A stretch of DNA of 64,000 bases from Serinicoccus hydrothermalis. Its GTDB lineage: Bacteria; Actinomycetota; Actinomycetes; Actinomycetales; Dermatophilaceae. The position numbers and the translations under genes were made by a program. Positions 1 through 64,000 of this stretch are shown here, one piece after another. Each line of letters begins with the position of its first letter. The stretch's first letter is position 1. A model generated the notes under the pieces. It worked only from the letters and a program-made list of their open reading frames with translations. It had not been told where the DNA came from and did not search any database. Location of the stretch: the NCBI RefSeq assembly GCF_001685415.1, contig NZ_CP014989.1, forward strand, positions 2,108,001 to 2,172,000, given 5' to 3'.

Positions 1-1
1 C

Positions 2-982
2 GTCGTCGGGCGTCACTCGCGGGACGACCGGATCAAGTTCCCGACCAGCTGGGCCACCCTGGAGCGGGGGTATGCCTTCGGCCCCGGCCACGAGGTGCGG
101 ATGCTCGGCGGCGAGCAGACCGTGGCGGCGCTGCGGGCGGGCGCCGGCGACGGGGGCGTCCCGCCGGAGCAGCCCCGGGAGTGGCGGGTGCTGCCGTCCA
201 CCACCGAGGACGTGCGGCCCTTCCTGGCGGACCTGGACTTCTACGTCTACCTGGACAACCCGGACGCGCACGAGGCCTTCGGGCGCACCCTGCTCGAGGC
301 CGCGGCCAGCGGCGTGCTCACCATCGCCGATCCCAAGCACCGGCCCACCTTCGGCGACCTGCTGGACTACGCGGCACCGGGGGAGGCCCAGGCGCTGGTC
401 GCGCGCTACGCCGCGGACCCGGCGGCCTACCGGGCGCGGGTGGAGCGGACGCTGGCGCTGGTGCGCGAGCGCTACGGCCGGGCGGGCTTCGCCGAGCGCA
501 TCCGCCCGCTGCTCCAGGAACCCGACCGGACGTCCGGTATGGCGGAGCCCTCGCCGCTGCGGATCCCGCTGCGCAGCGCCGGCGACGGCACCCGTGCCGA
601 CGCCCTGGTCGTCGAGCACGATGGCCTGCCCGCCGACGTGCTCGGCGGATGGCTGTCCGAGGCCGTGCCCGACCCGCCCGGACCCACCTGGTCGCCGGCC
701 GAGCTGCTCCGCAGTGCACCGGCAGGCGTGCGGGACGTCCGCCTGGAGCAGGGCGGCCTCGTGCTCGAGGCACGACGCGCTCCCCCCACCGCGGACGCCG
801 GGGCAGGCCCCGGTGCCGACGCGGTGGCCGCGCCGGTGTCAGGTGCCGCGCAGCGGGCATACCGGGCCTGGGGCGAGCCGCCGCCGGGCTGGTCCTGGGC
901 CGCCCGACCACGCTGGTCGACCCCCCGCCAGGGCGACGAACCAGACCCCGCACCGAGACCCGTCCCGGAGGAGAGCCCATGA
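2..982 (+). CDS. Glycosyltransferase, C-terminal part (5' end outside window)
   Basis: The reading frame is open from base 2, so the gene starts before the window. The visible part begins with VVGRHSRDD and a few residues later SWATLERGYAFGPGHEVRMLGG-like text, followed by FYVYLDNPDAHEAFGRTLLEAAASG. This is the donor-binding half of a GT-B glycosyltransferase, with the conserved acidic region E-A-FGRTLLEA and a helix typical of sugar-nucleotide binding. The last ~110 residues are Pro/Ala-rich and low in complexity. The stop codon overlaps the start of the next gene (ATGA), so the two are translationally coupled. With the ligase, the O-acetylases and UDP-glucose dehydrogenase nearby, a role in surface polysaccharide or teichuronic-type polymer synthesis is inferred. 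The donor and acceptor cannot be read from the sequence. Confidence 0.75.
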   Translation, partial: VVGRHSRDDRIKFPTSWATLERGYAFGPGHEVRMLGGEQTVAALRAGAGDGGVPPEQPREWRVLPSTTEDVRPFLADLDFYVYLDNPDAHEAFGRTLLEAAASGVLTIADPKHRPTFGDLLDYAAPGEAQALVARYAADPAAYRARVERTLALVRERYGRAGFAERIRPLLQEPDRTSGMAEPSPLRIPLRSAGDGTRADALVVEHDGLPADVLGGWLSEAVPDPPGPTWSPAELLRSAPAGVRDVRLEQGGLVLEARRAPPTADAGAGPGADAVAAPVSGAAQRAYRAWGEPPPGWSWAARPRWSTPRQGDEPDPAPRPVPEESP

Positions 983-2130
983 ACCTGCGCCGTGAGGTCG
1001 TCAGGCGCGTCCCGCCCCTGGCCCGGCGCGACGCCGAGCTGCGCGCCCGCAACGCCCGCATCCGGGAGCTGGAGCGCGACCGGACCCGGCTGGAGCGCGA
1101 CCGGGAGCGGCTGGAGCAGCAGCTCGTGGAGGAGCAGGCCCGGGCCGAGCAGCTCGTGGACCCGGAGGAGCTCCTGGCACGCTCCAGCTTCACCCACCAC
1201 CTCATCACCCTGCGCCGGGTGACCGAGCAGCTGCGCGAGCTGGACCCGGGACGTCATCACCCGCTGCGCCACCTGCCCTTCAAGCTGCGCAACTACCGCC
1301 TCGCCGCCAGCCACGGCATCCCGGTCCCGCGCGTGCTCGGGGTCTGGCCGGACGCCGCGCAGATCGACCTGGACGCGCTGCCCGACGACGTCGTGCTCAA
1401 GTCCGACGGCGGTGCCGGCAGCCACGGGGTGCTGCCCCTGCGCCGGGTCGCCGACGGGAGCTACGAGACGATCGACGGGGTGCGGCAGCTGACCTCGGAG
1501 GAGGTCCGCGGTCACTTCGTCGACCGGGCCGCGCGCGGCCGGATCAGCGGCCCGTTCTTCGCCGAGGAGGTGCTGCGGCAGCCCGGCGGGGGGCCGATCC
1601 CCGACGACGTGAAGATCAACGTCAGCTACGGCGAGGTGCAGCACGTCATGCTGCGCCGGGTGGCCCGGCACGGCCACCTGCGGTCGATGGGCTTCCGCTA
1701 CGTCGACGCCGAGGGGGCCGACCTCGGCGCGGTGATGATCGGGCGGGACTCCGACGAGAGCATCCCTCCCCCCGAGGACCTGGACGAGATGGTGCGCATC
1801 GCCGGCCACCTGTCCCGGGCCGTCGGGCTGCCCTTCGTGCGGGTCGACCTCTACGGCACCGAGCGCGGGGTGGTGCTCGGCGAGCTGACCCGCACGCCGG
1901 GGGGCCGGCAGCCCTTCCGCCCCCACCACGACGAGAAGATGGGCCTGGGGTGGGAGGCCGGCGCGAGCCGGCTGGAGCTGGACCTCATGGCCGGCCGACC
2001 CCCGGGGATCCTTCACGGCGAGCACCCGATGCCCGATCTCTACCCGGAGGGGCACGTCTCGCGCTCGGCGGAGCCGGGGCCGTGGGCCCCGCTGGTCGTG
2101 CCGTGCGAACGGTGGTGCGGCACCCCCTGA
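979..2130 (+). CDS. TupA-like ATP-grasp ligase
   Basis: A 383-residue protein whose ATG overlaps the upstream stop. Residues ~15-60 are a strongly charged coiled coil (repeated RELERDRTRLERDRERLEQ-like text). From ~residue 100 there is an ATP-grasp fold: LPDDVVLKSDGGAGSHGV resembles the nucleotide-binding strand-loop, DDVKINVSYGEVQHVMLR the central strand, and LPFVRVDLYGTERGVVLGELTRTPGG the metal-binding end. This matches the TupA-like family, named after the teichuronopeptide gene of alkaliphilic bacilli, thought to attach amino acids to wall polymers. Here the coiled-coil leader may bind a partner or membrane protein (inference). Neighbouring sugar genes support cell-envelope work. The actual substrate is unknown. 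Confidence 0.7.
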   Translation: MNLRREVVRRVPPLARRDAELRARNARIRELERDRTRLERDRERLEQQLVEEQARAEQLVDPEELLARSSFTHHLITLRRVTEQLRELDPGRHHPLRHLPFKLRNYRLAASHGIPVPRVLGVWPDAAQIDLDALPDDVVLKSDGGAGSHGVLPLRRVADGSYETIDGVRQLTSEEVRGHFVDRAARGRISGPFFAEEVLRQPGGGPIPDDVKINVSYGEVQHVMLRRVARHGHLRSMGFRYVDAEGADLGAVMIGRDSDESIPPPEDLDEMVRIAGHLSRAVGLPFVRVDLYGTERGVVLGELTRTPGGRQPFRPHHDEKMGLGWEAGASRLELDLMAGRPPGILHGEHPMPDLYPEGHVSRSAEPGPWAPLVVPCERWCGTP

Positions 2131-2137
2131 GCCGTCC

Positions 2138-4312
2138 TCAGACGTCGGGGTCCTGCGGGAGGTTCCAGACGACGTCCTGCGGCGGGGTGTCCGTCACGCC
2201 GAGCCTGCCCAGCTCGTGGTGCAGCACCGGGGTGAGCGAGCGGACGTAGGTCGCGGTGAGGTGACTGCCCTGCCGGTTGACCACGACCCCGCCGACGGTC
2301 GGCGCGCACCCGCCCAGCCCCTGCGGGTCGGGGCAGATCCACGGCAGCAGCTCGACGAGCGGGGCGTCCAGGCGCTCGGAGACCTCGGTGAGCAGCCGGG
2401 TGCCGGACGCCGGGTCGGCGGGGCTCCAGCACGGCGTCGCGTCCTCCCGGTGGCGGTCGAGGCACTCGAAGCTGCTCACCCCCTCGGCCTCCCCGCGCGG
2501 TCGTGGCAGCGGGGTGTCGGCCAGCAGCACCACCTCGGCGCCGCGCGCCGTCGCCGGCCCCAGCAGGTCCACCATCGAGTTGGCCAGCTCCGCGGGATAG
2601 CCCTGCCCCAGCGAGGTGAGCACGAGATCCGGGGCGTGCTCCTCCTCGCCGAGGTACTGCGAGAGCACGGTGTTGTAGTCGTGGCACTCCGCCGAGCGGC
2701 CCTGCGCGACGAAGCCGCACGCCGACTTCGTGTAGAAGCGGACCCGCCACCCCTCCCGCGCCCCGATGGCGTGGAGCGCCGAGCTCCACTGCTCCATCTT
2801 CGAGTCGCCGACGACGGCCACGTCGACCGTGCCGTCGGGGTCGCCGAAGGTGCAGGACCCCGCGTCGGGCAGGTCGGTGCCGCTCGTGCTGACCTGGCAG
2901 CCCGCCCGGTAGGCCAGCGAGATGTCCTCGTCGGCGACCGCCGGGTCCGGGACCAGATCCGTCACGCCGCCGGTCACGGCGGCAAGGGCTCTCTCCTCGA
3001 CCGGGACGAGCTCGGGGGTGCCGCGGGTCTGCGGGTTGACCAGCGCCTGGGCGCCGACGCCGGTCCCCGGCGCGGCCGTCGGCGCCGGGGTCTGCGTCCG
3101 CTCTAGCGTGGGCGCGCTGAGGACGAGGGCGCCCGCCAGCCCCGCCGAGGTGGCCATGGCCGCCGCCGCCCCGAGCAGCGCCGCCCGCGGGGACCGGAGG
3201 AGGACGGGGTGGAAGCGCACCGGGTCCTCCACCAGGCGCAGCGTCAGCCAGGACAGCAGCACGGCGAGGGCCGCGACGGCGAGCCGGAGCGCGAGGCCGG
3301 CGTCCGGCACCCGCTCGGCCAGCAGCCGCAGCAGCGGCCAGTGCCAGAGGTAGAGCCCGTAGGACAGCGCACCGACGAAGCGCAGCGGCGCCACCCCGAG
3401 CACGCGGCCGATCCTCGTGCCCTCGGGAGGTATGCCCGCGGCGATGACGGCGGCGGTCGCCAGGGTCGGGAGCGCGGCGGCGCTGCCGGGCCACGGGGTC
3501 GAGGCGTCGACGGTCAGCACGGTGAGGCCGATGCCGAGCAGGCCGGCGGCCGCCAGGGCGGTGCGTGCCGCCGCGGGCACCCGCTGCAGCGGTGGGGTGA
3601 GGAGCACGAGCAGGGCGCCGACGCCGAGCTGCCACACCCGGGTCGTGGTGGCGAAGTAGGCCTCGCCGGGCGAGGAGGCGGTCCGCAGCACCGACCACGT
3701 GGCGCTGGTGAGGACGACCGCGGACAGGACGAGGGTGAGCAGGGGCACCAGCCGCAGCCGGTGTCGCCGCACGAGCCAGAGCACCCCGATGATGAGCAGC
3801 GGCCACAGGACGTAGAACTGCTCCTCCACCGACAGCGACCAGTAGTGCTGCACCAGGGAGGGGTCCTGGTCCTCGGCGAGGTAGTCGACCTCGCGCCACG
3901 CGAGCAGCCAGTTGACGACATACCCGGTCGCCGCGACCACCTCGGTGCCGAGGTCGGCGTGCCGCCCCCGGGGGAGCAGGAGCCACCCGGCCAGCGTGGT
4001 GACGACGAGCACGAGCGAGGCGGCCGGGAGCAGGCGTCGCGCCCGCCGCGCGTAGAACCGCGGCAGCGACACCCGGCCCTCGCGCTGCGCCTCGCGGACC
4101 AGCTGGCCGGTGATGAGGTAGCCCGAGATGACGAAGAAGACGTCCACGCCGGCGAACCCGCCACCGGCACCGGGGATCCCCACGTGGTAGGCGAGCACCA
4201 TGAGCACCGCGACCGCGCGCAGGCCCTCGATGTCCCCGCGCAGCGCGGACCGGTCGTGGCCGTGCGCCGGGCTCCCCGCCACGGGTGGCGCCGGAGCGGT
4301 CCCCGCCGTCAC
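2138..4312 (-). CDS. Acyltransferase-3 / SGNH-domain O-acetylase (copy 1)
   Basis: A 724-residue OafA/YrhL-type membrane protein. The N-terminal half (~residues 25-380) is an acyltransferase-3 domain with about ten hydrophobic helices, opening with DIEGLRAVAVLMVLAYH and FAGVDVFFVISGYLITG, including the conserved His and FFxxSG. The C-terminal half is a periplasmic SGNH hydrolase-like domain with the nucleophile block VAVVGDSK and the last block RQGSHLT carrying the His. The family moves acetyl groups from the cytoplasm to surface glycans. The GTG start is chosen because it overlaps the stop of the upstream paralogue (GTGA, 4 bases), so both copies form one operon. It converges with the ligase gene, with seven bases between stops. 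Confidence 0.85.
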   Translation of the reverse strand: MTAGTAPAPPVAGSPAHGHDRSALRGDIEGLRAVAVLMVLAYHVGIPGAGGGFAGVDVFFVISGYLITGQLVREAQREGRVSLPRFYARRARRLLPAASLVLVVTTLAGWLLLPRGRHADLGTEVVAATGYVVNWLLAWREVDYLAEDQDPSLVQHYWSLSVEEQFYVLWPLLIIGVLWLVRRHRLRLVPLLTLVLSAVVLTSATWSVLRTASSPGEAYFATTTRVWQLGVGALLVLLTPPLQRVPAAARTALAAAGLLGIGLTVLTVDASTPWPGSAAALPTLATAAVIAAGIPPEGTRIGRVLGVAPLRFVGALSYGLYLWHWPLLRLLAERVPDAGLALRLAVAALAVLLSWLTLRLVEDPVRFHPVLLRSPRAALLGAAAAMATSAGLAGALVLSAPTLERTQTPAPTAAPGTGVGAQALVNPQTRGTPELVPVEERALAAVTGGVTDLVPDPAVADEDISLAYRAGCQVSTSGTDLPDAGSCTFGDPDGTVDVAVVGDSKMEQWSSALHAIGAREGWRVRFYTKSACGFVAQGRSAECHDYNTVLSQYLGEEEHAPDLVLTSLGQGYPAELANSMVDLLGPATARGAEVVLLADTPLPRPRGEAEGVSSFECLDRHREDATPCWSPADPASGTRLLTEVSERLDAPLVELLPWICPDPQGLGGCAPTVGGVVVNRQGSHLTATYVRSLTPVLHHELGRLGVTDTPPQDVVWNLPQDPDV

Positions 4313-6387
4313 CGGTCGCCCTCCGGACGCGCGGGCACGTCGCCGATCGCGATGTCCCGGACGGATGCCTCGGTGAACCCGAGCTCGCTCAGCCCGCGGT
4401 AGAGGAACGGGGTGAGCGAGCGGGCGTAGGTGTCGGTGAGATGGCTGCCCTGGCGGTAGACCAGCTGACCGCCGAGGGCGACGGGGCAGGTGTCCTCCTC
4501 CGGGCAGATCCACGGGTTGAGGTCGATGACCGGTGCGCCGGTCTCCTCGTGGACGAGCTCGAGGAAGGGGCGTCCGTCGACGCTCTGGGGCGGCTGCTCG
4601 CACGTCAGGAGGTCGCTCGGGTGCTCCGCTGCGCACTCGTAGGCCGCGTGGCCGGGGTGGGGGTTGTCGTCGACGACGACGACGTCGATCCCGGCGTCGG
4701 TCAGCGTGCGCGCCCCCTCGACCATGCCCTCCTGCTCCGGCTCCTCGAAGCCGCCCGAGCCGATGATCACCAGGTGCGGGGGGTCGTCGAGCAGCTGCTC
4801 GACGGTCGCGCGGCCGAAGGCGTTGCAGTCCTCGGCCGCCGCCCCGGAGACGGTGGGCGAGCAGGCGCTCTTGAGGTAGTAGTCGAGCCGCCACGACTCG
4901 CGGCGGGCGATCTCGTCGAGCGCGGAGGCATACTGCCCGAGCTTGGAGTCGCCCCACAGGGCCACCACCGTGTCCGCGTCGCGCTCGCCGTAGACGCATC
5001 CGGGGTCCGGCACGTCGACGCCGTCCCGGACCTGGCAGCCGTCCTCGTAGTAGGACGGCACGTCCTCGCGGGCGAGCGAGGGGTCGGGCTGCAACGGGCC
5101 CTCGGTGTCGTAGGCGGAGCGCGGGTCCTCGACCAGCTCCCACCGCCAGTCCCACGGGTCCGCGACCAGGGCCGCGGGGCCGGCCGTGGTGGTCTCGCCC
5201 AGGGTGGGCCGGGTGGCCCAGGCGAGGCCGGCGGCCCCGGCCACCACCGCCATGGCGGTCCCCGCCGCGAGCAGGGAGCGGCCGGGCCGGGCGGACAGGC
5301 CGGTGCTGAACCGGACGGGGTCCTCGACGAGCACCCGCAGGAGGGCGGCGATGGCGACCGTGCCGAGGCCGACGAGGGCCAGGCCCAGCGGGCCGAGCGC
5401 CCCCCGCTGCTCCTCGAGGAGCACGAGCAGCGGCCAGTGGACGAGGTAGATGCTGTAGGACAAGCCGCCGACGACCACCATCGGTGCCAGCCCCAGCGCC
5501 CGCGACACGACGGTGGGGTGGCCGGTCGAGCCGGCGGCGATGACCAGCACGCTGCCGAGGACGGGGAGCAGGGCGGCCGAGCCGGGCCACGGCGTCGAGG
5601 TGTCCACCGCGACGACGGTCACCACCACCAGCCCGATCCCCACCAGCGCCGTCACGTGGGCGGCGGCCGCCGGCCAGCCCCGCAGGGCCGGGACGGCGAA
5701 GGCGAGCAGCGCGCCGGCGCCGAGCTCCCAGAGCCGCGTCGGGGTGACGAAGTATGCCGTCGCCGGGCTCTGCGCCGTCGCCACCACGGACCACACGAAG
5801 GAGGCCGCGGTGAGCGTGGCCAGCAGGGCGAGCAGGGCGGTGCGCGGGGCATACCGCGACCGGGCCGCCAGGACCAGCCCCAGCAGGACGAGCAACGGCC
5901 ACAGCAGGTAGAACTGCTCCTCCACCGCGAGCGACCAGTAGTGCTGCAGCGGGGAGACGCCGGAGCCCTCGGCGAGGTAGTCCACCGAGCGGGCGGCCAG
6001 CACCCAGTTGACGACGTAGAAGGTGGAGCCGAGCACGTCCGCGACGAGGTCCGGGCGCGTGGTGGGCGAGAGCACCAGCCAGGAGGCCGCGAAGGTCGCG
6101 GCGACGACCACGAGGGCGGCCGGGAGCAGCCGCCGGGCGCGGCGCGCGTAGAAGTCGCGCTGGGAGACCCGGCCGGTGCGCTCCACCTCGCGCAGCAGCA
6201 GGCCGGTGATGAGGAAGCCGGAGATGACGAAGAAGACGTCCACGCCCGCAAAGCCGCCGCTCACGCCGGGGACCCGCAGGTGGTAGAGCAGGACGGCGAG
6301 GACGGCGACCGCCCGGAGGCCCTCGATGTCACGCCGGCGGTCCCGAGCCGACGCGGACCGGGGAGGCGGTGTCGGCATACCGCTCAT
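4309..6387 (-). CDS. Acyltransferase-3 / SGNH-domain O-acetylase (copy 2)
   Basis: A 692-residue paralogue of the downstream gene with the same architecture: an acyltransferase-3 membrane domain beginning RRDIEGLRAVAVLAVLLYH, then an SGNH domain with VVALWGDSK and RQGSHLTDTYARSL. It starts with ATG at 6387; a second in-frame ATG lies three codons on. The two copies are clearly related but well diverged, which suggests an old duplication with different glycan positions or acyl groups as targets (inference). It is probably co-transcribed with copy 1. The UDP-glucose dehydrogenase gene ends 31 bases upstream on the same strand and may belong to the same transcript. Confidence 0.85.
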   Translation of the reverse strand: MSGMPTPPPRSASARDRRRDIEGLRAVAVLAVLLYHLRVPGVSGGFAGVDVFFVISGFLITGLLLREVERTGRVSQRDFYARRARRLLPAALVVVAATFAASWLVLSPTTRPDLVADVLGSTFYVVNWVLAARSVDYLAEGSGVSPLQHYWSLAVEEQFYLLWPLLVLLGLVLAARSRYAPRTALLALLATLTAASFVWSVVATAQSPATAYFVTPTRLWELGAGALLAFAVPALRGWPAAAAHVTALVGIGLVVVTVVAVDTSTPWPGSAALLPVLGSVLVIAAGSTGHPTVVSRALGLAPMVVVGGLSYSIYLVHWPLLVLLEEQRGALGPLGLALVGLGTVAIAALLRVLVEDPVRFSTGLSARPGRSLLAAGTAMAVVAGAAGLAWATRPTLGETTTAGPAALVADPWDWRWELVEDPRSAYDTEGPLQPDPSLAREDVPSYYEDGCQVRDGVDVPDPGCVYGERDADTVVALWGDSKLGQYASALDEIARRESWRLDYYLKSACSPTVSGAAAEDCNAFGRATVEQLLDDPPHLVIIGSGGFEEPEQEGMVEGARTLTDAGIDVVVVDDNPHPGHAAYECAAEHPSDLLTCEQPPQSVDGRPFLELVHEETGAPVIDLNPWICPEEDTCPVALGGQLVYRQGSHLTDTYARSLTPFLYRGLSELGFTEASVRDIAIGDVPARPEGDR

Positions 6388-6418
6388 GGTGCCAAACCGG
6401 TCGCGGGGGACCGGCGGG

Positions 6419-7585
6419 TCAGTCGCGACCGTAGAGGTCGCGGGTGTAGAGCTTGTCCCCGAACTCGTCGCTGTGCTCGTCCAGCCGGTTGGCGATGATG
6501 ATGTCGGCGGTGTCGGTGAAGGCCGGGAGGTCGCGCAGCACGCGGCAGCCCTGGAAGGTCTCGCCCTCGAAGCTGGGCTCGTAGATGACGATCTCGACGC
6601 CGCGGGCCTGCAGCCGCGACATGACGCCCTGGACGCTGGAGGCGCGGAAGTTGTCCGAGCCGGCCTTCATGATGAGCCGGTAGATGCCCACCCGGTGGGG
6701 GTGCCGGTCCAGGATGTCGGCGGCGATGAAGTCCATCCGGGTCGTGTTGGCGTCCACGACCGCGGTGATGAGGGTCTGCGGCACGGTGCCGTAGTTGGCC
6801 AGCAGCTGCCGGGTGTCCTTGGGCAGGCAGTAGCCGCCGTAGCCGAAGCTGGGGTTGTTGTAGTGCGACCCGATGCGCGGGTCGAGGCCGACTCCCTCGA
6901 TGATCTGGCGGGTGTCGAGCTGGCGGGTGACGGCATACGTGTCGAGCTCGTTGAAGTAGGCGACCCGCATCGCGAGGTAGGTGTTGGCGAAGAGCTTGAT
7001 CGCCTCGGCCTCGGTCGAGCCGGTGAGCAGCACCGGCACGTCGTCGTGCAGGGAGCCCTCGAGGAGCAGGTCGGCGAACTCCTGGCCGCGCGCGGTCGTG
7101 TCGCCGACGATGATCCGGGAGGGGTGCAGGTTGTCGTGCAGCGCGCGGCCCTCGCGCAGGAACTCCGGGCTGAAGAGGATGGTCGCCCCGGGGTGCTGCT
7201 CGCGCAGCCCCTCGGTGTAGCCGACCGGGATCGTGGACTTGATGACGATCGCGGCGTCGGGGTTGATCCGGCGCACGTCCGCGACGACCGCCTCGACGCT
7301 GCGCGTGTCGAAGAAGTTGGTGACGGTGTCGTAGTCCGTCGGCGTGGCCACGACCACCCACTGCGCGCCGGCGTAGGCCTCCTCGGGGTCGGTCGTCGCC
7401 CGCAGGTCGAGCTCGCGCGTGGCCAGGTAGTCGCTGATCTCGGGGTCGTGGATCGGGCTGCGGCGCGCGTTGATCTGCTCCACCTTGGCGGCGTCGATGT
7501 CCAGGGCGTAGACCTCGTGGTGCTGGGCCAGGACGACGGCCAGCGAGAGGCCCACGTAGCCGGTGCCGGCGATCGCGATCTTCAT
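6419..7585 (-). CDS. ugd: UDP-glucose 6-dehydrogenase / nucleotide-sugar dehydrogenase
   Basis: A 388-residue member of the UDP-glucose/GDP-mannose dehydrogenase family, which oxidises a UDP-hexose to the uronic acid with two NAD+. The N-terminus [14 protein letters not shown] is the Rossmann nucleotide-binding loop, D29 fixes the NAD ribose, residues ~190-215 ([20 protein letters not shown]) are the dimer helix with catalytic K197, and [10 protein letters not shown] holds the catalytic C253. The ATG at 7585 is preceded by AGAGGGAG at good spacing; an in-frame extension further upstream has no family resemblance. The uronic acid product fits the neighbouring glycan genes. The length matches the short bacterial Ugd subfamily. 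Confidence 0.88.
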
Positions 7586-7883
7586 GCTTCTCCCTCTGCT
7601 CGGTTCGGGGACAGTATGTCGTGGCGCGCGTGAGAGACCGATGAGGACGGCGCGGAGGGTGCGGGTGCGGGAGGCGCCGCGGATTAGGTGCGGTGCGGCG
7701 GCGCCCGGTATCGTGGTCGGGTTCACCGCGGTCCGCGACGCTCGGGCGAGCCCAGCGGCTGTGGACAACTCCTGCGCGGCGCATCGTCCCGATGGCATGC
7801 TGGCAGGGCAGCGGTGAGACGTATGACCCTCCTGTCACGGAGAGACCGTGACCGCTACAGACCGAAGGAGGTGGGTCTTCAGC
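7586..7883. promoter_or_regulatory. Divergent control region ugd / rpsF with one DnaA-box-like site
   Basis: About 300 bases between the divergent ugd and rpsF genes. No gene is seen. TGTGGACAA at 7760-7768 is a perfect reverse copy of the actinobacterial DnaA box TTGTCCACA. AAGGAGGT at 7865-7872 is the strong ribosome-binding site that fixes the rpsF start. No convincing -35/-10 pair could be chosen by eye. Confidence 0.5.
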
Positions 7884-8171
7884 ATGCGTCAGTACGAACT
7901 CATGATCATCCTCGACCCCGAGACCGACGAGCGCAATCTCCAGCCCACGCTGGAGAAGATGCTCGGCGTCGTCACCAAGGACGGTGGCTCGATCGAGGAG
8001 ATCGACGTCATGGGCCGTCGCCGGCTGGCCTACGAGATCAAGAAGCAGGCCGAGGGCATCTACGCGGTGGTCAACCTCACCGCCGAGCCCGCCACCGCCC
8101 AGGAGCTGGACCGCCAGCTGGGCCTCAACGAGTCCGTCCTGCGGACCAAGCTGCTGCGCCGCGACGCCTGA
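7884..8171 (+). CDS. rpsF: 30S ribosomal protein bS6
   Basis: A 95-residue protein opening [18 protein letters not shown], the bS6 signature, followed by the [25 protein letters not shown] core that contacts 16S rRNA and pairs with bS18. The ATG at 7884 lies 11 bases after a perfect AAGGAGGT; a start 12 codons earlier lacks a binding site. It leads the operon rpsF-ssb-rpsR-rplI, the usual actinobacterial order. Confidence 0.97.
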
Positions 8172-8232
8172 GTCGCGACCGGCATACCCGCAAGCAACCA
8201 CCTGACCGAAGGCAACGCGAGGAGCACCTGAC

Positions 8233-8850
8233 ATGGCCGGAGAGACTCCGATCACCGTCGTCGGCAACCTGACCGCCGACCCCGAGCTGCGCTTCACCCC
8301 CAGCGGTGCGGCCGTCGCCAACTTCACCGTGGCGTCCACCCCGCGGCAGTTCGACCGGCAGACCAACGACTGGAAGGACGGCGAGACGCTCTTCATGCGC
8401 TGCTCGGTGTGGCGCGAGGCCGCCGAGCACGTCTCGGAGTCGCTGCACCGCGGCGACCGCGTCCTCGCCACCGGCCGGCTGGTCTCCCGCTCCTGGCAGA
8501 CGCCGGAGGGCGAGAACCGCACCGTCATGGAGATGCAGGTCGACGAGGTCGGCCCGTCCATGCGGTATGCCACCGCCCAGGTCACCAAGGCCCAGCGCGG
8601 CCAGGGTGGCTCCGGCGGCGGCTGGCAGGGCGGTGGCCAGCAGGGCGGCCAGGGCGGTCAGCAGGGTGGCCAGGGTGGCTACTCCGGCGGCAACGCCGGT
8701 GGCCAGCAGGGTGGCTCCGGCAACCAGCAGGCCCCGGCCAACGACCCGTGGGCGACCGGCGGTGCCAGCAGCACCGGCGGCGGCTCCGGCAACTCCGGTG
8801 GGGGCTCGGGCTGGGGCGGCGCGCCGTCCTACGACGAGCCGCCGTTCTGA
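8233..8850 (+). CDS. ssb: Single-stranded DNA-binding protein
   Basis: A 205-residue SSB. Residues 1-~115 form the OB fold ([19 protein letters not shown], then [20 protein letters not shown]). Residues ~118-195 are a long Gly/Gln-rich linker of GGQQGG and GGSG repeats, typical of actinobacterial SSBs. The C-terminal tip is YDEPPF, the acidic-Pro-Phe tail that recruits replication and repair partners. A GAGGAG binding site precedes the ATG. Its place between rpsF and rpsR is conserved. Confidence 0.97.
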
Positions 8851-8937
8851 TCGGCTCACCCACCACCAGCACACAGAAGTTCACTTCCACCATCCCGAGC
8901 AGCTGCTCGGGCTCTCACGAAAGGGGAGAGCACCACG

Positions 8938-9174
8938 ATGGCCAAGCCCGTCATGCGTAAGCCGAAGAAGAAGGCGAACCCGCTGAAGTCCGCCAAGATC
9001 GAGGCGATCGACTACAAGGACACCGCGCTGCTGCGCAAGTTCATCTCCGACCGCGGCAAGATCCGCGCCCGTCGGGTGACCGGCGTCTCCGTGCAGGAGC
9101 AGCGCCGGATCGCCGGTGCCGTCAAGAACGCCCGCGAGATGGCGCTGCTGCCCTACAGCAGCTCCGCCCGCTGA
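8938..9174 (+). CDS. rpsR: 30S ribosomal protein bS18
   Basis: A 78-residue basic protein with the bS18 signature: [54 protein letters not shown]. It pairs with bS6, encoded two genes upstream. An AAAGGGGAGAG binding site precedes the ATG. No Cys zinc motif is visible, so this is the zinc-independent type. Confidence 0.97.
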
Positions 9175-9200
9175 GCCGGCGAGAGACGAGGAGCGCATCC

Positions 9201-9650
9201 ATGAAAATCATCCTGACCCAGCCCGTCACCGGCCTCGGTGAGGCCGGCGACGTCGTCGACGTCAAGGACGGCTACGCCCGCAACTACCTGCTGCCCCGCA
9301 AGGTGGCGACCGCCTGGACCAAGGGCGGCCAGAAGCAGGTCGACTCGATCAAGGCGGCCCGCGACAAGCGCGCCGTGCGCAGCGCCGAGGACGCCGCCGC
9401 CGCCAAGGCGCGGCTCGAGGGCGCCGAGATCACCGTCGCGGCCCGCGCCGGCTCCGGCGGCCGCCTCTTCGGCGCCGTCACCCCGGCCGAGATCGCCGAG
9501 GCGATCGCCGCCAGCGGTGGCCCGTCGGTCGACAAGCGCCGGATCGAGGTCCGTACCCCGATCCGCAACGTCGGTGACCACGCCGTCCACGTGCGCCTGC
9601 ACGAGGACCTCGCCGCCGACGTCACCGTCAGCGTCGTCGCCTCCGCCTGA
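9201..9650 (+). CDS. rplI: 50S ribosomal protein bL9
   Basis: A 149-residue protein beginning MKIILTQPVTGLGEAGDVVDVKDGYARNYLLPRKVA, the N-terminal rRNA-binding domain of bL9, then a long connecting helix and a C-terminal domain with GGRLFGAVTPAEIAEAI. It is the last gene of the rpsF operon, followed by a stem-loop terminator. Confidence 0.97.
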   Translation: MKIILTQPVTGLGEAGDVVDVKDGYARNYLLPRKVATAWTKGGQKQVDSIKAARDKRAVRSAEDAAAAKARLEGAEITVAARAGSGGRLFGAVTPAEIAEAIAASGGPSVDKRRIEVRTPIRNVGDHAVHVRLHEDLAADVTVSVVASA

Positions 9651-9666
9651 GCGACACCGCACCGAC

Positions 9667-9700
9667 CGGCCCCGGTTCCTTCCAGGAGGAGCCGGGGCCG
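9667..9700 (+). terminator. Stem-loop terminator after rplI
   Basis: CGGCCCCGG (9667-9675) pairs perfectly with CCGGGGCCG (9692-9700), and the stem extends inwards through TTCCT/AGGAG. There is no T-tract, which is common in high-GC actinobacteria. It lies 17 bases after the rplI stop, between convergent genes, and may serve both. Confidence 0.65.
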
Positions 9701-9723
9701 TCGGCATACCCCGGAGATCCCCG

Positions 9724-9775
9724 GAATTCGACTGCTGGAAACGTCGCCATGGCGAACATTCGAGAAGTCGAATTC
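9724..9775. repeat. 52-bp palindromic intergenic repeat, copy 1
   Basis: An imperfect palindrome running from GAATTC to GAATTC with CCATGG at its exact centre. Three further copies of the same length are at 19915, 19988 and 21159. Outer arms read GAATTCGACT and AGTCGAATTC. This copy sits between the convergent rplI and opu genes. Confidence 0.85.
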
Positions 9776-9800
9776 GTGCAGAGGGGCCGGTCGCCGGGGG

Positions 9801-10835
9801 TCAGTCGCCGGGAGCGAGGGCCTGGGCCTCCTGAGGGTCGGTGATGAAGCCCTCGTCCACGAGCCAGTCGAAGGCGACCTGCCCGGGCTCCTGGCCGTCG
9901 ACGTCGATCCGGGCGTTGAGCTCGAGCAGCACGTCGTCGGTCAGCGCCTCGCTGACCGGGGCGAAGAGCTGCTCGATCTGCGGGTACTGCTCGAGCACGT
10001 CCTCCTGGACCACCGGCGCGAGGTTGTATGCCGGGAAGAAGTCGCGGTCGTCCTCCAGCACGACGAGGTCGAGGGCCTGGATCCGGCCGTCGGTGGTGAA
10101 GACCTCGCCGAAGGTGCAGTCGCCCTGGGCGGTGGCGGCGTAGATGGCGCCGGTGTCGTAGAGCCGGACGTTGTCCTCCGGGACCCCGTCGCCGCGGGGG
10201 ATGTCGTAGGTCTCCAGCATGGGGTCGAAGCCGTCGTTGCGGTTGTTGAACTCCGACTCCACGCAGAACGTGCGCTCCTCCTCGGGGATGTCCTGGATCT
10301 CGGAGAGTTTCGTGATCCCGAGTTCCTCGGCGCTCTCCTGCGTCATCGCGAAGCCGTAGGTGTTGTTCATCGGCGCGGGCGGCAGCCAGGTGAGGCCGAA
10401 CTCGGCGTCGGCGTCCTTGACCGCCTGCCACTGCTCCTGCTCGTCGGGTATGGGGTCGGTCTCGCCGAGGTAGGCGATCCAGGCGGTCCCGGTGTACTCC
10501 CACACCATGTCCAGCTCGTCGCCGAGCAGCGCCTGCCGGGTGCTCGAGGAGCCGGGGATGTTGGTGTAGTCCTGGACCTGCGCCCCGGCCGACTTGAAGA
10601 GGATGACGGCCATCTTGCCGACGAGCAGCTGCTCGGAGAAGTTCTTGCTGCCGACGGCGATCTCGGCGTCGTCGAGCGGCTGCACGTCCGCCAGCGGCCC
10701 GGCCAGCTCGCCGCTGGGCACGAAGCCACCCCCGGTGCCCAGCCCGCACCCGGTCAGCCCGAGCGCCGCCAGCGCCGCGGCGGCCGCGCCGACGGTGCGC
10801 CCGCGCCTACCTCGTCCGCCCCGGTGCGCAGCCAT
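9801..10835 (-). CDS. Glycine betaine/choline-type ABC transporter substrate-binding lipoprotein
   Basis: A 344-residue secreted lipoprotein with a basic start, a hydrophobic stretch and lipobox LTGC (C30). The mature part begins EIAVGSKNFSEQLLVGKM, the hallmark of the ProX/OpuBC/OpuCC family that captures betaine, choline, carnitine or related solutes. The ligand box residues cannot be judged by eye. It is last in a four-gene operon, and its ATG overlaps the permease stop (TGATG). Ligand identity within the quaternary-amine group is undetermined. Confidence 0.85.
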   Translation of the reverse strand: MAAHRGGRGRRGRTVGAAAAALAALGLTGCGLGTGGGFVPSGELAGPLADVQPLDDAEIAVGSKNFSEQLLVGKMAVILFKSAGAQVQDYTNIPGSSSTRQALLGDELDMVWEYTGTAWIAYLGETDPIPDEQEQWQAVKDADAEFGLTWLPPAPMNNTYGFAMTQESAEELGITKLSEIQDIPEEERTFCVESEFNNRNDGFDPMLETYDIPRGDGVPEDNVRLYDTGAIYAATAQGDCTFGEVFTTDGRIQALDLVVLEDDRDFFPAYNLAPVVQEDVLEQYPQIEQLFAPVSEALTDDVLLELNARIDVDGQEPGQVAFDWLVDEGFITDPQEAQALAPGD

Positions 10836-11611
10836 CACGACATCCCCTTCGGTGTCGCGAGGAACTCCAGCACCCGCCCTGCCCAGTCCACGAGCAGCGC
10901 GAGCACGGCCATGAGCAGGCCCCCGCTGATGAGGATGGGGCTGCGGAAGAGCGTGATCCCGACGACGATGAGCGCCCCGAGACCACCGGCGCTGATGAAG
11001 GTGCCGAAGGCCGCGGTGCCGACCAGCAGGACCAGCGCGGTCCGGACGCCGGTCATGATGACCGGCATCGCCAGCGGCAGCTCCACCCGCCGCAGCACCG
11101 TCGCGTTGGACATCCCCATGCCGCGGGCCGCCTCGACCAGGGTCGGGTCGACCGACTGCAGCCCGACGATGGTGTTGCGCAGGACCGGCAGGAAGGAGTA
11201 GAGCGACAGCGCCAGGATCGCCGTCCAGAAGCCGAACGAGAGCCACATCGCGAAGAGCACGATGACACCGATGACCGGGGCGGCCTGCCCGGCGTTGGCG
11301 ACGCCGATGACGGGGGTGGCGAAGCGCTTCATGCCGGGCCGGGTCAGCGCGATGCCGATGGGGATGGCGGTGACGACGACGACGAGCGCGCCCACGACTG
11401 TCAGCAGCAGGTGCTCCCCGGTGAGGGTGAGGATGTTGCCCCAGGCCAGCGCGCGCTGCTCGATGTCGTCGAGATCGGCGGTCGCGCGCCAGATCGCCCA
11501 CGCGACGAGCACGACGGTGCACAGGATCGGTAGACCCAGGAGCAGCCCGAGATCCTCCCGGGACAGTCGGGCCCGTTTCGTGGAGGAGGCCGTGGCCGTG
11601 TCGGTCGACAT
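10835..11611 (-). CDS. Opu-type ABC transporter permease (second)
   Basis: A 258-residue inner-membrane protein with six or seven hydrophobic helices and the EAA loop VDPTLVEAARGMGMSNATVLRRVELPLAMPVIMTGV, typical of the OpuBB/OpuBD BPD-transport group. It is paired with the permease encoded upstream on the other side of the ATPase gene, giving a heterodimeric channel. Six bases separate it from the ATPase stop. Confidence 0.85.
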   Translation of the reverse strand: MSTDTATASSTKRARLSREDLGLLLGLPILCTVVLVAWAIWRATADLDDIEQRALAWGNILTLTGEHLLLTVVGALVVVVTAIPIGIALTRPGMKRFATPVIGVANAGQAAPVIGVIVLFAMWLSFGFWTAILALSLYSFLPVLRNTIVGLQSVDPTLVEAARGMGMSNATVLRRVELPLAMPVIMTGVRTALVLLVGTAAFGTFISAGGLGALIVVGITLFRSPILISGGLLMAVLALLVDWAGRVLEFLATPKGMS

Positions 11612-11616
11612 GGGGC

Positions 11617-12894
11617 TCAGCCGTCCTCGCCGTCGGGGGCCCCGGACCCCGCGGAGGCCCCAGCGGTGGCCTCCTCGAGGTCGGCGTCGTCGGGCGCCTG
11701 GGCGATGGCGTCCCCGCTGCTGCCCTGGGCCTGCTGGTTCTTGCTCGTGATGAGCGAGGTGACGGCGGAGAAGGTCGCGACGCCCGCATACCGGTCCTGG
11801 GCGCCGGTGACGGGCACCCCGTCGTGGGTGGAGACGAGCATCGAGTCGAGGGCGTCGTTGAGGGTCGCCTGCTGACTGATCGTGAGCAGGTCCCGGTCCT
11901 CGTCCGGCTCGCGCACGGTCTCGCCCTGCAGCGCGCGGAGCCACAGCCAGTCGATGGGCCGCTCCTGCTCGTCCAGGACGACGACCGAGGTATGCCCGGC
12001 GCGGCTCGCCCGCTCCTTCGCGTCCGCGACCGACTCACCGACCTTCACGCTGGTCTGGGGGAAGAGCTCCACCTCGGCCACGCGGGACAGGCTGAGCGCC
12101 TTCAGCGCGGAGCCGGCCCCGACGAAGTCCTCGACGAAGGTGTTGGCGGGGGCGGCGAGGACGTTCTCGGGGGTGTCGTACTGCGCGATCTTGGCGCCCT
12201 CGGTGAGGATGAGGATCCGGTCGCCGAGCTTGACCGCCTCGTCGATGTCGTGGGTGACGCAGACGATCGTCTTGCGCAGCGCCTCCTGGATGGAGAGCAG
12301 CTCGTCCTGCAGCCGCTGCCGGGTGATCGGGTCCACCGCACCGAAGGGCTCGTCCATGAGGATGACCGGGGGGTCGGCCGCGAGCCCGCGGGCCACGCCC
12401 ACGCGCTGCTGCTGGCCGCCGGAGAGCTCGCGGGGGAAGCGGTCGCGGTAGCGGTCCGGCTTCAGCCCGACGAGGTCGAGCAGCTCGTCGACGCGCTTGG
12501 CGGTCCGCTCCTTGTCCCAGCCGAGCAGCCCGGGCACGAGCGCGATGTTCTGCTTGACCGTCATGTGCGGGAAGAGCGAGCCGCCCTGGATGACGTAGCC
12601 GACGTGGCGCCGCAGCTCGTCGGCGTTCTTCTGCCGGATGTCCTCGCCGTCGATGGTGATGGTGCCCGACGTCGGCTCGTGCAGCCGGTTGATCATCTTG
12701 AGCGAGGTGGTCTTGCCGCAGCCGGAGGGGCCGACGAACATGACGATCTCGCCGGCGGGGATCGTCAGGGAGAGGTGGTCGACGGCGGGACCGGAGGTGC
12801 CGGCATACGTCTTGACGATGTCGTCGAAGACGATCTCGACCCCGCTGACGGCGTCGTCGCGCCCGGTGGACCTGGAGCTGGTGGACTGGGTCAT
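11617..12894 (-). CDS. Opu-type ABC transporter ATPase with CBS domains
   Basis: A 425-residue ATPase. Walker A is GPSGCGKTT (~55-63), the signature LSGGQQQRVGVARGL, and Walker B with D-loop VILMDEPFGAVDPITR. After ~residue 270 comes a CBS pair (ASRAGHTSVVVLDEQERPIDWL and DALDSMLVSTHDGVPVTGAQDRYAGVATFSAV in two blocks), which in OpuA senses ionic strength or cyclic nucleotides. The ATG at 12894 overlaps the upstream permease stop by four bases (ATGA). The carboxy tail is acidic and low in complexity. Confidence 0.88.
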   Translation of the reverse strand: MTQSTSSRSTGRDDAVSGVEIVFDDIVKTYAGTSGPAVDHLSLTIPAGEIVMFVGPSGCGKTTSLKMINRLHEPTSGTITIDGEDIRQKNADELRRHVGYVIQGGSLFPHMTVKQNIALVPGLLGWDKERTAKRVDELLDLVGLKPDRYRDRFPRELSGGQQQRVGVARGLAADPPVILMDEPFGAVDPITRQRLQDELLSIQEALRKTIVCVTHDIDEAVKLGDRILILTEGAKIAQYDTPENVLAAPANTFVEDFVGAGSALKALSLSRVAEVELFPQTSVKVGESVADAKERASRAGHTSVVVLDEQERPIDWLWLRALQGETVREPDEDRDLLTISQQATLNDALDSMLVSTHDGVPVTGAQDRYAGVATFSAVTSLITSKNQQAQGSSGDAIAQAPDDADLEEATAGASAGSGAPDGEDG

Positions 12895-13535
12895 GAGACG
12901 CGGATCCCCTTCGAGGTGGTCACCCACCCGAGCGCCAGCAGGAGCGCGTCGAGCAGGAGGGCGAGGACGATGATGGCGATGGTGGCGACGAGGGCGTAGT
13001 TGACGGCGTTGACGCCGCCGATCTGGGTGAGGCCGGTGAAGATGTAGCTGCCGAGCCCGGGGCCCAGGGCGTACGCCGCGATCGCGGCGACCCCCATGGA
13101 CATCTGGGTGGAGACCCGGAGCCCGGCGAGGATGACCGGCCAGGCGAGCGGCAGCCGGACCCGGCGGAAGGTCGTCCAGGGGCTCATGCCCATGCCGCGC
13201 GCGGACTCCACGAGGTTGCGGTCGACCCCCTTGAGCCCGACCACCGCGTTGCGCAGGATCGGCAGGCTGGCGTAGAAGGTGACCACCACGACCGCGGGGA
13301 TGGTGCCGATGCCGACGATGGGCAGCATGATGCCGAGGAGGGCGAGCGAGGGGATCGTCAGCCCCACGCTGCTGACGAAGTTGGCCACCGGCTCGAGCCG
13401 TCGGTAGCTGGTGACCAGCAGCGCGATCGCGATGGCGATGACCGTCGCCAGGGCGACGGACTGCACCACCAGGCTCACGTGCTGGTAGGACCGGTAGGCG
13501 ATGTCCAGCCAGCGGTCGGTGACGAACTGCCACAC
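12891..13535 (-). CDS. Opu-type ABC transporter permease (first)
   Basis: A 214-residue permease and the first gene of the operon. The EAA loop reads GVDRNLVESARGMGMSPWTTFRRVRLPLAWPVILAG. The start is GTG at 13535 (VWQFVTDRWLDIAYRSYQH), chosen because GGGGAGGTG lies just upstream and family members start this way. Longer in-frame extensions upstream have no transporter character. The operon diverges from the Mrp operon, with about 190 bases between them. Confidence 0.83.
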   Translation of the reverse strand: MWQFVTDRWLDIAYRSYQHVSLVVQSVALATVIAIAIALLVTSYRRLEPVANFVSSVGLTIPSLALLGIMLPIVGIGTIPAVVVVTFYASLPILRNAVVGLKGVDRNLVESARGMGMSPWTTFRRVRLPLAWPVILAGLRVSTQMSMGVAAIAAYALGPGLGSYIFTGLTQIGGVNAVNYALVATIAIIVLALLLDALLLALGWVTTSKGIRVS

Positions 13536-13728
13536 AGCACACACCTCCCCGTCGGGATCTCGGCTCTGAGTCGGCGACCATGACGCCGCGTCAACCCCAT
13601 ATATGCGGGTCCGGGCCGACATTGCAAGCGGAAGCGGTAGGTCGCACGCCGTCCGGGCGAAGGTCCGGAGGGCCCCACTCCCTCGGATAGACTTGGGGGA
13701 CACGTCATACAGGTTCCGGGAGGTCAGC
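13536..13728. promoter_or_regulatory. Divergent opu / mrp promoter region
   Basis: Contains the opu ribosome-binding site (GGGGAGGTG on the minus strand) and the mrp site GGGAGGT just before 13729. A possible -10 for mrp is TAGACT at about 13687-13692. No clear -35 or operator was recognised. Both operons serve osmotic or salt stress, so shared control is plausible. Confidence 0.35.
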
Positions 13729-16635
13729 ATGGTCCTGACCTTCATCGGAATGCACCTGCTCGCCGCGGTCCTCGCCGGACCGCTGGTGCGGACGCTGGGG
13801 AGGTGGGGTTTCGCCGTCCTGGCGCTGGTCCCGGCGGCGACCGCGGCGTGGATGCTGACGGCGCTGTCCGGCCCCGTGCGGGTCGAGCGGACGGGGTGGG
13901 TCGCCGAGCTCGGCCTGGAGCTGTCCTTCCGGCTGGACCCGCTCGCGGTGGTCATGAGCCTCGTCGTCGCCGCCGTCGGGGCGCTGGTCCTGCTCTACTG
14001 CTGCGCCTACATCGACCCCCGCTCCACCGACGGGGACCCCCGGCTGCTGGGCGCGGCGCTCGTCGGCTTCGCCGGCGCGATGCTCGGCCTGGTCACGACG
14101 GACGACCTGCTCCTGCTCTACGTCTTCTGGGAGATCACGACGGTCCTGTCCTACCTGCTCGTCGGCTACCTGACGACGAGCGCGGTCAGCACCAGGGCGG
14201 CGCGCCAGGCGCTCATCGTCACGGCTGCCGGCGGCCTGACGATGCTCGTGGGGCTGGTCCTGCTGGGTGAGAGCGCCGGGACCTACCGCATCAGCGAGCT
14301 CCTCGCCGGGCCCCGGCCCGCCACCGCCGCCGTCGCCTGGGGCGTCGGGCTCCTCCTCGTGGGCGCGGTGACCAAGTCGGCGCTGGTGCCTTTCCACTTC
14401 TGGCTGCCGGGCGCCATGGCGGCGCCGACCCCGGTCAGCGCCTACCTCCACGCCGCGGCGATGGTCAAGGCGGGGGTCTACCTCGTCGCGCGCTTCGCGC
14501 CGGGGTATGCCGACCTGCCGGTCTGGCAGGTCACGGTGCTCCTCCTCGGGTCGGCGACGATGCTGCTGGGCGGGTTCCGGGCGACTCGGCAGACCGACCT
14601 CAAGCTGCTGCTGGCCTACGGGACGGTGAGCCAGCTGGGCATGCTCGTGCTGCTGGTGGGCTACGGCAACGAGGCGGCCGCGCTCGCCGGCCTCACGCTG
14701 GTCGTGTCGCACGCGCTCTTCAAGTCCTCGCTCTTCCTCGCCACCGGGGCGATCGACCACGCGACCGGCACCCGGGACATCCGGGTGCTGCACGGGGTCG
14801 CGCGTGCCGCGCCCTGGCTGACCGTGGCCGGGGTGCTGGCGGCCCTGTCGATGGCCGGGCTGCCCGCCCTCATCGGCTTCGTCGGCAAGGAGGCGGCCCT
14901 CGGTGCCCTGCTGGAGCCGCCGAACGGGTGGGTGTCGCTGCAGGGGGTCGCCGCCGTGTCCTTCGTCGCCGGGTCGGTCCTCACCGTGGCCTACTCCGCC
15001 CGCTTCGTCGTGGGGGCCTTCGGGCCCGGCACGGGCTCCGGCTCCGAGGACGCCGGGCACGGCTGGCACGCCCCCGGGCCGCTCCTCGTCGGGATCCCGC
15101 TCGTGCTGGCGCTCGGCGGCCTGGTGATGGGGGTGACCTCGCTCTCGCTCGAGGAGGTGCTGGCCGGGCATACCTCCACCGTGACGCTGCTCCCCGGGCC
15201 CGAGGTGCACCTCGGCCTGTGGCACGGACTCTCCCTGCCGCTGCTGGTCTCGGTCTGCGTGTGGGGCCTCGGCGCGCTCTGGTGGTGGCGGACCCGCGAC
15301 CCGGCCGGCCCGGTCTCCCCGCTCGTCCGCGTGGACGCCGGCCGCGCCTACGACGCGCTGATGCGCGGCGTGGACCGGACCGCGCTGGAGAGCACCGGCT
15401 TCCTGTCGCGGGGCTCGCTGCCGGCGCTGCTGGGGACGATCCTCCTGGTCGTGCTCGTGCTGCCCGGGTTGCAGCTCGTGCTCGGCGGGACGACCTGGCC
15501 CTCGTCCGCGCAGCTGCGGGTGGCCGACGGCGCGGCCCAGGTGTCGGTCGCCCTCATCGTCGTCGCGGCCGCGATCCTCGCGACCCGGGCCCGGCGCCGG
15601 CTGCGGGCCGTCTTCCTCGTCGGGGTCACCGGCTACGGCTGCGCCATGCTCTTCCTGCTGCACGGGGCGCCGGACCTGGCCCTCACCCAGCTCCTCGTCG
15701 AGACGGTCTCGCTCGTGGTCCTCGTGCTCGTCCTGCGGCGGCTGTCCGGACGCTTCCCGGACGACCCGAGCGTGCTCACCCGGCGGCTGCGGGCCGCCCT
15801 GGGTGCCGGGGTCGGGCTGGTGGTCGGCCTGCTCGCCGTCGTCGCCACCTCCTCCCGCATCCACGAGCCGGCGGGAGCCGGCCTGCCCGAGCGCTCGGTC
15901 GACTACGGCGCCGGTAAGAACATCGTCAACGTCATCCTCGTGGACATCCGCGCGTGGGACACCATGGGCGAGCTCTCCGTGGTCCTGGCCTGCGCCACCG
16001 GCGTGGCGAGCCTGGTGTGGCTGCGCGAGGAGGCGCTCGAGGGCGTCCGCAAGGGCCTGCAGTCCGCCCGCGGGGCCCGGGCCGGGTGGCGCAGCCCGCC
16101 GACCCCGACGGACACGGGGTCGCTGCCCACCAGCCAGTGGATCGCCATGGGCGACCGGCTCGACCCGCAGCGGCGCTCGGTGATCCTGGAGATCGTCACC
16201 CGGCTGGTCTTCCACACCATCCTGCTCTGGTCGGTCTACCTGCTGCTGGCCGGGCACAACCAGCCCGGCGGGGGCTTCGCGGCCGGGATCGTGGCCGGGC
16301 TGGCGCTGTGCCTGCGGTTCCTGGCGGGCCGGGGCTACGAGCTGCGCGCCGCGCTGCCGGTGATGCCCGCGGCGGTGCTCGGCACCGGGTTGTTCATCGC
16401 CGCCGGGTCGGCCGTGATCCCGATGCTCCTGGGTTCGCCGGCGCTGCGCACCTGGGACGCCTACCTCACGATCCCGCTGGTCGGGGAGGTGCACCTGGTC
16501 ACCTCGCTGCTCTTCGACCTCGGGGTCTACCTCGTGGTGATCGGGCTCATGCTCGACGTGCTGCGCAGCCTGGGCTCCGGGCTGGATGCGCAGATCGCGA
16601 CCGAGCGCGAGACGGCGGGGAGGGGGACCCGATGA
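13729..16635 (+). CDS. mrpA: Mrp antiporter subunit A fused to MrpB
   Basis: A 968-residue membrane protein. Residues ~1-780 are MrpA, related to NADH dehydrogenase NuoL: ~20 helices with WEITTVLSYLLVGY, the proton-channel helix AVTKSALVPFHFWLPGAMAAPTPVSAYLHAAAMVKAG, and the ALTQLLVETVSLVVLVLVLRRL segment. The last ~150 residues, after LDPQRRSVILEIVTRLVFHTILL, match MrpB (LLAGHNQPGGGFAAGIVAGLALCLRFLAGRG). No separate mrpB gene follows, so this is the fused form seen in many actinobacteria. It exchanges cytoplasmic Na+ for protons in a complex with subunits C-G, all encoded next with four-base overlaps. Confidence 0.92.
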   Translation: MVLTFIGMHLLAAVLAGPLVRTLGRWGFAVLALVPAATAAWMLTALSGPVRVERTGWVAELGLELSFRLDPLAVVMSLVVAAVGALVLLYCCAYIDPRSTDGDPRLLGAALVGFAGAMLGLVTTDDLLLLYVFWEITTVLSYLLVGYLTTSAVSTRAARQALIVTAAGGLTMLVGLVLLGESAGTYRISELLAGPRPATAAVAWGVGLLLVGAVTKSALVPFHFWLPGAMAAPTPVSAYLHAAAMVKAGVYLVARFAPGYADLPVWQVTVLLLGSATMLLGGFRATRQTDLKLLLAYGTVSQLGMLVLLVGYGNEAAALAGLTLVVSHALFKSSLFLATGAIDHATGTRDIRVLHGVARAAPWLTVAGVLAALSMAGLPALIGFVGKEAALGALLEPPNGWVSLQGVAAVSFVAGSVLTVAYSARFVVGAFGPGTGSGSEDAGHGWHAPGPLLVGIPLVLALGGLVMGVTSLSLEEVLAGHTSTVTLLPGPEVHLGLWHGLSLPLLVSVCVWGLGALWWWRTRDPAGPVSPLVRVDAGRAYDALMRGVDRTALESTGFLSRGSLPALLGTILLVVLVLPGLQLVLGGTTWPSSAQLRVADGAAQVSVALIVVAAAILATRARRRLRAVFLVGVTGYGCAMLFLLHGAPDLALTQLLVETVSLVVLVLVLRRLSGRFPDDPSVLTRRLRAALGAGVGLVVGLLAVVATSSRIHEPAGAGLPERSVDYGAGKNIVNVILVDIRAWDTMGELSVVLACATGVASLVWLREEALEGVRKGLQSARGARAGWRSPPTPTDTGSLPTSQWIAMGDRLDPQRRSVILEIVTRLVFHTILLWSVYLLLAGHNQPGGGFAAGIVAGLALCLRFLAGRGYELRAALPVMPAAVLGTGLFIAAGSAVIPMLLGSPALRTWDAYLTIPLVGEVHLVTSLLFDLGVYLVVIGLMLDVLRSLGSGLDAQIATERETAGRGTR

Positions 16636-17054
16636 GCGTCAACCTCACCCTCGTCCTCGTGGCCAGCGTGCTCGTGGGCGCAGGGGCATACCTCTTCCTG
16701 TCACGCTCGCTCATCCGCGCGCTCATGGGCTTCCTGCTCATGGGCAACGGCGTCAACCTGTTCTTCGTCATCGGCTCGGGACCGCCCGGGTCGCCGCCGA
16801 TCGTGGGCGCCGAGGACGGCGGGCCGATGGCCGACCCGATCCCGCAGGCCCTCGTGCTCACGGCGATCGTCATCACCCTGGCGATGACCGCCTTCGTGCT
16901 CGCGCTGGCGCACCGCAGCTGGCAGGTGGCCCGGGACGACCTCGTCCCCGACGACACCGAGTCGGCCCGCATCCACGCGCGCTCCGAGGCCGAGGACGGC
17001 GACGAAGAGGCATACGACGAGACCGACGACACGACCGGGGAGGAGGCGCGGTGA
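16632..17054 (+). CDS. mrpC: Mrp antiporter subunit C
   Basis: A 140-residue NuoK-like subunit: three helices with LSRSLIRALMGFLLMGNGVNLFF and DPIPQALVLTAIVITLAMTAFVLALAHR. It carries an acidic ~35-residue cytoplasmic tail not needed by the family. ATG overlaps the mrpA stop (ATGA). Confidence 0.92.
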   Translation: MSVNLTLVLVASVLVGAGAYLFLSRSLIRALMGFLLMGNGVNLFFVIGSGPPGSPPIVGAEDGGPMADPIPQALVLTAIVITLAMTAFVLALAHRSWQVARDDLVPDDTESARIHARSEAEDGDEEAYDETDDTTGEEAR

Positions 17055-18604
17055 GCCCGGACTACACCCCGCTGGTGCCGCTCATGGTGGTGCTGCCGCT
17101 CATCGGCGCCGGCCTGACCCTGGCCGCGGCGCGCCGGACCGCGGTGCAGCGCGCCGTGAGCCTCACCGTCCTCGTCGGGATGACGGGGATGGCGGCGGTG
17201 CTGCTGTGGGCGGCCGACACCCAGGGCCCGCAGGTGGTCTTCGTCGGGGGCTGGACCGCGACCGAGGGCATCGTGCTCGTCGTGGACCGCCTGGCCGCCC
17301 TCATGATCATCGTGTCCAGCGTGGTCATGCTCGCGGTGCTGTCCTACTCGATCGGGCAGGGGGCGAGCAGCTTCGACGAGGAGAGCGACGGGCAGTCCCC
17401 GCTGCCGGTCTTCCACCCCGCCCTGCTCGTGCTCGCGGCGGGGGTCACGACGACCTTCATCTCCGGCGACCTGTTCCACCTCTACGTCGGCTTCGAGATG
17501 CTGCTGTCGGCGAGCTTCGTGCTCCTCACGCTCGGGGGCACGGTGGAGCGGGTCCGCGCCGGCACGACCTACGTCCTCGTGTCGCTGCTCAGCTCGCTGA
17601 TCTTCCTGGCCGCGATCGGCCTGGTGTATGCCGCGACCGGCACGATCAACCTGGCGCTGCTCAGCGAGCGGTTGGGCGAGATCTCGCTCGGGACGGTGGC
17701 GCTGCTCAACCTCATGCTGCTCATCGGCTTCGCGGTCAAGGCCGCCGTCTTCCCGATGTCCGGGTGGCTGCCCGAGTCCTACCCGACCGCGCCCGCACCG
17801 GTGACCGCCGTCTTCGCCGGGCTGCTGACCAAGGTCGGCGTCTACGCGATGATCCGCACCCAGACGCTGCTCTTCCCGCAGGCACGCTTCGACGACCTGC
17901 TGCTCGTGGCCGCCCTGCTGACGATGATCGTGGGGATCCTGGGTGCCATCGCGCAGGACGACATCAAACGGATGCTCAGCTTCACCCTCGTCAGCCACAT
18001 CGGCTTCCTCATCTTCGGCATCGCGCTCGGGAGCACGCACGGGCTGGCCTCGGCGATCTTCTACGTCATCCACCACATCACCGTGCAGACCACGCTCTTC
18101 CTCGTCCTGGGCCTGGTCGAGCGGGTCGGCGGGTCCTCGGACACGACCAAGCTCGGCGACCTGGCGCGGATCTCCCCGGTCGTGGGGGTGCTCTTCTTCA
18201 TCCCCGCGATGAACCTCGCCGGCATCCCTCCCTTCAGCGGCTTCCTCGGCAAGGTGGGGCTGGTGCAGGCGGGGGTCGAGCAGGGGTCGTGGCTGGCGCT
18301 GGTGCTCGTCGCCGGGTCGGTGCTGACCTCGCTGCTCACGCTGTATGCCGTCGCGCGGGTCTGGGGGCGCGCCTTCTGGTCCGAGAACGTCGCCGGCGTC
18401 ACCGGTCGCGGGCCGCTGCGGGGCGGGCACCACATGGCCCTGGGTGCCGGGGTGCTGGTGCCGACGGCCGCTCTGGTGGTGGTCGGGCTGGCGCTGACCG
18501 TGCTCGCCGGTCCGCTCTTCGACGTCGCGACGCGGGCGGCGGCCGACCTCACGCTGCGCGACCCCTACCTGGTGGCCGTGCTCGGGGACGGGGGCCGGCC
18601 GTGA
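17051..18604 (+). CDS. mrpD: Mrp antiporter subunit D
   Basis: A 517-residue NuoM/N-like subunit with ~14 helices. It has the conserved FHLYVGFEMLLSASFVLLTLGG glutamate helix and VKAAVFPMSGWLPESYPTAPAPVTAVFAGLLTKVGVYAMIR lysine helix of the ion channel, and IPAMNLAGIPPFSGFLGKVGL. The GTG start overlaps the mrpC stop (GTGA). It is part of the seven-subunit-equivalent Mrp complex. Confidence 0.92.
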   Translation: MSPDYTPLVPLMVVLPLIGAGLTLAAARRTAVQRAVSLTVLVGMTGMAAVLLWAADTQGPQVVFVGGWTATEGIVLVVDRLAALMIIVSSVVMLAVLSYSIGQGASSFDEESDGQSPLPVFHPALLVLAAGVTTTFISGDLFHLYVGFEMLLSASFVLLTLGGTVERVRAGTTYVLVSLLSSLIFLAAIGLVYAATGTINLALLSERLGEISLGTVALLNLMLLIGFAVKAAVFPMSGWLPESYPTAPAPVTAVFAGLLTKVGVYAMIRTQTLLFPQARFDDLLLVAALLTMIVGILGAIAQDDIKRMLSFTLVSHIGFLIFGIALGSTHGLASAIFYVIHHITVQTTLFLVLGLVERVGGSSDTTKLGDLARISPVVGVLFFIPAMNLAGIPPFSGFLGKVGLVQAGVEQGSWLALVLVAGSVLTSLLTLYAVARVWGRAFWSENVAGVTGRGPLRGGHHMALGAGVLVPTAALVVVGLALTVLAGPLFDVATRAAADLTLRDPYLVAVLGDGGRP

Positions 18605-19206
18605 GCGGGGAGGGAGCGGGTGCGCGCGCCCGGCAGGGTCGGGCCTGGAGCAGGCTGCCCCGGGTCTCGCCGGCGGCCGTGGCGTGGCTGACGGCGGTCT
18701 GGGTGCTGCTCTGGGGCAGCCTCAACGTCCTCAACGTGCTCGGCGGGGTGCTGGTGGCGCTCGTCGTGCTCATCCTCTTCCCGCTGCCCCGGGTGGACCT
18801 GCGGCTGCGGCTGCGCCCGGTGGCCTTCGTGGTGCTCGTCGTGCGCTTCCTCGTGGACCTCGTGCGGGCCTCGGTCGAGGTCGCCTGGCTGGCGGTGCGG
18901 CCCGGGCCGGTGACCCGGGGCGTGGTCATGGACCTGGGGCTCGCCGGCGACGACGCCTTCCTGCAGACGCTCACCGCCGAGATGGTCTCGCTCGTCCCCG
19001 GCTCGGTGGTCATCGACCTCGAGCCCAGCACCCGGCTGCTGACCCTGCACGCCCTCGGCGTCCGGAGCCGGGCCCAGGCGGAGCGGGTGCGGCACAAGGT
19101 GCGGGCGCAGGAGGCGCGGGTGCTGCGGGCGCTGCACCCCGACCCGGAGGCGCTGCTGGACCCGCGGCGGCGACGGCATACCTCGGACGCGGAGGAGACC
19201 CGATGA
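18601..19206 (+). CDS. mrpE: Mrp antiporter subunit E
   Basis: A 201-residue subunit with two N-terminal helices and the family core RFLVDLVRASVEVAWLAVRPG, then ADNAFLQTL-like text (DDAFLQTLTAEMVSLVPGSVVIDLEP), the MrpE signature. A basic-acidic tail of ~30 residues follows. GTG overlaps the mrpD stop. Confidence 0.9.
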   Translation: MSGEGAGARARQGRAWSRLPRVSPAAVAWLTAVWVLLWGSLNVLNVLGGVLVALVVLILFPLPRVDLRLRLRPVAFVVLVVRFLVDLVRASVEVAWLAVRPGPVTRGVVMDLGLAGDDAFLQTLTAEMVSLVPGSVVIDLEPSTRLLTLHALGVRSRAQAERVRHKVRAQEARVLRALHPDPEALLDPRRRRHTSDAEETR

Positions 19207-19526
19207 ACCTGGACCTGCTCGAGGTGGTCCTGACGTGGCTCGTCGGGGGGCTGCTCGCGGCCTCCGCGGCCCTGACCCTGGTGCGCATCACCATCGGGCC
19301 GAGCGTGCTCGACCGGGTGATCGCCACCGATGTGCTCGTCTCGATCGTCGTCTGCGCGCTCGGGGCGTATGCCGCGCTGACCGACGCCTGGACGACCCTG
19401 CCGCTGCTCATCTCGCTGTCGCTGGTCGGCTTCCTCGGGTCGGTCGCCGTGGCGCGCTTCGTGGCCCGCGACCGGGATGCCCCGGCGCCGGACCCGGTGC
19501 CCGACCGGCTGGAGGAGGGCCCGTGA
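19203..19526 (+). CDS. mrpF: Mrp antiporter subunit F
   Basis: A 107-residue three-helix subunit. TLVRITIGPSVLDRVIATDVL is the MrpF signature. ATG overlaps the mrpE stop (ATGA). Confidence 0.92.
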   Translation: MNLDLLEVVLTWLVGGLLAASAALTLVRITIGPSVLDRVIATDVLVSIVVCALGAYAALTDAWTTLPLLISLSLVGFLGSVAVARFVARDRDAPAPDPVPDRLEEGP

Positions 19527-19861
19527 CCTGGACCGACGTGCTCGACGTCCTCGGGCTGGTCTTCCTGCTGCTCGGCGCGCTGCTGTGCCTGGCCGCGGCG
19601 ATCGGGCTGCTGCGCTTCCCCGACCTGCTGACCCGGATGCACGCCGGGACCAAGCCGCAGATCCTCGGGCTGCTCCTGGTGCTCGTGGGCGTCGGCCTGC
19701 GCAGCCGCTCCGGCCTCGACGTCGGGATGCTGCTGCTCATCGGCGTCTTCCAGCTGCTGACCATCCCGGCCGGCTCGCACATGGTGGGCCGGGCCGGCTT
19801 CCGCACCGGCCAGGTCGCCCCCACCGACATCCACCCCGGCCGCCGCGACGAGCCCGCCTGA
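19523..19861 (+). CDS. mrpG: Mrp antiporter subunit G
   Basis: A 112-residue three-helix subunit with AAIGLLRFPDLLTRMHAGTKPQILGLLLVLVGVGL, the MrpG signature. GTG overlaps the mrpF stop. Last gene of the operon; two palindromic repeats follow and may end transcription. Confidence 0.92.
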   Translation: MTWTDVLDVLGLVFLLLGALLCLAAAIGLLRFPDLLTRMHAGTKPQILGLLLVLVGVGLRSRSGLDVGMLLLIGVFQLLTIPAGSHMVGRAGFRTGQVAPTDIHPGRRDEPA

Positions 19862-19914
19862 CTGGCGGGCCGGTGGGCATACCTGCGCGCCGGGAGCTTC
19901 CTTGCCCTCGCCCC

Positions 19915-19966
19915 GAATTCGACCTCTCGAAACGTCGCCATGGCGACGTTTCCAGAGGTCGAAATC
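19915..19966. repeat. 52-bp palindromic intergenic repeat, copy 2
   Basis: Starts GAATTCGACCTCTCGAAACG, has CCATGG at its centre and ends AGAGGTCGAAATC. The arms pair over most of their length (GACCTCT with AGAGGTC; AAACGTCGCC with GGCGACGTTT). It lies 53 bases after the mrpG stop. Confidence 0.88.
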
Positions 19967-19987
19967 CGGCTGGCTCGGATGCTGCCC

Positions 19988-20039
19988 GATTTCGACTGTG
20001 CTTTTCACTGCCATGGCGACGTTTCGAGAGGTCGAATTC
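19988..20039. repeat. 52-bp palindromic intergenic repeat, copy 3
   Basis: Same length and central CCATGG, starting GATTTCGAC and ending GAGAGGTCGAATTC. Its left arm is degenerate (GTGCTTTTCACT), so pairing is weaker than in copy 2. Only 21 bases separate copies 2 and 3. Confidence 0.85.
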
Positions 20040-20056
20040 CGGTGGAGGCTGCGGAG

Positions 20057-20093
20057 AGCAGAAGAGCAGAAGAGCAGAAGAACAGAAGAGCAG
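20057..20093. repeat. Short tandem repeat, unit AGCAGAAGA
   Basis: Four imperfect copies of the 9-base unit AGCAGAAGA (one with AAC for AGC) directly after repeat copy 3. Purine-only and low in GC compared with the surroundings. Non-coding, between convergent genes. Confidence 0.8.
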
Positions 20094-20120
20094 TAGACAA
20101 GGGGTCAGGCGTGAAGGGAC

Positions 20121-21095
20121 TCAGGCAGCGGGGGGCCGGGGGGCTCGGCCGGCGCGGCGGGCGCCCTCGTCCAGAGCCTGGCGGATCTGCCGGAAGAACG
20201 GCTCCGGCTGGGTGCGCAGCCCCAGCACCGGGATCTGCAGGCTGATAAGGTCACGGTCCCGCAAGCCGAGGTCGTTGACCCGCAGCGCGTCGTCGATGAC
20301 CGCCGTCCCCTGGTAGTGCTGCGTGCCGTGGATCTCGACGTGCACCCCGAACTCCCCCCAGAAGACGTCGAGGTAGACCTGCCCCTTCGGCCCGGTGCGC
20401 AGGACCTGGCGGGTCGGCTCGGGTATGCCGCGCTCGCGGCAGGCCGTCGCGAAGTCGAGCTCGTTGAGGGAGTGCGCGCCGTCGCAGACGTCGCGGATGA
20501 CCTCGTCCAGGACTTGACGGCGGGCCGAGTAGCCGACCGACTCCCAGCGCTCGAGGAGCGCCTCGACGCCGACCAGCCGCTGCTGCACGGTCATCGCCAC
20601 GAGGGTTGCGGCAGCACGGTCGCTGGTGGCCCACTGGGCTGCCCGGACGACCGCGACCTCGGGCCGGGTACGGCGCAGGCCCTGCCGAACGGAGGGCCCG
20701 ATGTCCCGCAGCCGGTGGTGTCGGACACCCTCCAGGTCCCGCACGATCCCGCCGTTGCGCACGCTGACGTGGAGCTGCGGCTCGGTCCAGCCGGTGAGTC
20801 CTGCCGCCTCCAGCGACGTCGCCCCGTCCAGCACGGCGCTGGCACCCGACTCCCACAGGGCGCACCACCACGGGGCCTTCGGGCCCAGGTCGTCGACCTG
20901 CACGGTATGCACGCCGAGCTTGCGCCAGGCCCCGCGCTCGATCTCCACGAGGATCTGTCCGCGGCTCAGGCCGGACCGCCGCAGCATCCTCAACGTCACG
21001 ACGCCGTCGTGGGGGACTGCCAGCGCCCGGGCGAGTCGGTGACGGCGGTGGTGCTCCAGCTGGGCGAGGGCGGCACGTTCGGTGCGGGTCGGCAT
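20121..21095 (-). CDS. AbiEi-type HTH / DUF559 endonuclease-like protein
   Basis: A 324-residue protein common in actinobacteria. The N-terminal ~70 residues (DGVVTLRMLRRSGLSRGQILVEIERGAWRKLGVHTV) resemble the AbiEi antitoxin winged-helix domain. The C-terminal ~110 residues resemble the DUF559/Vsr-like nuclease fold, with YLDVFWGEFGVHVEIHGTQH giving a D...E.H pattern. The ATG is at 21095. No toxin partner gene is adjacent, so a working type IV toxin-antitoxin role is doubtful. Flanking 52-bp repeats lie on both sides. Confidence 0.6.
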   Translation of the reverse strand: MPTRTERAALAQLEHHRRHRLARALAVPHDGVVTLRMLRRSGLSRGQILVEIERGAWRKLGVHTVQVDDLGPKAPWWCALWESGASAVLDGATSLEAAGLTGWTEPQLHVSVRNGGIVRDLEGVRHHRLRDIGPSVRQGLRRTRPEVAVVRAAQWATSDRAAATLVAMTVQQRLVGVEALLERWESVGYSARRQVLDEVIRDVCDGAHSLNELDFATACRERGIPEPTRQVLRTGPKGQVYLDVFWGEFGVHVEIHGTQHYQGTAVIDDALRVNDLGLRDRDLISLQIPVLGLRTQPEPFFRQIRQALDEGARRAGRAPRPPAA

Positions 21096-21158
21096 ACCGC
21101 CAGTCTTGCCGAGCCGGCCCGGCGGCCGCGGCGGTTGTCCACAGGCGCCTCCCCGCCC

Positions 21159-21210
21159 GAATTCGACCTCTCGAATGTTCGCTATGGCGAACAAAGCAGA
21201 GGTCGAAATC
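21159..21210. repeat. 52-bp palindromic intergenic repeat, copy 4
   Basis: Starts GAATTCGACCTCTCGAATG, centre CTATGG (one change from CCATGG), ends AGAGGTCGAAATC. GTTCGC/GCGAAC arms around the centre are intact, as compensating partners of the GTCGCC/GGCGAC arms in copy 2. Lies upstream of the 20121-21095 gene, beside a perfect DnaA-box-like TTGTCCACA at 21135-21143. Confidence 0.87.
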
Positions 21211-21287
21211 GTGCAGCAGGCCCCCACAGAGACACCCCGAGCACCCTCACGAACACACCCACCCACGGACGGGCCCGCGGACAGGGG

Positions 21288-22634
21288 TCAGCGCTCGGCG
21301 CCGACGACCATCCACGCGTCTCCCCGCGCGCGGAGCCACATCAAGACCGAGCGGACAGTCATGAAGCCGGTGAAGGCGATCCACAGCCAGACGAGACCGG
21401 CCGTGCCCTCGGCCCCGCTGAGCCGCACGGCGAGCACCATCGGCAGGTAGGCCACCGTCGCCGCGACCTGCGCCCACGCCAGCCAACGGGTGTCGCCGGC
21501 ACCGATGAGCACCCCGTCGAGGATGAAGGCGATGCCCGCGATCGGCTGGCCCACGGCGACCACGAGCAGCGCCGCAGCCAGCGCGGAGCGGACGTCGGGG
21601 TCCTGGCTGAAGCCGAGCGGGATGACACGGTGCAGCGCCACGATGAGCACCGCGAGGATCACGCCGAACCACACCGACCAGCGCACCATGACCGCGGTCG
21701 CGGCCCGCGTTCCCTCGACGTCGCTTGCGCCCAGGGTCTTGCCGGTGAGCGCCTGCGCGGCGATGGCGAGGGCGTCCAGCGCGAAGGCGAGCGTGGACCA
21801 CACCGTCAGCGCGACCTGGTGCGCCGCGAGCTGCTCGTCGCCGAGGCCCGCCGCCGACCAGGTGGTGAGCAGTAGGGCCGCCCGCAGGGCGATGGTCCGC
21901 ACGAGCAGGGGTATGCCCCCGCGCGCCGCCCGCAGCACCCCCGCCCCGTGGAAGGTCAGGGACGACCCCAGCCGCCGCGCGCCCCGGACGACGACGAGGA
22001 CGAGGCCCAGCGCCATACCGGTCTGGGCGATGACCGTGCCGATCGCGGCGCCGGCGATGCCCCACCCGACCCCGTGCACGAGCAGCAGGGACAGCGCGGC
22101 GTTGCCCGTGAACCCGACCACCGAGGCGACCAGGGGCGTGCGCGTGTCCTGCAGCCCGCGCAGCACGCCGGTGGCGGCGAGCACGACGAGCATCGACGGT
22201 ATGCCCAGGGCCGACCACCGCAGATAGGTCACCGCCTCGGCGACCACCGCGTCGCTTGCCCCGAAGAGCTGCACGAGCGGCTGGGCGAGCACGGCGGTGA
22301 CGATCGCCCCCACCGCGCCGAGCATCAGCGCGAGCCAGACCCCGTCGATGCCGGCGCTGACCGCGCCGCGCTCGTCCCCCGCGCCGAGCCGGCGCGCGAC
22401 GACCGCGGTGGTGCCGTAGGCGAGGAAGATGAAGATGTTGACGGCGGTCAGCAGGACGGCGCTCGCGACTCCGAGTCCGGCCAGCGCGGAGGTGCCCAGA
22501 TGACCCACGATCGCGGAGTCGGCGAGCAGGAAGAGCGGCTCGGCCACGAGCGCCAGGAAGGCGGGCACGGCGAGCCGCAGGATCTCCCGGGAGCGGCTCG
22601 CCCCGGCCGTCTCCCGCGTGTCTCGCTGCGCCAC
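21288..22634 (-). CDS. MATE-family efflux transporter (DinF-like)
   Basis: A 448-residue protein with twelve hydrophobic helices in two halves. PAFLALVAEPLFLLADSAIVGHLGTSALAGLGVA is the N-half signature and GDEQLAAHQVALTVWSTLAFALDALAIAAQALTG the C-half. MATE exporters expel cationic drugs or metabolites using Na+ or H+. No recognisable binding site marks the start: GTG at 22634 is preferred, but an in-frame GTG at 22676 would add 14 residues. A MATE gene just before dnaB is a frequent arrangement in Micrococcales. Confidence 0.82.
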   Translation of the reverse strand: MAQRDTRETAGASRSREILRLAVPAFLALVAEPLFLLADSAIVGHLGTSALAGLGVASAVLLTAVNIFIFLAYGTTAVVARRLGAGDERGAVSAGIDGVWLALMLGAVGAIVTAVLAQPLVQLFGASDAVVAEAVTYLRWSALGIPSMLVVLAATGVLRGLQDTRTPLVASVVGFTGNAALSLLLVHGVGWGIAGAAIGTVIAQTGMALGLVLVVVRGARRLGSSLTFHGAGVLRAARGGIPLLVRTIALRAALLLTTWSAAGLGDEQLAAHQVALTVWSTLAFALDALAIAAQALTGKTLGASDVEGTRAATAVMVRWSVWFGVILAVLIVALHRVIPLGFSQDPDVRSALAAALLVVAVGQPIAGIAFILDGVLIGAGDTRWLAWAQVAATVAYLPMVLAVRLSGAEGTAGLVWLWIAFTGFMTVRSVLMWLRARGDAWMVVGAER

Positions 22635-22665
22635 GCCGGAGAGTCTGCCACGCACCACCGACTGT

Positions 22666-22819
22666 CTTGTGTCCACAGTCCGCGATCACTGTTTGCGCAG
22701 GTCAGAGGCCTGGTGTGACGAAAGTTCCGGGAGTTTCCACAGTGTTGTCCACATGCGTTCCGGGGACGTTGCGTCGGTTGTCCCCACGGCCTCCACACCC
22801 TGTCCCCAGGTCGTCCACA
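22666..22819. promoter_or_regulatory. DnaA-box-like cluster upstream of dnaB
   Basis: TTGTCCACA at 22745-22753 is a perfect actinobacterial DnaA box. Near matches on the same strand are TTGTCCCCA (22778-22786), TCGTCCACA (22811-22819), TTTCCACA (about 22734-22741) and TTGTGTCCACA (about 22668-22678). All lie in the divergent space between the MATE gene and dnaB. Binding by DnaA is inferred from sequence only. Confidence 0.55.
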
Positions 22820-22928
22820 TGACGATGGTGCGCGCCGGTGTTCCGGGCCGTACGGTGAGCCGTTGCGGGTCTGTCAGCGGTGGGTGCTGGACTTCTCGCA
22901 CGAGCCGACGACGGAGCCAGGAGGCGGT

Positions 22929-25586
22929 ATGACGCTGAGCGAGATGGACGTCTACGGACCGCCGGACCAGGGGGCGCCGAGCGGTCCCGAGGACCGCCTG
23001 CCGCCGCAGGACGTGGCGGCCGAGCGCAGCGCGCTGGGCTCGATGATGCTGTCCAAGGACGCCATCGCCGAGTGCTCGGAGATGGTCAAGGCGCACGACT
23101 TCTACCGGCCGGCGCACGAGAGCATCTTCGAGGCCTGCGTCGACCTCTACTCCCGGGGCGAGCCGGTCGACGCGATCACCGTCGGCGACGAGCTGACCAA
23201 GCGTGGCGACCTGCAGCGTGTGGGGGGCACGGCATACCTGCACCAGCTCATCGCCGAGGTGCCGACCGCCGCCAACGCCGCGTTCTACGCCGAGATCGTC
23301 GCCGAGCGCGCGGTGCTGCGGCGGCTGGTGGACGCCGGCACCCGGATCGTGCAGATCGGCTACCAGGGCGGCGACGTCGAGGACATCGTCAACGCCGCCC
23401 AGGCCGAGGTGTATGCCGTCGCCGACAAGCGTGGGGGCGAGGACTACCAGGCGCTCGGCATGCTCATCGAGCCCACGATGGACGAGATCGAGCACGCCGC
23501 CGGGTCCTCGGGGGAGATGACGGGGGTGCCGACCGGCTTCACCGAGCTGGACGAGCTGACCAACGGTCTGCACCCGGGGCAGATGGTGATCGTGGCCGCG
23601 AGGCCTGCTGTGGGCAAGTCGACCCTGGCCCTCGACGTGGCCCGTTCGGCGGCGATCAAGCACCAGATGTCCACGGTCGTCTTCTCTCTCGAGATGAGCC
23701 GTACCGAGATCACCATGCGACTGCTCTCGGCCGAGTCGGAGATCCCGCTGCAGAACATGCGCAAGGGCAACATGCGCGACCGCGACTGGACCCGGCTGGC
23801 CGAGACCCAGGGCCGGATCACCGACGCCCCGCTCTTCATCGACGACAGCCCCAACATGTCGCTCATGGAGATCCGCGCCAAGTGCCGGCGGCTCAAGCAG
23901 CGCAACAACCTCAAGCTCGTGATCATCGACTACCTGCAGCTCATGAGCTCGGGCAAGCGGGTCGAGTCGCGCCAGCAGGAGGTCGCGGAGTTCTCCCGAG
24001 CCCTCAAGCTGCTCGCCAAGGAGCTCGAGGTGCCGGTCATCGCCCTGTCGCAGCTCAACCGTGGTCCCGAGCAGCGGACGGACAAGAAGCCGCAGATGAG
24101 CGACCTGCGTGAGTCGGGTTGCCTCACCGCCGACACGCGCGTGCTGCGCGCCGACACGGGGGCCGAGGTCACGCTCGGTGAGCTGCACGCGGACGGGGCC
24201 ACCGACGTGCCGGTGTGGTCCCTCGACGAGTCCCTGCGGTATGTCCGGAGGCACCTCACCCACGTCTTCGCCACCGGGACGCGGCCGGTCTTCCGACTCA
24301 CCCTCACCTCGGGCAAGACCCTGACAGCGACGGAGAACCATCCCTTCCTGGCCTACGACGGCTGGAAGGCCCTCGGCGACCTGCACGCCGGCGACCGCAT
24401 CGCCGTGCCGCGCCACGTCCCTGCGCCGGAGCGGCATGAGCCCTGGGTCGACGACAACCACGTCGTGCTGCTCGCCCACATGCTGGGCGACGGATCGATG
24501 ATCAAGCGGCAACCATTGCGGTATGCCTCCATCGACGAGGAGAACCTTCGCGCGGTCACCGTGGCGGCCCTCTCGTTCGGCGTGGTCGCCGTCCGCGACG
24601 ACTATGCCGCCGCGAGGTGCACGACGTTGCGACTGCGGGCACCGTTCCGTCTGGCCCGGGGCCGGAGGAACCCCATCGCAGAGTGGCTGGACGAGCTGGG
24701 TGTCTTCGGGCTGCGCAGCCACGAGAAGTACGTGCCCGATGAGGTGTTCTCGCTCTCCAAGCGACAGATCTCCCTGTTCTTGCACCACCTCTGGTCGACG
24801 GACGGTTCCGTGACCGTCAACAAGCATCAGACAGGCGGGCGGATCTATTACGCCTCCACCTCTCGTCGCCTGATCGACGGCGTCAGCCGTCTCCTTCTGA
24901 GGTTCGGTATCTCTGGGCGGGTGGGGACCGTCCACAAGCAGGGCTATCGACCGGGCTACACCCTCGACATCTCCGGGTCAGACTCACAGCGACGCTTCCT
25001 CCAGGAGATCGGTGTCTTCGGTGGGCGCTCTGCCTCGGCAGCACAGCTCCTGGAGATCATCCGTGACCGACAGGCGAACACCAACGTCGACACCGTGCCC
25101 CGCGAGGTGTGGGGTGACGTGCGACGGGTCATGAGCGAGCAGGGCCTGACGACGCGCGAGTTCCAGGCCGCGATGGGGACGCGCTACTGCGGGTCCACGC
25201 TGTACAGGAGCGCGCCCTCGCGCGAGCGACTGGGCCGGATCGCGACCGTGCTGGGGAGTGCCGATCTGGAGCTCCATGCCGTGAACGACGTCTTCTGGGA
25301 CGAGGTGCGGTCGGTGGAGCTCGTGGGCGTGGAGGAGGTCTACGACGCCACCGTGCTCGGTGGCCACAACTTCGTCGCTAATGGGATCGCGGTCCACAAC
25401 TCGATCGAGCAGGATGCCGACGTCGTGATCCTGCTGCACCGCGAGTCGCTGTACGAGCGCGAGTCGCCTCGCGAGGGCGAGGCGGACGTCATCGTGGCCA
25501 AGCACAGGAACGGCCCGACCGACACGGTCGTCGTGGCTTTCCAGGGGCACTACAGCCGGTTCACCAACATGGCCAGCAACTTCTGA
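22929..25586 (+). CDS. dnaB: Replicative DNA helicase DnaB containing an intein
   Basis: An 885-residue precursor. The N-extein (1-397) has the DnaB N-terminal domain (PPQDVAAERSALGSMMLSKDAI) and the RecA-like motor with Walker A ARPAVGKST (~223-231), LVIIDYLQLM and the QLNRGPEQRTDKKPQMSDLRESG segment. An intein occupies residues 398-824. The C-extein (825-885) resumes SIEQDADVVILLHRE and ends NMASNF. Splicing would give a 458-residue helicase, the normal DnaB length. ATG at 22929 follows AGGAGG. It unwinds the chromosome ahead of the replisome. The stop is followed 13 bases later by a Tn7-like transposon end. Confidence 0.96.
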   Translation: MTLSEMDVYGPPDQGAPSGPEDRLPPQDVAAERSALGSMMLSKDAIAECSEMVKAHDFYRPAHESIFEACVDLYSRGEPVDAITVGDELTKRGDLQRVGGTAYLHQLIAEVPTAANAAFYAEIVAERAVLRRLVDAGTRIVQIGYQGGDVEDIVNAAQAEVYAVADKRGGEDYQALGMLIEPTMDEIEHAAGSSGEMTGVPTGFTELDELTNGLHPGQMVIVAARPAVGKSTLALDVARSAAIKHQMSTVVFSLEMSRTEITMRLLSAESEIPLQNMRKGNMRDRDWTRLAETQGRITDAPLFIDDSPNMSLMEIRAKCRRLKQRNNLKLVIIDYLQLMSSGKRVESRQQEVAEFSRALKLLAKELEVPVIALSQLNRGPEQRTDKKPQMSDLRESGCLTADTRVLRADTGAEVTLGELHADGATDVPVWSLDESLRYVRRHLTHVFATGTRPVFRLTLTSGKTLTATENHPFLAYDGWKALGDLHAGDRIAVPRHVPAPERHEPWVDDNHVVLLAHMLGDGSMIKRQPLRYASIDEENLRAVTVAALSFGVVAVRDDYAAARCTTLRLRAPFRLARGRRNPIAEWLDELGVFGLRSHEKYVPDEVFSLSKRQISLFLHHLWSTDGSVTVNKHQTGGRIYYASTSRRLIDGVSRLLLRFGISGRVGTVHKQGYRPGYTLDISGSDSQRRFLQEIGVFGGRSASAAQLLEIIRDRQANTNVDTVPREVWGDVRRVMSEQGLTTREFQAAMGTRYCGSTLYRSAPSRERLGRIATVLGSADLELHAVNDVFWDEVRSVELVGVEEVYDATVLGGHNFVANGIAVHNSIEQDADVVILLHRESLYERESPREGEADVIVAKHRNGPTDTVVVAFQGHYSRFTNMASNF
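24120..25400 (+). other. DnaB intein with LAGLIDADG-type homing endonuclease domain
   Basis: A 427-residue intein in frame within dnaB. The junctions are DLRESG/CLTADTR and GIAVHN/SIEQD: Cys1, a C-terminal His-Asn pair and Ser+1 are all present, so splicing looks competent. Block B is TLTATENHPFLAYDGWK. The middle holds two endonuclease-like motifs, LLAHMLGDGSMI and LFLHHLWSTDGSV, of the dodecapeptide type. The insertion site after RESG is the same as in the well-known cyanobacterial Ssp DnaB intein. The two acidic residues in LGDGS and STDGS are kept, so nuclease activity is possible. Confidence 0.92.
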
Positions 25587-25599
25587 CCAGCCGATCGAG

Positions 25600-25708
25600 T
25601 GTCGAGATGCAGCCAATCTTGCGCAGCGACCGTCCCTATGTAACATTCCCCACGGTTTGTCGAGATGCAGCCAATCTTGCACAGCGACCCTCCCTATGTA
25701 ACATTCCC
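25600..25708. repeat. Transposon left end: two 51-bp direct repeats
   Basis: Copies at 25600-25650 and 25658-25708 differ at only two positions by eye. Each starts TGTCGAGATGCAGCCAATCT and ends TAACATTCCC. They are 58 bases apart. Terminal TGT plus spaced repeats is what TnsB-binding ends of Tn7 relatives look like. The same 13-base core recurs at 42026, 42072 and, inverted, at 44711-44722. Confidence 0.85.
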
Positions 25709-25912
25709 ATTGCTTATCGATCTGACCCGAACTGATAACTTTCAGTTATAGGTGTTCGCCCTGCCAGCCGCGTCGCAGTAAGGCGCCGTGTCGAGAGGAC
25801 CGGCCCGGTGAAGGCCGGACCCTTCTCACTCGAGCAGACGATGCCAACCCCCAACTGCTGGGTGGGGATGTGCAAGTGCCGGTGCGAGGCCCGGCTGGGC
25901 AAGAATGTGGGC

Positions 25913-26671
25913 GTGAGGGACCCCGGGCACTTCGAGTCGGTCGCTGCGTCGTACCGGGCGGCCCGGCCTACCTATCCCAGCGTGCTCTACGAGATTCTGG
26001 ACGAGCAGGGCGCGATTGGACCAGGTCGTCGGGTCCTCGAGATCGGCGCCGGCACTGGTGAGGCCACCGGTGAGCTCGTCCGTCGCGGAAGCATGGTGGT
26101 CGCGGTCGAACCTGGGCTTGAGCTGGCCACCCGCCTGCGGCAGGCGTGCCCCGAAGTGAGCGTGCTGGTCTCCCGGGTCGAGGACGTGGACCTGGTCGGG
26201 CACCGGTTCGACTCGGTTGTGGCGGCTACGTCCATGCATTGGGTCGACCTGCCTACGGTGCTGCCCAGGCTCGGCCAGGCGTTGGAGCCAGGTGGGCTTC
26301 TTGCGGTGTGGCGGACGGTGTTCGGAGACCCGCGGATGTCGACGCCCTTTCGACGGGCCGTGGCTGAGATCGTCGCTCGTCGGGGCGAGACCATCCCACG
26401 GGCCGACCCGCTGGACCCGCGACCAACGGTGGCGGAACTAGAGGCGGGGAGGATGTTCCGACTGGTAGACACCTGGCAATGGCCGTGGCAGATCGACCTG
26501 GACGCGATCCAGATCCGTGCCCTTTTCACAACCTTCAGCGACTGGAAGGACCCGGCAGAACTCGACGCAGTCCAAGCCGCTGCCGTGGCTCAATCGGGGC
26601 CGGTGACCGAGCACTACGTCACGATCCTGCACCTGCTTCGCAGCACGACTGAAGAGACACTGCCTTCGTGA
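25913..26671 (+). CDS. Class I SAM-dependent methyltransferase
   Basis: A 252-residue protein. HFESVAASYRAARPTYP is the usual opening of this methyltransferase group, GRRVLEIGAGTGEATGEL is SAM motif I (~residues 39-56), VVAVEPGLELATRL motif II, and FDSVVAATSMHWVD a post-I acidic/aromatic block. The substrate is not predictable. The GTG at 25913 is chosen because homology begins there; upstream in-frame starts add a Cys-rich leader without family match. It is transposon cargo on the end nearest dnaB and converges with the exonuclease operon. Confidence 0.72.
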   Translation: MRDPGHFESVAASYRAARPTYPSVLYEILDEQGAIGPGRRVLEIGAGTGEATGELVRRGSMVVAVEPGLELATRLRQACPEVSVLVSRVEDVDLVGHRFDSVVAATSMHWVDLPTVLPRLGQALEPGGLLAVWRTVFGDPRMSTPFRRAVAEIVARRGETIPRADPLDPRPTVAELEAGRMFRLVDTWQWPWQIDLDAIQIRALFTTFSDWKDPAELDAVQAAAVAQSGPVTEHYVTILHLLRSTTEETLPS

Positions 26672-26739
26672 GCAACGGCGGCGTCCAGTGTGCCTTCGCA
26701 GCCGCCGCACCGAGATCGGGCTGCGGGGCGGCACCTGCA

Positions 26740-27478
26740 CTACTTACGTGGCTGACAGGTGCACCCGAACTGGATATCGCCCAGGCGCTCCGCGCTGATC
26801 TTCCCGCAGCGACGGCACTCCGTTCGGTGCGGGTCGTCCGGCAACGAGGGTTTGGTGAGCGGCCCGAGGTAGATGTAGCCGTTCTCCTCGGCGACCTCCT
26901 GCGCTCTCTCGTACGGGACTACCTCGACATTCGCGTATGGGCCCTGCAGGGCTCTCGCTGACTGTGCCCACTCCCGCCAGTAACAGGCACGGCATGTCGC
27001 CTCGTTCCACTCGTTCTTGTCGATGACGTAGACGAACCTGTAATGGGCGACGTTGCCGCACCGCAGGCAGCGAGTCAGCAGCCAGTCATCGGGCCGAGTG
27101 AAGCTTTCCAACGCTTCCAAGCCCCCTTGCTTCAGGATCGACGCGACGTGCGTATCGCAGTACGTCGGCTTGCTGCGCGTCTTGAAGGCAGCGGTCTGTG
27201 AGCAGCCATCTACTGAGCAGGCCTGATCGGTGAGTACTCGCTCACGCCGAAGGGGCCGGGGTGGCTTGGGAGGCGTGGGTACTGGTCGATCAGCCAGGGG
27301 GACCGAGCGAAGGCTGCCCAGCCTGGGTGGGGTGTGGGCTGCTGGCTTCGACGCGGTGGCGGACAGTAGGGCGGCAAGATCGGCATCAGCATCCAGCGGT
27401 AGGCCGTCGAGGCATCGCACGAAGTCGTCCTCGGTCATGACTTCGATGACCTGGCCCTTGTCCTGCAGCTCGAAGGCC
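26740..27478 (-). pseudogene. 3' half of frameshifted exonuclease-BRCT protein: BRCT tail plus zinc ribbons
   Basis: This frame continues the preceding gene after a one-base shift. It opens with ARKAFELQDKGQVIEVMTEDDFVRCL, the last helix and strand of the BRCT domain begun upstream. A Pro-rich linker follows, then zinc-binding clusters: CSVDGCSQTAAFKTRSKPTYCDTH, CLRCGNVAHYRF with CRACYW, and ECRRCGKISAERLG ending FGCTCQ. Such treble-clef/zinc-ribbon arrays bind nucleic acid. It has no start signal of its own, so translation needs a frameshift at GGCAAAGGCC or the gene is broken. A sequencing error is an alternative. Confidence 0.6.
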
Positions 27479-28324
27479 TTACGGGCCTTTGCCGGTGACG
27501 TTGCTGCCCGGCCGCAGAACGGCAGGGTTAATGTCCCCAACCACAAGGACGTTCGTCCGCTTGGTCGTGTTCTGATCCGGGGTAGCACCCACACGGGCGC
27601 ACTCCTGCCGGGCGACGTCCCGCGTCATGGACATCAGGGTTCCAGTGAAAACAACGACCCGTCCGTACAGGTACCCGCTCGGGTCCGCGTCGGTGTTGAC
27701 CTCGATGGGAGTGAAGTTCCGGCCGCCTGAGCCGATCGCGACGCTGCCGGTGTAGATGCCCCTGCTCATGCGCCCGATCGACATGCGTTGGCTCGCCGCA
27801 AGGTCCGCTAGGACGCCCACCCCGGACCGGCCAGCCAGCGCGTTCACAACGGCTACGACACCATGGGCGTCGGCGAGCGGATCGTGATGGTGTCCCATCT
27901 GTGCACCCAGCGACTCCACGACATATGGCAGCCGGTAGGACGGCAGGCTGAGGGCTCGTCGAGCCATCACCATCGTGCACAGGAACCGCATCTCGGGCCA
28001 TTCGATGTTGTCCACCGCGCAGGCGTAGCGGATGACGCCGATGTCGAAGCCGGCGTTGTGGGCGACAACGACGTCGTCATCGATGTAGTCCAAGATCGCA
28101 GGTAGCACGTGACGCCACCGGGGTGCATCCTCGACCATCGCGGAGTCGATGCCGTGGAGCATCGTGTTGAAACCGTCGAAGTAGTCGACCGGTTCGGGCG
28201 GTCGGATTAGCCAGCGGCGTTCGTCGACAGGCTTGCCGTCACGTACACGCACGAGCCCGACCGCACACGGTGACCCCCTGTACGAGTTCGCGGTCTCGAA
28301 GTCGATGGCTGTGAAGTTGAGCAT
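27479..28324 (-). CDS. DnaQ-like 3'-5' exonuclease with BRCT domain (5' part, frameshifted)
   Basis: A 281-residue reading frame. Exonuclease motifs: FTAIDFETAN (ExoI Asp-x-Glu), VVAHNAGFDIGVI (ExoII Asp) and HHDPLADAHGV (ExoIII, His-x4-Asp). From ~residue 215, LYGRVVVFTGTLMSMTRDVARQECARVGA followed by TNVLVVGDINPAVLRPG is a BRCT domain that stops abruptly at a TAA. One base fewer in the AAA of GGCAAAGGCC restores the rest of the BRCT and a zinc-ribbon tail (26740-27478). It would then be ~525 residues. It starts 6 bases after the preceding orf, in one minus-strand operon. Confidence 0.75.
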   Translation of the reverse strand: MLNFTAIDFETANSYRGSPCAVGLVRVRDGKPVDERRWLIRPPEPVDYFDGFNTMLHGIDSAMVEDAPRWRHVLPAILDYIDDDVVVAHNAGFDIGVIRYACAVDNIEWPEMRFLCTMVMARRALSLPSYRLPYVVESLGAQMGHHHDPLADAHGVVAVVNALAGRSGVGVLADLAASQRMSIGRMSRGIYTGSVAIGSGGRNFTPIEVNTDADPSGYLYGRVVVFTGTLMSMTRDVARQECARVGATPDQNTTKRTNVLVVGDINPAVLRPGSNVTGKGP

Positions 28325-28330
28325 GAACCC

Positions 28331-28927
28331 TCATCCCATGCCCTGGACGTAGAGGCGACCGGAGAAGACCTCTGGGAAGTCCGGCACCGTGGCCGCGTTC
28401 ATGGTCTCAGGCATGATCCACGGGGTCGTGCCGGTCGCTGGCTGCACGGTGCGACGGCGACGCTCTTCGTCGGTTGAAAGCCACGTGGTCCAGGACCGTC
28501 CGAAGTAGTTGGCCGTGGCGAGTGCCCTCAAACTGGGCGTATCTTCCGCTGGTACGAAGTCTTCAGGTGCAGGCCGTGGTGGGAACGTTGGCTCGACCAG
28601 GGTTCTGGAGCGTGTCGCACGTTTGTAGTCGGTAAGCGCGTCGAGAATCCGGGACTGCTGTGCTTCGACCTCATCGAGCAGCGCCGCGACGTCGGCCACA
28701 TCCAGCGCTTCTCCTTCGATGGGTAAACCGTCGAGGCTCGTGCCTTCGGTCTTCAGCACCACACAACGGTGGACGAGGGAGAGCAACTTCGTCATGGCGT
28801 CCGGATCGTTGATCGCCTCAATTACCACGGCGTTCACGTTGGTGGCTCGATCGCCATCCCTGCTCGTGTTCCAGACTGCGATCTGCTCAGCATCTGGCTG
28901 GCGGTCAACAATGGCAATCCCCCGCAT
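28331..28927 (-). CDS. Unknown protein in transposon cargo operon
   Basis: A 198-residue protein I do not recognise. ATG at 28927 follows GAAGGAG. Predicted to be soluble and acidic, with a helical middle (DVADVAALLDEVEAQQSRILDALTDY) and a Pro-rich segment. No signal peptide, membrane segment or metal motif. It lies between the zinc-finger gene and the exonuclease gene, six bases from the latter, so a joint function with the nuclease is likely. Confidence 0.6.
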   Translation of the reverse strand: MRGIAIVDRQPDAEQIAVWNTSRDGDRATNVNAVVIEAINDPDAMTKLLSLVHRCVVLKTEGTSLDGLPIEGEALDVADVAALLDEVEAQQSRILDALTDYKRATRSRTLVEPTFPPRPAPEDFVPAEDTPSLRALATANYFGRSWTTWLSTDEERRRRTVQPATGTTPWIMPETMNAATVPDFPEVFSGRLYVQGMG

Positions 28928-29026
28928 GGCTCTCCTTCGAGTCTCAACTGGGCTTGTCGCCGAGGTTAACAAGCGACTCCGACAGACCTGCTCGGGAGAC
29001 CCCGAGCTTCGGCGGACCAGGCATGG

Positions 29027-29446
29027 TCAAGACTCCCGGGGGTTGACCGGATAGCGCTCCAGAGCCCACCGGCGCTGACTCGCTGCCCGCTCCAGAGCGA
29101 CGCGATCCTTGCCCGACAAGTCGTCGCGGCGCAGCCAGACATCGAGTGTCTCGATCTCCCAGGAAAGACGGGCTCGCACTCTGTCGAACATCTGACGGCA
29201 CCTGCGCGAACAGAACCTGGTCGGTCTTCCGGCGGCGTATCCGGATGGCCAGGCGCACATCTGGTCGCACACGGGATTGAGGCAGCGGTGCTCGGTCTCG
29301 GGCTGCACGGTCTGGTCCAGCGCACGGACCACGTCGGCCGGCGATGGCTCCGGGACGGACTGCAGGTAGGTCTGCAAGGTTCGCTTCAACGCGCCACCTC
29401 GGCGCTCAGGATGCTGGTCAGGCATCGTGGTTGGTAGGTGCACCAT
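29027..29446 (-). CDS. FCS-type zinc-finger protein, transposon cargo
   Basis: A 139-residue protein with a zinc cluster HRCLNPVC(x)3C...TRFCSRRCRQMFDRVRARL at residues ~53-93. The FCS..C..MF ending resembles short CGNR/FCS zinc fingers. The rest is charged and helical. The start is secured by a perfect AAAGGAGGT (29450-29458 on the minus strand). First gene of the minus-strand cargo operon and divergent to the tns operon, with an inverted-repeat operator just upstream. It may be the operon's own regulator (inference). Confidence 0.6.
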   Translation of the reverse strand: MVHLPTTMPDQHPERRGGALKRTLQTYLQSVPEPSPADVVRALDQTVQPETEHRCLNPVCDQMCAWPSGYAAGRPTRFCSRRCRQMFDRVRARLSWEIETLDVWLRRDDLSGKDRVALERAASQRRWALERYPVNPRES

Positions 29447-29457
29447 GGTACCTCCTT

Positions 29458-29510
29458 TAGTCGTTAATCACGACTATATCCGCGCTTCTGTCAGCATTTA
29501 CGACTAGTCG
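29458..29510. promoter_or_regulatory. Inverted-repeat operator between cargo and tns operons
   Basis: TAGTCGT (29458-29464) and ACGACTA (29470-29476) form a perfect 7-bp inverted repeat around TAATC. A second site, CGACTAGTCG (29501-29510), is a 10-bp palindrome built from the same half-site. The local sequence is AT-rich for this genome. The pair sits just upstream of the zinc-finger gene. Confidence 0.7.
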
Positions 29511-29699
29511 CCCTGACCTGTGAAGATGCTAAGAAGTGGACGCGTCGCAGCAAGCAGACTCTCGGAGTCGAGGGGTTCACCGATTCGCGACAAGCCTTCG
29601 GCTGTGGCGCACGGACACGCATGCCTAGTCGGAAATGTTTGCAGAATGGGTGTCCCTGCGGTAACTTGCCCCTAGGTCCTCGCCTCGCTCCAGACGGAG

Positions 29700-29733
29700 T
29701 GAGGGCGCACCGGTTGCACCCGGTACGCCCTCA
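29700..29733 (+). other. Hairpin in the tns operon leader
   Basis: TGAGGGCG (29700-29707) pairs with CGCCCTCA (29726-29733), with a further inner CCGGT/ACCCGG pairing. It lies 40 bases before the tnsA start. It could be a terminator or attenuator that insulates or limits tns transcription. No poly-T follows. Confidence 0.5.
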
Positions 29734-29773
29734 GCGACAGACCCGAGAGACGCTGCGAAAGCGAGGATCCGTC

Positions 29774-30523
29774 ATGGGTCAGTCTAGAGATGTCGCACGT
29801 GCGCGGCCAGCCCGTGTGGTCTCCTGGACGTTCCGGTTCGACGCCGGCACGCAGGTGTGGGACTGGACGAAGGGCCCACCTGACGTGCGCGGGTTGCGCT
29901 CGATCCGCACCCCCCGGTCGACCGAGAAGAGCCGCCACATCCCTGTGCAGGCGCACTCCGTCACGCTGGAGGGTCCGATCCACCTGGAATCCGGGCTGGA
30001 GCACGACCTGGTGCGCGAACTCGACCGCGACCCCGACGTGGAGTGGATGGTGTCACAACCTGTGCGGCTCGGGCTGAGGACCGCAAGCGGCCGCTCCAGA
30101 ACGCACACGCCCGACCTCCTGGCACTGGGACGGGATGGTGGCGTGACCGTCTGGGACGTCCGTCCCGTCGACAAGCAGGACGAGAAGTTCCTGGAGAACA
30201 GGGACCTCACCGCCGCAGCCTGCGGCGAGGTCGGGTGGCACTACCGGGTCTACGGAGGCGGGTCGTCGGTGCGTCGCGACAACCTCCGCTGGCTGACGGC
30301 ATACCGGCGGCAGATGCCGTGGTACCCGAATGCCAAGGAAGAGCTCCTCGGGATCTGCCGGGAACCGCGGGCGACCGTCGGGGCGGTCCTCGACGCGGAC
30401 CACGGCGCAGGGCACCTGGTCAGCGCGATGTGGCACTACGCCTGGACCGGCGCCGTGGTCATAGACCTAAACCAACCGATAGACCGGTCGACACCCGTCC
30501 GTGAGCTCCAGGAGTCGCTGTGA
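29774..30523 (+). CDS. tnsA: TnsA-like transposon endonuclease subunit
   Basis: A 249-residue TnsA-family nuclease, which makes the 5' nicks in cut-and-paste Tn7 transposition. LESGLEHDLV supplies E72/E76, HTPDLLAL D114, and TVWDVRP the D128/R130 position where Tn7 TnsA has a Lys. The Lys-to-Arg change is worth testing. ATG at 29774 is preferred because GCGAGGA precedes it and homology begins there; an upstream ATG at 29621 would add a Cys-rich leader spanning a hairpin. Its stop overlaps the tnsB start (GTGA). Confidence 0.75.
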   Translation: MGQSRDVARARPARVVSWTFRFDAGTQVWDWTKGPPDVRGLRSIRTPRSTEKSRHIPVQAHSVTLEGPIHLESGLEHDLVRELDRDPDVEWMVSQPVRLGLRTASGRSRTHTPDLLALGRDGGVTVWDVRPVDKQDEKFLENRDLTAAACGEVGWHYRVYGGGSSVRRDNLRWLTAYRRQMPWYPNAKEELLGICREPRATVGAVLDADHGAGHLVSAMWHYAWTGAVVIDLNQPIDRSTPVRELQESL

Positions 30524-32721
30524 GCGGAGCGTCTGTGCCCATCACCGTCGGGGCCAGGATCCTGACAGCGGACGGCTACGCGGTGGTCACGGACCTCGAA
30601 CGCCACGGGGTCCGTCTGTGCTTCTCCACCGGCGAAGACCGGTCCGTGACCTACTCACAGCTCCAGGCGCGGGCGGTAGGTCAGGACGGGGCACAGGCAC
30701 TCCACTCCTCCCTCTTCCCGTGGTGGACCCAGCTCGAGGAAGCAGTGCGCCTGGAAGCCCTTTTCAAGCAGGAGTGCGTCCTGGAAGCACGGACCGGGTT
30801 CCGGTACGGACTGCGCGAGCTCGCCCAGCCCGGTGAGCCCTTCCACCCGTTCGGTGACGACTTCGGTCTGAGCCTGGCGGCGCGGTATCGCGCGATGAGC
30901 AAGGTCATCACCTTCGAGCGCTCCGTCGACCGAGCGGTGATGCGACGGGTCTACGACGGGGAGCTGGCAGGCCACCGGATCGCAGCGCGCACGATGCAAC
31001 GCTGGGACAGCCTCTGGGTCAGCGGCGGCCTGCGGGGGCTCGTCGACGGCCGCGCCATCAAGGGTAGGCAGGCCTTCGACATCATCGACGCCGACTTCCG
31101 ACGGATCGCCCTGGAGAAGTTCGCGGAGTACGACGGGTCGAAGAGTCGGCCCAACCTGCAGGAGATCGAGCGTCAGGTGCGGGTGGCCCTCAAGAACGAA
31201 GGCGTCACCGATCCGTACCTTCCGGACCGGATCACCCAGGAGTTCCTCAGTCATCACTGGCGGGCCACCGGATCCTCGGTGCGCGCCCAGCGCTCCAAGT
31301 CCTTGCGCCGGGTGGCCGGTCACCAGAGCTATCCGGCCCAGCACCCCTCCGAGCTCGCCACCGACCTGACCATGGCCAACAACTTCGTACTCGACCCCCT
31401 TCGAGAGCGGGCCATCAACGTCGAGGTCGGGGTCATCCACTCGATCGCCACCCGTGTCATCCACGGCATACGAGTGTTCCCGCGAGGAGCGCGCGGCATC
31501 GACGTCGGGCTCCTGGTCTACGACGCAATGCGGCAGTTCGCCATGGTCGTCGACGGCACCACCATCGACGACTTCCGCTGGTGCGGCATACCCGAATCAC
31601 TCGACCTCGACGGCAACCCTGTCCACATCGGGAGACGACCCACCGTCAAGCGTGACCTGACGATCCAGGGTGTTCACTACCTGCCCGGTGTGGCCCCCAC
31701 CTCGCTGCGCAGCGACCATGGCAGCATCTTCGTCGGCGAGCACTTCCGAGCGCTGCTCGACCAGTTCGGCATCGAACTCCGACTGTCGCGTGGCAAGAAG
31801 CCGACGGACAACCCGCACTCCGAGCGGAAGATGGAGGACCTGGAGCGTGCCTACCAGCAGGTGCCCGGGTACAAGGGTCGCTCCATCCATCAGCGTGGCC
31901 GATTCATCGGCATCGAGGCGGACGAGCCTCTACTGACCGCCGAAGAGCTCGAGCGGCACTTCCGGCGATGGGTCGCCGTGGACTACCACCGGATGCCCCA
32001 CGACGGTCTCGCCCTCCCCGGAGCCCCCGGCATCCGCCTGACCCCCCTGGAGATGCACGACGCTCTTGCAGATGCCACGGGCCGCATCCTCGTCCCACAG
32101 CACCCCGATCTGCTGTACCAGTTCCTGCCGACGATCTGGCTGACACCCGGGCATGCTGGCGTCGAGCACAAGAACCTGACCTATGACGCACCCGTCCTCG
32201 GGGACTTCCGCTCGGTCAGGAAGGGGACGTTCCGCGAACGGGACTCCGCCATCCCCTTCCACACCGACCCGCGAGACCTGACGCGCCTCTGGTTCCGCCA
32301 CCCGGAGACCGACCGGATCCACGAGATCCCGTGGAAGGCGCGGCACCTCATCCACGCACCCCTCGGCGATGTCGTCCGCGACCGCGCGCTGGCCCGGATC
32401 AAGGAACGGGGCGGCAACCGGTCCATCAACAAGACCCGCATCATGCGTCAGATCATCGACGAGATCGGCGAGCTCACCACTGCCCCCGCCACGGACGAAT
32501 GGCGCAACAAGCTGGCGGCCGCCCAACTGCGCTGGGAACAGTCTCAGCGAGATCACGCAGACGTCGCCGAGGCTCATCGCGTCCTCGAGGCCGGCGGGTC
32601 GAACGTGCTGCGGCTTCCGGCGGCCCCCCGGGGCGACCCGGTCGACCCGGTCGATGCCACGGGGGCGGACCTGCTGGGGCCGGATGACGAGCCGTGGCCC
32701 GACTACAGGCAGATGGTCTGA
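30520..32721 (+). CDS. tnsB: TnsB-like DDE transposase
   Basis: A 733-residue transposase that would cut and join the 3' ends. It has an N-terminal helical DNA-binding region, then a retroviral-integrase core with D282 (ATDLTMAN), D399 (RSDHGSIF) and E435 (NPHSERKMED). The D399-E435 gap is the classic 35 residues. A Mu-type beta-barrel follows, and the Pro/Asp-rich tail (PRGDPVDPVDATGADLLGP) is the usual TnsC-contact region. GTG overlaps the tnsA stop, so subunits are made in step. Its likely binding sites are the TGTCGAGATGCAG repeats at both ends. Confidence 0.87.
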   Translation: MSGASVPITVGARILTADGYAVVTDLERHGVRLCFSTGEDRSVTYSQLQARAVGQDGAQALHSSLFPWWTQLEEAVRLEALFKQECVLEARTGFRYGLRELAQPGEPFHPFGDDFGLSLAARYRAMSKVITFERSVDRAVMRRVYDGELAGHRIAARTMQRWDSLWVSGGLRGLVDGRAIKGRQAFDIIDADFRRIALEKFAEYDGSKSRPNLQEIERQVRVALKNEGVTDPYLPDRITQEFLSHHWRATGSSVRAQRSKSLRRVAGHQSYPAQHPSELATDLTMANNFVLDPLRERAINVEVGVIHSIATRVIHGIRVFPRGARGIDVGLLVYDAMRQFAMVVDGTTIDDFRWCGIPESLDLDGNPVHIGRRPTVKRDLTIQGVHYLPGVAPTSLRSDHGSIFVGEHFRALLDQFGIELRLSRGKKPTDNPHSERKMEDLERAYQQVPGYKGRSIHQRGRFIGIEADEPLLTAEELERHFRRWVAVDYHRMPHDGLALPGAPGIRLTPLEMHDALADATGRILVPQHPDLLYQFLPTIWLTPGHAGVEHKNLTYDAPVLGDFRSVRKGTFRERDSAIPFHTDPRDLTRLWFRHPETDRIHEIPWKARHLIHAPLGDVVRDRALARIKERGGNRSINKTRIMRQIIDEIGELTTAPATDEWRNKLAAAQLRWEQSQRDHADVAEAHRVLEAGGSNVLRLPAAPRGDPVDPVDATGADLLGPDDEPWPDYRQMV

Positions 32722-32722
32722 C

Positions 32723-33772
32723 GTGGATGCCCACGACTGGCACCGGCAGGCGATGGCCACGCCACCGGCGTGGCCCGATCCGGTCTCCTCCACCGACTAC
32801 GACAAGATGTCCTGTCCGTCGCAGACTGACTACTTCCTTCGGCTGGCCACGGCCATGAACGCACAGGTCTTGTTCTCCGAGCCGATGACAGCGGCCCAGG
32901 GATGCCTCGACGAAGTCGTGGAGACGAACCGACTCAGGCCACCGGGAGCCATGCAGATGGTGGCGCTGACCGCCCCGTTCTCCGCCGGCAAGTCCACTCT
33001 GATCAAGCAGTGGGGTTTCCGCCTCCACCGTGAGGTGCTCGGCGAACAGGCCGCGCGGGACCGTCCCACCTGGTCGCCCGAAGGCGGGGTGACCGCCGAC
33101 TGGTGCCCGGTCGTCTACGTCACCCTGATGGCCTCCAGCTCGATCAAGGAGGTCAACGCACTCATCTTGCTCTACCTCGGCTACCCGCCCGAAGGGCTGG
33201 TCCGGACCACCACCACCCGCGTCCTGCACGCTCTGCGGATGCACGGCGTCCGCGTCGTCATCCTCGACGACGCCAACATGCTGCGCTCCACGAATGCCCA
33301 GGGGCGCGCGGTGCTGGACTACATCAAGTTCCTCAACACCGAGCTCGGCGAACGGTGCAACGGCACCGTCGTCCTCGTCGGGGCTCATCTGGACAGCACC
33401 ACCATCCTGGACGACCCTCAGATCCGGGCCCGCCTGACCACGATGAAGGTCGGCGCCTTCCAGATCACCACCGTCGACGAACGGGCCGCCTGGCAGAAGC
33501 TGCTCCAGACCGCCGAGGAGCGTCCCCTCGCGCACCTGCCCGACGCCACGCCCGGACTGTTCGTGAGTGGCCTGGCCCACCACATGTGGCAGCGCACCCA
33601 AGGCTTCGTCGGTGAGGTCGCCAAACTCGTCGCTGGCTCGGTCCTCGACGCCGTCCGCGACCGGCGCTCCATCATCACCCGGGACCACCTCGACGCCGTC
33701 ACTCTCAGCGAACGGTCCATCGACGGTCAGATCGAGGGCGCTGCCATGGAGAACAGGAACAAGCAGAAGTGA
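32723..33772 (+). CDS. tnsC: TnsC/TniB-like AAA+ transposition regulator
   Basis: A 349-residue AAA+ ATPase. Walker A is APFSAGKST (~84-92), a known variant; Walker B is RVVILDDANML (~176-186). The TniB-family context includes an Asn-Thr sensor region and a C-terminal winged part (THDHL-like ITRDHLDAVTLSERSIDG). It carries the target signal from TniQ to TnsAB. GTG at 32723 begins one base after the tnsB stop. No other in-frame start is as close. Confidence 0.82.
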   Translation: MDAHDWHRQAMATPPAWPDPVSSTDYDKMSCPSQTDYFLRLATAMNAQVLFSEPMTAAQGCLDEVVETNRLRPPGAMQMVALTAPFSAGKSTLIKQWGFRLHREVLGEQAARDRPTWSPEGGVTADWCPVVYVTLMASSSIKEVNALILLYLGYPPEGLVRTTTTRVLHALRMHGVRVVILDDANMLRSTNAQGRAVLDYIKFLNTELGERCNGTVVLVGAHLDSTTILDDPQIRARLTTMKVGAFQITTVDERAAWQKLLQTAEERPLAHLPDATPGLFVSGLAHHMWQRTQGFVGEVAKLVAGSVLDAVRDRRSIITRDHLDAVTLSERSIDGQIEGAAMENRNKQK

Positions 33773-35181
33773 GGGTCGCGCCGCTGCCGGTCCGCCCCAC
33801 GCCACGTCCTGGGGAGCCTCTGTCCTCGTATGCGGCGCGGCTGGCTGACGCCAACGGTCTGGCCCGTGGCAGGGTCCTTCCGGCGTGGCGGCAGGACATC
33901 GACGTCCCGCCTACGGAGCTGTCCACCGTCGGCGCCCTGGCCGCGCTGGACCCTGCCGTGGCGACGCGGTTGACGATGGACCGGTACCCGCTGGCGATCC
34001 GTGGCCACGGACCTCAACGTCGTCACGGGTGGCGCCTGCACCACTCTGTGGCCTGGGTCTGCCCGTCCTGCACGGTGTCGACCGGCCACCGGGACCTGTT
34101 CTGGCAGACCGCGCTGGTGCCGGTCTGCCAGCGGTGCTCGTGCTACCTGATCCACGCTGGCTCCCCGCACGTCGCGGTGCCTGCGCACCCATGGGTCCTC
34201 GAGGTGGTCCAGGTCTTGGTCGAGTTAGCTGAGGCGTCGGTCGAGGAACCGGGTGCCAGGCGCGTGCTGTACCGGCGGCGACGCCGCTGCCAACAATTGG
34301 CCGCCACTATCGACGGCGGCTCCTTGGGCGTGGGGAGCGACCTGCCCCCGTTGGACCTGGTCGCGGCACGGACATGGGGGGCCTACCCCTGCCCGGACCC
34401 GACCACCGTCGCTGCCCTGCTGGTCATCACGGGCCCACGCCGTTCCCGACAGAGCAAGCCGGCTCACCTGCGCTGCCAGCAGTCGTCCACCTTCACGGGC
34501 GCTGACCGCGACCGGCTCGACTGGTTCCTCACCCGGCTGCGTCATCACGTGGATCACGACGACCTGCGCCCAGATCACGTCCCGAGCATGCTCCCGCCAC
34601 CCCAAGGCGACGATGCGCGGAAACCCGGGGCATGGCTGTCGCTGACCCGTGCCGCCACCGCCATGCACATGCTCATCGCCGACGCATCCGGCCACAGCGA
34701 GACGCCGCAGGAGGCGATGACCGCGCTCGGGGTCCCAGGCATCCCGTCCAGCGCGCTCATCGACGGCATCGACACCGGCGAGGGCCTGCGCGAGCAGGAC
34801 GGCGACCTGCTCACCACCGCGCTGCAGCAGCTGCTCGCCGACGGGCTCGTGGACTACCAGCGCCGCCGCGACATCCTGCGACCCGCCACCCGGCTACCCA
34901 GCACCACCAGCCAGCGACTGCCTGCCACGGTGACCTCGGCACCCACCTTCAGCAGACTGGCGCTGGCATGGATCTGGATCCGGTTCACCCATGGACCCAT
35001 GCGCTCCTGCCCCGGGCCCGACATCCCTGATCGGGACGTGCACGCCTTCGACCGCCGCATCGACCCCGAGACGCGGCTGCTGCTGCACGAGACCGGACAG
35101 CAGCTCCTCGCCGATGCGGACCTGCTGACCATCCCCACCACCCAGGCCACCTGGGCGGGCATCACCCGGCGGTACGGATGA
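33769..35181 (+). CDS. tniQ: TniQ-family target-selection protein 1
   Basis: A 470-residue TniQ protein. RPGEPLSSYAARLADANGL (13-31) is the family opening, and C98/C101 with C120/C123 form the zinc site (CPSC, CQRC). The long helical C-terminal half is less conserved. TniQ/TnsD proteins bind the target site and recruit TnsC. GTG overlaps the tnsC stop (GTGA). The length fits a TnsD-like, att-site-recognising protein better than the ~300-residue TniQ of Tn5053. Confidence 0.8.
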   Translation: MRVAPLPVRPTPRPGEPLSSYAARLADANGLARGRVLPAWRQDIDVPPTELSTVGALAALDPAVATRLTMDRYPLAIRGHGPQRRHGWRLHHSVAWVCPSCTVSTGHRDLFWQTALVPVCQRCSCYLIHAGSPHVAVPAHPWVLEVVQVLVELAEASVEEPGARRVLYRRRRRCQQLAATIDGGSLGVGSDLPPLDLVAARTWGAYPCPDPTTVAALLVITGPRRSRQSKPAHLRCQQSSTFTGADRDRLDWFLTRLRHHVDHDDLRPDHVPSMLPPPQGDDARKPGAWLSLTRAATAMHMLIADASGHSETPQEAMTALGVPGIPSSALIDGIDTGEGLREQDGDLLTTALQQLLADGLVDYQRRRDILRPATRLPSTTSQRLPATVTSAPTFSRLALAWIWIRFTHGPMRSCPGPDIPDRDVHAFDRRIDPETRLLLHETGQQLLADADLLTIPTTQATWAGITRRYG

Positions 35182-35558
35182 ACACGCCAGAGCAGGACCA
35201 CGAGAACCTGCGGGACCGGGCGGCGCGGATCCTGCAGGCGATGGACGCCACCCCCATCCCGGCCATGGACGTCAACTACTACGCCCACTACCTCGAGGAG
35301 CTACGGCTGCTCGTCGACGAGTTCCTGGCCGGGGCACCCGACCCATCGTTGACCGGGACCCGGGTGTGGCTGATGTGGGACTGCGCCGACCTCATCGGCT
35401 CTTACACCACCGAGTCCGCCGCACGCGCAGAGCACGCCGACCTACAGGACCAGCTGCGCACCGACTACGGGGAGGGTGCCCAACCCCTGGACAGCCTGAC
35501 CATCACGACCGCGTACGTATCAACCAGTTGCCCGGGCCAGGCAAGGACCGACCAGTGA
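35178..35558 (+). CDS. Unknown small protein inside the tns operon
   Basis: A 126-residue acidic protein, not recognised. Helical N-terminal half (DYYAHYLEELRLLVDEFL-like text) and an aromatic TGTRVWLMWDCADLIGSY stretch. ATG overlaps the tniQ1 stop and its own stop overlaps whiB, so it is locked into the operon. No membrane or metal motif apart from two isolated Cys. Confidence 0.65.
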   Translation: MNTPEQDHENLRDRAARILQAMDATPIPAMDVNYYAHYLEELRLLVDEFLAGAPDPSLTGTRVWLMWDCADLIGSYTTESAARAEHADLQDQLRTDYGEGAQPLDSLTITTAYVSTSCPGQARTDQ

Positions 35559-35869
35559 GAGGAATCAGCCGTGAGGTCCTCGCCCGCGACGCCGCCTGGA
35601 GTCTTGCGGACGGGAAGTGCAAAGGCATGGCGTCCCGTTGGGGGACCTGGGAGCGGATCTACCTGGACGCCGAGGCGGTCGGCGACCGCGCCCGGGCCCT
35701 GATCGCACCGGCCGAGGTCTGCGCCGGATGTCCGATCGTTGCCGAGTGCGCCGATCTGGCGGAGCTGTCCGGTTACACCGGTATCGCCGGCGGACGCGGT
35801 TACCGCAATGGCCGTGAGGATACCTACCGGATCCGGGACCCGATCAAGGCACGACGGAGGACGGCGTGA
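35555..35869 (+). CDS. WhiB-family iron-sulfur protein in the tns operon
   Basis: A 104-residue Wbl protein. Four Cys ligands for a 4Fe-4S cluster are present: C22 (GKCKGM), then C56-x2-C59-x5-C65 (VCAGCPIVAEC). The normal G(V/I)WGG turn is replaced by GIAGG (76-80), with a basic tail RIRDPIKARRRTA for DNA contact. Wbl proteins sense redox or NO and steer sigma-factor-bound polymerase. GTG overlaps the preceding stop, and its stop overlaps tniQ2, so it is an integral operon member. The loss of the conserved Trp may weaken SigA contact. Confidence 0.78.
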   Translation: MRGISREVLARDAAWSLADGKCKGMASRWGTWERIYLDAEAVGDRARALIAPAEVCAGCPIVAECADLAELSGYTGIAGGRGYRNGREDTYRIRDPIKARRRTA

Positions 35870-37527
35870 CCGTTGCGGTCGCGCTGCCCGTCACCGTCGC
35901 ACCCCGTGACGGGGAATCGATCGAGTCCTGGCTCGAGCACCTCGCAGACGCCAACGGCCTGACCACGGCCGCGCTCCTGACCCACCTCCGCCGGCGAGGT
36001 GTAGGCACCCGGTACCTGACCCTCGCGCCGGCGCCGGCCACGGTCCGCGTGCTCGCCGACCTTGCCCGCGTCACCGAACAGGACGTTCACGCCACCACCC
36101 TGGCCGCCTACGACGGGACCGCCCTCAACCTGGCCGGTCTCGACCCCGACGACCGGTACTCCTACCGTCAGGTCGCCGCCCGCGGCTGGACACCCGCCCA
36201 CGGCACCCAGGCCTGCCCGACCTGCCTGGCCGAAACCGGGACCTGGCGCAGCGCGTGGCGACTCCTCATCGTCACCACCTGTCTTCGCCACCGCAGCCTG
36301 CTCGTCGCCGAGTGCCCCTCCTGCCGGCGGCCGTTCCGGGACCAACGCGGCTCGCACCTGCGCAGGGTGGGTGGGGCCACCGCTTGCGGAAACCCGCTCG
36401 GCGCCGGCCCTACCAGACAGTGCCAGCACGACCTCACCACCATCCCCACCGCAACGGTCGATGACGCCGTCCTGGCGCTTCAGACCCGCGTCGAGACCGC
36501 CCTCACCGACCACGCCGTGACGGTCCTCGGGGAGCCGATGGACGCGGCGGCGTACCTGGATGACCTGCGGCACCTCGCCACGCTCCTGCTGCACCTGGCA
36601 GGCCAACCCGACGCACACAGGATTGGCACCTGGCCCTCCGGCCTCACCAGGGAAGCAGCCCGACGCACCGGGGAGCGAGGACCACGGTGGGGCCTACGCC
36701 CACCGGACCCTCCGGGGTTGCGCGCAGCGGCGCTGGCTACCGCTGATGCGGTCCTTTCCGCACCCGACCTCGACACCGCCGCGTCCGCCTTGACGCCGTG
36801 GACCGAGCTCACCCCGACTACCGACGACGGCCCACTCGGCTGGTTGGCCGACCGCACTGTCATGACCCCGACGCTGACGCGGCTCGTGCTGTCCGCTCGG
36901 TCGCGTCACCGACGCCTGTCCCACCAGCTCGACACCCACCCACCGACCGGAGCGGCGATGAAGATCAATCACAAGGCTGTCCCGCAGGTCATCCCCCACC
37001 AGCAGTACCTCGACCACCTCACCGGTGCGTCTGACAGCGGCGCAGAGACGGTCCGGCTCTTCGCCTCCCTATCTCTGGCCAGGATGCACCCGGACATCAA
37101 GACCTGGGCGGCCGCCGCGCAAGCCCTCGGCATGCCCGGACCCGTGGGCACCCGCTGCGCACGCGCCTGTTCAGGCACGATGCTGATCGCGGCCGAGGAG
37201 TGGCAGGCCCGGATCCGGGCGGCCATCCAGGACGTGCCCCGCTACGACTACCGCGCCGCCGAAGCCAAGACCGAGCACCGCCGACACATGAGCCGCTGGT
37301 TCGAGGAATGGGCCCGCAAGTACCGACCCGGCACCCACCACACCAGTCTGAGTTACGGGCTGACGTGGCAGTGGATCCACGTCGCCCACGCCCACCTCGA
37401 CCTCTCACCCGCCTGGGACGGCACCACACCCACCGCCAAGGACCGCGCCCTCTACCGCCAGTTCGAGACCTCCCTCGACGGCCAGCAGCAGAGCGGGCTC
37501 GCTTCCGCCCTGCACAAGCGCGCGTGA
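35866..37527 (+). CDS. TniQ-family target-selection protein 2
   Basis: A 553-residue second TniQ. RDGESIESWLEHLADANGL (14-32) is the family opening. Zinc ligands C117/C120, C139/H142 and C150/C153 follow, with a further Cys pair near 174-190. It is longer than tniQ1 and only weakly similar outside the N-terminal domain. By analogy with Tn7 relatives holding two TniQ proteins, one may direct insertion at a fixed chromosomal site and the other to mobile DNA. GTG overlaps the whiB stop. Confidence 0.77.
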   Translation: MTVAVALPVTVAPRDGESIESWLEHLADANGLTTAALLTHLRRRGVGTRYLTLAPAPATVRVLADLARVTEQDVHATTLAAYDGTALNLAGLDPDDRYSYRQVAARGWTPAHGTQACPTCLAETGTWRSAWRLLIVTTCLRHRSLLVAECPSCRRPFRDQRGSHLRRVGGATACGNPLGAGPTRQCQHDLTTIPTATVDDAVLALQTRVETALTDHAVTVLGEPMDAAAYLDDLRHLATLLLHLAGQPDAHRIGTWPSGLTREAARRTGERGPRWGLRPPDPPGLRAAALATADAVLSAPDLDTAASALTPWTELTPTTDDGPLGWLADRTVMTPTLTRLVLSARSRHRRLSHQLDTHPPTGAAMKINHKAVPQVIPHQQYLDHLTGASDSGAETVRLFASLSLARMHPDIKTWAAAAQALGMPGPVGTRCARACSGTMLIAAEEWQARIRAAIQDVPRYDYRAAEAKTEHRRHMSRWFEEWARKYRPGTHHTSLSYGLTWQWIHVAHAHLDLSPAWDGTTPTAKDRALYRQFETSLDGQQQSGLASALHKRA

Positions 37528-37787
37528 ACCGTGTCCGTGGCATCAGTTGCCCTAGCTTCAAGCTCGAGTAGGCAGTAACGGGATCGGACCCGACACATGC
37601 GTCGACAGCGAGGGTCGACAAGAAGTGTGAGGAGGGCCGACCGGGGCGCCGCCCAGCGGACTGACAGGTGTCGGCCCCTGATGAGATGGTGGCGCCATCG
37701 ACGGAACGACCCGCCGGAGCGCGCGCTGCGGATGACAGGATGGGTTGTCTGCGAAGATCGGTGGAGCGGCGAGAAGGGATGGACTAT

Positions 37788-38771
37788 ATGGCGCGCGGCG
37801 ACCTGCTCCTGGCGCTGGTCCAGTCTGGTGCTGGCGGTGACGAGCTCGCCTTCCGGCGTGCCGCTGAGGCTCTCATCGCCGAAGAGAACGCAAAGAAGCA
37901 CGGTATCCTCGCCTCCCAGCTCGCGGACGCTCTGACCCGGCGGAGGAACCCCGGATCCTCGGTCTCGCCACTCTCACGGTCCCAAGAATCAGCCGGCCTG
38001 TTCTACGAGTCCGAGCCAACTAGTCGGATGACCGACCTCGTGCTGCCCTCTGCCGTTCGCCAAGCAACGACCGACCTTATCGAGGAGCACCACCGCCGAG
38101 ACCTTCTGCGCAGCCACGGTGTCGAACCACGCCACCGCATCCTACTGGAAGGCCCGCCCGGCAGCGGCAAGACCACCCTCGCTGAGGCCGTTGCCACTGA
38201 GATCGCAGTCCCGCTGCTAACCGTGCGCTACGAGGCACTGATCGGCTCCTACCTCGGTGAGACTGCCAGCCGTCTGGACGTACTGTTTTCCGCCGTCCGG
38301 ATCCGGCCCTGCGTGCTCTTCTTCGACGAGTTCGACGCCGTCGCCAAGGAGCGCGGTGACACCCACGAGACCGGTGAGATCAAGCGCGTCGTCAGTTCTC
38401 TGCTGGTGCAGATCGACCGGCTCCCCAGCCACGTCATCGTCATCGCTGCCACGAACCACGCCGAGCTCCTCGACCGCGCGGTCTGGCGACGGATGCAGAT
38501 CCGGCTCTCCCTTCCGAAGGCCACACGCGAAGGCAAGATCGAACTGCTCCGGTCCTGGTCGGCCCGCACCGGGGTAGAGTTCGGCAAGTCCGCACGCAGC
38601 ATCGCCGACCGTCTGCGCGATGTCAGTTACGCAGAGCTCGAAGACTTCGCAGAGGACGTCCAACGCCGCCAGATCCTTGACGGATTCGACGCTGACCCAG
38701 GTGCAGTGACTGAGCGCCTCTTGAAGATCTGGGCAAACCGAGCCAAGCCGGCGCTCGATCTCGATGGCTGA
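37788..38771 (+). CDS. AAA+ ATPase paired with subtilisin-like protease
   Basis: A 327-residue AAA+ protein. The N-terminal ~85 residues are helical and unassigned. Walker A GPPGSGKT is at 122-129, Walker B VLFFDEFDA at 176-184, sensor-1 ATNHAELLDRAVWRR at 221-235 with arginine-finger candidates R234/R235, and a C-terminal lid follows. The group resembles FtsH/Vps4-type unfoldases without a protease domain. ATG at 37788 is preferred over 37779 because AGAAGGGA then has proper spacing. Its 3' end overlaps the protease gene by 8 bases, so the two act together. Confidence 0.8.
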   Translation: MARGDLLLALVQSGAGGDELAFRRAAEALIAEENAKKHGILASQLADALTRRRNPGSSVSPLSRSQESAGLFYESEPTSRMTDLVLPSAVRQATTDLIEEHHRRDLLRSHGVEPRHRILLEGPPGSGKTTLAEAVATEIAVPLLTVRYEALIGSYLGETASRLDVLFSAVRIRPCVLFFDEFDAVAKERGDTHETGEIKRVVSSLLVQIDRLPSHVIVIAATNHAELLDRAVWRRMQIRLSLPKATREGKIELLRSWSARTGVEFGKSARSIADRLRDVSYAELEDFAEDVQRRQILDGFDADPGAVTERLLKIWANRAKPALDLDG

Positions 38772-41268
38772 CGAAGCCGCCATTGAGCGACCCCTGCTTT
38801 GGGGACCCGTCGGACCGCCGATCACTTTTTCTCCGAGTAACCGCGGTGGTTCGAAGGTAGACCTGCCCTCGACGGCGAGACAGGGACAGCGGCTGGCCAG
38901 TCGCTTTACCGACCTCGACGACGCCTTCGACGAGCAAGCCACCCTGACCGCCTCCTTGGGTGCCAGCGACCCACAGCTCGTGGTCGTCTTTGAGGCCATT
39001 GATGAACGAGAGGACCTCAGCGGCGTCGCTGCTCGGGCGGGTCTGGAGATCCTCGCCGAGGTCGACCGTGAGTTCGAGCCCGACCCCGACTTTCCGCGCA
39101 AGTCCGTCAACCAGGACCTCCCGGTCACCGGATGCCTCCACGCCGTCTGCATCAGTGGGCAGGCAAAGGCCAACATCATCACCCAGTGGCGCAAGTGGCA
39201 GACCACCGGCAAGGTCGACATTGGATACGCGCCCCTCAAGCGTCTCTTCGCGCATCTCAAAGATGCTCGAGCCTGGGGACCCCAGGACCGGGTACGAACA
39301 GCCGACGTTGCCGCTGCCCTTGAGGGCATGCTCCCCGGCGATCACACCGTCGAGATCGAACTGTGGTATCGGCAGTCCGAAGCGGCTCGTCGACGAGCCG
39401 AGGCCGAGGTCGCTACCCTCATCGAGCAAGGCGGGGGCCAAGTCATCTCCACCGCCCAGGTCGCAGAAGTCGGCTACCACGGCATGAAGTGCACTGTCCC
39501 CCTCGAGTTACTCCAGGGCCTGGCCGCCGGCGACTACGACGCCGTAGCCGCAGTGAAGTCGGCGCACGTGATGTACCTGCGCGTCACAGCCCAGTCGTAC
39601 CTCATCTCCCAGGAGTCACCATCTGCCTCGGTTGGTGCAGCCCCGCTCCCGGCCTCTGACCCGGTCCTATGTGTTCTCGACGGCGTTCCGATTGTGAACC
39701 ACCCACTCCTCGCGGGCCGCATCATCGTCGACGACCCTGACGACCTCGGTTCCGACACGATCGTCGAGAGCGAGCTCCGGCGCCACGGCACTGCCATGGC
39801 CTCTGTCTGCGTGTGGGGCGATCGCAACCTCAACGAAGCACCGGCCCCACGCCCGGTCCTCGTCCGCCCGATTCTCACCCCTGCCCGCGACACCTCCGAT
39901 GGCTGGGAAGAACTTCCCGACACTGTCTTGGCGCCCGACCTGATGCGGCGGGTCTTCCGCGAGCTCTTTGCAGGGGATGGACAGATCCCACCCACTGCTC
40001 CTTCAGTAGTGGTCCTTAACCTCTCCGTCGGGGATCCCGCTGTGCCGTTCGACGGGGTGATCTCCTCATGGGCACGAACCCTGGACTGGCTCAGTGCCGC
40101 CTACGGTGTCATCGTGGTCGTCTCCGCTGGCAACCACACCGTGCTGCCCGTGCCCGGGGGAACCGACGCCCTGCTTGCACTCACCGGCTCCGACAGAGCC
40201 GAGGCCGTTAACGCCGGCGTTGCCGAGATGAACCCACGACGTAGTCTCCTCGCGCCAGCCGACTCCATCAATGCACTCTGCGTCGGGGCGCTGAACACCG
40301 ATGGAGCCGGCGACGTGCACATCGCGGGGTACGAGTTCGACCCGGCCGACGGGGAACTCATCGTCAACCCGACCAGCGCACTCGGAGGGGGACACCGCCG
40401 ATCGGTCAAGCCCGATGTCGTCGCTCCGGGAGGGCGATCCCTGTTCAGGAAGCCCGTCGCGGGCGACGCAACTCAGGCTGAACCCGCCCGAAAGACGGCG
40501 CTCGGGCCCGGTATCAAGGTCGCCGCCGTCAAGGGCGGCGAGGCGTTTACCGTCGGCACAAGTCCCGCCGCCGCCCTGGTCTCTCGCGACGCTGCACGTG
40601 CCGTCGACACAGTCATCAATCTTGCCGGTCGGTCGCTAACTCGCTCCGAACTCGCGGTGGCCACGAAGGCACTCGTGGCGCACACGGCGCGCGTGCCCGA
40701 AAACCTCCTCGTTCATGAGGAACTCCGCCACTCGGCGCACGGGTACGGCTCGCCGGCTCGCCATCTCGCCGACGGCTGCGACTCCAACGAAGCCGCCATT
40801 CTCTACATCGGAGACATCGGTGAGAACGAGTCCCGCAAGCTCGCCTTCCCCCTTCCCAACGGCCTCCAGGAACGAGGGATCAAGAGAGTCTCGGCTACCC
40901 TTGCGTGGCTCTCTCCCGTCAACTGGCGACACCGCCAATACCGGCGCGCGGCGCTGGAGTTCTCCCAACCGGCCGGATTCACCAAACTCGGGACCGCGCT
41001 CGGTGCGGTCGGTGACCGTCCCAAACGAGGAACGCTCCAGCACGTCGAGTGGGAAGTCACCAAGGCCGTCGGGGTCGGTCAGGGCAGCGACCTCGAACTG
41101 ACCGTGAACTGTAAGGGCCAAGCTGGCGGACTCCAGGGCGAGCGTGTGCCTTTCGCAGTCGTCCTCTCGCTGTGGGTTGCTCCCGAGCTCAACGTCGATG
41201 TCTACACCCAGGTGCAGCAGCAGCTCGCCGCGCGCCTCGCCGTTCAAGCAGCCCCGGGAGTCTCCTAA
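38764..41268 (+). CDS. S8 subtilisin-like peptidase
   Basis: An 834-residue cytoplasmic-looking protease without a signal peptide. Catalytic residues are D306 (VLCVLDGVP), H341 (ELRRHGTAMAS), oxyanion N457 (VVSAGNHT) and S600 (VGTSPAAALVS). A ~300-residue N-terminal domain and a ~190-residue C-terminal beta-rich domain flank the catalytic core. The upstream AAA+ partner may feed substrates or gate activation. Gene pairs of this kind occur in accessory regions and are suspected phage-defence modules; that role here is inference. Translation is coupled by overlap. Confidence 0.83.
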   Translation: MADEAAIERPLLWGPVGPPITFSPSNRGGSKVDLPSTARQGQRLASRFTDLDDAFDEQATLTASLGASDPQLVVVFEAIDEREDLSGVAARAGLEILAEVDREFEPDPDFPRKSVNQDLPVTGCLHAVCISGQAKANIITQWRKWQTTGKVDIGYAPLKRLFAHLKDARAWGPQDRVRTADVAAALEGMLPGDHTVEIELWYRQSEAARRRAEAEVATLIEQGGGQVISTAQVAEVGYHGMKCTVPLELLQGLAAGDYDAVAAVKSAHVMYLRVTAQSYLISQESPSASVGAAPLPASDPVLCVLDGVPIVNHPLLAGRIIVDDPDDLGSDTIVESELRRHGTAMASVCVWGDRNLNEAPAPRPVLVRPILTPARDTSDGWEELPDTVLAPDLMRRVFRELFAGDGQIPPTAPSVVVLNLSVGDPAVPFDGVISSWARTLDWLSAAYGVIVVVSAGNHTVLPVPGGTDALLALTGSDRAEAVNAGVAEMNPRRSLLAPADSINALCVGALNTDGAGDVHIAGYEFDPADGELIVNPTSALGGGHRRSVKPDVVAPGGRSLFRKPVAGDATQAEPARKTALGPGIKVAAVKGGEAFTVGTSPAAALVSRDAARAVDTVINLAGRSLTRSELAVATKALVAHTARVPENLLVHEELRHSAHGYGSPARHLADGCDSNEAAILYIGDIGENESRKLAFPLPNGLQERGIKRVSATLAWLSPVNWRHRQYRRAALEFSQPAGFTKLGTALGAVGDRPKRGTLQHVEWEVTKAVGVGQGSDLELTVNCKGQAGGLQGERVPFAVVLSLWVAPELNVDVYTQVQQQLAARLAVQAAPGVS

Positions 41269-41422
41269 CGCATCATCTGCAAAGCGCTGCTCGAGGTCCG
41301 GCTCCATCGGCTCGCGTCCTCCTCGCCCGCTCCCGATCTCGCGCTCATGCCGATGAGCGGATCCCCCTTCTTGCCCTTGACGAGACGCGTCGGGTTGAAT
41401 GGAGGTGGCGAGAGGAACACCT

Positions 41423-41839
41423 ATGTCTGCTGATTTCCCTGTGCTGCTGCACACCGCCATCGACACCCGTGACTGCCGAGCCCTCGGCGAGTTCTACCGC
41501 CAGTTGCTTGGTCTGCACTACCGCGAGGGAGACGAACCTTCCACCGATGGCAGCCCGGATGACGCCGATTGGCTCGTCTTGCTCGATGACCAGGGCAATC
41601 GAGTCGTCACGATCCAGGAGAAGAAGGACACCACGGCACCGACCTGGCCCTCAGAGGACGTGCCGATGCAAATGCACATGGACTTCGCGGTGCCCACCGT
41701 CGAAGCTCTGCATCGTCACCGTGAGCATGCCGAGGAACTGGGCGGCCGGGTGCTGTATGACCGGACGAAAGACGACGACGAACCACTCTTTGTCATGGCC
41801 GACCCAGCTGGACACCCGTTCTGTCTTCTCGTCCAGTAG
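41423..41839 (+). CDS. VOC-family (glyoxalase-like) protein
   Basis: A 138-residue vicinal-oxygen-chelate protein: LHTAIDTRDCRALGEFYRQLLGLHYREGD and a second half with MHMDFAVPTVEALHRH and VMADPAGHPFCLL. These give the paired beta-alpha-beta-beta-beta modules and metal-ligand positions (H, E/H). Substrates vary from methylglyoxal to antibiotics. ATG at 41423 follows AGAGGA. Cargo gene near the right end of the transposon. Confidence 0.8.
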   Translation: MSADFPVLLHTAIDTRDCRALGEFYRQLLGLHYREGDEPSTDGSPDDADWLVLLDDQGNRVVTIQEKKDTTAPTWPSEDVPMQMHMDFAVPTVEALHRHREHAEELGGRVLYDRTKDDDEPLFVMADPAGHPFCLLVQ

Positions 41840-41961
41840 CGAATCACTCGGCCGTCGCCCGCCCCGTCGCGGAGCAACTCACCGCGCACGCTTGGCGGAA
41901 CGCGGGCATCTGCCGCGAGGCGCGCTACTGTGCACAGCACGTGCCGGAAGACCCTGATCGT

Positions 41962-42007
41962 GCAAAGTTCGCCGGGCCGGCTGTGCTGTGTTCGCTGCAT
42001 CTCCACA
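41962..42007 (-). repeat. Transposon right end (first element)
   Basis: Read on the minus strand it starts TGTGGAGATGCAGCGAA and, about 33 bases in, has TTTGCACGATC. The right end at 44722 has the same plan (TGTCGAGATGCAG, then CTTGCACGATC at the same distance), so both are ends of one transposon type. It ends in ACA on the plus strand, as Tn7 ends do. Confidence 0.7.
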
Positions 42008-42025
42008 CCTGGCTGCGGCAGCAGA

Positions 42026-42115
42026 TGTCGAGATGCACCCAATCTTGTAAGAACGGCACTCGATTCCAAGATGTCGAGATGCAGCGAAGATTGCACAACC
42101 GGCACTTGTATGCAG
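42026..42115. repeat. Left-end repeats of the second element
   Basis: Two sites at 42026 and 42072, 46 bases apart, sharing TGTCGAGATGCA and a following TTG(C/T)A block with the dnaB-proximal end at 25600. The orientation is the same as at 25600. The spacing differs (46 versus 58 bases), so this is a related, not identical, end. Confidence 0.72.
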
Positions 42116-42407
42116 CAATAGTCTGAAGTGATCACAGGCATAACCCCACGTTGGGACGCACAGGCCGCCTCCACTCTCGTCAGGAGATCTCGCCGGGCAG
42201 ACCGCGCGCGGTCCGATCCGAGGGACGCAGACGACCGGATCCGCCGATGAGCGCGCACTGTGATCAGGGATATGCGGGTGATACGCACACAACGAATTTG
42301 TGGGCTTTAGGGGCCGCCGAAAGCGTCGCGCTGCCGATGGTCGATCGGCCTCCGCTCGTCCCACGGTTGCGGTGGCAGCAGCACAACGGTGTGCCGCCTG
42401 GCGGTGG

Positions 42408-42809
42408 CTACCTCGACGGAGAGAGGATCTGGCAGATGTCTTGGTCCGCGCAGTCAACGGGGTCCAGCAGCCGGCTGCGATTGAGGAGGGCCTCGAGCTC
42501 TTCTTGCAGCACCGTGAGGTCGCGGATTCGTGTGCGGACGTCAGCGAGTCTGGTGTCCAAGAGCGTGGTGACGTGCTGACACGGGACGTTCCCCGCGTCG
42601 CGCAGGTCCAGGATGCTGCGGATCTGGGACAGCGTGAGCCCAGCGGCTTGCGCCGAGGCGATGAAACGCAGTCGTGCTAGCGCCGATTCCTCGTAGACGC
42701 GGTAGCCGTTCTCGCCTCGTTCGGTCTCGGGTAGCAAACCCCTGCTCTCGTAGAACCGGATGGTCTGGCTGGTCACTCCGGCCGCGTAGGCAAGCTCTCC
42801 GATCCGCAC
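42408..42809 (-). CDS. MerR-family heavy-metal-responsive regulator
   Basis: A 133-residue MerR protein. VRIGELAYAAGVTSQTIRFYESRGLL is the winged helix, then a dimerisation helix. Cys residues C77, C120 and C126 (PCQHV, DPVDCADQDIC) sit where MerR, PbrR and ZntR bind Hg, Pb or Zn. GTG at 42809 begins the conserved domain; a TTG at 42851 would add 14 residues but lies within the operator. It is divergent to the metal cassette and represses and activates the promoter between them. Confidence 0.82.
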   Translation of the reverse strand: MRIGELAYAAGVTSQTIRFYESRGLLPETERGENGYRVYEESALARLRFIASAQAAGLTLSQIRSILDLRDAGNVPCQHVTTLLDTRLADVRTRIRDLTVLQEELEALLNRSRLLDPVDCADQDICQILSPSR

Positions 42810-42829
42810 TCGTCCCTCATCTCTCGCGC

Positions 42830-42861
42830 TTGACCTTGCACCATGGTACAAGGTCTACGGT
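42830..42861 (+). promoter_or_regulatory. MerR-type operator-promoter
   Basis: TTGACC (42830-42835) as -35, then a dyad with arms ACCTTG...ACCATGGT...CAAGGT (42833-42854), then TACGGT/CTACGG near 42855-42861 as -10. The ~19-20 bp spacer is the over-long spacing that MerR proteins correct by twisting DNA. The transcript would begin at or within a few bases of the ATG at 42869, so the next gene is probably leaderless or nearly so. Confidence 0.8.
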
Positions 42862-42868
42862 CGCCGAC

Positions 42869-43183
42869 ATGGACGTCTGCCTGCTCTACTTCGAGGACTG
42901 CCCGAACTGGAAGGTTACTGACCGGAGGTTGGTCGCGATCGCGGCCGAGCACCCAGAAGTGGTGGTCCGGCGTAAGCGCGTAGAGACCATGGAACAGGCC
43001 GAGCGGGTGGGCTTTCGTGGTTCACCGACCGTCCTGGTCGACGGGGCCGACCTGTTCGCCTCACCAGATTCAGCAGCGGGGTTCTCGTGCCGGGTCTATC
43101 GCACGGCCGACGGTCTGGAAGGGGCACCGACCCTGGAACAGCTACGGGTTGCGCTGGGTCTGACGCAGGAGGTCACGCGATGA
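42869..43183 (+). CDS. Thioredoxin-like small protein of metal cassette
   Basis: A 104-residue protein: MDVCLLYFEDCPNW with C11-P-N-W replacing the thioredoxin CxxC, and FRGSPTVLVDGADLF, the cis-Pro region of a thioredoxin fold. Similar short proteins occur beside mercury genes in actinobacteria and are often annotated as thioredoxin or alkylmercury-lyase-like. C4 and C11 could bind a metal ion and hand it on. The start follows directly from the promoter, with no binding site. Its stop overlaps the reductase ATG. Confidence 0.65.
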   Translation: MDVCLLYFEDCPNWKVTDRRLVAIAAEHPEVVVRRKRVETMEQAERVGFRGSPTVLVDGADLFASPDSAAGFSCRVYRTADGLEGAPTLEQLRVALGLTQEVTR

Positions 43184-44532
43184 CCTACGACTACGACCTG
43201 ATCGTCATCGGTGCCGGCATGGCGGGCGTCACGGCGGCGAACAAGTGCGCGTCCGCGGGCTGGGAGGTCGCGATCGTCGACGCGCTGCCCTACGGCGGCA
43301 CGTGTGCCCTGCGCGGGTGCGACCCCAAGAAGATCCTGCGCCGCGGCGCCGAGATCATTGACAGCGCCCGTCTGATGCGCGGCAAGGGGATCGAAGACGA
43401 CGGCCTGTCGATCAACTGGGCCGACCTCATGGTGCACAAGCACGGCTTCACCGAGCCCGTCCCCGCAAAGATGGAGGAAGGACTGTGCAGCAACGGTGTC
43501 TCCACCCTGCACGGGACGGCGCGGTTCACCGGCACCAACACCGTCGAGATCGACGACGCCCCCTACAGCGCGCGACACTTCCTGATCGCCACCGGTGCAC
43601 GCCCCCGCCCGCTGGACTTCCCCGGGCACGAGCACCTGGTGGACAGCACCGGTTTCCTGAACCTGCCTGAGCTGCCGCGTCGGATCCTCTTCGTCGGCGG
43701 TGGCTTCATCTCCTTCGAGTTCGCGCACATCGCCGCCCGGGCCGGCAGCACCCCGGTCATCCTGGACCGCAAACCACGACCGCTGAAGGCCTTCGACCCC
43801 GGCCTCGTCGACCTCCTCATCGACCGAGGCGCCCAGGCAGGCATCGAGACCTGGCGCTCGGCGACTGTCACCGCGGTGGAAAAGACCAGCACCGGCTATC
43901 AGGTGAGCATCGATGAATCGGGGCGGTCAAGGAGGGCCGAGTTCGACCTCGTCGTGCACGGTGCAGGCCGGACCCCCGAGCTCGCCAGCCTGGAACTGGA
44001 CGCCGCCGACGTCGAGTGGGACGACGACGGGGTGCGCGTTGCAGCCCACTTGCAGAGCACCAGCAACCCAGCCGTCTACGCGGCCGGCGACGCGGCCGGC
44101 ACCCCCGGTATGCCGCTGACCCCGGTCGCCGTGTTCGAGGGCAAGGTCGCCGCCTCGAACATGCTCAAGAGCACCACGACCACCCCCGACTACAACGGCG
44201 TACCCACCACCGTCTTCACGATCCCCGAGCTCACCCGGGTCGGCATGCTCGAGGAAGAAGCCCATGAACAGGACATCGACATCGACGTCCGATACAGCGA
44301 CACCAGCAGCTGGTACTCCAACTACCGGATCGGGGAAAGCACCGCCGCGACCAAGATCCTCATCGACCGCTCCAGCGACCACATTGTGGGAGCGCACCTG
44401 CTCGGACCGGAGTACGCCGAACTCGTCAACATCCTCGGCCTGGCCATGAAGCTGGGACTCACCACCCACCAGCTCAAGTCGATGACCGCCGCCTACCCCA
44501 CCGTCGGATCAGACCTGGGATCCATGCTCTGA
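43180..44532 (+). CDS. Class I pyridine nucleotide-disulfide oxidoreductase (MerA-like)
   Basis: A 450-residue flavoprotein. IVIGAGMAGVTAA (8-20) binds FAD, GGTCALRGCDPKK has redox cysteines C42 and C47 (C-x4-C), ILFVGGGFISFEFAHIAARAG binds NAD(P)H, and VYAAGDAAG closes the FAD site. The C-terminal dimer domain ends TAAYPTVGSDL, lacking the His-Glu pair of glutathione and lipoamide reductases, and there is no vicinal CC of MerA. It may therefore reduce another metal or thiol substrate. ATG overlaps the preceding stop; under MerR control. Confidence 0.75.
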   Translation: MTYDYDLIVIGAGMAGVTAANKCASAGWEVAIVDALPYGGTCALRGCDPKKILRRGAEIIDSARLMRGKGIEDDGLSINWADLMVHKHGFTEPVPAKMEEGLCSNGVSTLHGTARFTGTNTVEIDDAPYSARHFLIATGARPRPLDFPGHEHLVDSTGFLNLPELPRRILFVGGGFISFEFAHIAARAGSTPVILDRKPRPLKAFDPGLVDLLIDRGAQAGIETWRSATVTAVEKTSTGYQVSIDESGRSRRAEFDLVVHGAGRTPELASLELDAADVEWDDDGVRVAAHLQSTSNPAVYAAGDAAGTPGMPLTPVAVFEGKVAASNMLKSTTTTPDYNGVPTTVFTIPELTRVGMLEEEAHEQDIDIDVRYSDTSSWYSNYRIGESTAATKILIDRSSDHIVGAHLLGPEYAELVNILGLAMKLGLTTHQLKSMTAAYPTVGSDLGSML

Positions 44533-44659
44533 GCCAGGTCCGAGCATTGATGCCGCAACACCGTGAACCCACGGAACCGAAGTGAGCCGACTGGCCCAAC
44601 CGCACTGCGCGACTGACCGGATCTGCCGCGGGGCGCGCGCGTACGTTGCATGGCCCGGG

Positions 44660-44722
44660 GCAGCAGGGCGGATCGTGCAAGGATGGCCAGAGACGCTGTG
44701 CAGTCTTCCCTGCATCTCGACA
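44660..44722 (-). repeat. Transposon right end (second element)
   Basis: Minus-strand reading begins TGTCGAGATGCAGGGAAG, then CTGCACAGC, and ~33 bases in CTTGCACGATC. The first 13 bases equal the left end at 25600. Terminal ACA on the plus strand at 44720-44722. Confidence 0.72.
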
Positions 44723-45057
44723 CAAGAATCACCCGACGTTATGCACCTCGTGCGTGTCGTCCCACCCCTCTTATGGGTTGAGTTCGGTCGCCCGCCGACC
44801 CGTTTGCGAGTACGCCCTCGGACTGTGCCCGGGTGGACGAGGTTCCCCCGACTCGTTCCGTCGGCGGCACGGCACGCCTGCGGTCGGTGGCCCGAGCGGG
44901 CAAGGGTCGTGACAGCGCGCTCATGCCGAAGAGCGGTCGTTCTGCTCGTGGGTGGTTGGGCGGCAGGGATGAGCGTCAGACAGCAGCTTCTGGGTCGAAT
45001 CGCGAAGAATGCAGGCTCGTTGTTCAGCTGCAGGTGAACGCTGACCGGCTAGCCCGC
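44723..45057. other. Non-coding spacer between Tn7-like segment and ISL3
   Basis: About 335 bases. Several short open frames exist but none has a binding site or recognisable protein. GCTCATGCCGAAGAGC-like text near 44920 echoes GCTCATGCCGATGAGC at 41343-41358. Likely old flanking or mobile debris. Confidence 0.4.
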
Positions 45058-45096
45058 GTGAAACCGGCTCTTCAACTTTGAGCGTGGTTCGGGTGT

Positions 45097-45713
45097 TCAC
45101 GCCGCGATGGGTCGGGGCGCGTAGCCAATGATGCGGCATCGGTAGTTGTCGTGGTTGCGGTAGCCGCGGCCGACTCTCTTGATCGTCTTGGCGGTCAGGT
45201 TCGCCGCCTCGGTTCTCGCGTTCGTGATCCTGGTCCGGCAGAAGGTGAGGAGCTCGCGACGCCAGGCCTTCAGGGTGCGGAACAGTGCGACCGGCTCGGG
45301 CAGGTGGGTGGCTCGGACGGCGCTCTCGAGGCGGGCCCAGTGCCGCTGGAACGAGGGAGTGTCCCGGGCGGTGAGGAGCTGGCGGACGTGCTCCTTGATG
45401 CCCCAGGCGACGGCAAGCTCGAGGTCCTCGGCCAGGATCTGCTGCAGCTTGGCCCGTTGGCGCACGGTGAGCCGGTCGCCGGCGCACGTGAGCAGCTTGC
45501 GGTACTTCCACGGGGTATCGCACGCCCTGCCACGGCGCTCGTGCAGCTCCCACACCCGCCGCCGCCTCACTTTGGTGACCATCTCGTTGGCCAGGCGCAC
45601 CACGTGCCAGTGGTCGACGCTGACCCTCGCCCTGGGCAGCGCCTTGCGGGCGGCGGCACGGAACTCACTGGACATGTCCAGTGCGACGATCTTCACCCGC
45701 TGGCGCCACCACC
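45097..45713 (-). pseudogene. ISL3 transposase, C-terminal half
   Basis: Continues the protein cut at 48301: LRWWRQRVKIVALDMSSEF, then ARVSVDHWHVVRLAN (the DDE core with catalytic Asp), KEHVRQLL and the C-terminal ITNARTEAANLTAKTIKRVGRGYRN, typical of ISL3 (the catalytic Glu is within TEAAN). There is no own start. Removal of the IS21 element and one ACCACC copy joins ARPRW in frame to WRQRV. Confidence 0.88.
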
Positions 45714-45838
45714 TGAGTGTGCCAGTCTGAAGTGGCCCCACTTGGAGGTGTAGTGCTGGTCTGAAGTGGCCCCACCCTCGACCCCGAACTTCCCTCTACT
45801 GTCCGGATCGTCTGCCAAGGCGATCACGGAGGTGGAGG

Positions 45839-47392
45839 GTGAAGGAGAGATCGAGAGTGGAGCAGTTCGAACGTATCCGACGCGACCGGCGCGATGAAGG
45901 CCTGTCGATCAGAGAGCTCGCCAGGAAGCACCGTGTGCACCGGCGCACGGTCCGTGCGGCGTTGGCCGACGCGGTCCCACCGCCACGGAAGGTGCCCGAG
46001 CGTGAGGCACCTGTCACGGGTGCGCACGTGGAACTCGTGCGGTCCTGGTTGACGCAGGACCTGGACGCGCCCCGCAAGCAGCGGCACACCGCCCGCCGGG
46101 TCTGGCAGCGGCTGATCGAGGAGGAAGGAGCGGTCGTGGCCGAGTCCACGGTGCGCAACCTCGTGGCCGGCCTACGCGCCGAGGTCGCCGGGTCACAGAC
46201 CCAGGTGATGATCGTCCAGGAGCACCCGCCGGGTGAGGAGGCCGAGGTCGACTTCGGTGAGTTCCGCGCCAGCATCGGCGGCGTCGTGCTGCGGCTGTGG
46301 ATGTTCTGCATGCGCCTGTCGCACTCGGGCCGGGCGTTCCACTACGCCTACGCCAACCAGTCCCAGGAGTCTTTCCTGGACGGGCACGTGCGCGCGTTCG
46401 CCGCGTTCGGCGGGACACCGACCGGGATGATCCGCTACGACAACCTCAAGCCCGCGGTCATCCGGTGCGCGTTGGGCAGGGAACGGTTCGAACACCCACG
46501 CTTCGTTGCCCTGCGGTCGCACTACGGCTTCGACTCTTTCTACTGCCAGCCCGGGATCGAGGGCGCGCACGAGAAAGGCGGGGTCGAAGGAGAGATCGGC
46601 CGGTTCCGTCGCCGGCACCTGACCCCGGTCCCGCACGTGGGCTCCCTGGCCGCGCTGAACGAGGCGATGGCCGCCGCCGACGCCCGCGACGACGCCCGCC
46701 GCATCGGCGCCCGCCGGGTCACCGTCGGAGCCATGTTCGCGGACGAGGCCCCGCTGCTGCTGGCGTTGCCACCAGTCCCCTTCGACGCTTCGGCGGCACT
46801 GTCGGTGCGGGTGGACGCCAAGGCGCGAGTGTGCGTGCGCCAGTCGTACTACTCGGTCCCGGCCCGCTACGCCGGGACCCGCCTGGACGTCGCGCTCGGC
46901 GCCACGACCGTGCGGGTGCTGGACCGCGGCACGGTGATCGCCGAGCACGTCCGCTCCCTGCACAAGGGCTCCCAGGACCTGGTGCTGGACCACTACCTGG
47001 AGGTCCTGACCCGCAAACCCGGCGCCCTGGCCGGCTCGAGCGCGTTGGCGACCGCCCGGGCGAACCGGACGTTCACCCCGGTCCACGAGGCGTACTGGAG
47101 GGCCGCCCGTGCCCGCCTGGGCGACAGCGGCGGCACCAGGGCGTTGATCGAGGCGCTGCTGCTGCACCGCACCCTGCCCACCCACGCGGTGCTGACCGGG
47201 ATCACCGAGGCCACGACAGCCGGGGTCTTCGACGCCGACGTCATCGCCATGACCGCCCGCCGGCTCCTGCACGCGACGCCCAGCCCGCCACCGGTGCCCG
47301 TGCCCGAGGGTGCACCACCAGCGGCCCTGGTCCACCGCCCGGCGCCCTGCCTGGGTTCCTACGACCAGCTGCTCACCGGGGCCGGAGCATGA
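45839..47392 (+). CDS. istA: IS21 transposase IstA
   Basis: A 517-residue transposase. The N-terminal helix-turn-helix is SIRELARKHRVHRRTVRAAL; the integrase core has catalytic D (EAEVDFGEF), D (MIRYDNLKPAV) and E (GGVEGEIGRF), then the Mu-like C-terminal barrel QSYYSVPARYAGTRLDV. GTG at 45839 follows GGAGGTGGAG. It works with IstB, whose gene overlaps its stop (ATGA). Confidence 0.93.
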   Translation: MKERSRVEQFERIRRDRRDEGLSIRELARKHRVHRRTVRAALADAVPPPRKVPEREAPVTGAHVELVRSWLTQDLDAPRKQRHTARRVWQRLIEEEGAVVAESTVRNLVAGLRAEVAGSQTQVMIVQEHPPGEEAEVDFGEFRASIGGVVLRLWMFCMRLSHSGRAFHYAYANQSQESFLDGHVRAFAAFGGTPTGMIRYDNLKPAVIRCALGRERFEHPRFVALRSHYGFDSFYCQPGIEGAHEKGGVEGEIGRFRRRHLTPVPHVGSLAALNEAMAAADARDDARRIGARRVTVGAMFADEAPLLLALPPVPFDASAALSVRVDAKARVCVRQSYYSVPARYAGTRLDVALGATTVRVLDRGTVIAEHVRSLHKGSQDLVLDHYLEVLTRKPGALAGSSALATARANRTFTPVHEAYWRAARARLGDSGGTRALIEALLLHRTLPTHAVLTGITEATTAGVFDADVIAMTARRLLHATPSPPPVPVPEGAPPAALVHRPAPCLGSYDQLLTGAGA

Positions 47393-48189
47393 GCGCGGCC
47401 ACGCCAGCGGTCACCGCGCTCGGTGCCGACGCCGCCCAGGCCGCGGTCACCGCCGCCGCCAAGGCCCTGGGGCTGCCGACCGTGCGGGAGGAAGCCGCCC
47501 GGTACGCGGCCGCGGCGGCCAAGGCCCGCCTGACCCACCTGGCATTCCTGGCCGAGGTGCTCTCCGCCGAGTGCGACGACCGTGAGCACCGGCGCCGACA
47601 ACGTCGGATCAACGAGGCCAAGTTCCCCCGCCACAAGCGCCTGTCCGACTTCGACACCGCCCGCCTGCCCGACCTGCCCGCCGCGACCCTGGCCCACCTG
47701 GGCACCGGCGCGTGGATCGAGGCCGGGCAACCGCTGGTGCTGCTCGGCGACTCCGGAACCGGCAAGACGCACCTACTCATCGCCCTGGGCATGGCCGCGG
47801 CCGAGCAGGGTCACCGGGTCCGCTACATCACCACCGCGGCCCTGGTCAACGAGCTGACCGAGGCCGCCGACGACAAGCAGCTCACCCGCGTGGTCAACCG
47901 GTACGCCCGACTGGACCTGCTGTGCCTGGACGAGATCGGCTACGTCCACCTCGACCCCCGCGGGGCCGAGCTGCTCTTCCAGATCATCACCGCCCGCGAG
48001 GAACGAGCCTCCATCGCCTGCGCGTCCAACGCCCCGTTCAGCGAGTGGGGCACCACCTTCACCGACCCCCGACTGGCCGCCGCCGTCGTCGACCGGCTCA
48101 CCTTCAACGCCCACATCATCAACACCGGCACCCAGTCCTACCGACTCGCTACCACCCGCACCCGCCAGGAGGTGACCCCACCACGCTGA
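47389..48189 (+). CDS. istB: IS21 helper ATPase IstB
   Basis: A 266-residue AAA+ protein of the IstB/DnaC group. LVLLGDSGTGKTHLLIAL is Walker A, LLCLDEIGYVHLDPRGAELLFQII Walker B, SNAPFSEW the sensor. It loads target DNA for IstA. ATG overlaps the istA stop. Confidence 0.93.
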   Translation: MSAATPAVTALGADAAQAAVTAAAKALGLPTVREEAARYAAAAAKARLTHLAFLAEVLSAECDDREHRRRQRRINEAKFPRHKRLSDFDTARLPDLPAATLAHLGTGAWIEAGQPLVLLGDSGTGKTHLLIALGMAAAEQGHRVRYITTAALVNELTEAADDKQLTRVVNRYARLDLLCLDEIGYVHLDPRGAELLFQIITAREERASIACASNAPFSEWGTTFTDPRLAAAVVDRLTFNAHIINTGTQSYRLATTRTRQEVTPPR

Positions 48190-48229
48190 CCCCCTCCGGG
48201 GAGACCGAGCACCATCGACACGCCCTCAG

Positions 48230-48244
48230 CCCCCCCCCCCCCCC
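48230..48244 (+). repeat. Run of 15 C residues
   Basis: An uninterrupted C15 tract between the istB stop and the right end of the IS21 element. Such runs slip during replication and sequencing, so the true length is uncertain. Confidence 0.85.
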
Positions 48245-48300
48245 GAGGGTGGGGCCAAATCAGAACAGCACAGTGGGGCCAAATGGACTTGTCATTCTCA

Positions 48301-48976
48301 ACCACCGGGGCCGGGCGCCCAGCCACGCCTTGACGGTCGCGCCGCGGCGGCCGTCGACGACGTCCAGGATGGCGCCGTCGTCCAGGTCGGTGAACACGAT
48401 CGACCAGGGCTCGACCCGCTTCACGGACTGGGTGTCGGGGTCGCGCAGGTAGCGCACGGTGCGGAACCGGTGCTCATCGATCCCCAGGCGCGCCACGTGC
48501 CGGCGGTCCACGCCGGTGTCCAGGTCCACGGTGGTGGTCAGCATGCGCATCACCGTCGGCCACGACAGGGCCGCTTCGTCCGCGACGCGGGACACCGCGC
48601 GGGGCTCGGCCCGGCAGGCGGAGATCACCTGCTCGGCCAGCCGGGTCGTGACCCGTGCCCGGGCCGGTAGTTGCTCGGTCTCCTCGGTGAACGAGCGCCG
48701 CGGGCACAGCGCCTCACCGCAGGCGTACCGCCGCTTGCGCACGACCACATCCAGCGGCTGCCCGCCGCAGGTCACGTCTTTCACGTGTTGGGTCGGCCGG
48801 GCCTGGACCCGCGAGGACAGCACCCCGCAGGACGGGCACGCGCCCTCGCCGGCGACCGTCTCGATCAGCACCCGCCTCGGTTGGTCGCCGACAGCAGCGC
48901 CGGCGCTCACGACTCGGTAGCCGGACAGGTTGAACAGTATCGACGCCGCATCGACGTCGAACGTACGCTGGTGCAC
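48301..48976 (-). pseudogene. ISL3 transposase, N-terminal half
   Basis: The first ~225 residues of the transposase. ILFNLSGYRVV, then zinc finger ACPSCGVLSSRV and CGEALCPRRSF, the helix-turn-helix VADEAALSWPTVMRML, and LGIDEHRFRTVRYL with the first catalytic Asp. The frame is cut at VKAWLGARPRW by the IS21 element. The GTG start at 48976 is the likeliest. Confidence 0.88.
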
Positions 48977-49144
48977 GCTCGCGGTCCTCGCTCTTGGATG
49001 CCTAGACAACACCCATGCTGGCGCAGGGCCGCGAGCCCTACTTCAGGGCCCCACCACGCTCAAAGTCGAAGAGCCGTGAAACCATGTCACGGTGGGAGGT
49101 GAGGCAGTCGCTGCCCCCGCTGATCCGGCTCCGGCCGCGCGACG

Positions 49145-50092
49145 TCAGATGCCGATGTCCTCGTAGGACCGTGGGTCCTCGACCGGCTCGAGGTGCAGGT
49201 GCACACGCAGGTCCGGGTACTCCACCAGAAGCGCGTCGGTCAGGTCCTCGGCCACGTCGTGCCCGCGCTTGACCGTCCAGATGCCCGGGACCAGCAGGTG
49301 CATCTCCATGAACCTGCGGTGTCCCGACTCCCGGGTTCGGATGGCGTGGTAGTGCACGTCCTCGCCCTCGAACCGGGCGATGAACGTCTCGATGACACCG
49401 ACGATCCGTGCGTTGTCCTCGGCCGGGAGCGAGCCGTCCATCAGGCCGGCCGTGGAGGCCCGGAGGAGCCCCCACCCGGTGACGAGGATGTTCACCCCGA
49501 CAGCGAAGGCGATGATCGGGTCCAGCCGCTCCCACCCCGTGAGCCACACCAGGATGACGCCCACGACGACGCCGACGGAAGTCCACACGTCGGTGAGCAG
49601 GTGCTTGCCGTCGGCGACGAGGGTAATGGACCGGTGCTTCTTCCCTGCGCGCAGCAGCACCCAGGCAACCGTGCCGTTGAGGACGGAGGCGAGGATCGCG
49701 ATGGCTAGGCCGATCCCGACGTTCTCCAACGGTGACGGGTCCAGGAATCGGCGAACCGAGGCCATCAGGATGACCGCGGCGGCGATGAAGATCATCACGC
49801 CCTCGACCGCCGCGGAGAAGTACTCCGCCTTGCTGTGGCCGAAGTTGTGCTTGCGGTCCGGCGGCTTGATGGCCACGCGCAGCGCGACCAGCGCGACCAC
49901 CGCGGCCACCAGGTTGACGCTGCTCTCCGCGGCGTCGGAGAGCAGACCCACGGAATCGGTCAGCCACCAGGCGGTGCCCTTGAGCAGGATCGTCGCGATC
50001 GCCGTGGCGATGGACAGCCAGGCGTACCGCGTCAGGTCCTCGGGCGCGGGGTGGCGGGTGCTGAGGGTGGGCTTCTCAGTGGGGCCAGGCAT
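49145..50092 (-). CDS. Cation diffusion facilitator 1
   Basis: A 315-residue CDF exporter. Six helices with the metal-site helices DSVGLLSDAAESSVNLVAA (II) and DGKHLLTDVWTSVGVVVGV (V), the linker RKHNFGHSKAEYFSAAVEG, and a C-terminal ferredoxin-like domain with HYHAIRTRESGHRRFMEMHLLVPG. Zn, Co, Fe or Mn are possible ions. ATG at 50092 lies 17 bases inside the end of the upstream CDF gene. Same operon and probably the same regulator. Confidence 0.87.
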   Translation of the reverse strand: MPGPTEKPTLSTRHPAPEDLTRYAWLSIATAIATILLKGTAWWLTDSVGLLSDAAESSVNLVAAVVALVALRVAIKPPDRKHNFGHSKAEYFSAAVEGVMIFIAAAVILMASVRRFLDPSPLENVGIGLAIAILASVLNGTVAWVLLRAGKKHRSITLVADGKHLLTDVWTSVGVVVGVILVWLTGWERLDPIIAFAVGVNILVTGWGLLRASTAGLMDGSLPAEDNARIVGVIETFIARFEGEDVHYHAIRTRESGHRRFMEMHLLVPGIWTVKRGHDVAEDLTDALLVEYPDLRVHLHLEPVEDPRSYEDIGI

Positions 50093-51206
50093 GCGGAGCC
50101 ACCGGGGTTTGGGCGGGCTGCGTGGCTTCACGGATCGGTGCAGGTTCACCGGCCCCTGGCACCACGTATACGCCGACCCGTTCAAGGTGGGGCACCATCC
50201 GCATCAGGTGCTCACGTACTCGGGCGGAGAGCTCGTGCGCCCGCGGCAGCGTCAGGCCCGAGTCGGCGGTGATGTCGACCTCGGCGTGCATCCGGTGGCC
50301 TGACCAGCGGGCACGGGCTTCGCCGACGCCGGTGACACCGGGCACTTCAGCAGCAGCAGCCTCCACGCGCTCGAGGGTGCCGTCGTCAACGCCGTCCATC
50401 AGCCTCCTGATGACGGTCCGCACGGAGGCGATGAGCACGGCAATGATGACCGCGCCGATAACCAGGCCGATCAGCGGGTCGAGCTGCGGCACCCCCAGCC
50501 AGACTCCGATGACGCCAATCGCTACGGCCAGCGATGTCAGTGCGTCGGTGCGCGCGTGCTGACCTTCGGCCACCAGGGCAGCCGATCCGATCCGCCGCCC
50601 GGCACGGATCCGGTAGATCGCCACCGCCTCGTTGCCGGCTGCCCCTATCAGTGCGGCGGCCATGACCCAGCCCAGGTTGGTCAACTCGCGCGGCTGCAGC
50701 AGTGCCCGCACCGACTCCCAGATGATCAGTGCCGCAGACAGTGCGATGACCAGGCCGATCAGCAGCCCCACGAGGTCCTCGGCGCGGCGGTAGCCGTAGG
50801 AGTAGCGCCGGGTCGGCTGCCGGCGCCCGATGCGGAAGGCGATGATCAACGGGATGGTGGTGGCCAGGTGCCCCAGGTTGTGCACGGTGTCCGCCAGCAG
50901 GGCGATCGAACCGCTCAGCGCCACGATGACGATCTGCAGCAGGGCGGTGGCGCCCATCCCAGCCAGGCTGATCCACGCTGCGCGGATGCCGATGCTGCTG
51001 GACTCCTCAGCCGTCTGGATCGAGTCGGTGTGATCGTGGCTGTGCGGCGTCACCGCATGCTTAAACCGGCCCCACATCCCGCCTCCGTGTCCATGAGGCT
51101 CGTGGGCGTCAGCGCCCCCGTGGCCGCTGTGGTGATGGTGGGGAGCGTGGGACCGGTCGGCCGCCGACTCGGCGGAGCGGCGGTTCCTCTGATGGTCGGC
51201 AGTCAC
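50076..51206 (-). CDS. Cation diffusion facilitator 2, His-rich
   Basis: A 376-residue CDF exporter with a His-rich cytoplasmic N-terminus (APHHHHSGHGG and HEPHGHGGG, residues ~21-43) and a second HSHDH cluster, which favours zinc. Helix II carries LLADTVHNLGHLATT (His-x3-His variant) and helix V GQHARTDALTSLAV. A C-terminal dimer domain follows. The GTG start at 51206 is 8 bases from an inverted-repeat operator. Divergent to an ArsR/SmtB-type gene. Confidence 0.87.
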   Translation of the reverse strand: MTADHQRNRRSAESAADRSHAPHHHHSGHGGADAHEPHGHGGGMWGRFKHAVTPHSHDHTDSIQTAEESSSIGIRAAWISLAGMGATALLQIVIVALSGSIALLADTVHNLGHLATTIPLIIAFRIGRRQPTRRYSYGYRRAEDLVGLLIGLVIALSAALIIWESVRALLQPRELTNLGWVMAAALIGAAGNEAVAIYRIRAGRRIGSAALVAEGQHARTDALTSLAVAIGVIGVWLGVPQLDPLIGLVIGAVIIAVLIASVRTVIRRLMDGVDDGTLERVEAAAAEVPGVTGVGEARARWSGHRMHAEVDITADSGLTLPRAHELSARVREHLMRMVPHLERVGVYVVPGAGEPAPIREATQPAQTPVAPHAWPH

Positions 51207-51214
51207 CGAGACAG

Positions 51215-51240
51215 CATACCTGCATAACTACGCAGGTATG
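51215..51240. promoter_or_regulatory. Inverted-repeat operator between CDF operon and arsR-type gene
   Basis: CATACCTGC (51215-51223) and GCAGGTATG (51232-51240) are a perfect 9-bp inverted repeat with an 8-bp spacer. It lies in the 80-bp gap between the divergent genes. A SmtB/CzrA dimer is the natural binder. Confidence 0.75.
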
Positions 51241-51287
51241 AATCTTTCCTTCATTCTCACCCCCTGCCTGGTCGCTACCCTCGAGAC

Positions 51288-51665
51288 GTGCACGAACAAC
51301 CCATGAACCAGGCACCTGATGACGAGCACGCCCGGATCGCCGCAGAGACGTTCCGCTTGCTCTCGGACCCGACAAGGGTCAAGATCCTGTGGGCATTGGC
51401 GCAGGCTGAAGTGAGCGTGAACGTCCTGGCCGACCTGGTCGACGCCTCACCTACCACGGTCAGCCAGCACCTGTCCAAGCTCCGCCTGGCTGGCCTGGTG
51501 AGCAGCCGGCGCACCGGCACGTACGTGCACTACACCGGGACCGACCCCCATGTGCACAGTCTGCTCGCCGAGGCCCTCTCGCACGCAGAGCATGTCACCG
51601 GCACCGCCAGCGGCGACGACCCTCACAGCTACCCTCGCCCCGAACCCGGTGCGCGGCGAGCCTGA
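51288..51665 (+). CDS. ArsR/SmtB-family zinc/cobalt-sensing repressor
   Basis: A 125-residue winged-helix protein: IAAETFRLLSDPTRVKILWAL and VNVLADLVDASPTTVSQHLSKLRLAGLVSSRR. Near the end, DPHVHSLLAEALSHAEH matches the alpha-5 zinc site D-x-H-x10-H-x2-H of CzrA/SmtB exactly. There is no CxC arsenic site. Metal binding should release the operator and induce the two CDF exporters. Start GTG 51288; ATG 51303 is an alternative. Confidence 0.87.
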   Translation: MHEQPMNQAPDDEHARIAAETFRLLSDPTRVKILWALAQAEVSVNVLADLVDASPTTVSQHLSKLRLAGLVSSRRTGTYVHYTGTDPHVHSLLAEALSHAEHVTGTASGDDPHSYPRPEPGARRA

Positions 51666-52357
51666 CGGGCACCTGACGCTGATGAGCGCGCGCTGGGCGA
51701 TGCGCGTTCAGAGATCCCGTTGCTTCGGGTCGGTTACGAGCCAAGGTGGTCGACATGCATGACCTGGACGTTCTTCATCGCCTGTGGCTCGTCACTGACT
51801 GGCGATCAGACACCCGCTTCGGCAGCGGGAGCGTGCGGCCCCGAGCTCTTGGTTGCTACTAGCTCCGTCGAGACAGCTGCGGTCTGCCCCCGGGTCCACC
51901 CGGTTTGCCGACGCCAGGGTGCGGGTGGTTCGTAGTCTTCGTCCCAGGGCATGGGCATGTAGGAGCGGCAGTCCGGCTGGCGCGGCCCGGGCCAGGGATC
52001 ACCAAACGAACGTCGGCATGCGCAGACGTTCTCCACGTTCGGGTTGCGCGGGATGCGGAAGCACGGCGACTTCAGCTCAGTGACCGGGGCCGCGGGGCGG
52101 CCATCGTGGGACCGGAAGATCCCGGGCTGGTCACCGTGGGCGGGTGGGTGGACAGTAGGGGTGTGGACCGCGGTCGACCTCGGACACTTCTTCGTGCCGG
52201 TGAGCCAGTTAACTCAGTGTGAGGTGCGGGGCCTGCCACGGGAACCGTGGATTGTTGCTACGAGCACGAGAGTCAGATTCCAGAACTCGATCAGCCCCGC
52301 TCGCGGTCCGCACCCGACACCCGACACCCGACACCGACACCCGAAGGAGCGGAAGAA
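51666..52357. other. Non-coding debris between regulator and IS110 remnant
   Basis: About 690 bases without a gene I can support. A minus-strand frame of 76 codons (51806-52036) has no binding site. CACCCGA-type tandem units at about 52312-52343 precede the IS110 remnant. Confidence 0.45.
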
Positions 52358-52951
52358 GTGCTGCACCCGCGTTGCGCGGGGCTCGACCTGTCGAAGCGAG
52401 ACGCGAAGGCGTGCGTGCGGATCGTGCCGGAGGGCAAGGTCCGTGCTATCGAGGAGATCACCACCTGGTCCTCGATGAGCGGGGACATCCTCGCCCTGCG
52501 CGAGCACCTGGTCGCCGCGGGCGTGACGTGCGTGGTGATGGAAGCCACGGGTGACTACTGGAAACCGTTCTAGTACCTGCTCGAGGACGGCCCGTTCGAG
52601 GTCATGCTGGTCAACGCCCGCGATGCGAAGAACCTGCCCGGCCGCAAGACGGATGTCTCCGACGCCGCCTGGCTGGCCCAGCTCGCCGCGCACGGGCTGC
52701 TGCGCGCCAGCTTCGTCCCGCCCGAACCGATCCGGGCGCTGCGTGACCTGACTCGCACCCGCACCGCGATCACCCGGGCGCGGACCCGCGAGGCCCAACG
52801 GCTGGAGAAGGTCCTCGAGGACGCCGGGATCAAGCTGTCGGTCGTGGCCACCGACATCATGGGCGTCTCCGGGCGGGCGATGCTGGAGGCGCTGATCGCT
52901 GGCGAGCACGACCCGGCCGTCCTCGCCGATCTGGCCCACCCAACATTGTAA
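52358..52951 (+). pseudogene. IS110-family transposase, broken and truncated
   Basis: GTG at 52358 after AAGGAGCG. CAGLDLSKRDAKACV and VVMEATGDYW carry the first acidic residues of the DEDD RuvC-like domain, then an in-frame TAG (52571-52573, probably from TGG) interrupts KPF/YLLEDG. Frame continues TDVSDAAWLAQL with the next Asp and stops at LADLAHPTL, before the C-terminal transposase_20 domain. About half of the usual ~400 residues remains. Confidence 0.85.
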
Positions 52952-53343
52952 GACCGCCGCCTCGTGATTCTAAGAATCAGTCCAGGTTATGCATCTCAGC
53001 ATGTGGTGGGGACACCCTCGTTATGCCCACGGCTGATCCGCGTCGGTGACGGTTCGGCCAAGCTGTGTCTGGTGTCGATACACACGATCTTGTGAAGGTG
53101 GGAGCCCTTGCTCTTGGCGGGCCACTGTTGACGATCTCGGTTGTTGACGGCCGCGTCGGGTGACGACGAGTGCGTCATGATCGGTGACGATGTGGGTAGG
53201 TGAATGGAAGGCACCGGCCCGGCGGGGCCTTGGTTGTCAGGGTGACGTGGTGGTGGTCATTCTGTCGTGACTTCTGTCAGCGGCGCTTGAAGACTGGACG
53301 GTAACGGCGCTCGAAAAGTGGACACCCCAAGCACGATTGGAGA

Positions 53344-54567
53344 GTGATCACTATGGAAGACTGGGCGCTGATCCGCAGGCTGGCCCGTGAGGGTGTGCCG
53401 AACGCTGCGATCGCCAGGAAGCTAGGAATCTCAAGGACCACTGTCGGTAAGGCCATCGCCTCGGAGGGACCGCCGAAGTACGAACGCAAGAGCGGCCTGA
53501 CGTCGTTCACGCCGTTCGAGGCACGGGTGCGGGCGTTGCTCGCGGACACCCCGGACATGCCCGCGACCGTGCTCGCCGAGCGGGTCGGGTGGACCGGCTC
53601 GATCCGCTGGTTCCGCGACAACGTGAACCGGGTGAGGGCCGACCACCGTCCGATCGATCCGGCGGACCGGTTGACCTGGGCGGCCGGGGACGTGGCGCAG
53701 TGCGACCTGTGGTTCCCGCCGCGCAAGATCCTGCTCGAGGACGGCTCGCGGGCGCTGCTGCCGGTGCTGGTGATGACGCTGGCGTACAGCCGGTTCATGC
53801 TCGCCCGGATGATCCCGACCCGCAAGACAACCGACCTGCTGCTGGGCATGTGGGCCCTGCTCTCGCAGGTGGGCTGCGTGCCGCGCCGGCTGATCTGGGA
53901 CAACGAGGCCGGGATCGGGCGCGGGAAGCTGACCGAGCCGGCCGCGGTGTTCGCCGGCACCCTGGCCACCAAGATCGTGCTGCTGCCACCGCGGGACCCC
54001 GAGTCCAAAGGCGTGGTCGAGCGGCGCAACGGCTTTTTCGAGACCTCGTTCATGCCCGGCCGCCACTTCGAGTCACCGGCCGACTTCAACGCCCAGCTCA
54101 CCCACTGGCTGACCGGGGCGAACGGCCGGGTGGTGCGCACGACCAAGGCGCGTCCGGTCGACCTGCTCACCGTCGACAAGGACAAGATGGCGCCGTTGCC
54201 GCCGGCGGTGCTGCACCTGGGCTGGCGCAACCACGTCCGCCTCGGCCGGGACTACTACGTGCGCGTCGACACCAGCGACTACTCGGTGCACCCGGCCGCG
54301 ATCGGTGCCCGTGTCGACGTGGCCGCCGACCTCGACACCGTGCGGGTCCGGCACGGCGGGCGGCTCGTCGCCGAGCACCCACGCCGGTGGGCCCGGTCCA
54401 TGACCGTCACCGACCCCGCCCACGTGGCCGCCGCGGCCGAGCTGCGCCGCGACTACCAGCACCGCGACAAGGCCGTGGCCCCCGAGGCGCCCGAGGACCT
54501 AGTGCGGGACCTGGCCGACTATGACCGCGCCTTCGGCCTCGACGCCGGCGCAGGAGGCTCGCTGTGA
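53344..54567 (+). CDS. istA: IS21 transposase IstA (second element)
   Basis: A 407-residue transposase. Helix-turn-helix NAAIARKLGISRTTVGKAI, integrase core with D (GDVAQCDLWF), D (RLIWDNEAGIG) and E (KGVVERRNGFF), and C-terminal RDYYVRVDTSDYSVHPAAIG. The GTG at 53344 gives MITMEDWALIRRL, matching the family start; ATG at 53353 is an alternative. It overlaps istB by four bases. Confidence 0.93.
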   Translation: MITMEDWALIRRLAREGVPNAAIARKLGISRTTVGKAIASEGPPKYERKSGLTSFTPFEARVRALLADTPDMPATVLAERVGWTGSIRWFRDNVNRVRADHRPIDPADRLTWAAGDVAQCDLWFPPRKILLEDGSRALLPVLVMTLAYSRFMLARMIPTRKTTDLLLGMWALLSQVGCVPRRLIWDNEAGIGRGKLTEPAAVFAGTLATKIVLLPPRDPESKGVVERRNGFFETSFMPGRHFESPADFNAQLTHWLTGANGRVVRTTKARPVDLLTVDKDKMAPLPPAVLHLGWRNHVRLGRDYYVRVDTSDYSVHPAAIGARVDVAADLDTVRVRHGGRLVAEHPRRWARSMTVTDPAHVAAAAELRRDYQHRDKAVAPEAPEDLVRDLADYDRAFGLDAGAGGSL

Positions 54568-55364
54568 GCACCAAGACGACGCCCGCGGAGCAGACGCTCA
54601 AGCAGATCACCCACCTCGCGGCCGCGCTCAAAGCACCGCGCATCACCCAGTCCGCGGCACGGCTGGCCGAGCACGCCCGCGACGCCGGGTGGACCCACGA
54701 GGACTACCTCGCCGCCGTCCTCGAACGTGAGGTCGCCGCCCGCAACGCCTCCGGCGCCCAGCTGCGCATCCGCGCCGCGGGGCTGCCGGCGGGCAAGACC
54801 CTGGAGGACTTCGACTTCGACCACCAACCCGCCGCCCGCACCCCCGTCCAAGCCCTCGCGTCCGGAGCCTGGCTGGCCGAGCACCGCAACGTCGTCCTGC
54901 TCGGCCCGCCGGGCACGGGAAAAACACATCTGGCTGCGGCGTTGGCGATCACCGCCGCCCGCCAGGGCCACCGGGTGCTGTTCGCCACCGCGAGTGAGTG
55001 GGTCACCCGACTGTCCGAGGCCCACCAGCGTGGACGCCTCGGCACAGAGCTGATCCGGCTGCGCCGCTACCCCCTGATCGTGGTCGACGAGGTTGGCTAC
55101 CTCCCGTTCGAGCAGGACGCCGCGAACCTGTTCTTCCAGCTCGTCTCCTCCCGCTACGAGCACGCCTCCCTCATCCTCACCTCGAACCTGCCGTTCAGCT
55201 CCTGGGCCGGCGTCTTCGGCGACCAGGTGGTCGCCGCCGCGATGATCGACCGCATCGTCCACCACGCCGACGTCATCGCGCTCAAGGGCGCGTCCTACCG
55301 CCTCCGCGACCGAGGCATCGAGACCCTGCCCAGCATCAAGGCCGAGCAGGGCTCGCTAGACTGA
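54564..55364 (+). CDS. istB: IS21 helper ATPase IstB (second element)
   Basis: A 266-residue IstB. Walker A LLGPPGTGKTHLAAAL, Walker B PLIVVDEVGYLPFEQDAANLFFQLV, and SNLPFSSWAGVFGD. The GTG start overlaps the istA stop (GTGA). Unlike the first IstB, the N-terminus is shorter before the ATPase core. Confidence 0.93.
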   Translation: MSTKTTPAEQTLKQITHLAAALKAPRITQSAARLAEHARDAGWTHEDYLAAVLEREVAARNASGAQLRIRAAGLPAGKTLEDFDFDHQPAARTPVQALASGAWLAEHRNVVLLGPPGTGKTHLAAALAITAARQGHRVLFATASEWVTRLSEAHQRGRLGTELIRLRRYPLIVVDEVGYLPFEQDAANLFFQLVSSRYEHASLILTSNLPFSSWAGVFGDQVVAAAMIDRIVHHADVIALKGASYRLRDRGIETLPSIKAEQGSLD

Positions 55365-55420
55365 CCAAACCGTCCAGTTTTCGACCGCCGAAACTGTCCA
55401 GTTTTCGAGCGCCGACGACA

Positions 55421-55645
55421 ACTTCGGTGATGGCGGCGCGGGCGGAGGACTCATCCACGATGGCCTTGCCTGCGGCGAAGGCGACGACGAGGGCTTGGAC
55501 GGCGAGTTGTTGACCGCGCGTGGGGTCGTGGCCGCGTGCTCGGGCGCGGGTCGTAGAGGTTCGCGGCCCAGGCGTTGGCGAAGCGGCTATCGCCGGCGAA
55601 GTCGGTGACGGCGCCGCGAAGCTGCTTGTCGCAGGACCCGGCTTC
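55421..55645 (-). pseudogene. Mosaic transposon remnant (IS110-like joined to AAA-ATPase C-terminus)
   Basis: Minus-strand text CDKQLRGAVTDFAGDSRFANAWAANLY resembles the C-terminal region of IS110/IS1111 transposases. After a frame change comes TRGQQLAVQALVVAFAAGKAIVDESSARAAITEV, which resembles the end of a transposon-type AAA ATPase. It continues across the IS21 insertion as TTE followed by stop (about 53256-53269). The two pieces are probably fused by deletion. Not expressed as one protein. Confidence 0.5.
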
Positions 55646-55654
55646 TCCCCTTAT

Positions 55655-55690
55655 TACTACCCAGCGTAGTGTAAACACCGGTGTAGTAGT
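55655..55690 (+). promoter_or_regulatory. BlaI/CopY-like dyads upstream of cydA
   Basis: ACACCGGTGTAGTA (55675-55688) matches 14 of 18 positions of a TACTACA-x-TGTAGTA type operator. A second, weaker dyad TACTAC/GTAGT lies at 55655-55670. Such sites bind BlaI/MecI/CopY-family repressors. No such repressor gene is in the window. Confidence 0.45.
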
Positions 55691-55728
55691 TGCTGCACCG
55701 CCAAGAACTCAGGTGGGAGCGCGCCTCA

Positions 55729-57171
55729 ATGGAAGCACTCGAACTGGCTCGGTGGCAGTTCGGCATCACGACCGTCTACCACTACTTCTTCGTGCCGATC
55801 ACGATCGGTCTGTCGCTGCTGGTCGCCATCCTGCAGACCGCGTGGATGCGCACACGCAACCCGGAGTGGCTGCGGCTGGCGAAGTTCTTCGGCAAGCTCT
55901 TCACGATCAACTTCGCGCTCGGCCTGGTCACCGGCATCGTGCAGGAGTTCCAGTTCGGCATGAACTGGTCGGACTACTCCCGCTTCGTCGGTGACATCTT
56001 CGGCGCGCCACTGGCCATCGAGGCGCTGCTCGCGTTCTTCCTGGAGTCGACCTTCCTGGGCCTGTGGATCTTCGGCTGGGGCCGCATCCCCGAGAAGCTG
56101 CACGCCGCCTGCATGTGGGTGATCCACATCGGCACTGTGCTCTCTGCCTACTTCATCCTCGCGGCCAACTCCTTCATGCAGCACCCGGTCGGCTACTTCA
56201 ACAACCCCGAGACCGGTCGCGCCGAGCTGATCGACTTCTGGGCGGTGCTGACCAACCCGGTGCAGCTGGTCACCTTCCCGCACGTGCTCACCGCGGCATG
56301 GATGACCGGCGGTGGTTTCATGCTGGCTATCGCACTCTGGCACGTCTGGCGCAGCAGGACCCCGAAATCCGAGCAGCCGATGTATCGCAAGGCCGCAGCC
56401 ATCGGCGCCATTGCCGTCCTGCTCGGCGGTCTGGGTACGATCGTCACCGGTGACATCCAGGGCAAAATAATGACCGAGGTCCAGCCGATGAAGATGGCGG
56501 CCGCCGAGGGGCTCTACGACTCGGTGCCCGAGGGCGAGGGAGCGCCCTTCTCGATCATCACCGTCGGCACGCTCGACGGCACCGAAGAGGTCTGGGCCGT
56601 CACGGTGCCCAAGCTCCTCTCCTACCTGTCCACCGGCACCTTCGACGGCGCCGTCGAGGGGATCAACGACCTCAACGCCGAGTACCAGCTCACCTACAGC
56701 GGTGAAGAGCTCACCGCGATGGACGACTACCGCCCGATCATCCCGGTCACCTACTGGACGTTCCGGCTGATGATGGGCTTCGGCTTCGCCGCCATGGTCA
56801 TCGCCGCCCTAGCCCTGCTCTGGTTGTGGAAGGGCAAGGAGATGAACCACCGGTTCTGGTACTGGTCCGCCATCGGGGTGATGTTCCTGCCGCTGATCGC
56901 CAACTCGTGGGGCTGGATCTTCACCGAGATGGGCCGTCAGCCCTGGCTGGTCTTCGGGCTGATGACCACCCAGACCGGCGTCTCACCAGGCACGACCACC
57001 GCCGAGGTCTTCACCACGATGGCGCTGTTCACCCTGCTCTACGGGGTGCTCGCCGTGATCGAGGTCGGCTTGATCATCAAGTACACCCGCGAGGGTGCCC
57101 CCGAGTATGACGGCGAGTCCCTCGATCCGGACGACCGGGCCGAGGACCAACCCTTCGTCTTCACCTACTGA
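55729..57171 (+). CDS. cydA: Cytochrome bd ubiquinol oxidase subunit I
   Basis: A 480-residue membrane protein. H18 (TTVYHYFFVPIT) and H185 (TFPHVLTAAWM) are haem ligands, M348 (FRLMMGFG) the sixth ligand of haem b558, and IMTEVQPMKMAAAEGLY is the start of the quinol-binding Q loop. The Q loop is of the short type. ATG at 55729 is supported by GGTGGGAG. It oxidises menaquinol and reduces O2 to water in low oxygen. Heads cydA-cydB-cydDC. Confidence 0.95.
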   Translation: MEALELARWQFGITTVYHYFFVPITIGLSLLVAILQTAWMRTRNPEWLRLAKFFGKLFTINFALGLVTGIVQEFQFGMNWSDYSRFVGDIFGAPLAIEALLAFFLESTFLGLWIFGWGRIPEKLHAACMWVIHIGTVLSAYFILAANSFMQHPVGYFNNPETGRAELIDFWAVLTNPVQLVTFPHVLTAAWMTGGGFMLAIALWHVWRSRTPKSEQPMYRKAAAIGAIAVLLGGLGTIVTGDIQGKIMTEVQPMKMAAAEGLYDSVPEGEGAPFSIITVGTLDGTEEVWAVTVPKLLSYLSTGTFDGAVEGINDLNAEYQLTYSGEELTAMDDYRPIIPVTYWTFRLMMGFGFAAMVIAALALLWLWKGKEMNHRFWYWSAIGVMFLPLIANSWGWIFTEMGRQPWLVFGLMTTQTGVSPGTTTAEVFTTMALFTLLYGVLAVIEVGLIIKYTREGAPEYDGESLDPDDRAEDQPFVFTY

Positions 57172-57203
57172 GCCCCCGGCATACCCGAGAAGGAAGCAGT
57201 GCA

Positions 57204-58262
57204 ATGGAACTGAGCACCATCTGGTTCATCCTCATCGCGGTGCTGTGGATCGGCTACTTCGTGCTGGAGGGCTTCGACTTCGGCGTCGGCGCGCTCTTCC
57301 CGGTGCTCGGCCGCGGCGACGAGAAGCTGGACGGCGAGACCCGCAAGCGGGTCATGCTCTCCACCATCGGCCCGTTCTGGGACGGCAACGAGGTGTGGCT
57401 GATCACCGCCGGCGGCGCCATGTTCGCGGCGTTCCCGCACTGGTACGCCACCCTCTTCTCCGGCTTCTACATGCCGCTCTTCGTCATCCTGGTTGCCCTG
57501 ATCGTGCGAGCGTTGGGTTTCGACTACCGCGGCAAGGTCGACAGCGACGTGTGGCGCCGGCGCTGGAACTGGTGCATCTTCCTGGGATCTGTGGTCCCGT
57601 CAGTCCTCTGGGGCGTGGCGTTCACCAACATCGTCATGGGCGTGCCGATCGACGCGGACATGGAGTACACCGGGGGCTTCTTCAACCTGCTCAACCCGCT
57701 CGCGCTGCTCGGAGGCATCGTGTTCCTCGGCGTGTTCGTCACGCACGGCGCGATGTTCCTGGCGCTGAAGACCGACGGACCGATCCGGCACGAGGCGCGG
57801 GCGCTGGCCGTCCGGGTGGGCGGGGTCAGCGCGGTGCTCGCCGTGGTCTGGCTGGCCGCCATCCACCTCGACACCGGCACGGCGCTGTCGTGGTCGGCTG
57901 CCGGACTGGCCGCGGTGGCGTTGCTCGGATCCCTGGCGATGGCCCGCAAGGGATCGGAGGGCTGGGCCTTCACCGGCACCTTCGTGGCCATCGCGCTGAC
58001 CGTGGCCTCGCTGTTCCTGGCGCTCTTCCCCGACGTTATGCCGAGCAGCACCGACCCCGCCTTCAACCTGACGGTGACCAACGCCGCCTCGACCGACTAC
58101 ACGCTGACGATCATGACCTGGGTCGCGGTGCTCTTCGTGCCCATCGTCCTGCTCTACACCTCCTTCACCTACTGGACCTTCCGCAAGCGGGTCAGCGGGC
58201 ACCACATCCCGCAGGCCGACACCGCGGAGGACCTCTCGGTAGGTAGTCCGGGGCAGTCATGA
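57204..58262 (+). CDS. cydB: Cytochrome bd ubiquinol oxidase subunit II
   Basis: A 352-residue protein with eight helices and the signature LWIGYFVLEGFDFGVGALFPVLGR and GPFWDGNEVWLITAGGAMFAAFPHWYA. Forms the heterodimer with CydA. AGAAGGAAG precedes the ATG. The stop overlaps the cydDC start (ATGA). Confidence 0.95.
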   Translation: MELSTIWFILIAVLWIGYFVLEGFDFGVGALFPVLGRGDEKLDGETRKRVMLSTIGPFWDGNEVWLITAGGAMFAAFPHWYATLFSGFYMPLFVILVALIVRALGFDYRGKVDSDVWRRRWNWCIFLGSVVPSVLWGVAFTNIVMGVPIDADMEYTGGFFNLLNPLALLGGIVFLGVFVTHGAMFLALKTDGPIRHEARALAVRVGGVSAVLAVVWLAAIHLDTGTALSWSAAGLAAVALLGSLAMARKGSEGWAFTGTFVAIALTVASLFLALFPDVMPSSTDPAFNLTVTNAASTDYTLTIMTWVAVLFVPIVLLYTSFTYWTFRKRVSGHHIPQADTAEDLSVGSPGQS

Positions 58263-61200
58263 AACCGTTCGACCCGGAGCTGCTGCGCCGGGTCCCCGAT
58301 GCCCGGACACCGGTGGCGGTCCTGTCCGTCACCGGGGTGCTCAGCGGCGCCGTCGCCGTCGCACTGGCGGTCTGCCTCGCCTGGCTCGCCAGCACGGTGG
58401 TGACCGGCGGTGCCCTGACCGCACCGCTGGCCTGGACCGTCGCGCTGCTCGTCACCCGCGGACTGATCGCCGGGAGCCAGGAGTCGTTGGCCGGCTGGGC
58501 CGGCCAACGTGTGGCCTCCGGCATCCGCTCCCAACTGCTGCGGCGGTGGTCCCGGCTGCCCGAGGAGGCACGCCCGCAGCCGGACGAGGCGGTCACCCGG
58601 GCCACCGACGGCGTCGCCGCCATCGAGCCGTATGTCGCGCGCTACCTCCCCGCGCTCGTCGCCGCTGCCGTGGTGCCGGCGCTGAGCCTGGTGACGCTGC
58701 TGGTCGTGGACTTCTGGAGCGCGCTCATCGTGCTGCTCACCCTGCCGCTGCTGCCGCTCTTCGCGGCGCTGATCGGCAAACACACCGAGGCCGAGACGCG
58801 GCGACGCTGGTCGGCGATGACCGACCTGGCCGGGCACTTCCTCGACGTCGTGCGTGGCCTGCCGACCCTGGTCGCCTACGGCCGGGCCGAGCGCCAGGTG
58901 GACGTCGTGGCCGAGGTCGGTCGCCGGCACCGGGTGGCGACGGTGCGGACGCTGCGGACCGCCTTCCTGAGCACCGTGGCGCTGGAGCTGCTCGCGACGA
59001 TCTCGGTCGCGCTGGTCGCGGTCGCCGTCGGCCTGCGGCTGGCCTACGGCGTGATGGACCTGCAGGCGGCGATGACCGCGATCCTGCTGGCCCCGGAGGC
59101 CTACTGGCCGGTGCGCCGGGTCGGCTCGGAGTTCCACAACGCCGCCGACGGCGCCGAGGCGCTCGAGCAGCTGCGCGACGACCTGGCCGACGACGGCGCC
59201 CCCACCACCCCACGGCCGGGCGCGCCGGATGGCGAGGTCCGGGTCGTCGACGTCCGCTACCACCACCCCGGCCGCCCCGACATCCTTCACGACCTGACCC
59301 TCACCACGTCCGTCGCCCCCGGCCTGACCGCCCTGACCGGCCCGTCCGGAGCCGGCAAGACCACCATGCTCGAGCTCCTCGGCGGACTACGGCTGCCCAC
59401 GAGCGGGCGGATCGAGGCACCCCACGCCCACCTCGCGACCCAGGTCCCGCTCCTGCTGCCCGGGACCGTCCGCGAGAACCTCGCCCTCGCCAGCCCCGCG
59501 GCCACCGACGGCGAGATGCGACTGGCGCTCGACCGCGTCGGACTCTGGCAGGCACTGATCCTGCGGGAAGGGCTGGACACGGTGCTGGGGGACGACGGCT
59601 TCGGGCTGTCCGCCGGGCAGCGCGGTCGTCTCGGCCTGGCCCGCGCGGTGCTGTCCGAGGCACCGCTCGTGCTGCTCGACGAACCCACCGCCCACATCGC
59701 CCCCGACACGATCGCCGCGCTGCGCACGGTCGTTCTCGAGCTGGCCCGCCACCGCCGCGTCCTGGTGGCCACGCACGACCAGGTGCTGGCCGCCCTCGCC
59801 GACGAGCAGTGGCAGCTGACCTCCCCTCCCCCACAGACCGGTGACGGCGACGCTCCCGATGCCGGCGCCACCACCACGGCACCCCCCGTGGAGCGAGCCC
59901 GCGTCGGGGAGGGTGCCCCCGGGGCGCAGGACGGGGCACCTCAGCAGCGGCGTCGCCGCTCGCCCAGGGGTCGCCTGGCGCTGGCCGCCGCGCTCGGTGG
60001 TCTGGCCACGGCATCGGGGATCGCGCTGACCGCGACCTCGGGATGGCTCATCGTCGAGGCGTCCTACCAACCGGTCGTCCTCACCCTGCTGGTCGCGATC
60101 GTAGGTGTGCGGGCGTTCGGCCTGGCACGACCCGTGCTGCGGTATGCCGAGCGCGTCACCTCCCACGACGTCGCACTCGAGGGTCTGGCCGCGTCACGGA
60201 CCGACACCTACCGCCGGCTCATCCCGCTGACCCCGGCACGGCTGGGTCGGCGTAGCCGCGGTGACGTGCTGACCGCGGTGGTGCGCGACCTGGACGACAT
60301 CAGCGACGAGCAGGTCCGCGCGATCGTGCCGGCGTGGGACGCCGCTATCGCCAGCCTGGTCGCGGCATTGGTCGTCGGAGCGTTCCTCCCTCGGGCGGGG
60401 CTGGTCGTCGTCGCCGCCGCGGTGCTCGCGTTCCTGCTGGCGCTCCTGGACCAGCGGCTCGAGCAGTCGGCCCACGACCACGTGGTCAGCGCGCGGGGCA
60501 CGGTGCACCGGGTGACCTCGCTGGTCACCGCACAGCTGACCCAGGTGCAGGCGGTCGCCGGACTCGGCCGTGCCGACCGACTCGTCGACCGGGTCGACGC
60601 GAGCCAGGCCAGGGCGGACCGCGCGGCCCGCCGGCTGAGCCGCGCGCGGGGCCTCACGATCGGGGCGACCTGGCTGGTCGTCGCTGCCGCTGTCGGCAGC
60701 GTGGCCTGGCTGGCCGGCGCCGCGTACACCGCCGGCACGGTGAGCGGACCCGTCGCGGCACTGGTGACGCTGACGCCGATGGCCCTGGCCGAGGCCTGGA
60801 CCGGGCTGCCCGACGCCTTCGGTGCCCGCGCCCGTGCGCATGCGGCGCGGCACCGCCTCTCGGCCATGTTCGAGCAGTCCCCGGCCGTGGCGCAGGAGGC
60901 GGAGCGGCACGGCATACCTGCCACCGAGCCCGACCCGGCACAGCAGCACGTGCCCACCCTCCGCACCGACGACGTCGAGGCCACCTGGGACCCGGCAGCC
61001 ACCCTGCCGGACCTGGCCGCGACCAGTCTGCTCGTCGCCCCGGGCGAGCGGGTCGTCCTCACCGGACCGAACGGCATCGGCAAGTCGACCCTGCTCGCGG
61101 TGCTGGCCCGGCACCTGGACCCCTCCACGGGGACCTATCACCACGACGCCCACGAGATCCGGGACCTGCCGTTGGCGCAGGTGCGCGGCCGGATGGCGAT

Positions 61201-61678
61201 CGCCGACGACGAGCCGCACGCCTTCCGGAACACCGTGCGGGCCAACCTGCTGCTGACCCGACCGGAGGCGACCGACGCCCAGCTCCTCTCCGCGCTGGAC
61301 ACGGCCGACCTTGGTGACTGGCTTGGCCGACTGACCCAGGGGCTGGACACCCGGCTCACCGGGCTGAGCGGTGGCGAGCGCACCCGGCTGAACCTGGCCC
61401 GCGCCGTCCTGTCGGGCAGGCCGGTGCTGCTGCTGGACGAGCCCACCGCGCACCTGGACGAGGTGACCGCGCGCCGGGTGCTGGAACGGCTCGGCGGCAC
61501 GCGCCAGAGCGTGGTCATGGTCTCGCACGACCTCATCCCGGACGGCTGGGCCGAGGTGTCGTTGCGCACCGAGGGCTCGGTGCCAGTCCGCGGTGACCGG
61601 TCCTACTCGGCGAGCACCCAGGAGAGGTCCGTGCGAAGCGTGGCCGGATCCGCGTCGGGGATGGGCTCGGTGACGTAG
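58259..61678 (+). CDS. cydDC: CydDC fused ABC exporter for cytochrome bd assembly
   Basis: A 1139-residue fusion of two half-transporters. The CydD half (1-~535) has six helices, Walker A GPSGAGKTT, LSAGQRGRLGLARAVL and LVLLDEPTAHI. A ~45-residue Pro/Ala linker follows. The CydC half has Walker A GPNGIGKST, LSGGERTRLNLARAVL and VLLLDEPTAHLDE. It exports glutathione or cysteine or haem-related compounds needed for the oxidase. The last ~25 residues (SASTQERSVRSVAG...) are Ser-rich and overlap foreign debris on the other strand, so the native end may have been replaced. Confidence 0.93.
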   Translation: MKPFDPELLRRVPDARTPVAVLSVTGVLSGAVAVALAVCLAWLASTVVTGGALTAPLAWTVALLVTRGLIAGSQESLAGWAGQRVASGIRSQLLRRWSRLPEEARPQPDEAVTRATDGVAAIEPYVARYLPALVAAAVVPALSLVTLLVVDFWSALIVLLTLPLLPLFAALIGKHTEAETRRRWSAMTDLAGHFLDVVRGLPTLVAYGRAERQVDVVAEVGRRHRVATVRTLRTAFLSTVALELLATISVALVAVAVGLRLAYGVMDLQAAMTAILLAPEAYWPVRRVGSEFHNAADGAEALEQLRDDLADDGAPTTPRPGAPDGEVRVVDVRYHHPGRPDILHDLTLTTSVAPGLTALTGPSGAGKTTMLELLGGLRLPTSGRIEAPHAHLATQVPLLLPGTVRENLALASPAATDGEMRLALDRVGLWQALILREGLDTVLGDDGFGLSAGQRGRLGLARAVLSEAPLVLLDEPTAHIAPDTIAALRTVVLELARHRRVLVATHDQVLAALADEQWQLTSPPPQTGDGDAPDAGATTTAPPVERARVGEGAPGAQDGAPQQRRRRSPRGRLALAAALGGLATASGIALTATSGWLIVEASYQPVVLTLLVAIVGVRAFGLARPVLRYAERVTSHDVALEGLAASRTDTYRRLIPLTPARLGRRSRGDVLTAVVRDLDDISDEQVRAIVPAWDAAIASLVAALVVGAFLPRAGLVVVAAAVLAFLLALLDQRLEQSAHDHVVSARGTVHRVTSLVTAQLTQVQAVAGLGRADRLVDRVDASQARADRAARRLSRARGLTIGATWLVVAAAVGSVAWLAGAAYTAGTVSGPVAALVTLTPMALAEAWTGLPDAFGARARAHAARHRLSAMFEQSPAVAQEAERHGIPATEPDPAQQHVPTLRTDDVEATWDPAATLPDLAATSLLVAPGERVVLTGPNGIGKSTLLAVLARHLDPSTGTYHHDAHEIRDLPLAQVRGRMAIADDEPHAFRNTVRANLLLTRPEATDAQLLSALDTADLGDWLGRLTQGLDTRLTGLSGGERTRLNLARAVLSGRPVLLLDEPTAHLDEVTARRVLERLGGTRQSVVMVSHDLIPDGWAEVSLRTEGSVPVRGDRSYSASTQERSVRSVAGSASGMGSVT

Positions 61679-61785
61679 ACCTCCCACATCGCCAGCGCGC
61701 ACCAGGAGTCGCCGAGGTTGTCGTAGCCACCCACGTGGCGCCGTGCGCGACCTCGCCACCGGGCAGTCTTCGCAGGCGCCCGCAA
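61603..61785 (-). pseudogene. GyrI-like effector-binding domain remnant
   Basis: A 60-codon frame ending YDNLGDSWCALAMWEVYVTE, then PIPDADPATLRTDLSWVLAE. The W-E-V-Y-x-T-x-P-x4-D-P-A-x2-R-T-D pattern is the last strand of the GyrI-like domain of MerR/AraC regulators. Most of the domain is missing. It overlaps the 3' end of cydDC by 76 bases in antisense, marking an old deletion joint. Confidence 0.45.
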
Positions 61786-61998
61786 CCCCCACCAAGACGG
61801 ATGGCGGTCACTCCATACGGTCTAGAACGACTCCAAGGACTGGCTAGATGTGCCGAGGAGTACAGCACGGTCTGCGCCCGGCCGGTGCGATCGACGAAGA
61901 GGCGGGACAAGACCATTCGCTCCCTCGACCTCAAGGACCCCCGCTGGTCCGAGCGGCGGTCATGGCCGCCGAGCAGGACGGCAGGTCTGCGGAGCCGA

Positions 61999-62068
61999 TC
62001 ACCGCCGCGAGCAGGCGTCGATCACGAACGCGACGTAGACCGTGCCCAGCCAGGTCGGGACGTAAGTG
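61999..62068 (-). pseudogene. IS3-family transposase fragment
   Basis: Minus-strand YVPTWLGTVYVAFVIDACSRR followed by stop. This is the start of the IS3 OrfB integrase core (TYVPTW...VAFVxD..SRR). Only ~23 codons remain. GTGTTATG (about 62066-62073) and CATAACAC (about 62091-62098) form an inverted repeat beside it. Confidence 0.65.
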
Positions 62069-62241
62069 TTATGTCCAGCAGCCAGCAGCGCATAACACGC
62101 ATTCGACTCAGCCCGTGGTCATGTGCACCTCGGTGTGTTGAGCTGCTGGCGGAGTCTGACGCGGCAGTGCTGAGGGGTGGTCAGGCGGTAGCCCAGCCAG
62201 GAACGGACGCTGCGGTCCTTCGGGCGGGATTGGTTGGGCTG
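62069..62241. other. Non-coding debris before copper oxidase gene
   Basis: No gene is seen here. It includes the GTGTTATG/CATAACAC inverted repeat and lies downstream of the minus-strand oxidase. Confidence 0.4.
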
Positions 62242-64000
62242 CTACTTGGTTGCTGCGAAGATCCCGCTGGCACCGATCTCCGCGTCGCCGGCGATGTGGT
62301 TGAGCATCGTGTAGTGCCCAGCCTCCGGGAAGGTCGTCTCGACGAAGCCGCCCTGGGCTGGTAGCAGCCCGAGCGTCTGGGAGCCCGCGGAGTGGTAGTC
62401 CGGTGGGTCGAGCGGTCCGCGGCCGTCCTTGAGCAGGTAGGTGCCCTCCTTGTAGACGGTGTCGAACTGGGTCCCGACGATGTGGAAGGACAGCGGCCGG
62501 TTCGGGCCGATGTCGAGGACCCAGACGCGCACCCGCTCACCGACCTTCGCGGTCAGCGGCTGGTCGACGTACTGGTTCACCAGTCCGTTGAACATCACGG
62601 CGTCCGCTTGGCCCACGGCCGCTTTTGCCGCGTTGACCGGGCCGCCCTGCTCGCTGAGGTAGAGCTCGGACTGGGTGATGACGTAGGACCGGTCGACCTT
62701 GGCCAGGTCCGGTGGCTCGATGATGACGGCGCCGGCCATCCCGGCCGCGATGTGAGCCGTCATCGGCATCGTCTTGCAGTGGTACATCCAGATGCCGGAC
62801 CGGTTGGCGGTGAAGGTGTACTCCAGACTCTCCCCGGGCGCGATGTCGCGCATCGGGACGTCCGGTGAGATCTCGCTCGCGTGGAAGTCGACGGAGTGGG
62901 CCATGCTGCCGTTGTTGACGAGGGTGACCACGAAGGTGTCGCCGACACGGCCGCGCAGGACGGGCGCGACGGATCCGCCGTTGTAGGTCCACCGCGTCTG
63001 GAGGACCCCCTGCGCGACCTCTGTCTTGACGTCCTCGACGGTGAGGGTGACGTGGCGTACCCGCTCTTGCGTCAGGGGCGGCAGGACCGGGTCGATGCCC
63101 TTGAAGTCGGCCCCCCACTTCTTCATGAAGTCGATCTGCGGTGAGGCGCCGGCCGGTCCGCTCGTGTCTTCCGCGCCCGACACGGCAGCGCCGGTCGTCC
63201 TGACGGCGAAGACCATTCCCATCTGGCGGTGGCCGACGACAGAGCACCACCCGTCGATGTCGCCGTCGACGACACCGACCTCGACCGTCGCGCTCTGGCC
63301 GGGCGAGAGGCGTCCGCTCGATGCGCCGTTGGCCAGGACGATGTCGTGAACGTTCGTGGAGTCGGTGTTCTTCAGCTCGATGACGAGCTTGTCTCCGGGT
63401 GGTACGGACACCTCGGCGGGGTGGAAGCGCATGTCCTTGGCGGTGACCTCCACCGTGGTGGTCCGGCCGGTCGGGGTGACCGCCGAGGCGGACTGGCGTT
63501 CGCGCCTGCCCGACGTCATGTTCAGGCCGGCGGCGGTGGGGTCGAGGCCGACGCCGATGGTCGCGCCGACGGCGATGACCGCCGCCCCGGTGATGAGCTC
63601 GGCGCGCGACCAGGACGTGGCCAGCGGCGCGACCCGCTGCGGGGGGGCGCCGTCGGGGGCGGGAGGCCGCTCCGCGGCAGCCCGCCTGCCCTTGACCGCG
63701 GCGTAGACCCCGCGCCCCAGGATGGGGATCGACAGCGCGAGCGCGAGCAGGGTGAGCACCGACAGGACGACCCTGACCAGGCTCGGCACCGGTAGCAGGG
63801 CCAGGGCCAGGGCGCCGTTGGCGACGACGACCCGGGCCGTCGCCCAGCGCTCCATCTCCCGTATCCCGAGCCGGAGCACGTGGGGGCCCCCACCGATGGC
63901 GACCGGCAGCAGGTAGGACAGTGCGCCGAGGACGACCTGCAGGGCGAAACCGACGACGAAGATCGTGGTGAGGATGCCGTAGTTGTCGGACAGGTCGGCC
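62242..64000 (-). CDS. Membrane-anchored multicopper oxidase / nitrite-reductase-like protein (5' end outside window)
   Basis: The frame is open to the right edge, so at least 586 residues. The visible N-terminal part has hydrophobic helices (DNYGILTTIFVVGFALQVVLG, ALSYLLPVAIGGG). A single cupredoxin domain follows (VHDIVLANG, GWCSVVGHRQMGMV). Two further cupredoxin domains have copper ligands in SVDFHASE, WMYHCKTMPMTAH and LSFHIVGTQF, with a late LNHIAGDAEIGASG. The arrangement resembles NirK-type copper oxidases with an N-terminal membrane anchor found in actinobacteria. Nitrite, oxygen or metal oxidation are all possible. Confidence 0.8.
   Translation of the reverse strand, partial: ADLSDNYGILTTIFVVGFALQVVLGALSYLLPVAIGGGPHVLRLGIREMERWATARVVVANGALALALLPVPSLVRVVLSVLTLLALALSIPILGRGVYAAVKGRRAAAERPPAPDGAPPQRVAPLATSWSRAELITGAAVIAVGATIGVGLDPTAAGLNMTSGRRERQSASAVTPTGRTTTVEVTAKDMRFHPAEVSVPPGDKLVIELKNTDSTNVHDIVLANGASSGRLSPGQSATVEVGVVDGDIDGWCSVVGHRQMGMVFAVRTTGAAVSGAEDTSGPAGASPQIDFMKKWGADFKGIDPVLPPLTQERVRHVTLTVEDVKTEVAQGVLQTRWTYNGGSVAPVLRGRVGDTFVVTLVNNGSMAHSVDFHASEISPDVPMRDIAPGESLEYTFTANRSGIWMYHCKTMPMTAHIAAGMAGAVIIEPPDLAKVDRSYVITQSELYLSEQGGPVNAAKAAVGQADAVMFNGLVNQYVDQPLTAKVGERVRVWVLDIGPNRPLSFHIVGTQFDTVYKEGTYLLKDGRGPLDPPDYHSAGSQTLGLLPAQGGFVETTFPEAGHYTMLNHIAGDAEIGASGIFAATK

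Follow-up and report, generated by a model that had tools for sequence, protein, structure and literature searches.

Transposon Tn7 is bounded by TGT/ACA ends and inserts in a single orientation, features that are common to the element described here. Its target selector, TnsD, covers positions +23 to +58, counted from the midpoint of the target duplication, within glmS (PMC2918618). Other Tn7-like elements insert at tRNA genes, parE, yhiN or comM, according to the account of sites in the review PMC11406308, and the present element is like them in that a conserved gene appears to be picked by a TniQ/TnsD protein or a partner of it. A clade of Tn7-like elements dominated by Actinobacteria was delineated by Benler 2021, whose survey states that no member had yet been characterised by experiment (PMC8649781); our element resembles that clade, as the text of the survey describes it, in its host phylum, its Tn7-like genes and its defence cargo. 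The gene dnaB is not named in the main text of that survey (PMC8649781), nor in those of the review PMC11406308 and of PMC10293859, and as a Tn7-like site it looks to be undescribed in the literature searched.

The window, by which we mean the whole stretch of 64,000 nucleotides that was analysed, contains on its forward strand an intein-interrupted replicative helicase gene, dnaB, with its TGA stop codon at 25584-25586. Taking the sequence comparisons together, we hold it highly probable that a Tn7-like actinobacterial lineage uses the 3′ end of dnaB as its attachment site with TniQ2 as the reader, this being the best explanation of what is seen. Very probably the dnaB end is a genuine attachment site, and a new one, with the codons for HYSRFTNMASNF as the presumed target. 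What the sequences show directly is which genes are present, the ends with their duplications, a site used repeatedly, and a spacing that follows DnaB codons. The features of the locus, in window coordinates, are as follows.

22863..25586, + strand: dnaB (NCBIfam PRK07773.1, 1281 bits; intein_Nterm at residues 420-496; spacing analysis)
25600..25657, + strand: left end of an outer element, X, TGTCGAGATGC...CACGGTT
25653..25657, + strand: 5-bp target duplication CGGTT of element D, with copy 2 directly after 82435
25658..64000, onward to 82435, + strand: element D, tns-bearing and Tn7-like, with matching flanks and inverted ends
29771..30523, + strand: tnsA, start approximate (NCBIfam NF033179 TnsA_like_Actin, 144 bits, cut-off 110)
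30520..32721, + strand: tnsB, DDE transposase (D282-D399-E435)
32723..33772, + strand: tnsC/TniB ATPase (Pfam PF05621 TniB, 51.7 bits, cut-off 22.4)
33769..35181, + strand: tniQ1, 470 aa (TniQ family match)
35178..35558, + strand: orf126, without family match, retained in close relatives
35555..35869, + strand: WhiB-like small protein within the operon (weak, PF02467 17.0 bits, cut-off 23.6)
35866..37527, + strand: tniQ2, TnsD-like, 553 aa (PF06527 72.5 bits; family alignment)
37668..41268, + strand: cargo, IetA (AAA ATPase) and IetS (S8 peptidase), an anti-phage pair (PADLOC, IetA 457 and IetS 804 bits)
41976..42007, − strand: decayed right-end-like sequence CTGCATCTCCACA
42072..44722, + strand: nested small element B, 2651 bp, without tns genes, flanked by CAAGA on both sides

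The initial annotation had read TnsA, TnsB (D-D-35-E), TnsC and two TniQ proteins beyond dnaB, in genes pointing away from it, and profile matches or invariant residues bear out each of them, all with open frames. The genes do read away from dnaB; about 4 kb of other genes separates the transposon end from tnsA. The TnsA-type endonuclease is recognised by NF033179, its match to Pfam Tn7_TnsA-like_N lying under the cut-off. In TnsB the residues D282, D399 and E435 are invariant in six homologues, hence a D-35-E motif; a profile search among solved chains finds TnsB at E 1e-7, and the score against Pfam rve is below the cut-off. PF05621 identifies the TnsC/TniB AAA ATPase, the single TnsC sequence giving no match among solved chains. 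Both TniQ proteins match Pfam PF06527 (39.4 and 72.5 bits, cut-off 27), and a profile search reaches solved chains of TniQ at E 4e-7, which provides the TniQ-domain selector. As regards a CRISPR-associated transposon (CAST), there is no room for a Cas effector in the tns operon, and PADLOC, applied to eight proteins between 25808 and 41836, returned no effector, its sole hit being a model for a CRISPR-associated DEDDh exonuclease. The element is thus like Tn7 in its TnsA, TnsB, TnsC and TniQ-domain selector, in its 5-bp duplication, and in insertion at a set distance past the conserved end of an essential gene, as these are described in PMC2918618. It is unlike Tn7 in lying at dnaB, not glmS, its neighbour being dnaB where Tn7 proper has attTn7, and in having an operon with a pair of TniQ genes and one gene, overlapping its neighbours, that is weakly WhiB-like. 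The IetA/IetS region matches NCBIfam models far under their cut-offs. Further along D, between about 50 and 82 kb, genes for cytochrome bd, cytochrome c biogenesis and metal transporters were named by eye from their translations.

A transposon end, TGTCGAGATGCAG, begins at 25600, 13 bases past the dnaB stop. The TGT end reported earlier at that distance is therefore correct in position, not as the end of the tns element: it probably belongs to another one, the outer element X, whose 58-base left end is found again at G000:C1:2190440 (window coordinate 82440). Most likely, the tns-bearing element D spans 25658 to 82435 (56,778 bp, or 56.8 kb), starting 58 bp inside the end of X. It has TGT at 25658 and its right end at 82435 (G000:C1:2190435, outside the window), that is, TGT...ACA inverted ends within a CGGTT duplication, and exact duplications are found in relatives too. 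The limit at 37527 proposed at first was wrong, as D continues past the window. Far ends at 37527, 42007 or 44722 were rejected in favour of 82435, which pairs with 25658 through CGGTT; 42007 has no matching flank, and the mate of 44722 is 42072 (CAAGA). Pairing 25600 with 86066 was likewise rejected, the flanks of X being TCGAG on the left and CCAGT on the right, without match. Element B carries a disulphide-reductase gene (43183-44532). The end motif GTCGAGATGCAGCCAATCTTG, with up to three mismatches, is matched four times in the window, where 100 shuffles give an expectation of 0.00, and its six matches genome-wide are all (6/6) inside the island downstream of dnaB, so that it cannot be put down to chance.

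The same arrangement recurs. A tnsB gene is contiguous with dnaB at 16 loci: the window, G386, G277/Knoellia, G094, G116/Paraoerskovia, Serinicoccus, Mobilicoccus, Phycicoccus, two Mycobacterium, Promicromonospora, a Pimelobacter MAG, G407, G400, G436 (of the same genus as G400) and G415, the TnsB proteins being about 37-100% identical and that of G400 split over two frames. A tniQ2 homologue is present at 14 of the 16, split in two frames in G407; the two loci without it are Paraoerskovia, where the contig stops first, and the Pimelobacter MAG, which has a TnsB fragment only. In Janibacter limosus, M. barrassiae and a Propionibacterium MAG, dnaB or tnsB is at the edge of a contig. The initial annotation had suggested looking for insertions that recur a short way past dnaB and share a TniQ type, and these are largely there. 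In a family sample of 54 genomes with dnaB, the end motif (up to one mismatch) lies within 200 bp of the gene in 24; in the other 30 the dnaB 3′ flanks, the other comparison that had been proposed, are unrelated as judged by eye. This sample replaced a strict pattern of dnaB end plus transposon end, run across the order and found in only 5 of 396 genomes because no mismatch was allowed and both the spacing and some of the dnaB codons were fixed. Among 20 chosen genomes, TGTCGAGATGCAG occurs at 42 places in the 14 with a dnaB end, 33 of these 42 in the dnaB island, and at none in the six without an end at dnaB. A TniQ search of 19 genomes with a dnaB end placed the protein near dnaB in only 8 and nowhere in the genome in 9, and many dnaB ends are therefore remnants or elements without tns genes. 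Distant TnsB relatives (25-31% identity, nine loci, L059-L067) have no dnaB in the 16-20 kb around each, which limits our claim to the closer lineage.

Such a distribution might be thought to come from descent or chance, through a single old insertion or a hot spot lacking any recognition of dnaB: most of the hosts studied are in one family, the intergenic space 3′ of dnaB is a harmless location, and remnants are found among many dnaB ends. We regard this as extremely improbable, as TnsB identity falls to 37%, the duplications differ, the end motif is missing in 30 of the 54 family genomes, hosts also occur in other families and orders, and the spacing is tied to DnaB codons. This spacing is measured in bp to the transposon end from the final base of the codon for F in the DnaB motif HYSRF. 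In the family sample it is 29-33 bp at 14 of 24 ends; the other ten comprise the window, at 37, and ends at 40-76, and the Serinicoccus end is at 89 bp. About one third of spacings are longer than typical. A wider set had 71 loci, 17 of them added because of their element or host; an end (up to two mismatches) was present at 39, with a spacing of 29-33 bp at 22. Shuffling the stop-to-end distances among the 39 gave a mean count of 12.8, and at least 22 in none of 10,000 shuffles, while the slope of stop-to-end on F-to-stop distance was −0.96 (30 loci, spacing up to 48 bp), a value reached by 22 of 10,000 shuffles under the same cut. The spacing therefore follows the DnaB codons, not the stop. 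Repeated insertion thus occurs at a fixed distance from a single conserved gene (14 of 24 ends; shuffle test), as in elements with a protein-directed attachment site. A spacing that remains constant while the stop codon moves is what one would expect of a TnsD-like protein that recognised dnaB in the way Tn7 TnsD reads glmS. When the TnsD ruler given for Tn7 in PMC2918618 is applied to this site, it falls over the codons around AFQGHYSRF.

In six genomes, elements are flanked by exact 5-bp duplications. Those at the first end past dnaB are ACGGA in G386 (three tandem copies), ACGCC in G094 and ACCAG in Serinicoccus (matched by eye across two stretches), only G386 of these three having the typical spacing (G094 40, Serinicoccus 89); those of nested elements are CCTGT in Mobilicoccus, AATGG in G415, and CGGTT and CAAGA in the window. 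The inner tns-side end of G386 gave no matching mate. Several tns-side ends lie inside the end of another element, by 33 bp in Mobilicoccus, 58 in the window, 69 in G415 and 197 in G386, and in G094 another end starts about 30 bp past the right end. It could be argued from these 33-197 bp offsets, and from G094, that what the selector recognises is the end of an earlier element, dnaB being a mere first landing place. This we find very unlikely, since the spacing of the first ends follows DnaB codons, and in G397 and G404 the end 13-mer occurs once per genome at the typical dnaB spacing, though these are lone ends.

Which TniQ protein reads dnaB is a separate matter. TniQ2 is the likely dnaB target selector, on comparative grounds. 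The possibility that TniQ1 does so, or both jointly, is suggested by their being encoded in one operon and by close relatives retaining both. We deem it unlikely: at dnaB in G094 and G415, the stretch searched contains a homologue of TniQ2 and gives no match to TniQ1, and the two mycobacterial loci have a whole-length TniQ2 homologue and no protein of the TniQ1 type that matches over its length, although they do carry a second, different TniQ. With TniQ2 as the preferred reader, the protein would bind the DNA encoding the conserved DnaB C-terminus (around AFQGHYSRF-NMA) and then recruit TnsC; TnsA and TnsB would excise the element and join it with its tnsA side facing dnaB, typically 29-33 bp past the last base of the F codon, producing a 5-bp duplication and leaving dnaB intact, in an order of protein steps borrowed from Tn7. 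Used sites would be hit again, the tns element of the window sitting within the end of an earlier one, and tandem and nested stacks would therefore accumulate. Elements with the same ends and without tns genes (the 2651 bp at 42072-44722, and outer X) would probably be mobilised in trans by D.

The Tn7-like landing sites read by a protein are few, and an essential, universally present gene would thus be added to them, in a group of elements described as uncharacterised by the 2021 survey (PMC8649781). It would account for the variable islands that many actinobacteria of the sampled family have 3′ of dnaB. As a safe site and a tool for integration it is a candidate in tool-poor hosts. More tentatively, and less likely than not, dnaB might be the actinobacterial counterpart of attTn7 with a dedicated selector, a stacking platform on which autonomous elements and tns-less ones sharing their ends bring in genes for phage defence, metal resistance and respiration, the WhiB-like protein possibly linking transposition to redox state.

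The TniQ2 family (34-76% identity to the window protein, with an apparently common target) is good material on how TnsD proteins read DNA, its profile matching the solved Tn7 TnsD chain at only E 0.12. A scan of the phylum found TniQ2 matches in 6 of 396 genomes, full-length in two (G000 and G522), both downstream of dnaB; the other four match in the TniQ part only and elsewhere than at dnaB. Insertion at random positions, which had been named as refuting evidence, was not seen, but three relatives lack a dnaB-adjacent end and one copy is on a plasmid. The three (TnsB 43-58%) are a Micrococcus whose TniQ2 is shortened to 321 aa, M. porcinum, in which a TniQ2 match spanning 502 of 550 positions lies at the edge of a different contig, and a Marmoricola MAG, in whose genome no TniQ2 match was found. 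The plasmid is pGKT2 of Gordonia, which carries a relative with full-length TniQ2. TniQ1 is perhaps a second target pathway, which may serve plasmids. TnsB was matched by 97 of 72,556 plasmid records; among the 15 matches listed, a single one belongs to the close lineage (43%), the remaining 14 being at 27.8-30.4%.

The 3′ end of dnaB is, as predicted from sequence, very probably the attachment site of a lineage of Tn7-like elements, to which the element of the window belongs; it is not Tn7 itself. In the window dnaB ends at 25586 and a transposon end opening with TGT runs from 25600 on, its 51-base end repeat being present twice, at 25600 and at 25658, while about 4 kb of other genes separate this end from the tns genes. 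The order of the latter past the end is tnsA, tnsB, tnsC, tniQ1, orf126, a weakly WhiB-like gene and tniQ2, and, as five of the six junctions are 4-base overlaps (GTGA or ATGA) and the sole non-overlapping one, between tnsB and tnsC, measures 1 base, the whole set looks like a single operon. TnsA, TnsC, TniQ1 and TniQ2 pass curated family cut-offs; the TnsB profile matches solved TnsB chains, and the D-D-35-E triad of TnsB is invariant across six homologues. The WhiB-like gene (35555-35869), with a Pfam match below cut-off, overlaps tniQ2 within the transposition operon, and close relatives keep it. The dnaB gene of the window (22863-25586) also holds an intein upstream of the target end (NCBIfam intein_Nterm, residues 420-496).

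The extent of the tns-bearing element, here called D, is larger than in the initial annotation, whose range closed with the final TniQ gene. A genome scan continuing past the window paired the ends at 25658 and 82435, which have identical 5-bp flanks (CGGTT) and span 56,778 bp; because of these flanks the most likely length of D is 56.8 kb. D sits 58 bp within the end of an outer element, X, whose end sequence appears again directly after D. The 3.54-kb block that follows D shares 99.86% identity with the outer portion of an element found at dnaB in Serinicoccus. The flank at the right end of X (86066) differs from that at its left end. The contents, in window coordinates continued past 64000, are as follows.

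Contents of D and X beyond the tns genes
37668-41268: anti-phage genes for IetA and IetS, immediately past tniQ2
42072-44722: tns-less element of 2651 bp with identical CAAGA flanks as duplications and a disulphide-reductase gene inside
45097-54567: inside D, pieces of ISL3-type transposase and two Mu-transpos_C_2 transposase genes, the latter IS21-like
82440-86066 (440-4066 of the fetched locus L008): rest of X, which encodes a disulphide reductase and a protein of the cadmium-resistance-transporter family

Matches to IetA and IetS (40% and 25% identity) are also found at a Phycicoccus locus, L088.

That dnaB might be a new attachment site had been proposed from this one junction, and surveys of TnsB now bear it out as a repeated site of insertion. 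Searching 396 genomes of the order for TnsB at E up to 1e-30 gave matches in 15, counting that of the window; of the other matches, five are close and nine distant. Upstream of the close matches dnaB lies on the same contig in four of five, the fifth stopping at a contig edge; it was found within the fetched stretch for none of the nine distant ones. A scan of GTDB genomes with the TnsB alignment gave 16 loci, three of them on contigs that, judged by length, had already matched in the order, with dnaB upstream in nine. The three host genomes of loci L085, L087, L092 and L093, the last assigned to its host through its accession, have an end 0-9 bp past the stop on the dnaB contig, to which tnsB is not joined, and the hosts of L086, L089 and L090 show no transposon end after dnaB. 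A search for TniQ added four loci where tnsB is contiguous with dnaB (genomes G400, G407, G415 and G436, the first and last being congeneric, with no difference between their aligned TniQ2 sequences), which brings the distinct contiguous loci to 16, window included; many of the hosts surveyed are draft genomes or metagenome-assembled genomes (MAGs). Among the literature matches listed, judged by titles, abstract starts and term counts, none names dnaB as a Tn7-like site. The word is absent from the main text of PMC10293859, PMC8649781 and PMC11406308; of the listed papers whose term counts include dnaB, PMC10991518 takes DnaB as its negative control when dealing with TnsC folds, and PMC7765201 and PMC8895235 treat other subjects.

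A family sample of 59 genomes, chosen independently of the element, yielded a dnaB match in 54, and in 24 of these TGTCGAGATG (at most one mismatch) occurs within 200 bp of the dnaB stop, where our own estimate, assuming equal base use, expects about 0.3 by chance. Measured from the F codon of HYSRF, a motif near the conserved DnaB C-terminus, the first end lies at 29-33 bp in 14 of the 24 and at 37-76 bp in the other ten. Including 17 further loci picked because of their element or host, 71 were examined; allowing up to two mismatches, 39 have an end, at 29-33 bp in 22. This spacing is unchanged where dnaB has extra codons (Knoellia, Phycicoccus, Janibacter, genomes G411 and G404) or fewer (Paraoerskovia, a Pimelobacter MAG), while that from stop to end ranges from 0 to 14; regressed on the F-to-stop distance, the latter has a slope of -0.96 (n = 30, spacing up to 48 bp). 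As the spacing cut itself favours a negative slope, distances were shuffled under the same cut: the slope averaged -0.14 and was as steep in 22 of 10,000 shuffles, and the 29-33 bp count averaged 12.8 and reached 22 in none of 10,000, figures that are not clean probabilities since the loci are related. Because the spacing keeps to the F codon while the stop moves, the selector seems to read the dnaB coding sequence rather than the stop or intergenic DNA. In the 22 canonical sites the F codon and the ATGGC at positions 7-11 past it are near-invariant, a pattern that coding constraint could explain by itself; the tail of spacings (37-89 bp) may reflect indels acquired afterwards, nesting of insertions or imprecise targeting.

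At attTn7 of E. coli, PMC2918618 places the TnsD site at +23 to +58 from the duplication centre, inside the last 36 bp of glmS. Applied to a dnaB site of canonical spacing (30), this ruler would reach from 30 bases before the F codon to 5 bases past it, over the codons around AFQGHYSRF, and by this analogy the element seems to function as Tn7 does. Elements flanked by exact 5-bp duplications occur in six genomes, and in three of these no other end lies between dnaB and the left end of the element.

Duplication-flanked elements with the left end nearest to dnaB
G386: three copies of ACGGA, with two elements in tandem, spacing 29
G094: ACGCC, spacing 40
Serinicoccus: ACCAG, matched by eye over two stretches, spacing 89

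In Mobilicoccus, G415 and the window, the duplication-flanked element is nested within another end; the two flanks in G407 have a single mismatch (GTTGG versus GTTGA). Among 20 chosen genomes, the 13-mer TGTCGAGATGCAG occurs 42 times in the 14 that have an end at dnaB, with 33 of these occurrences inside the dnaB island, and is absent from the six that lack such an end. Outside the island there are three in G277, four in G408 and two in G411 on another contig. Off the dnaB contig it is seen on contigs C3 and C17 of G277, and C59, C71, C73 and C85 of G408.

The TniQ search covered 24 genomes, of which 19 have an end at dnaB; ten of these have TniQ, near dnaB in eight, and the other nine have none anywhere. 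Many dnaB-adjacent ends are thus remnants or parts of tns-less elements, and these TniQ-less ends, with the Pimelobacter fragment, slightly reduce our confidence in the site. Of the 16 contiguous loci, 14 have a TniQ2 homologue: in 13 the match spans the entire protein (in G386 it is shared between L054 and L072), and in G407 the homologue is broken into two frames. The Paraoerskovia contig stops 1.4 kb past tnsB, and the Pimelobacter MAG has only a TnsB fragment (residues 233-510), with no TnsC or TniQ within the 9.5 kb past it. Scanning 396 genomes of the phylum with the TniQ2 alignment gave matches in six: the only whole-length ones, the window's own and that of G522 (about 9 kb from dnaB, with one TAA within the match), lie downstream of dnaB, and none of the N-terminal-only ones, which come from four genomes, is near it. 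This pattern fits TniQ2 as the common factor and predicted reader of dnaB, as does its shortening in a Micrococcus element away from dnaB. By contrast, full-length or nearly full-length TniQ2 lies away from dnaB in M. porcinum and on a Gordonia plasmid, which would be expected if a second pathway, for which TniQ1 is a candidate, carries the element to plasmids. Plasmid pGKT2 of Gordonia sp. KTR9 (locus L146), typed as mobilizable, encodes TnsA, TnsC and a full-length TniQ2, its TnsB being broken by an IS3.
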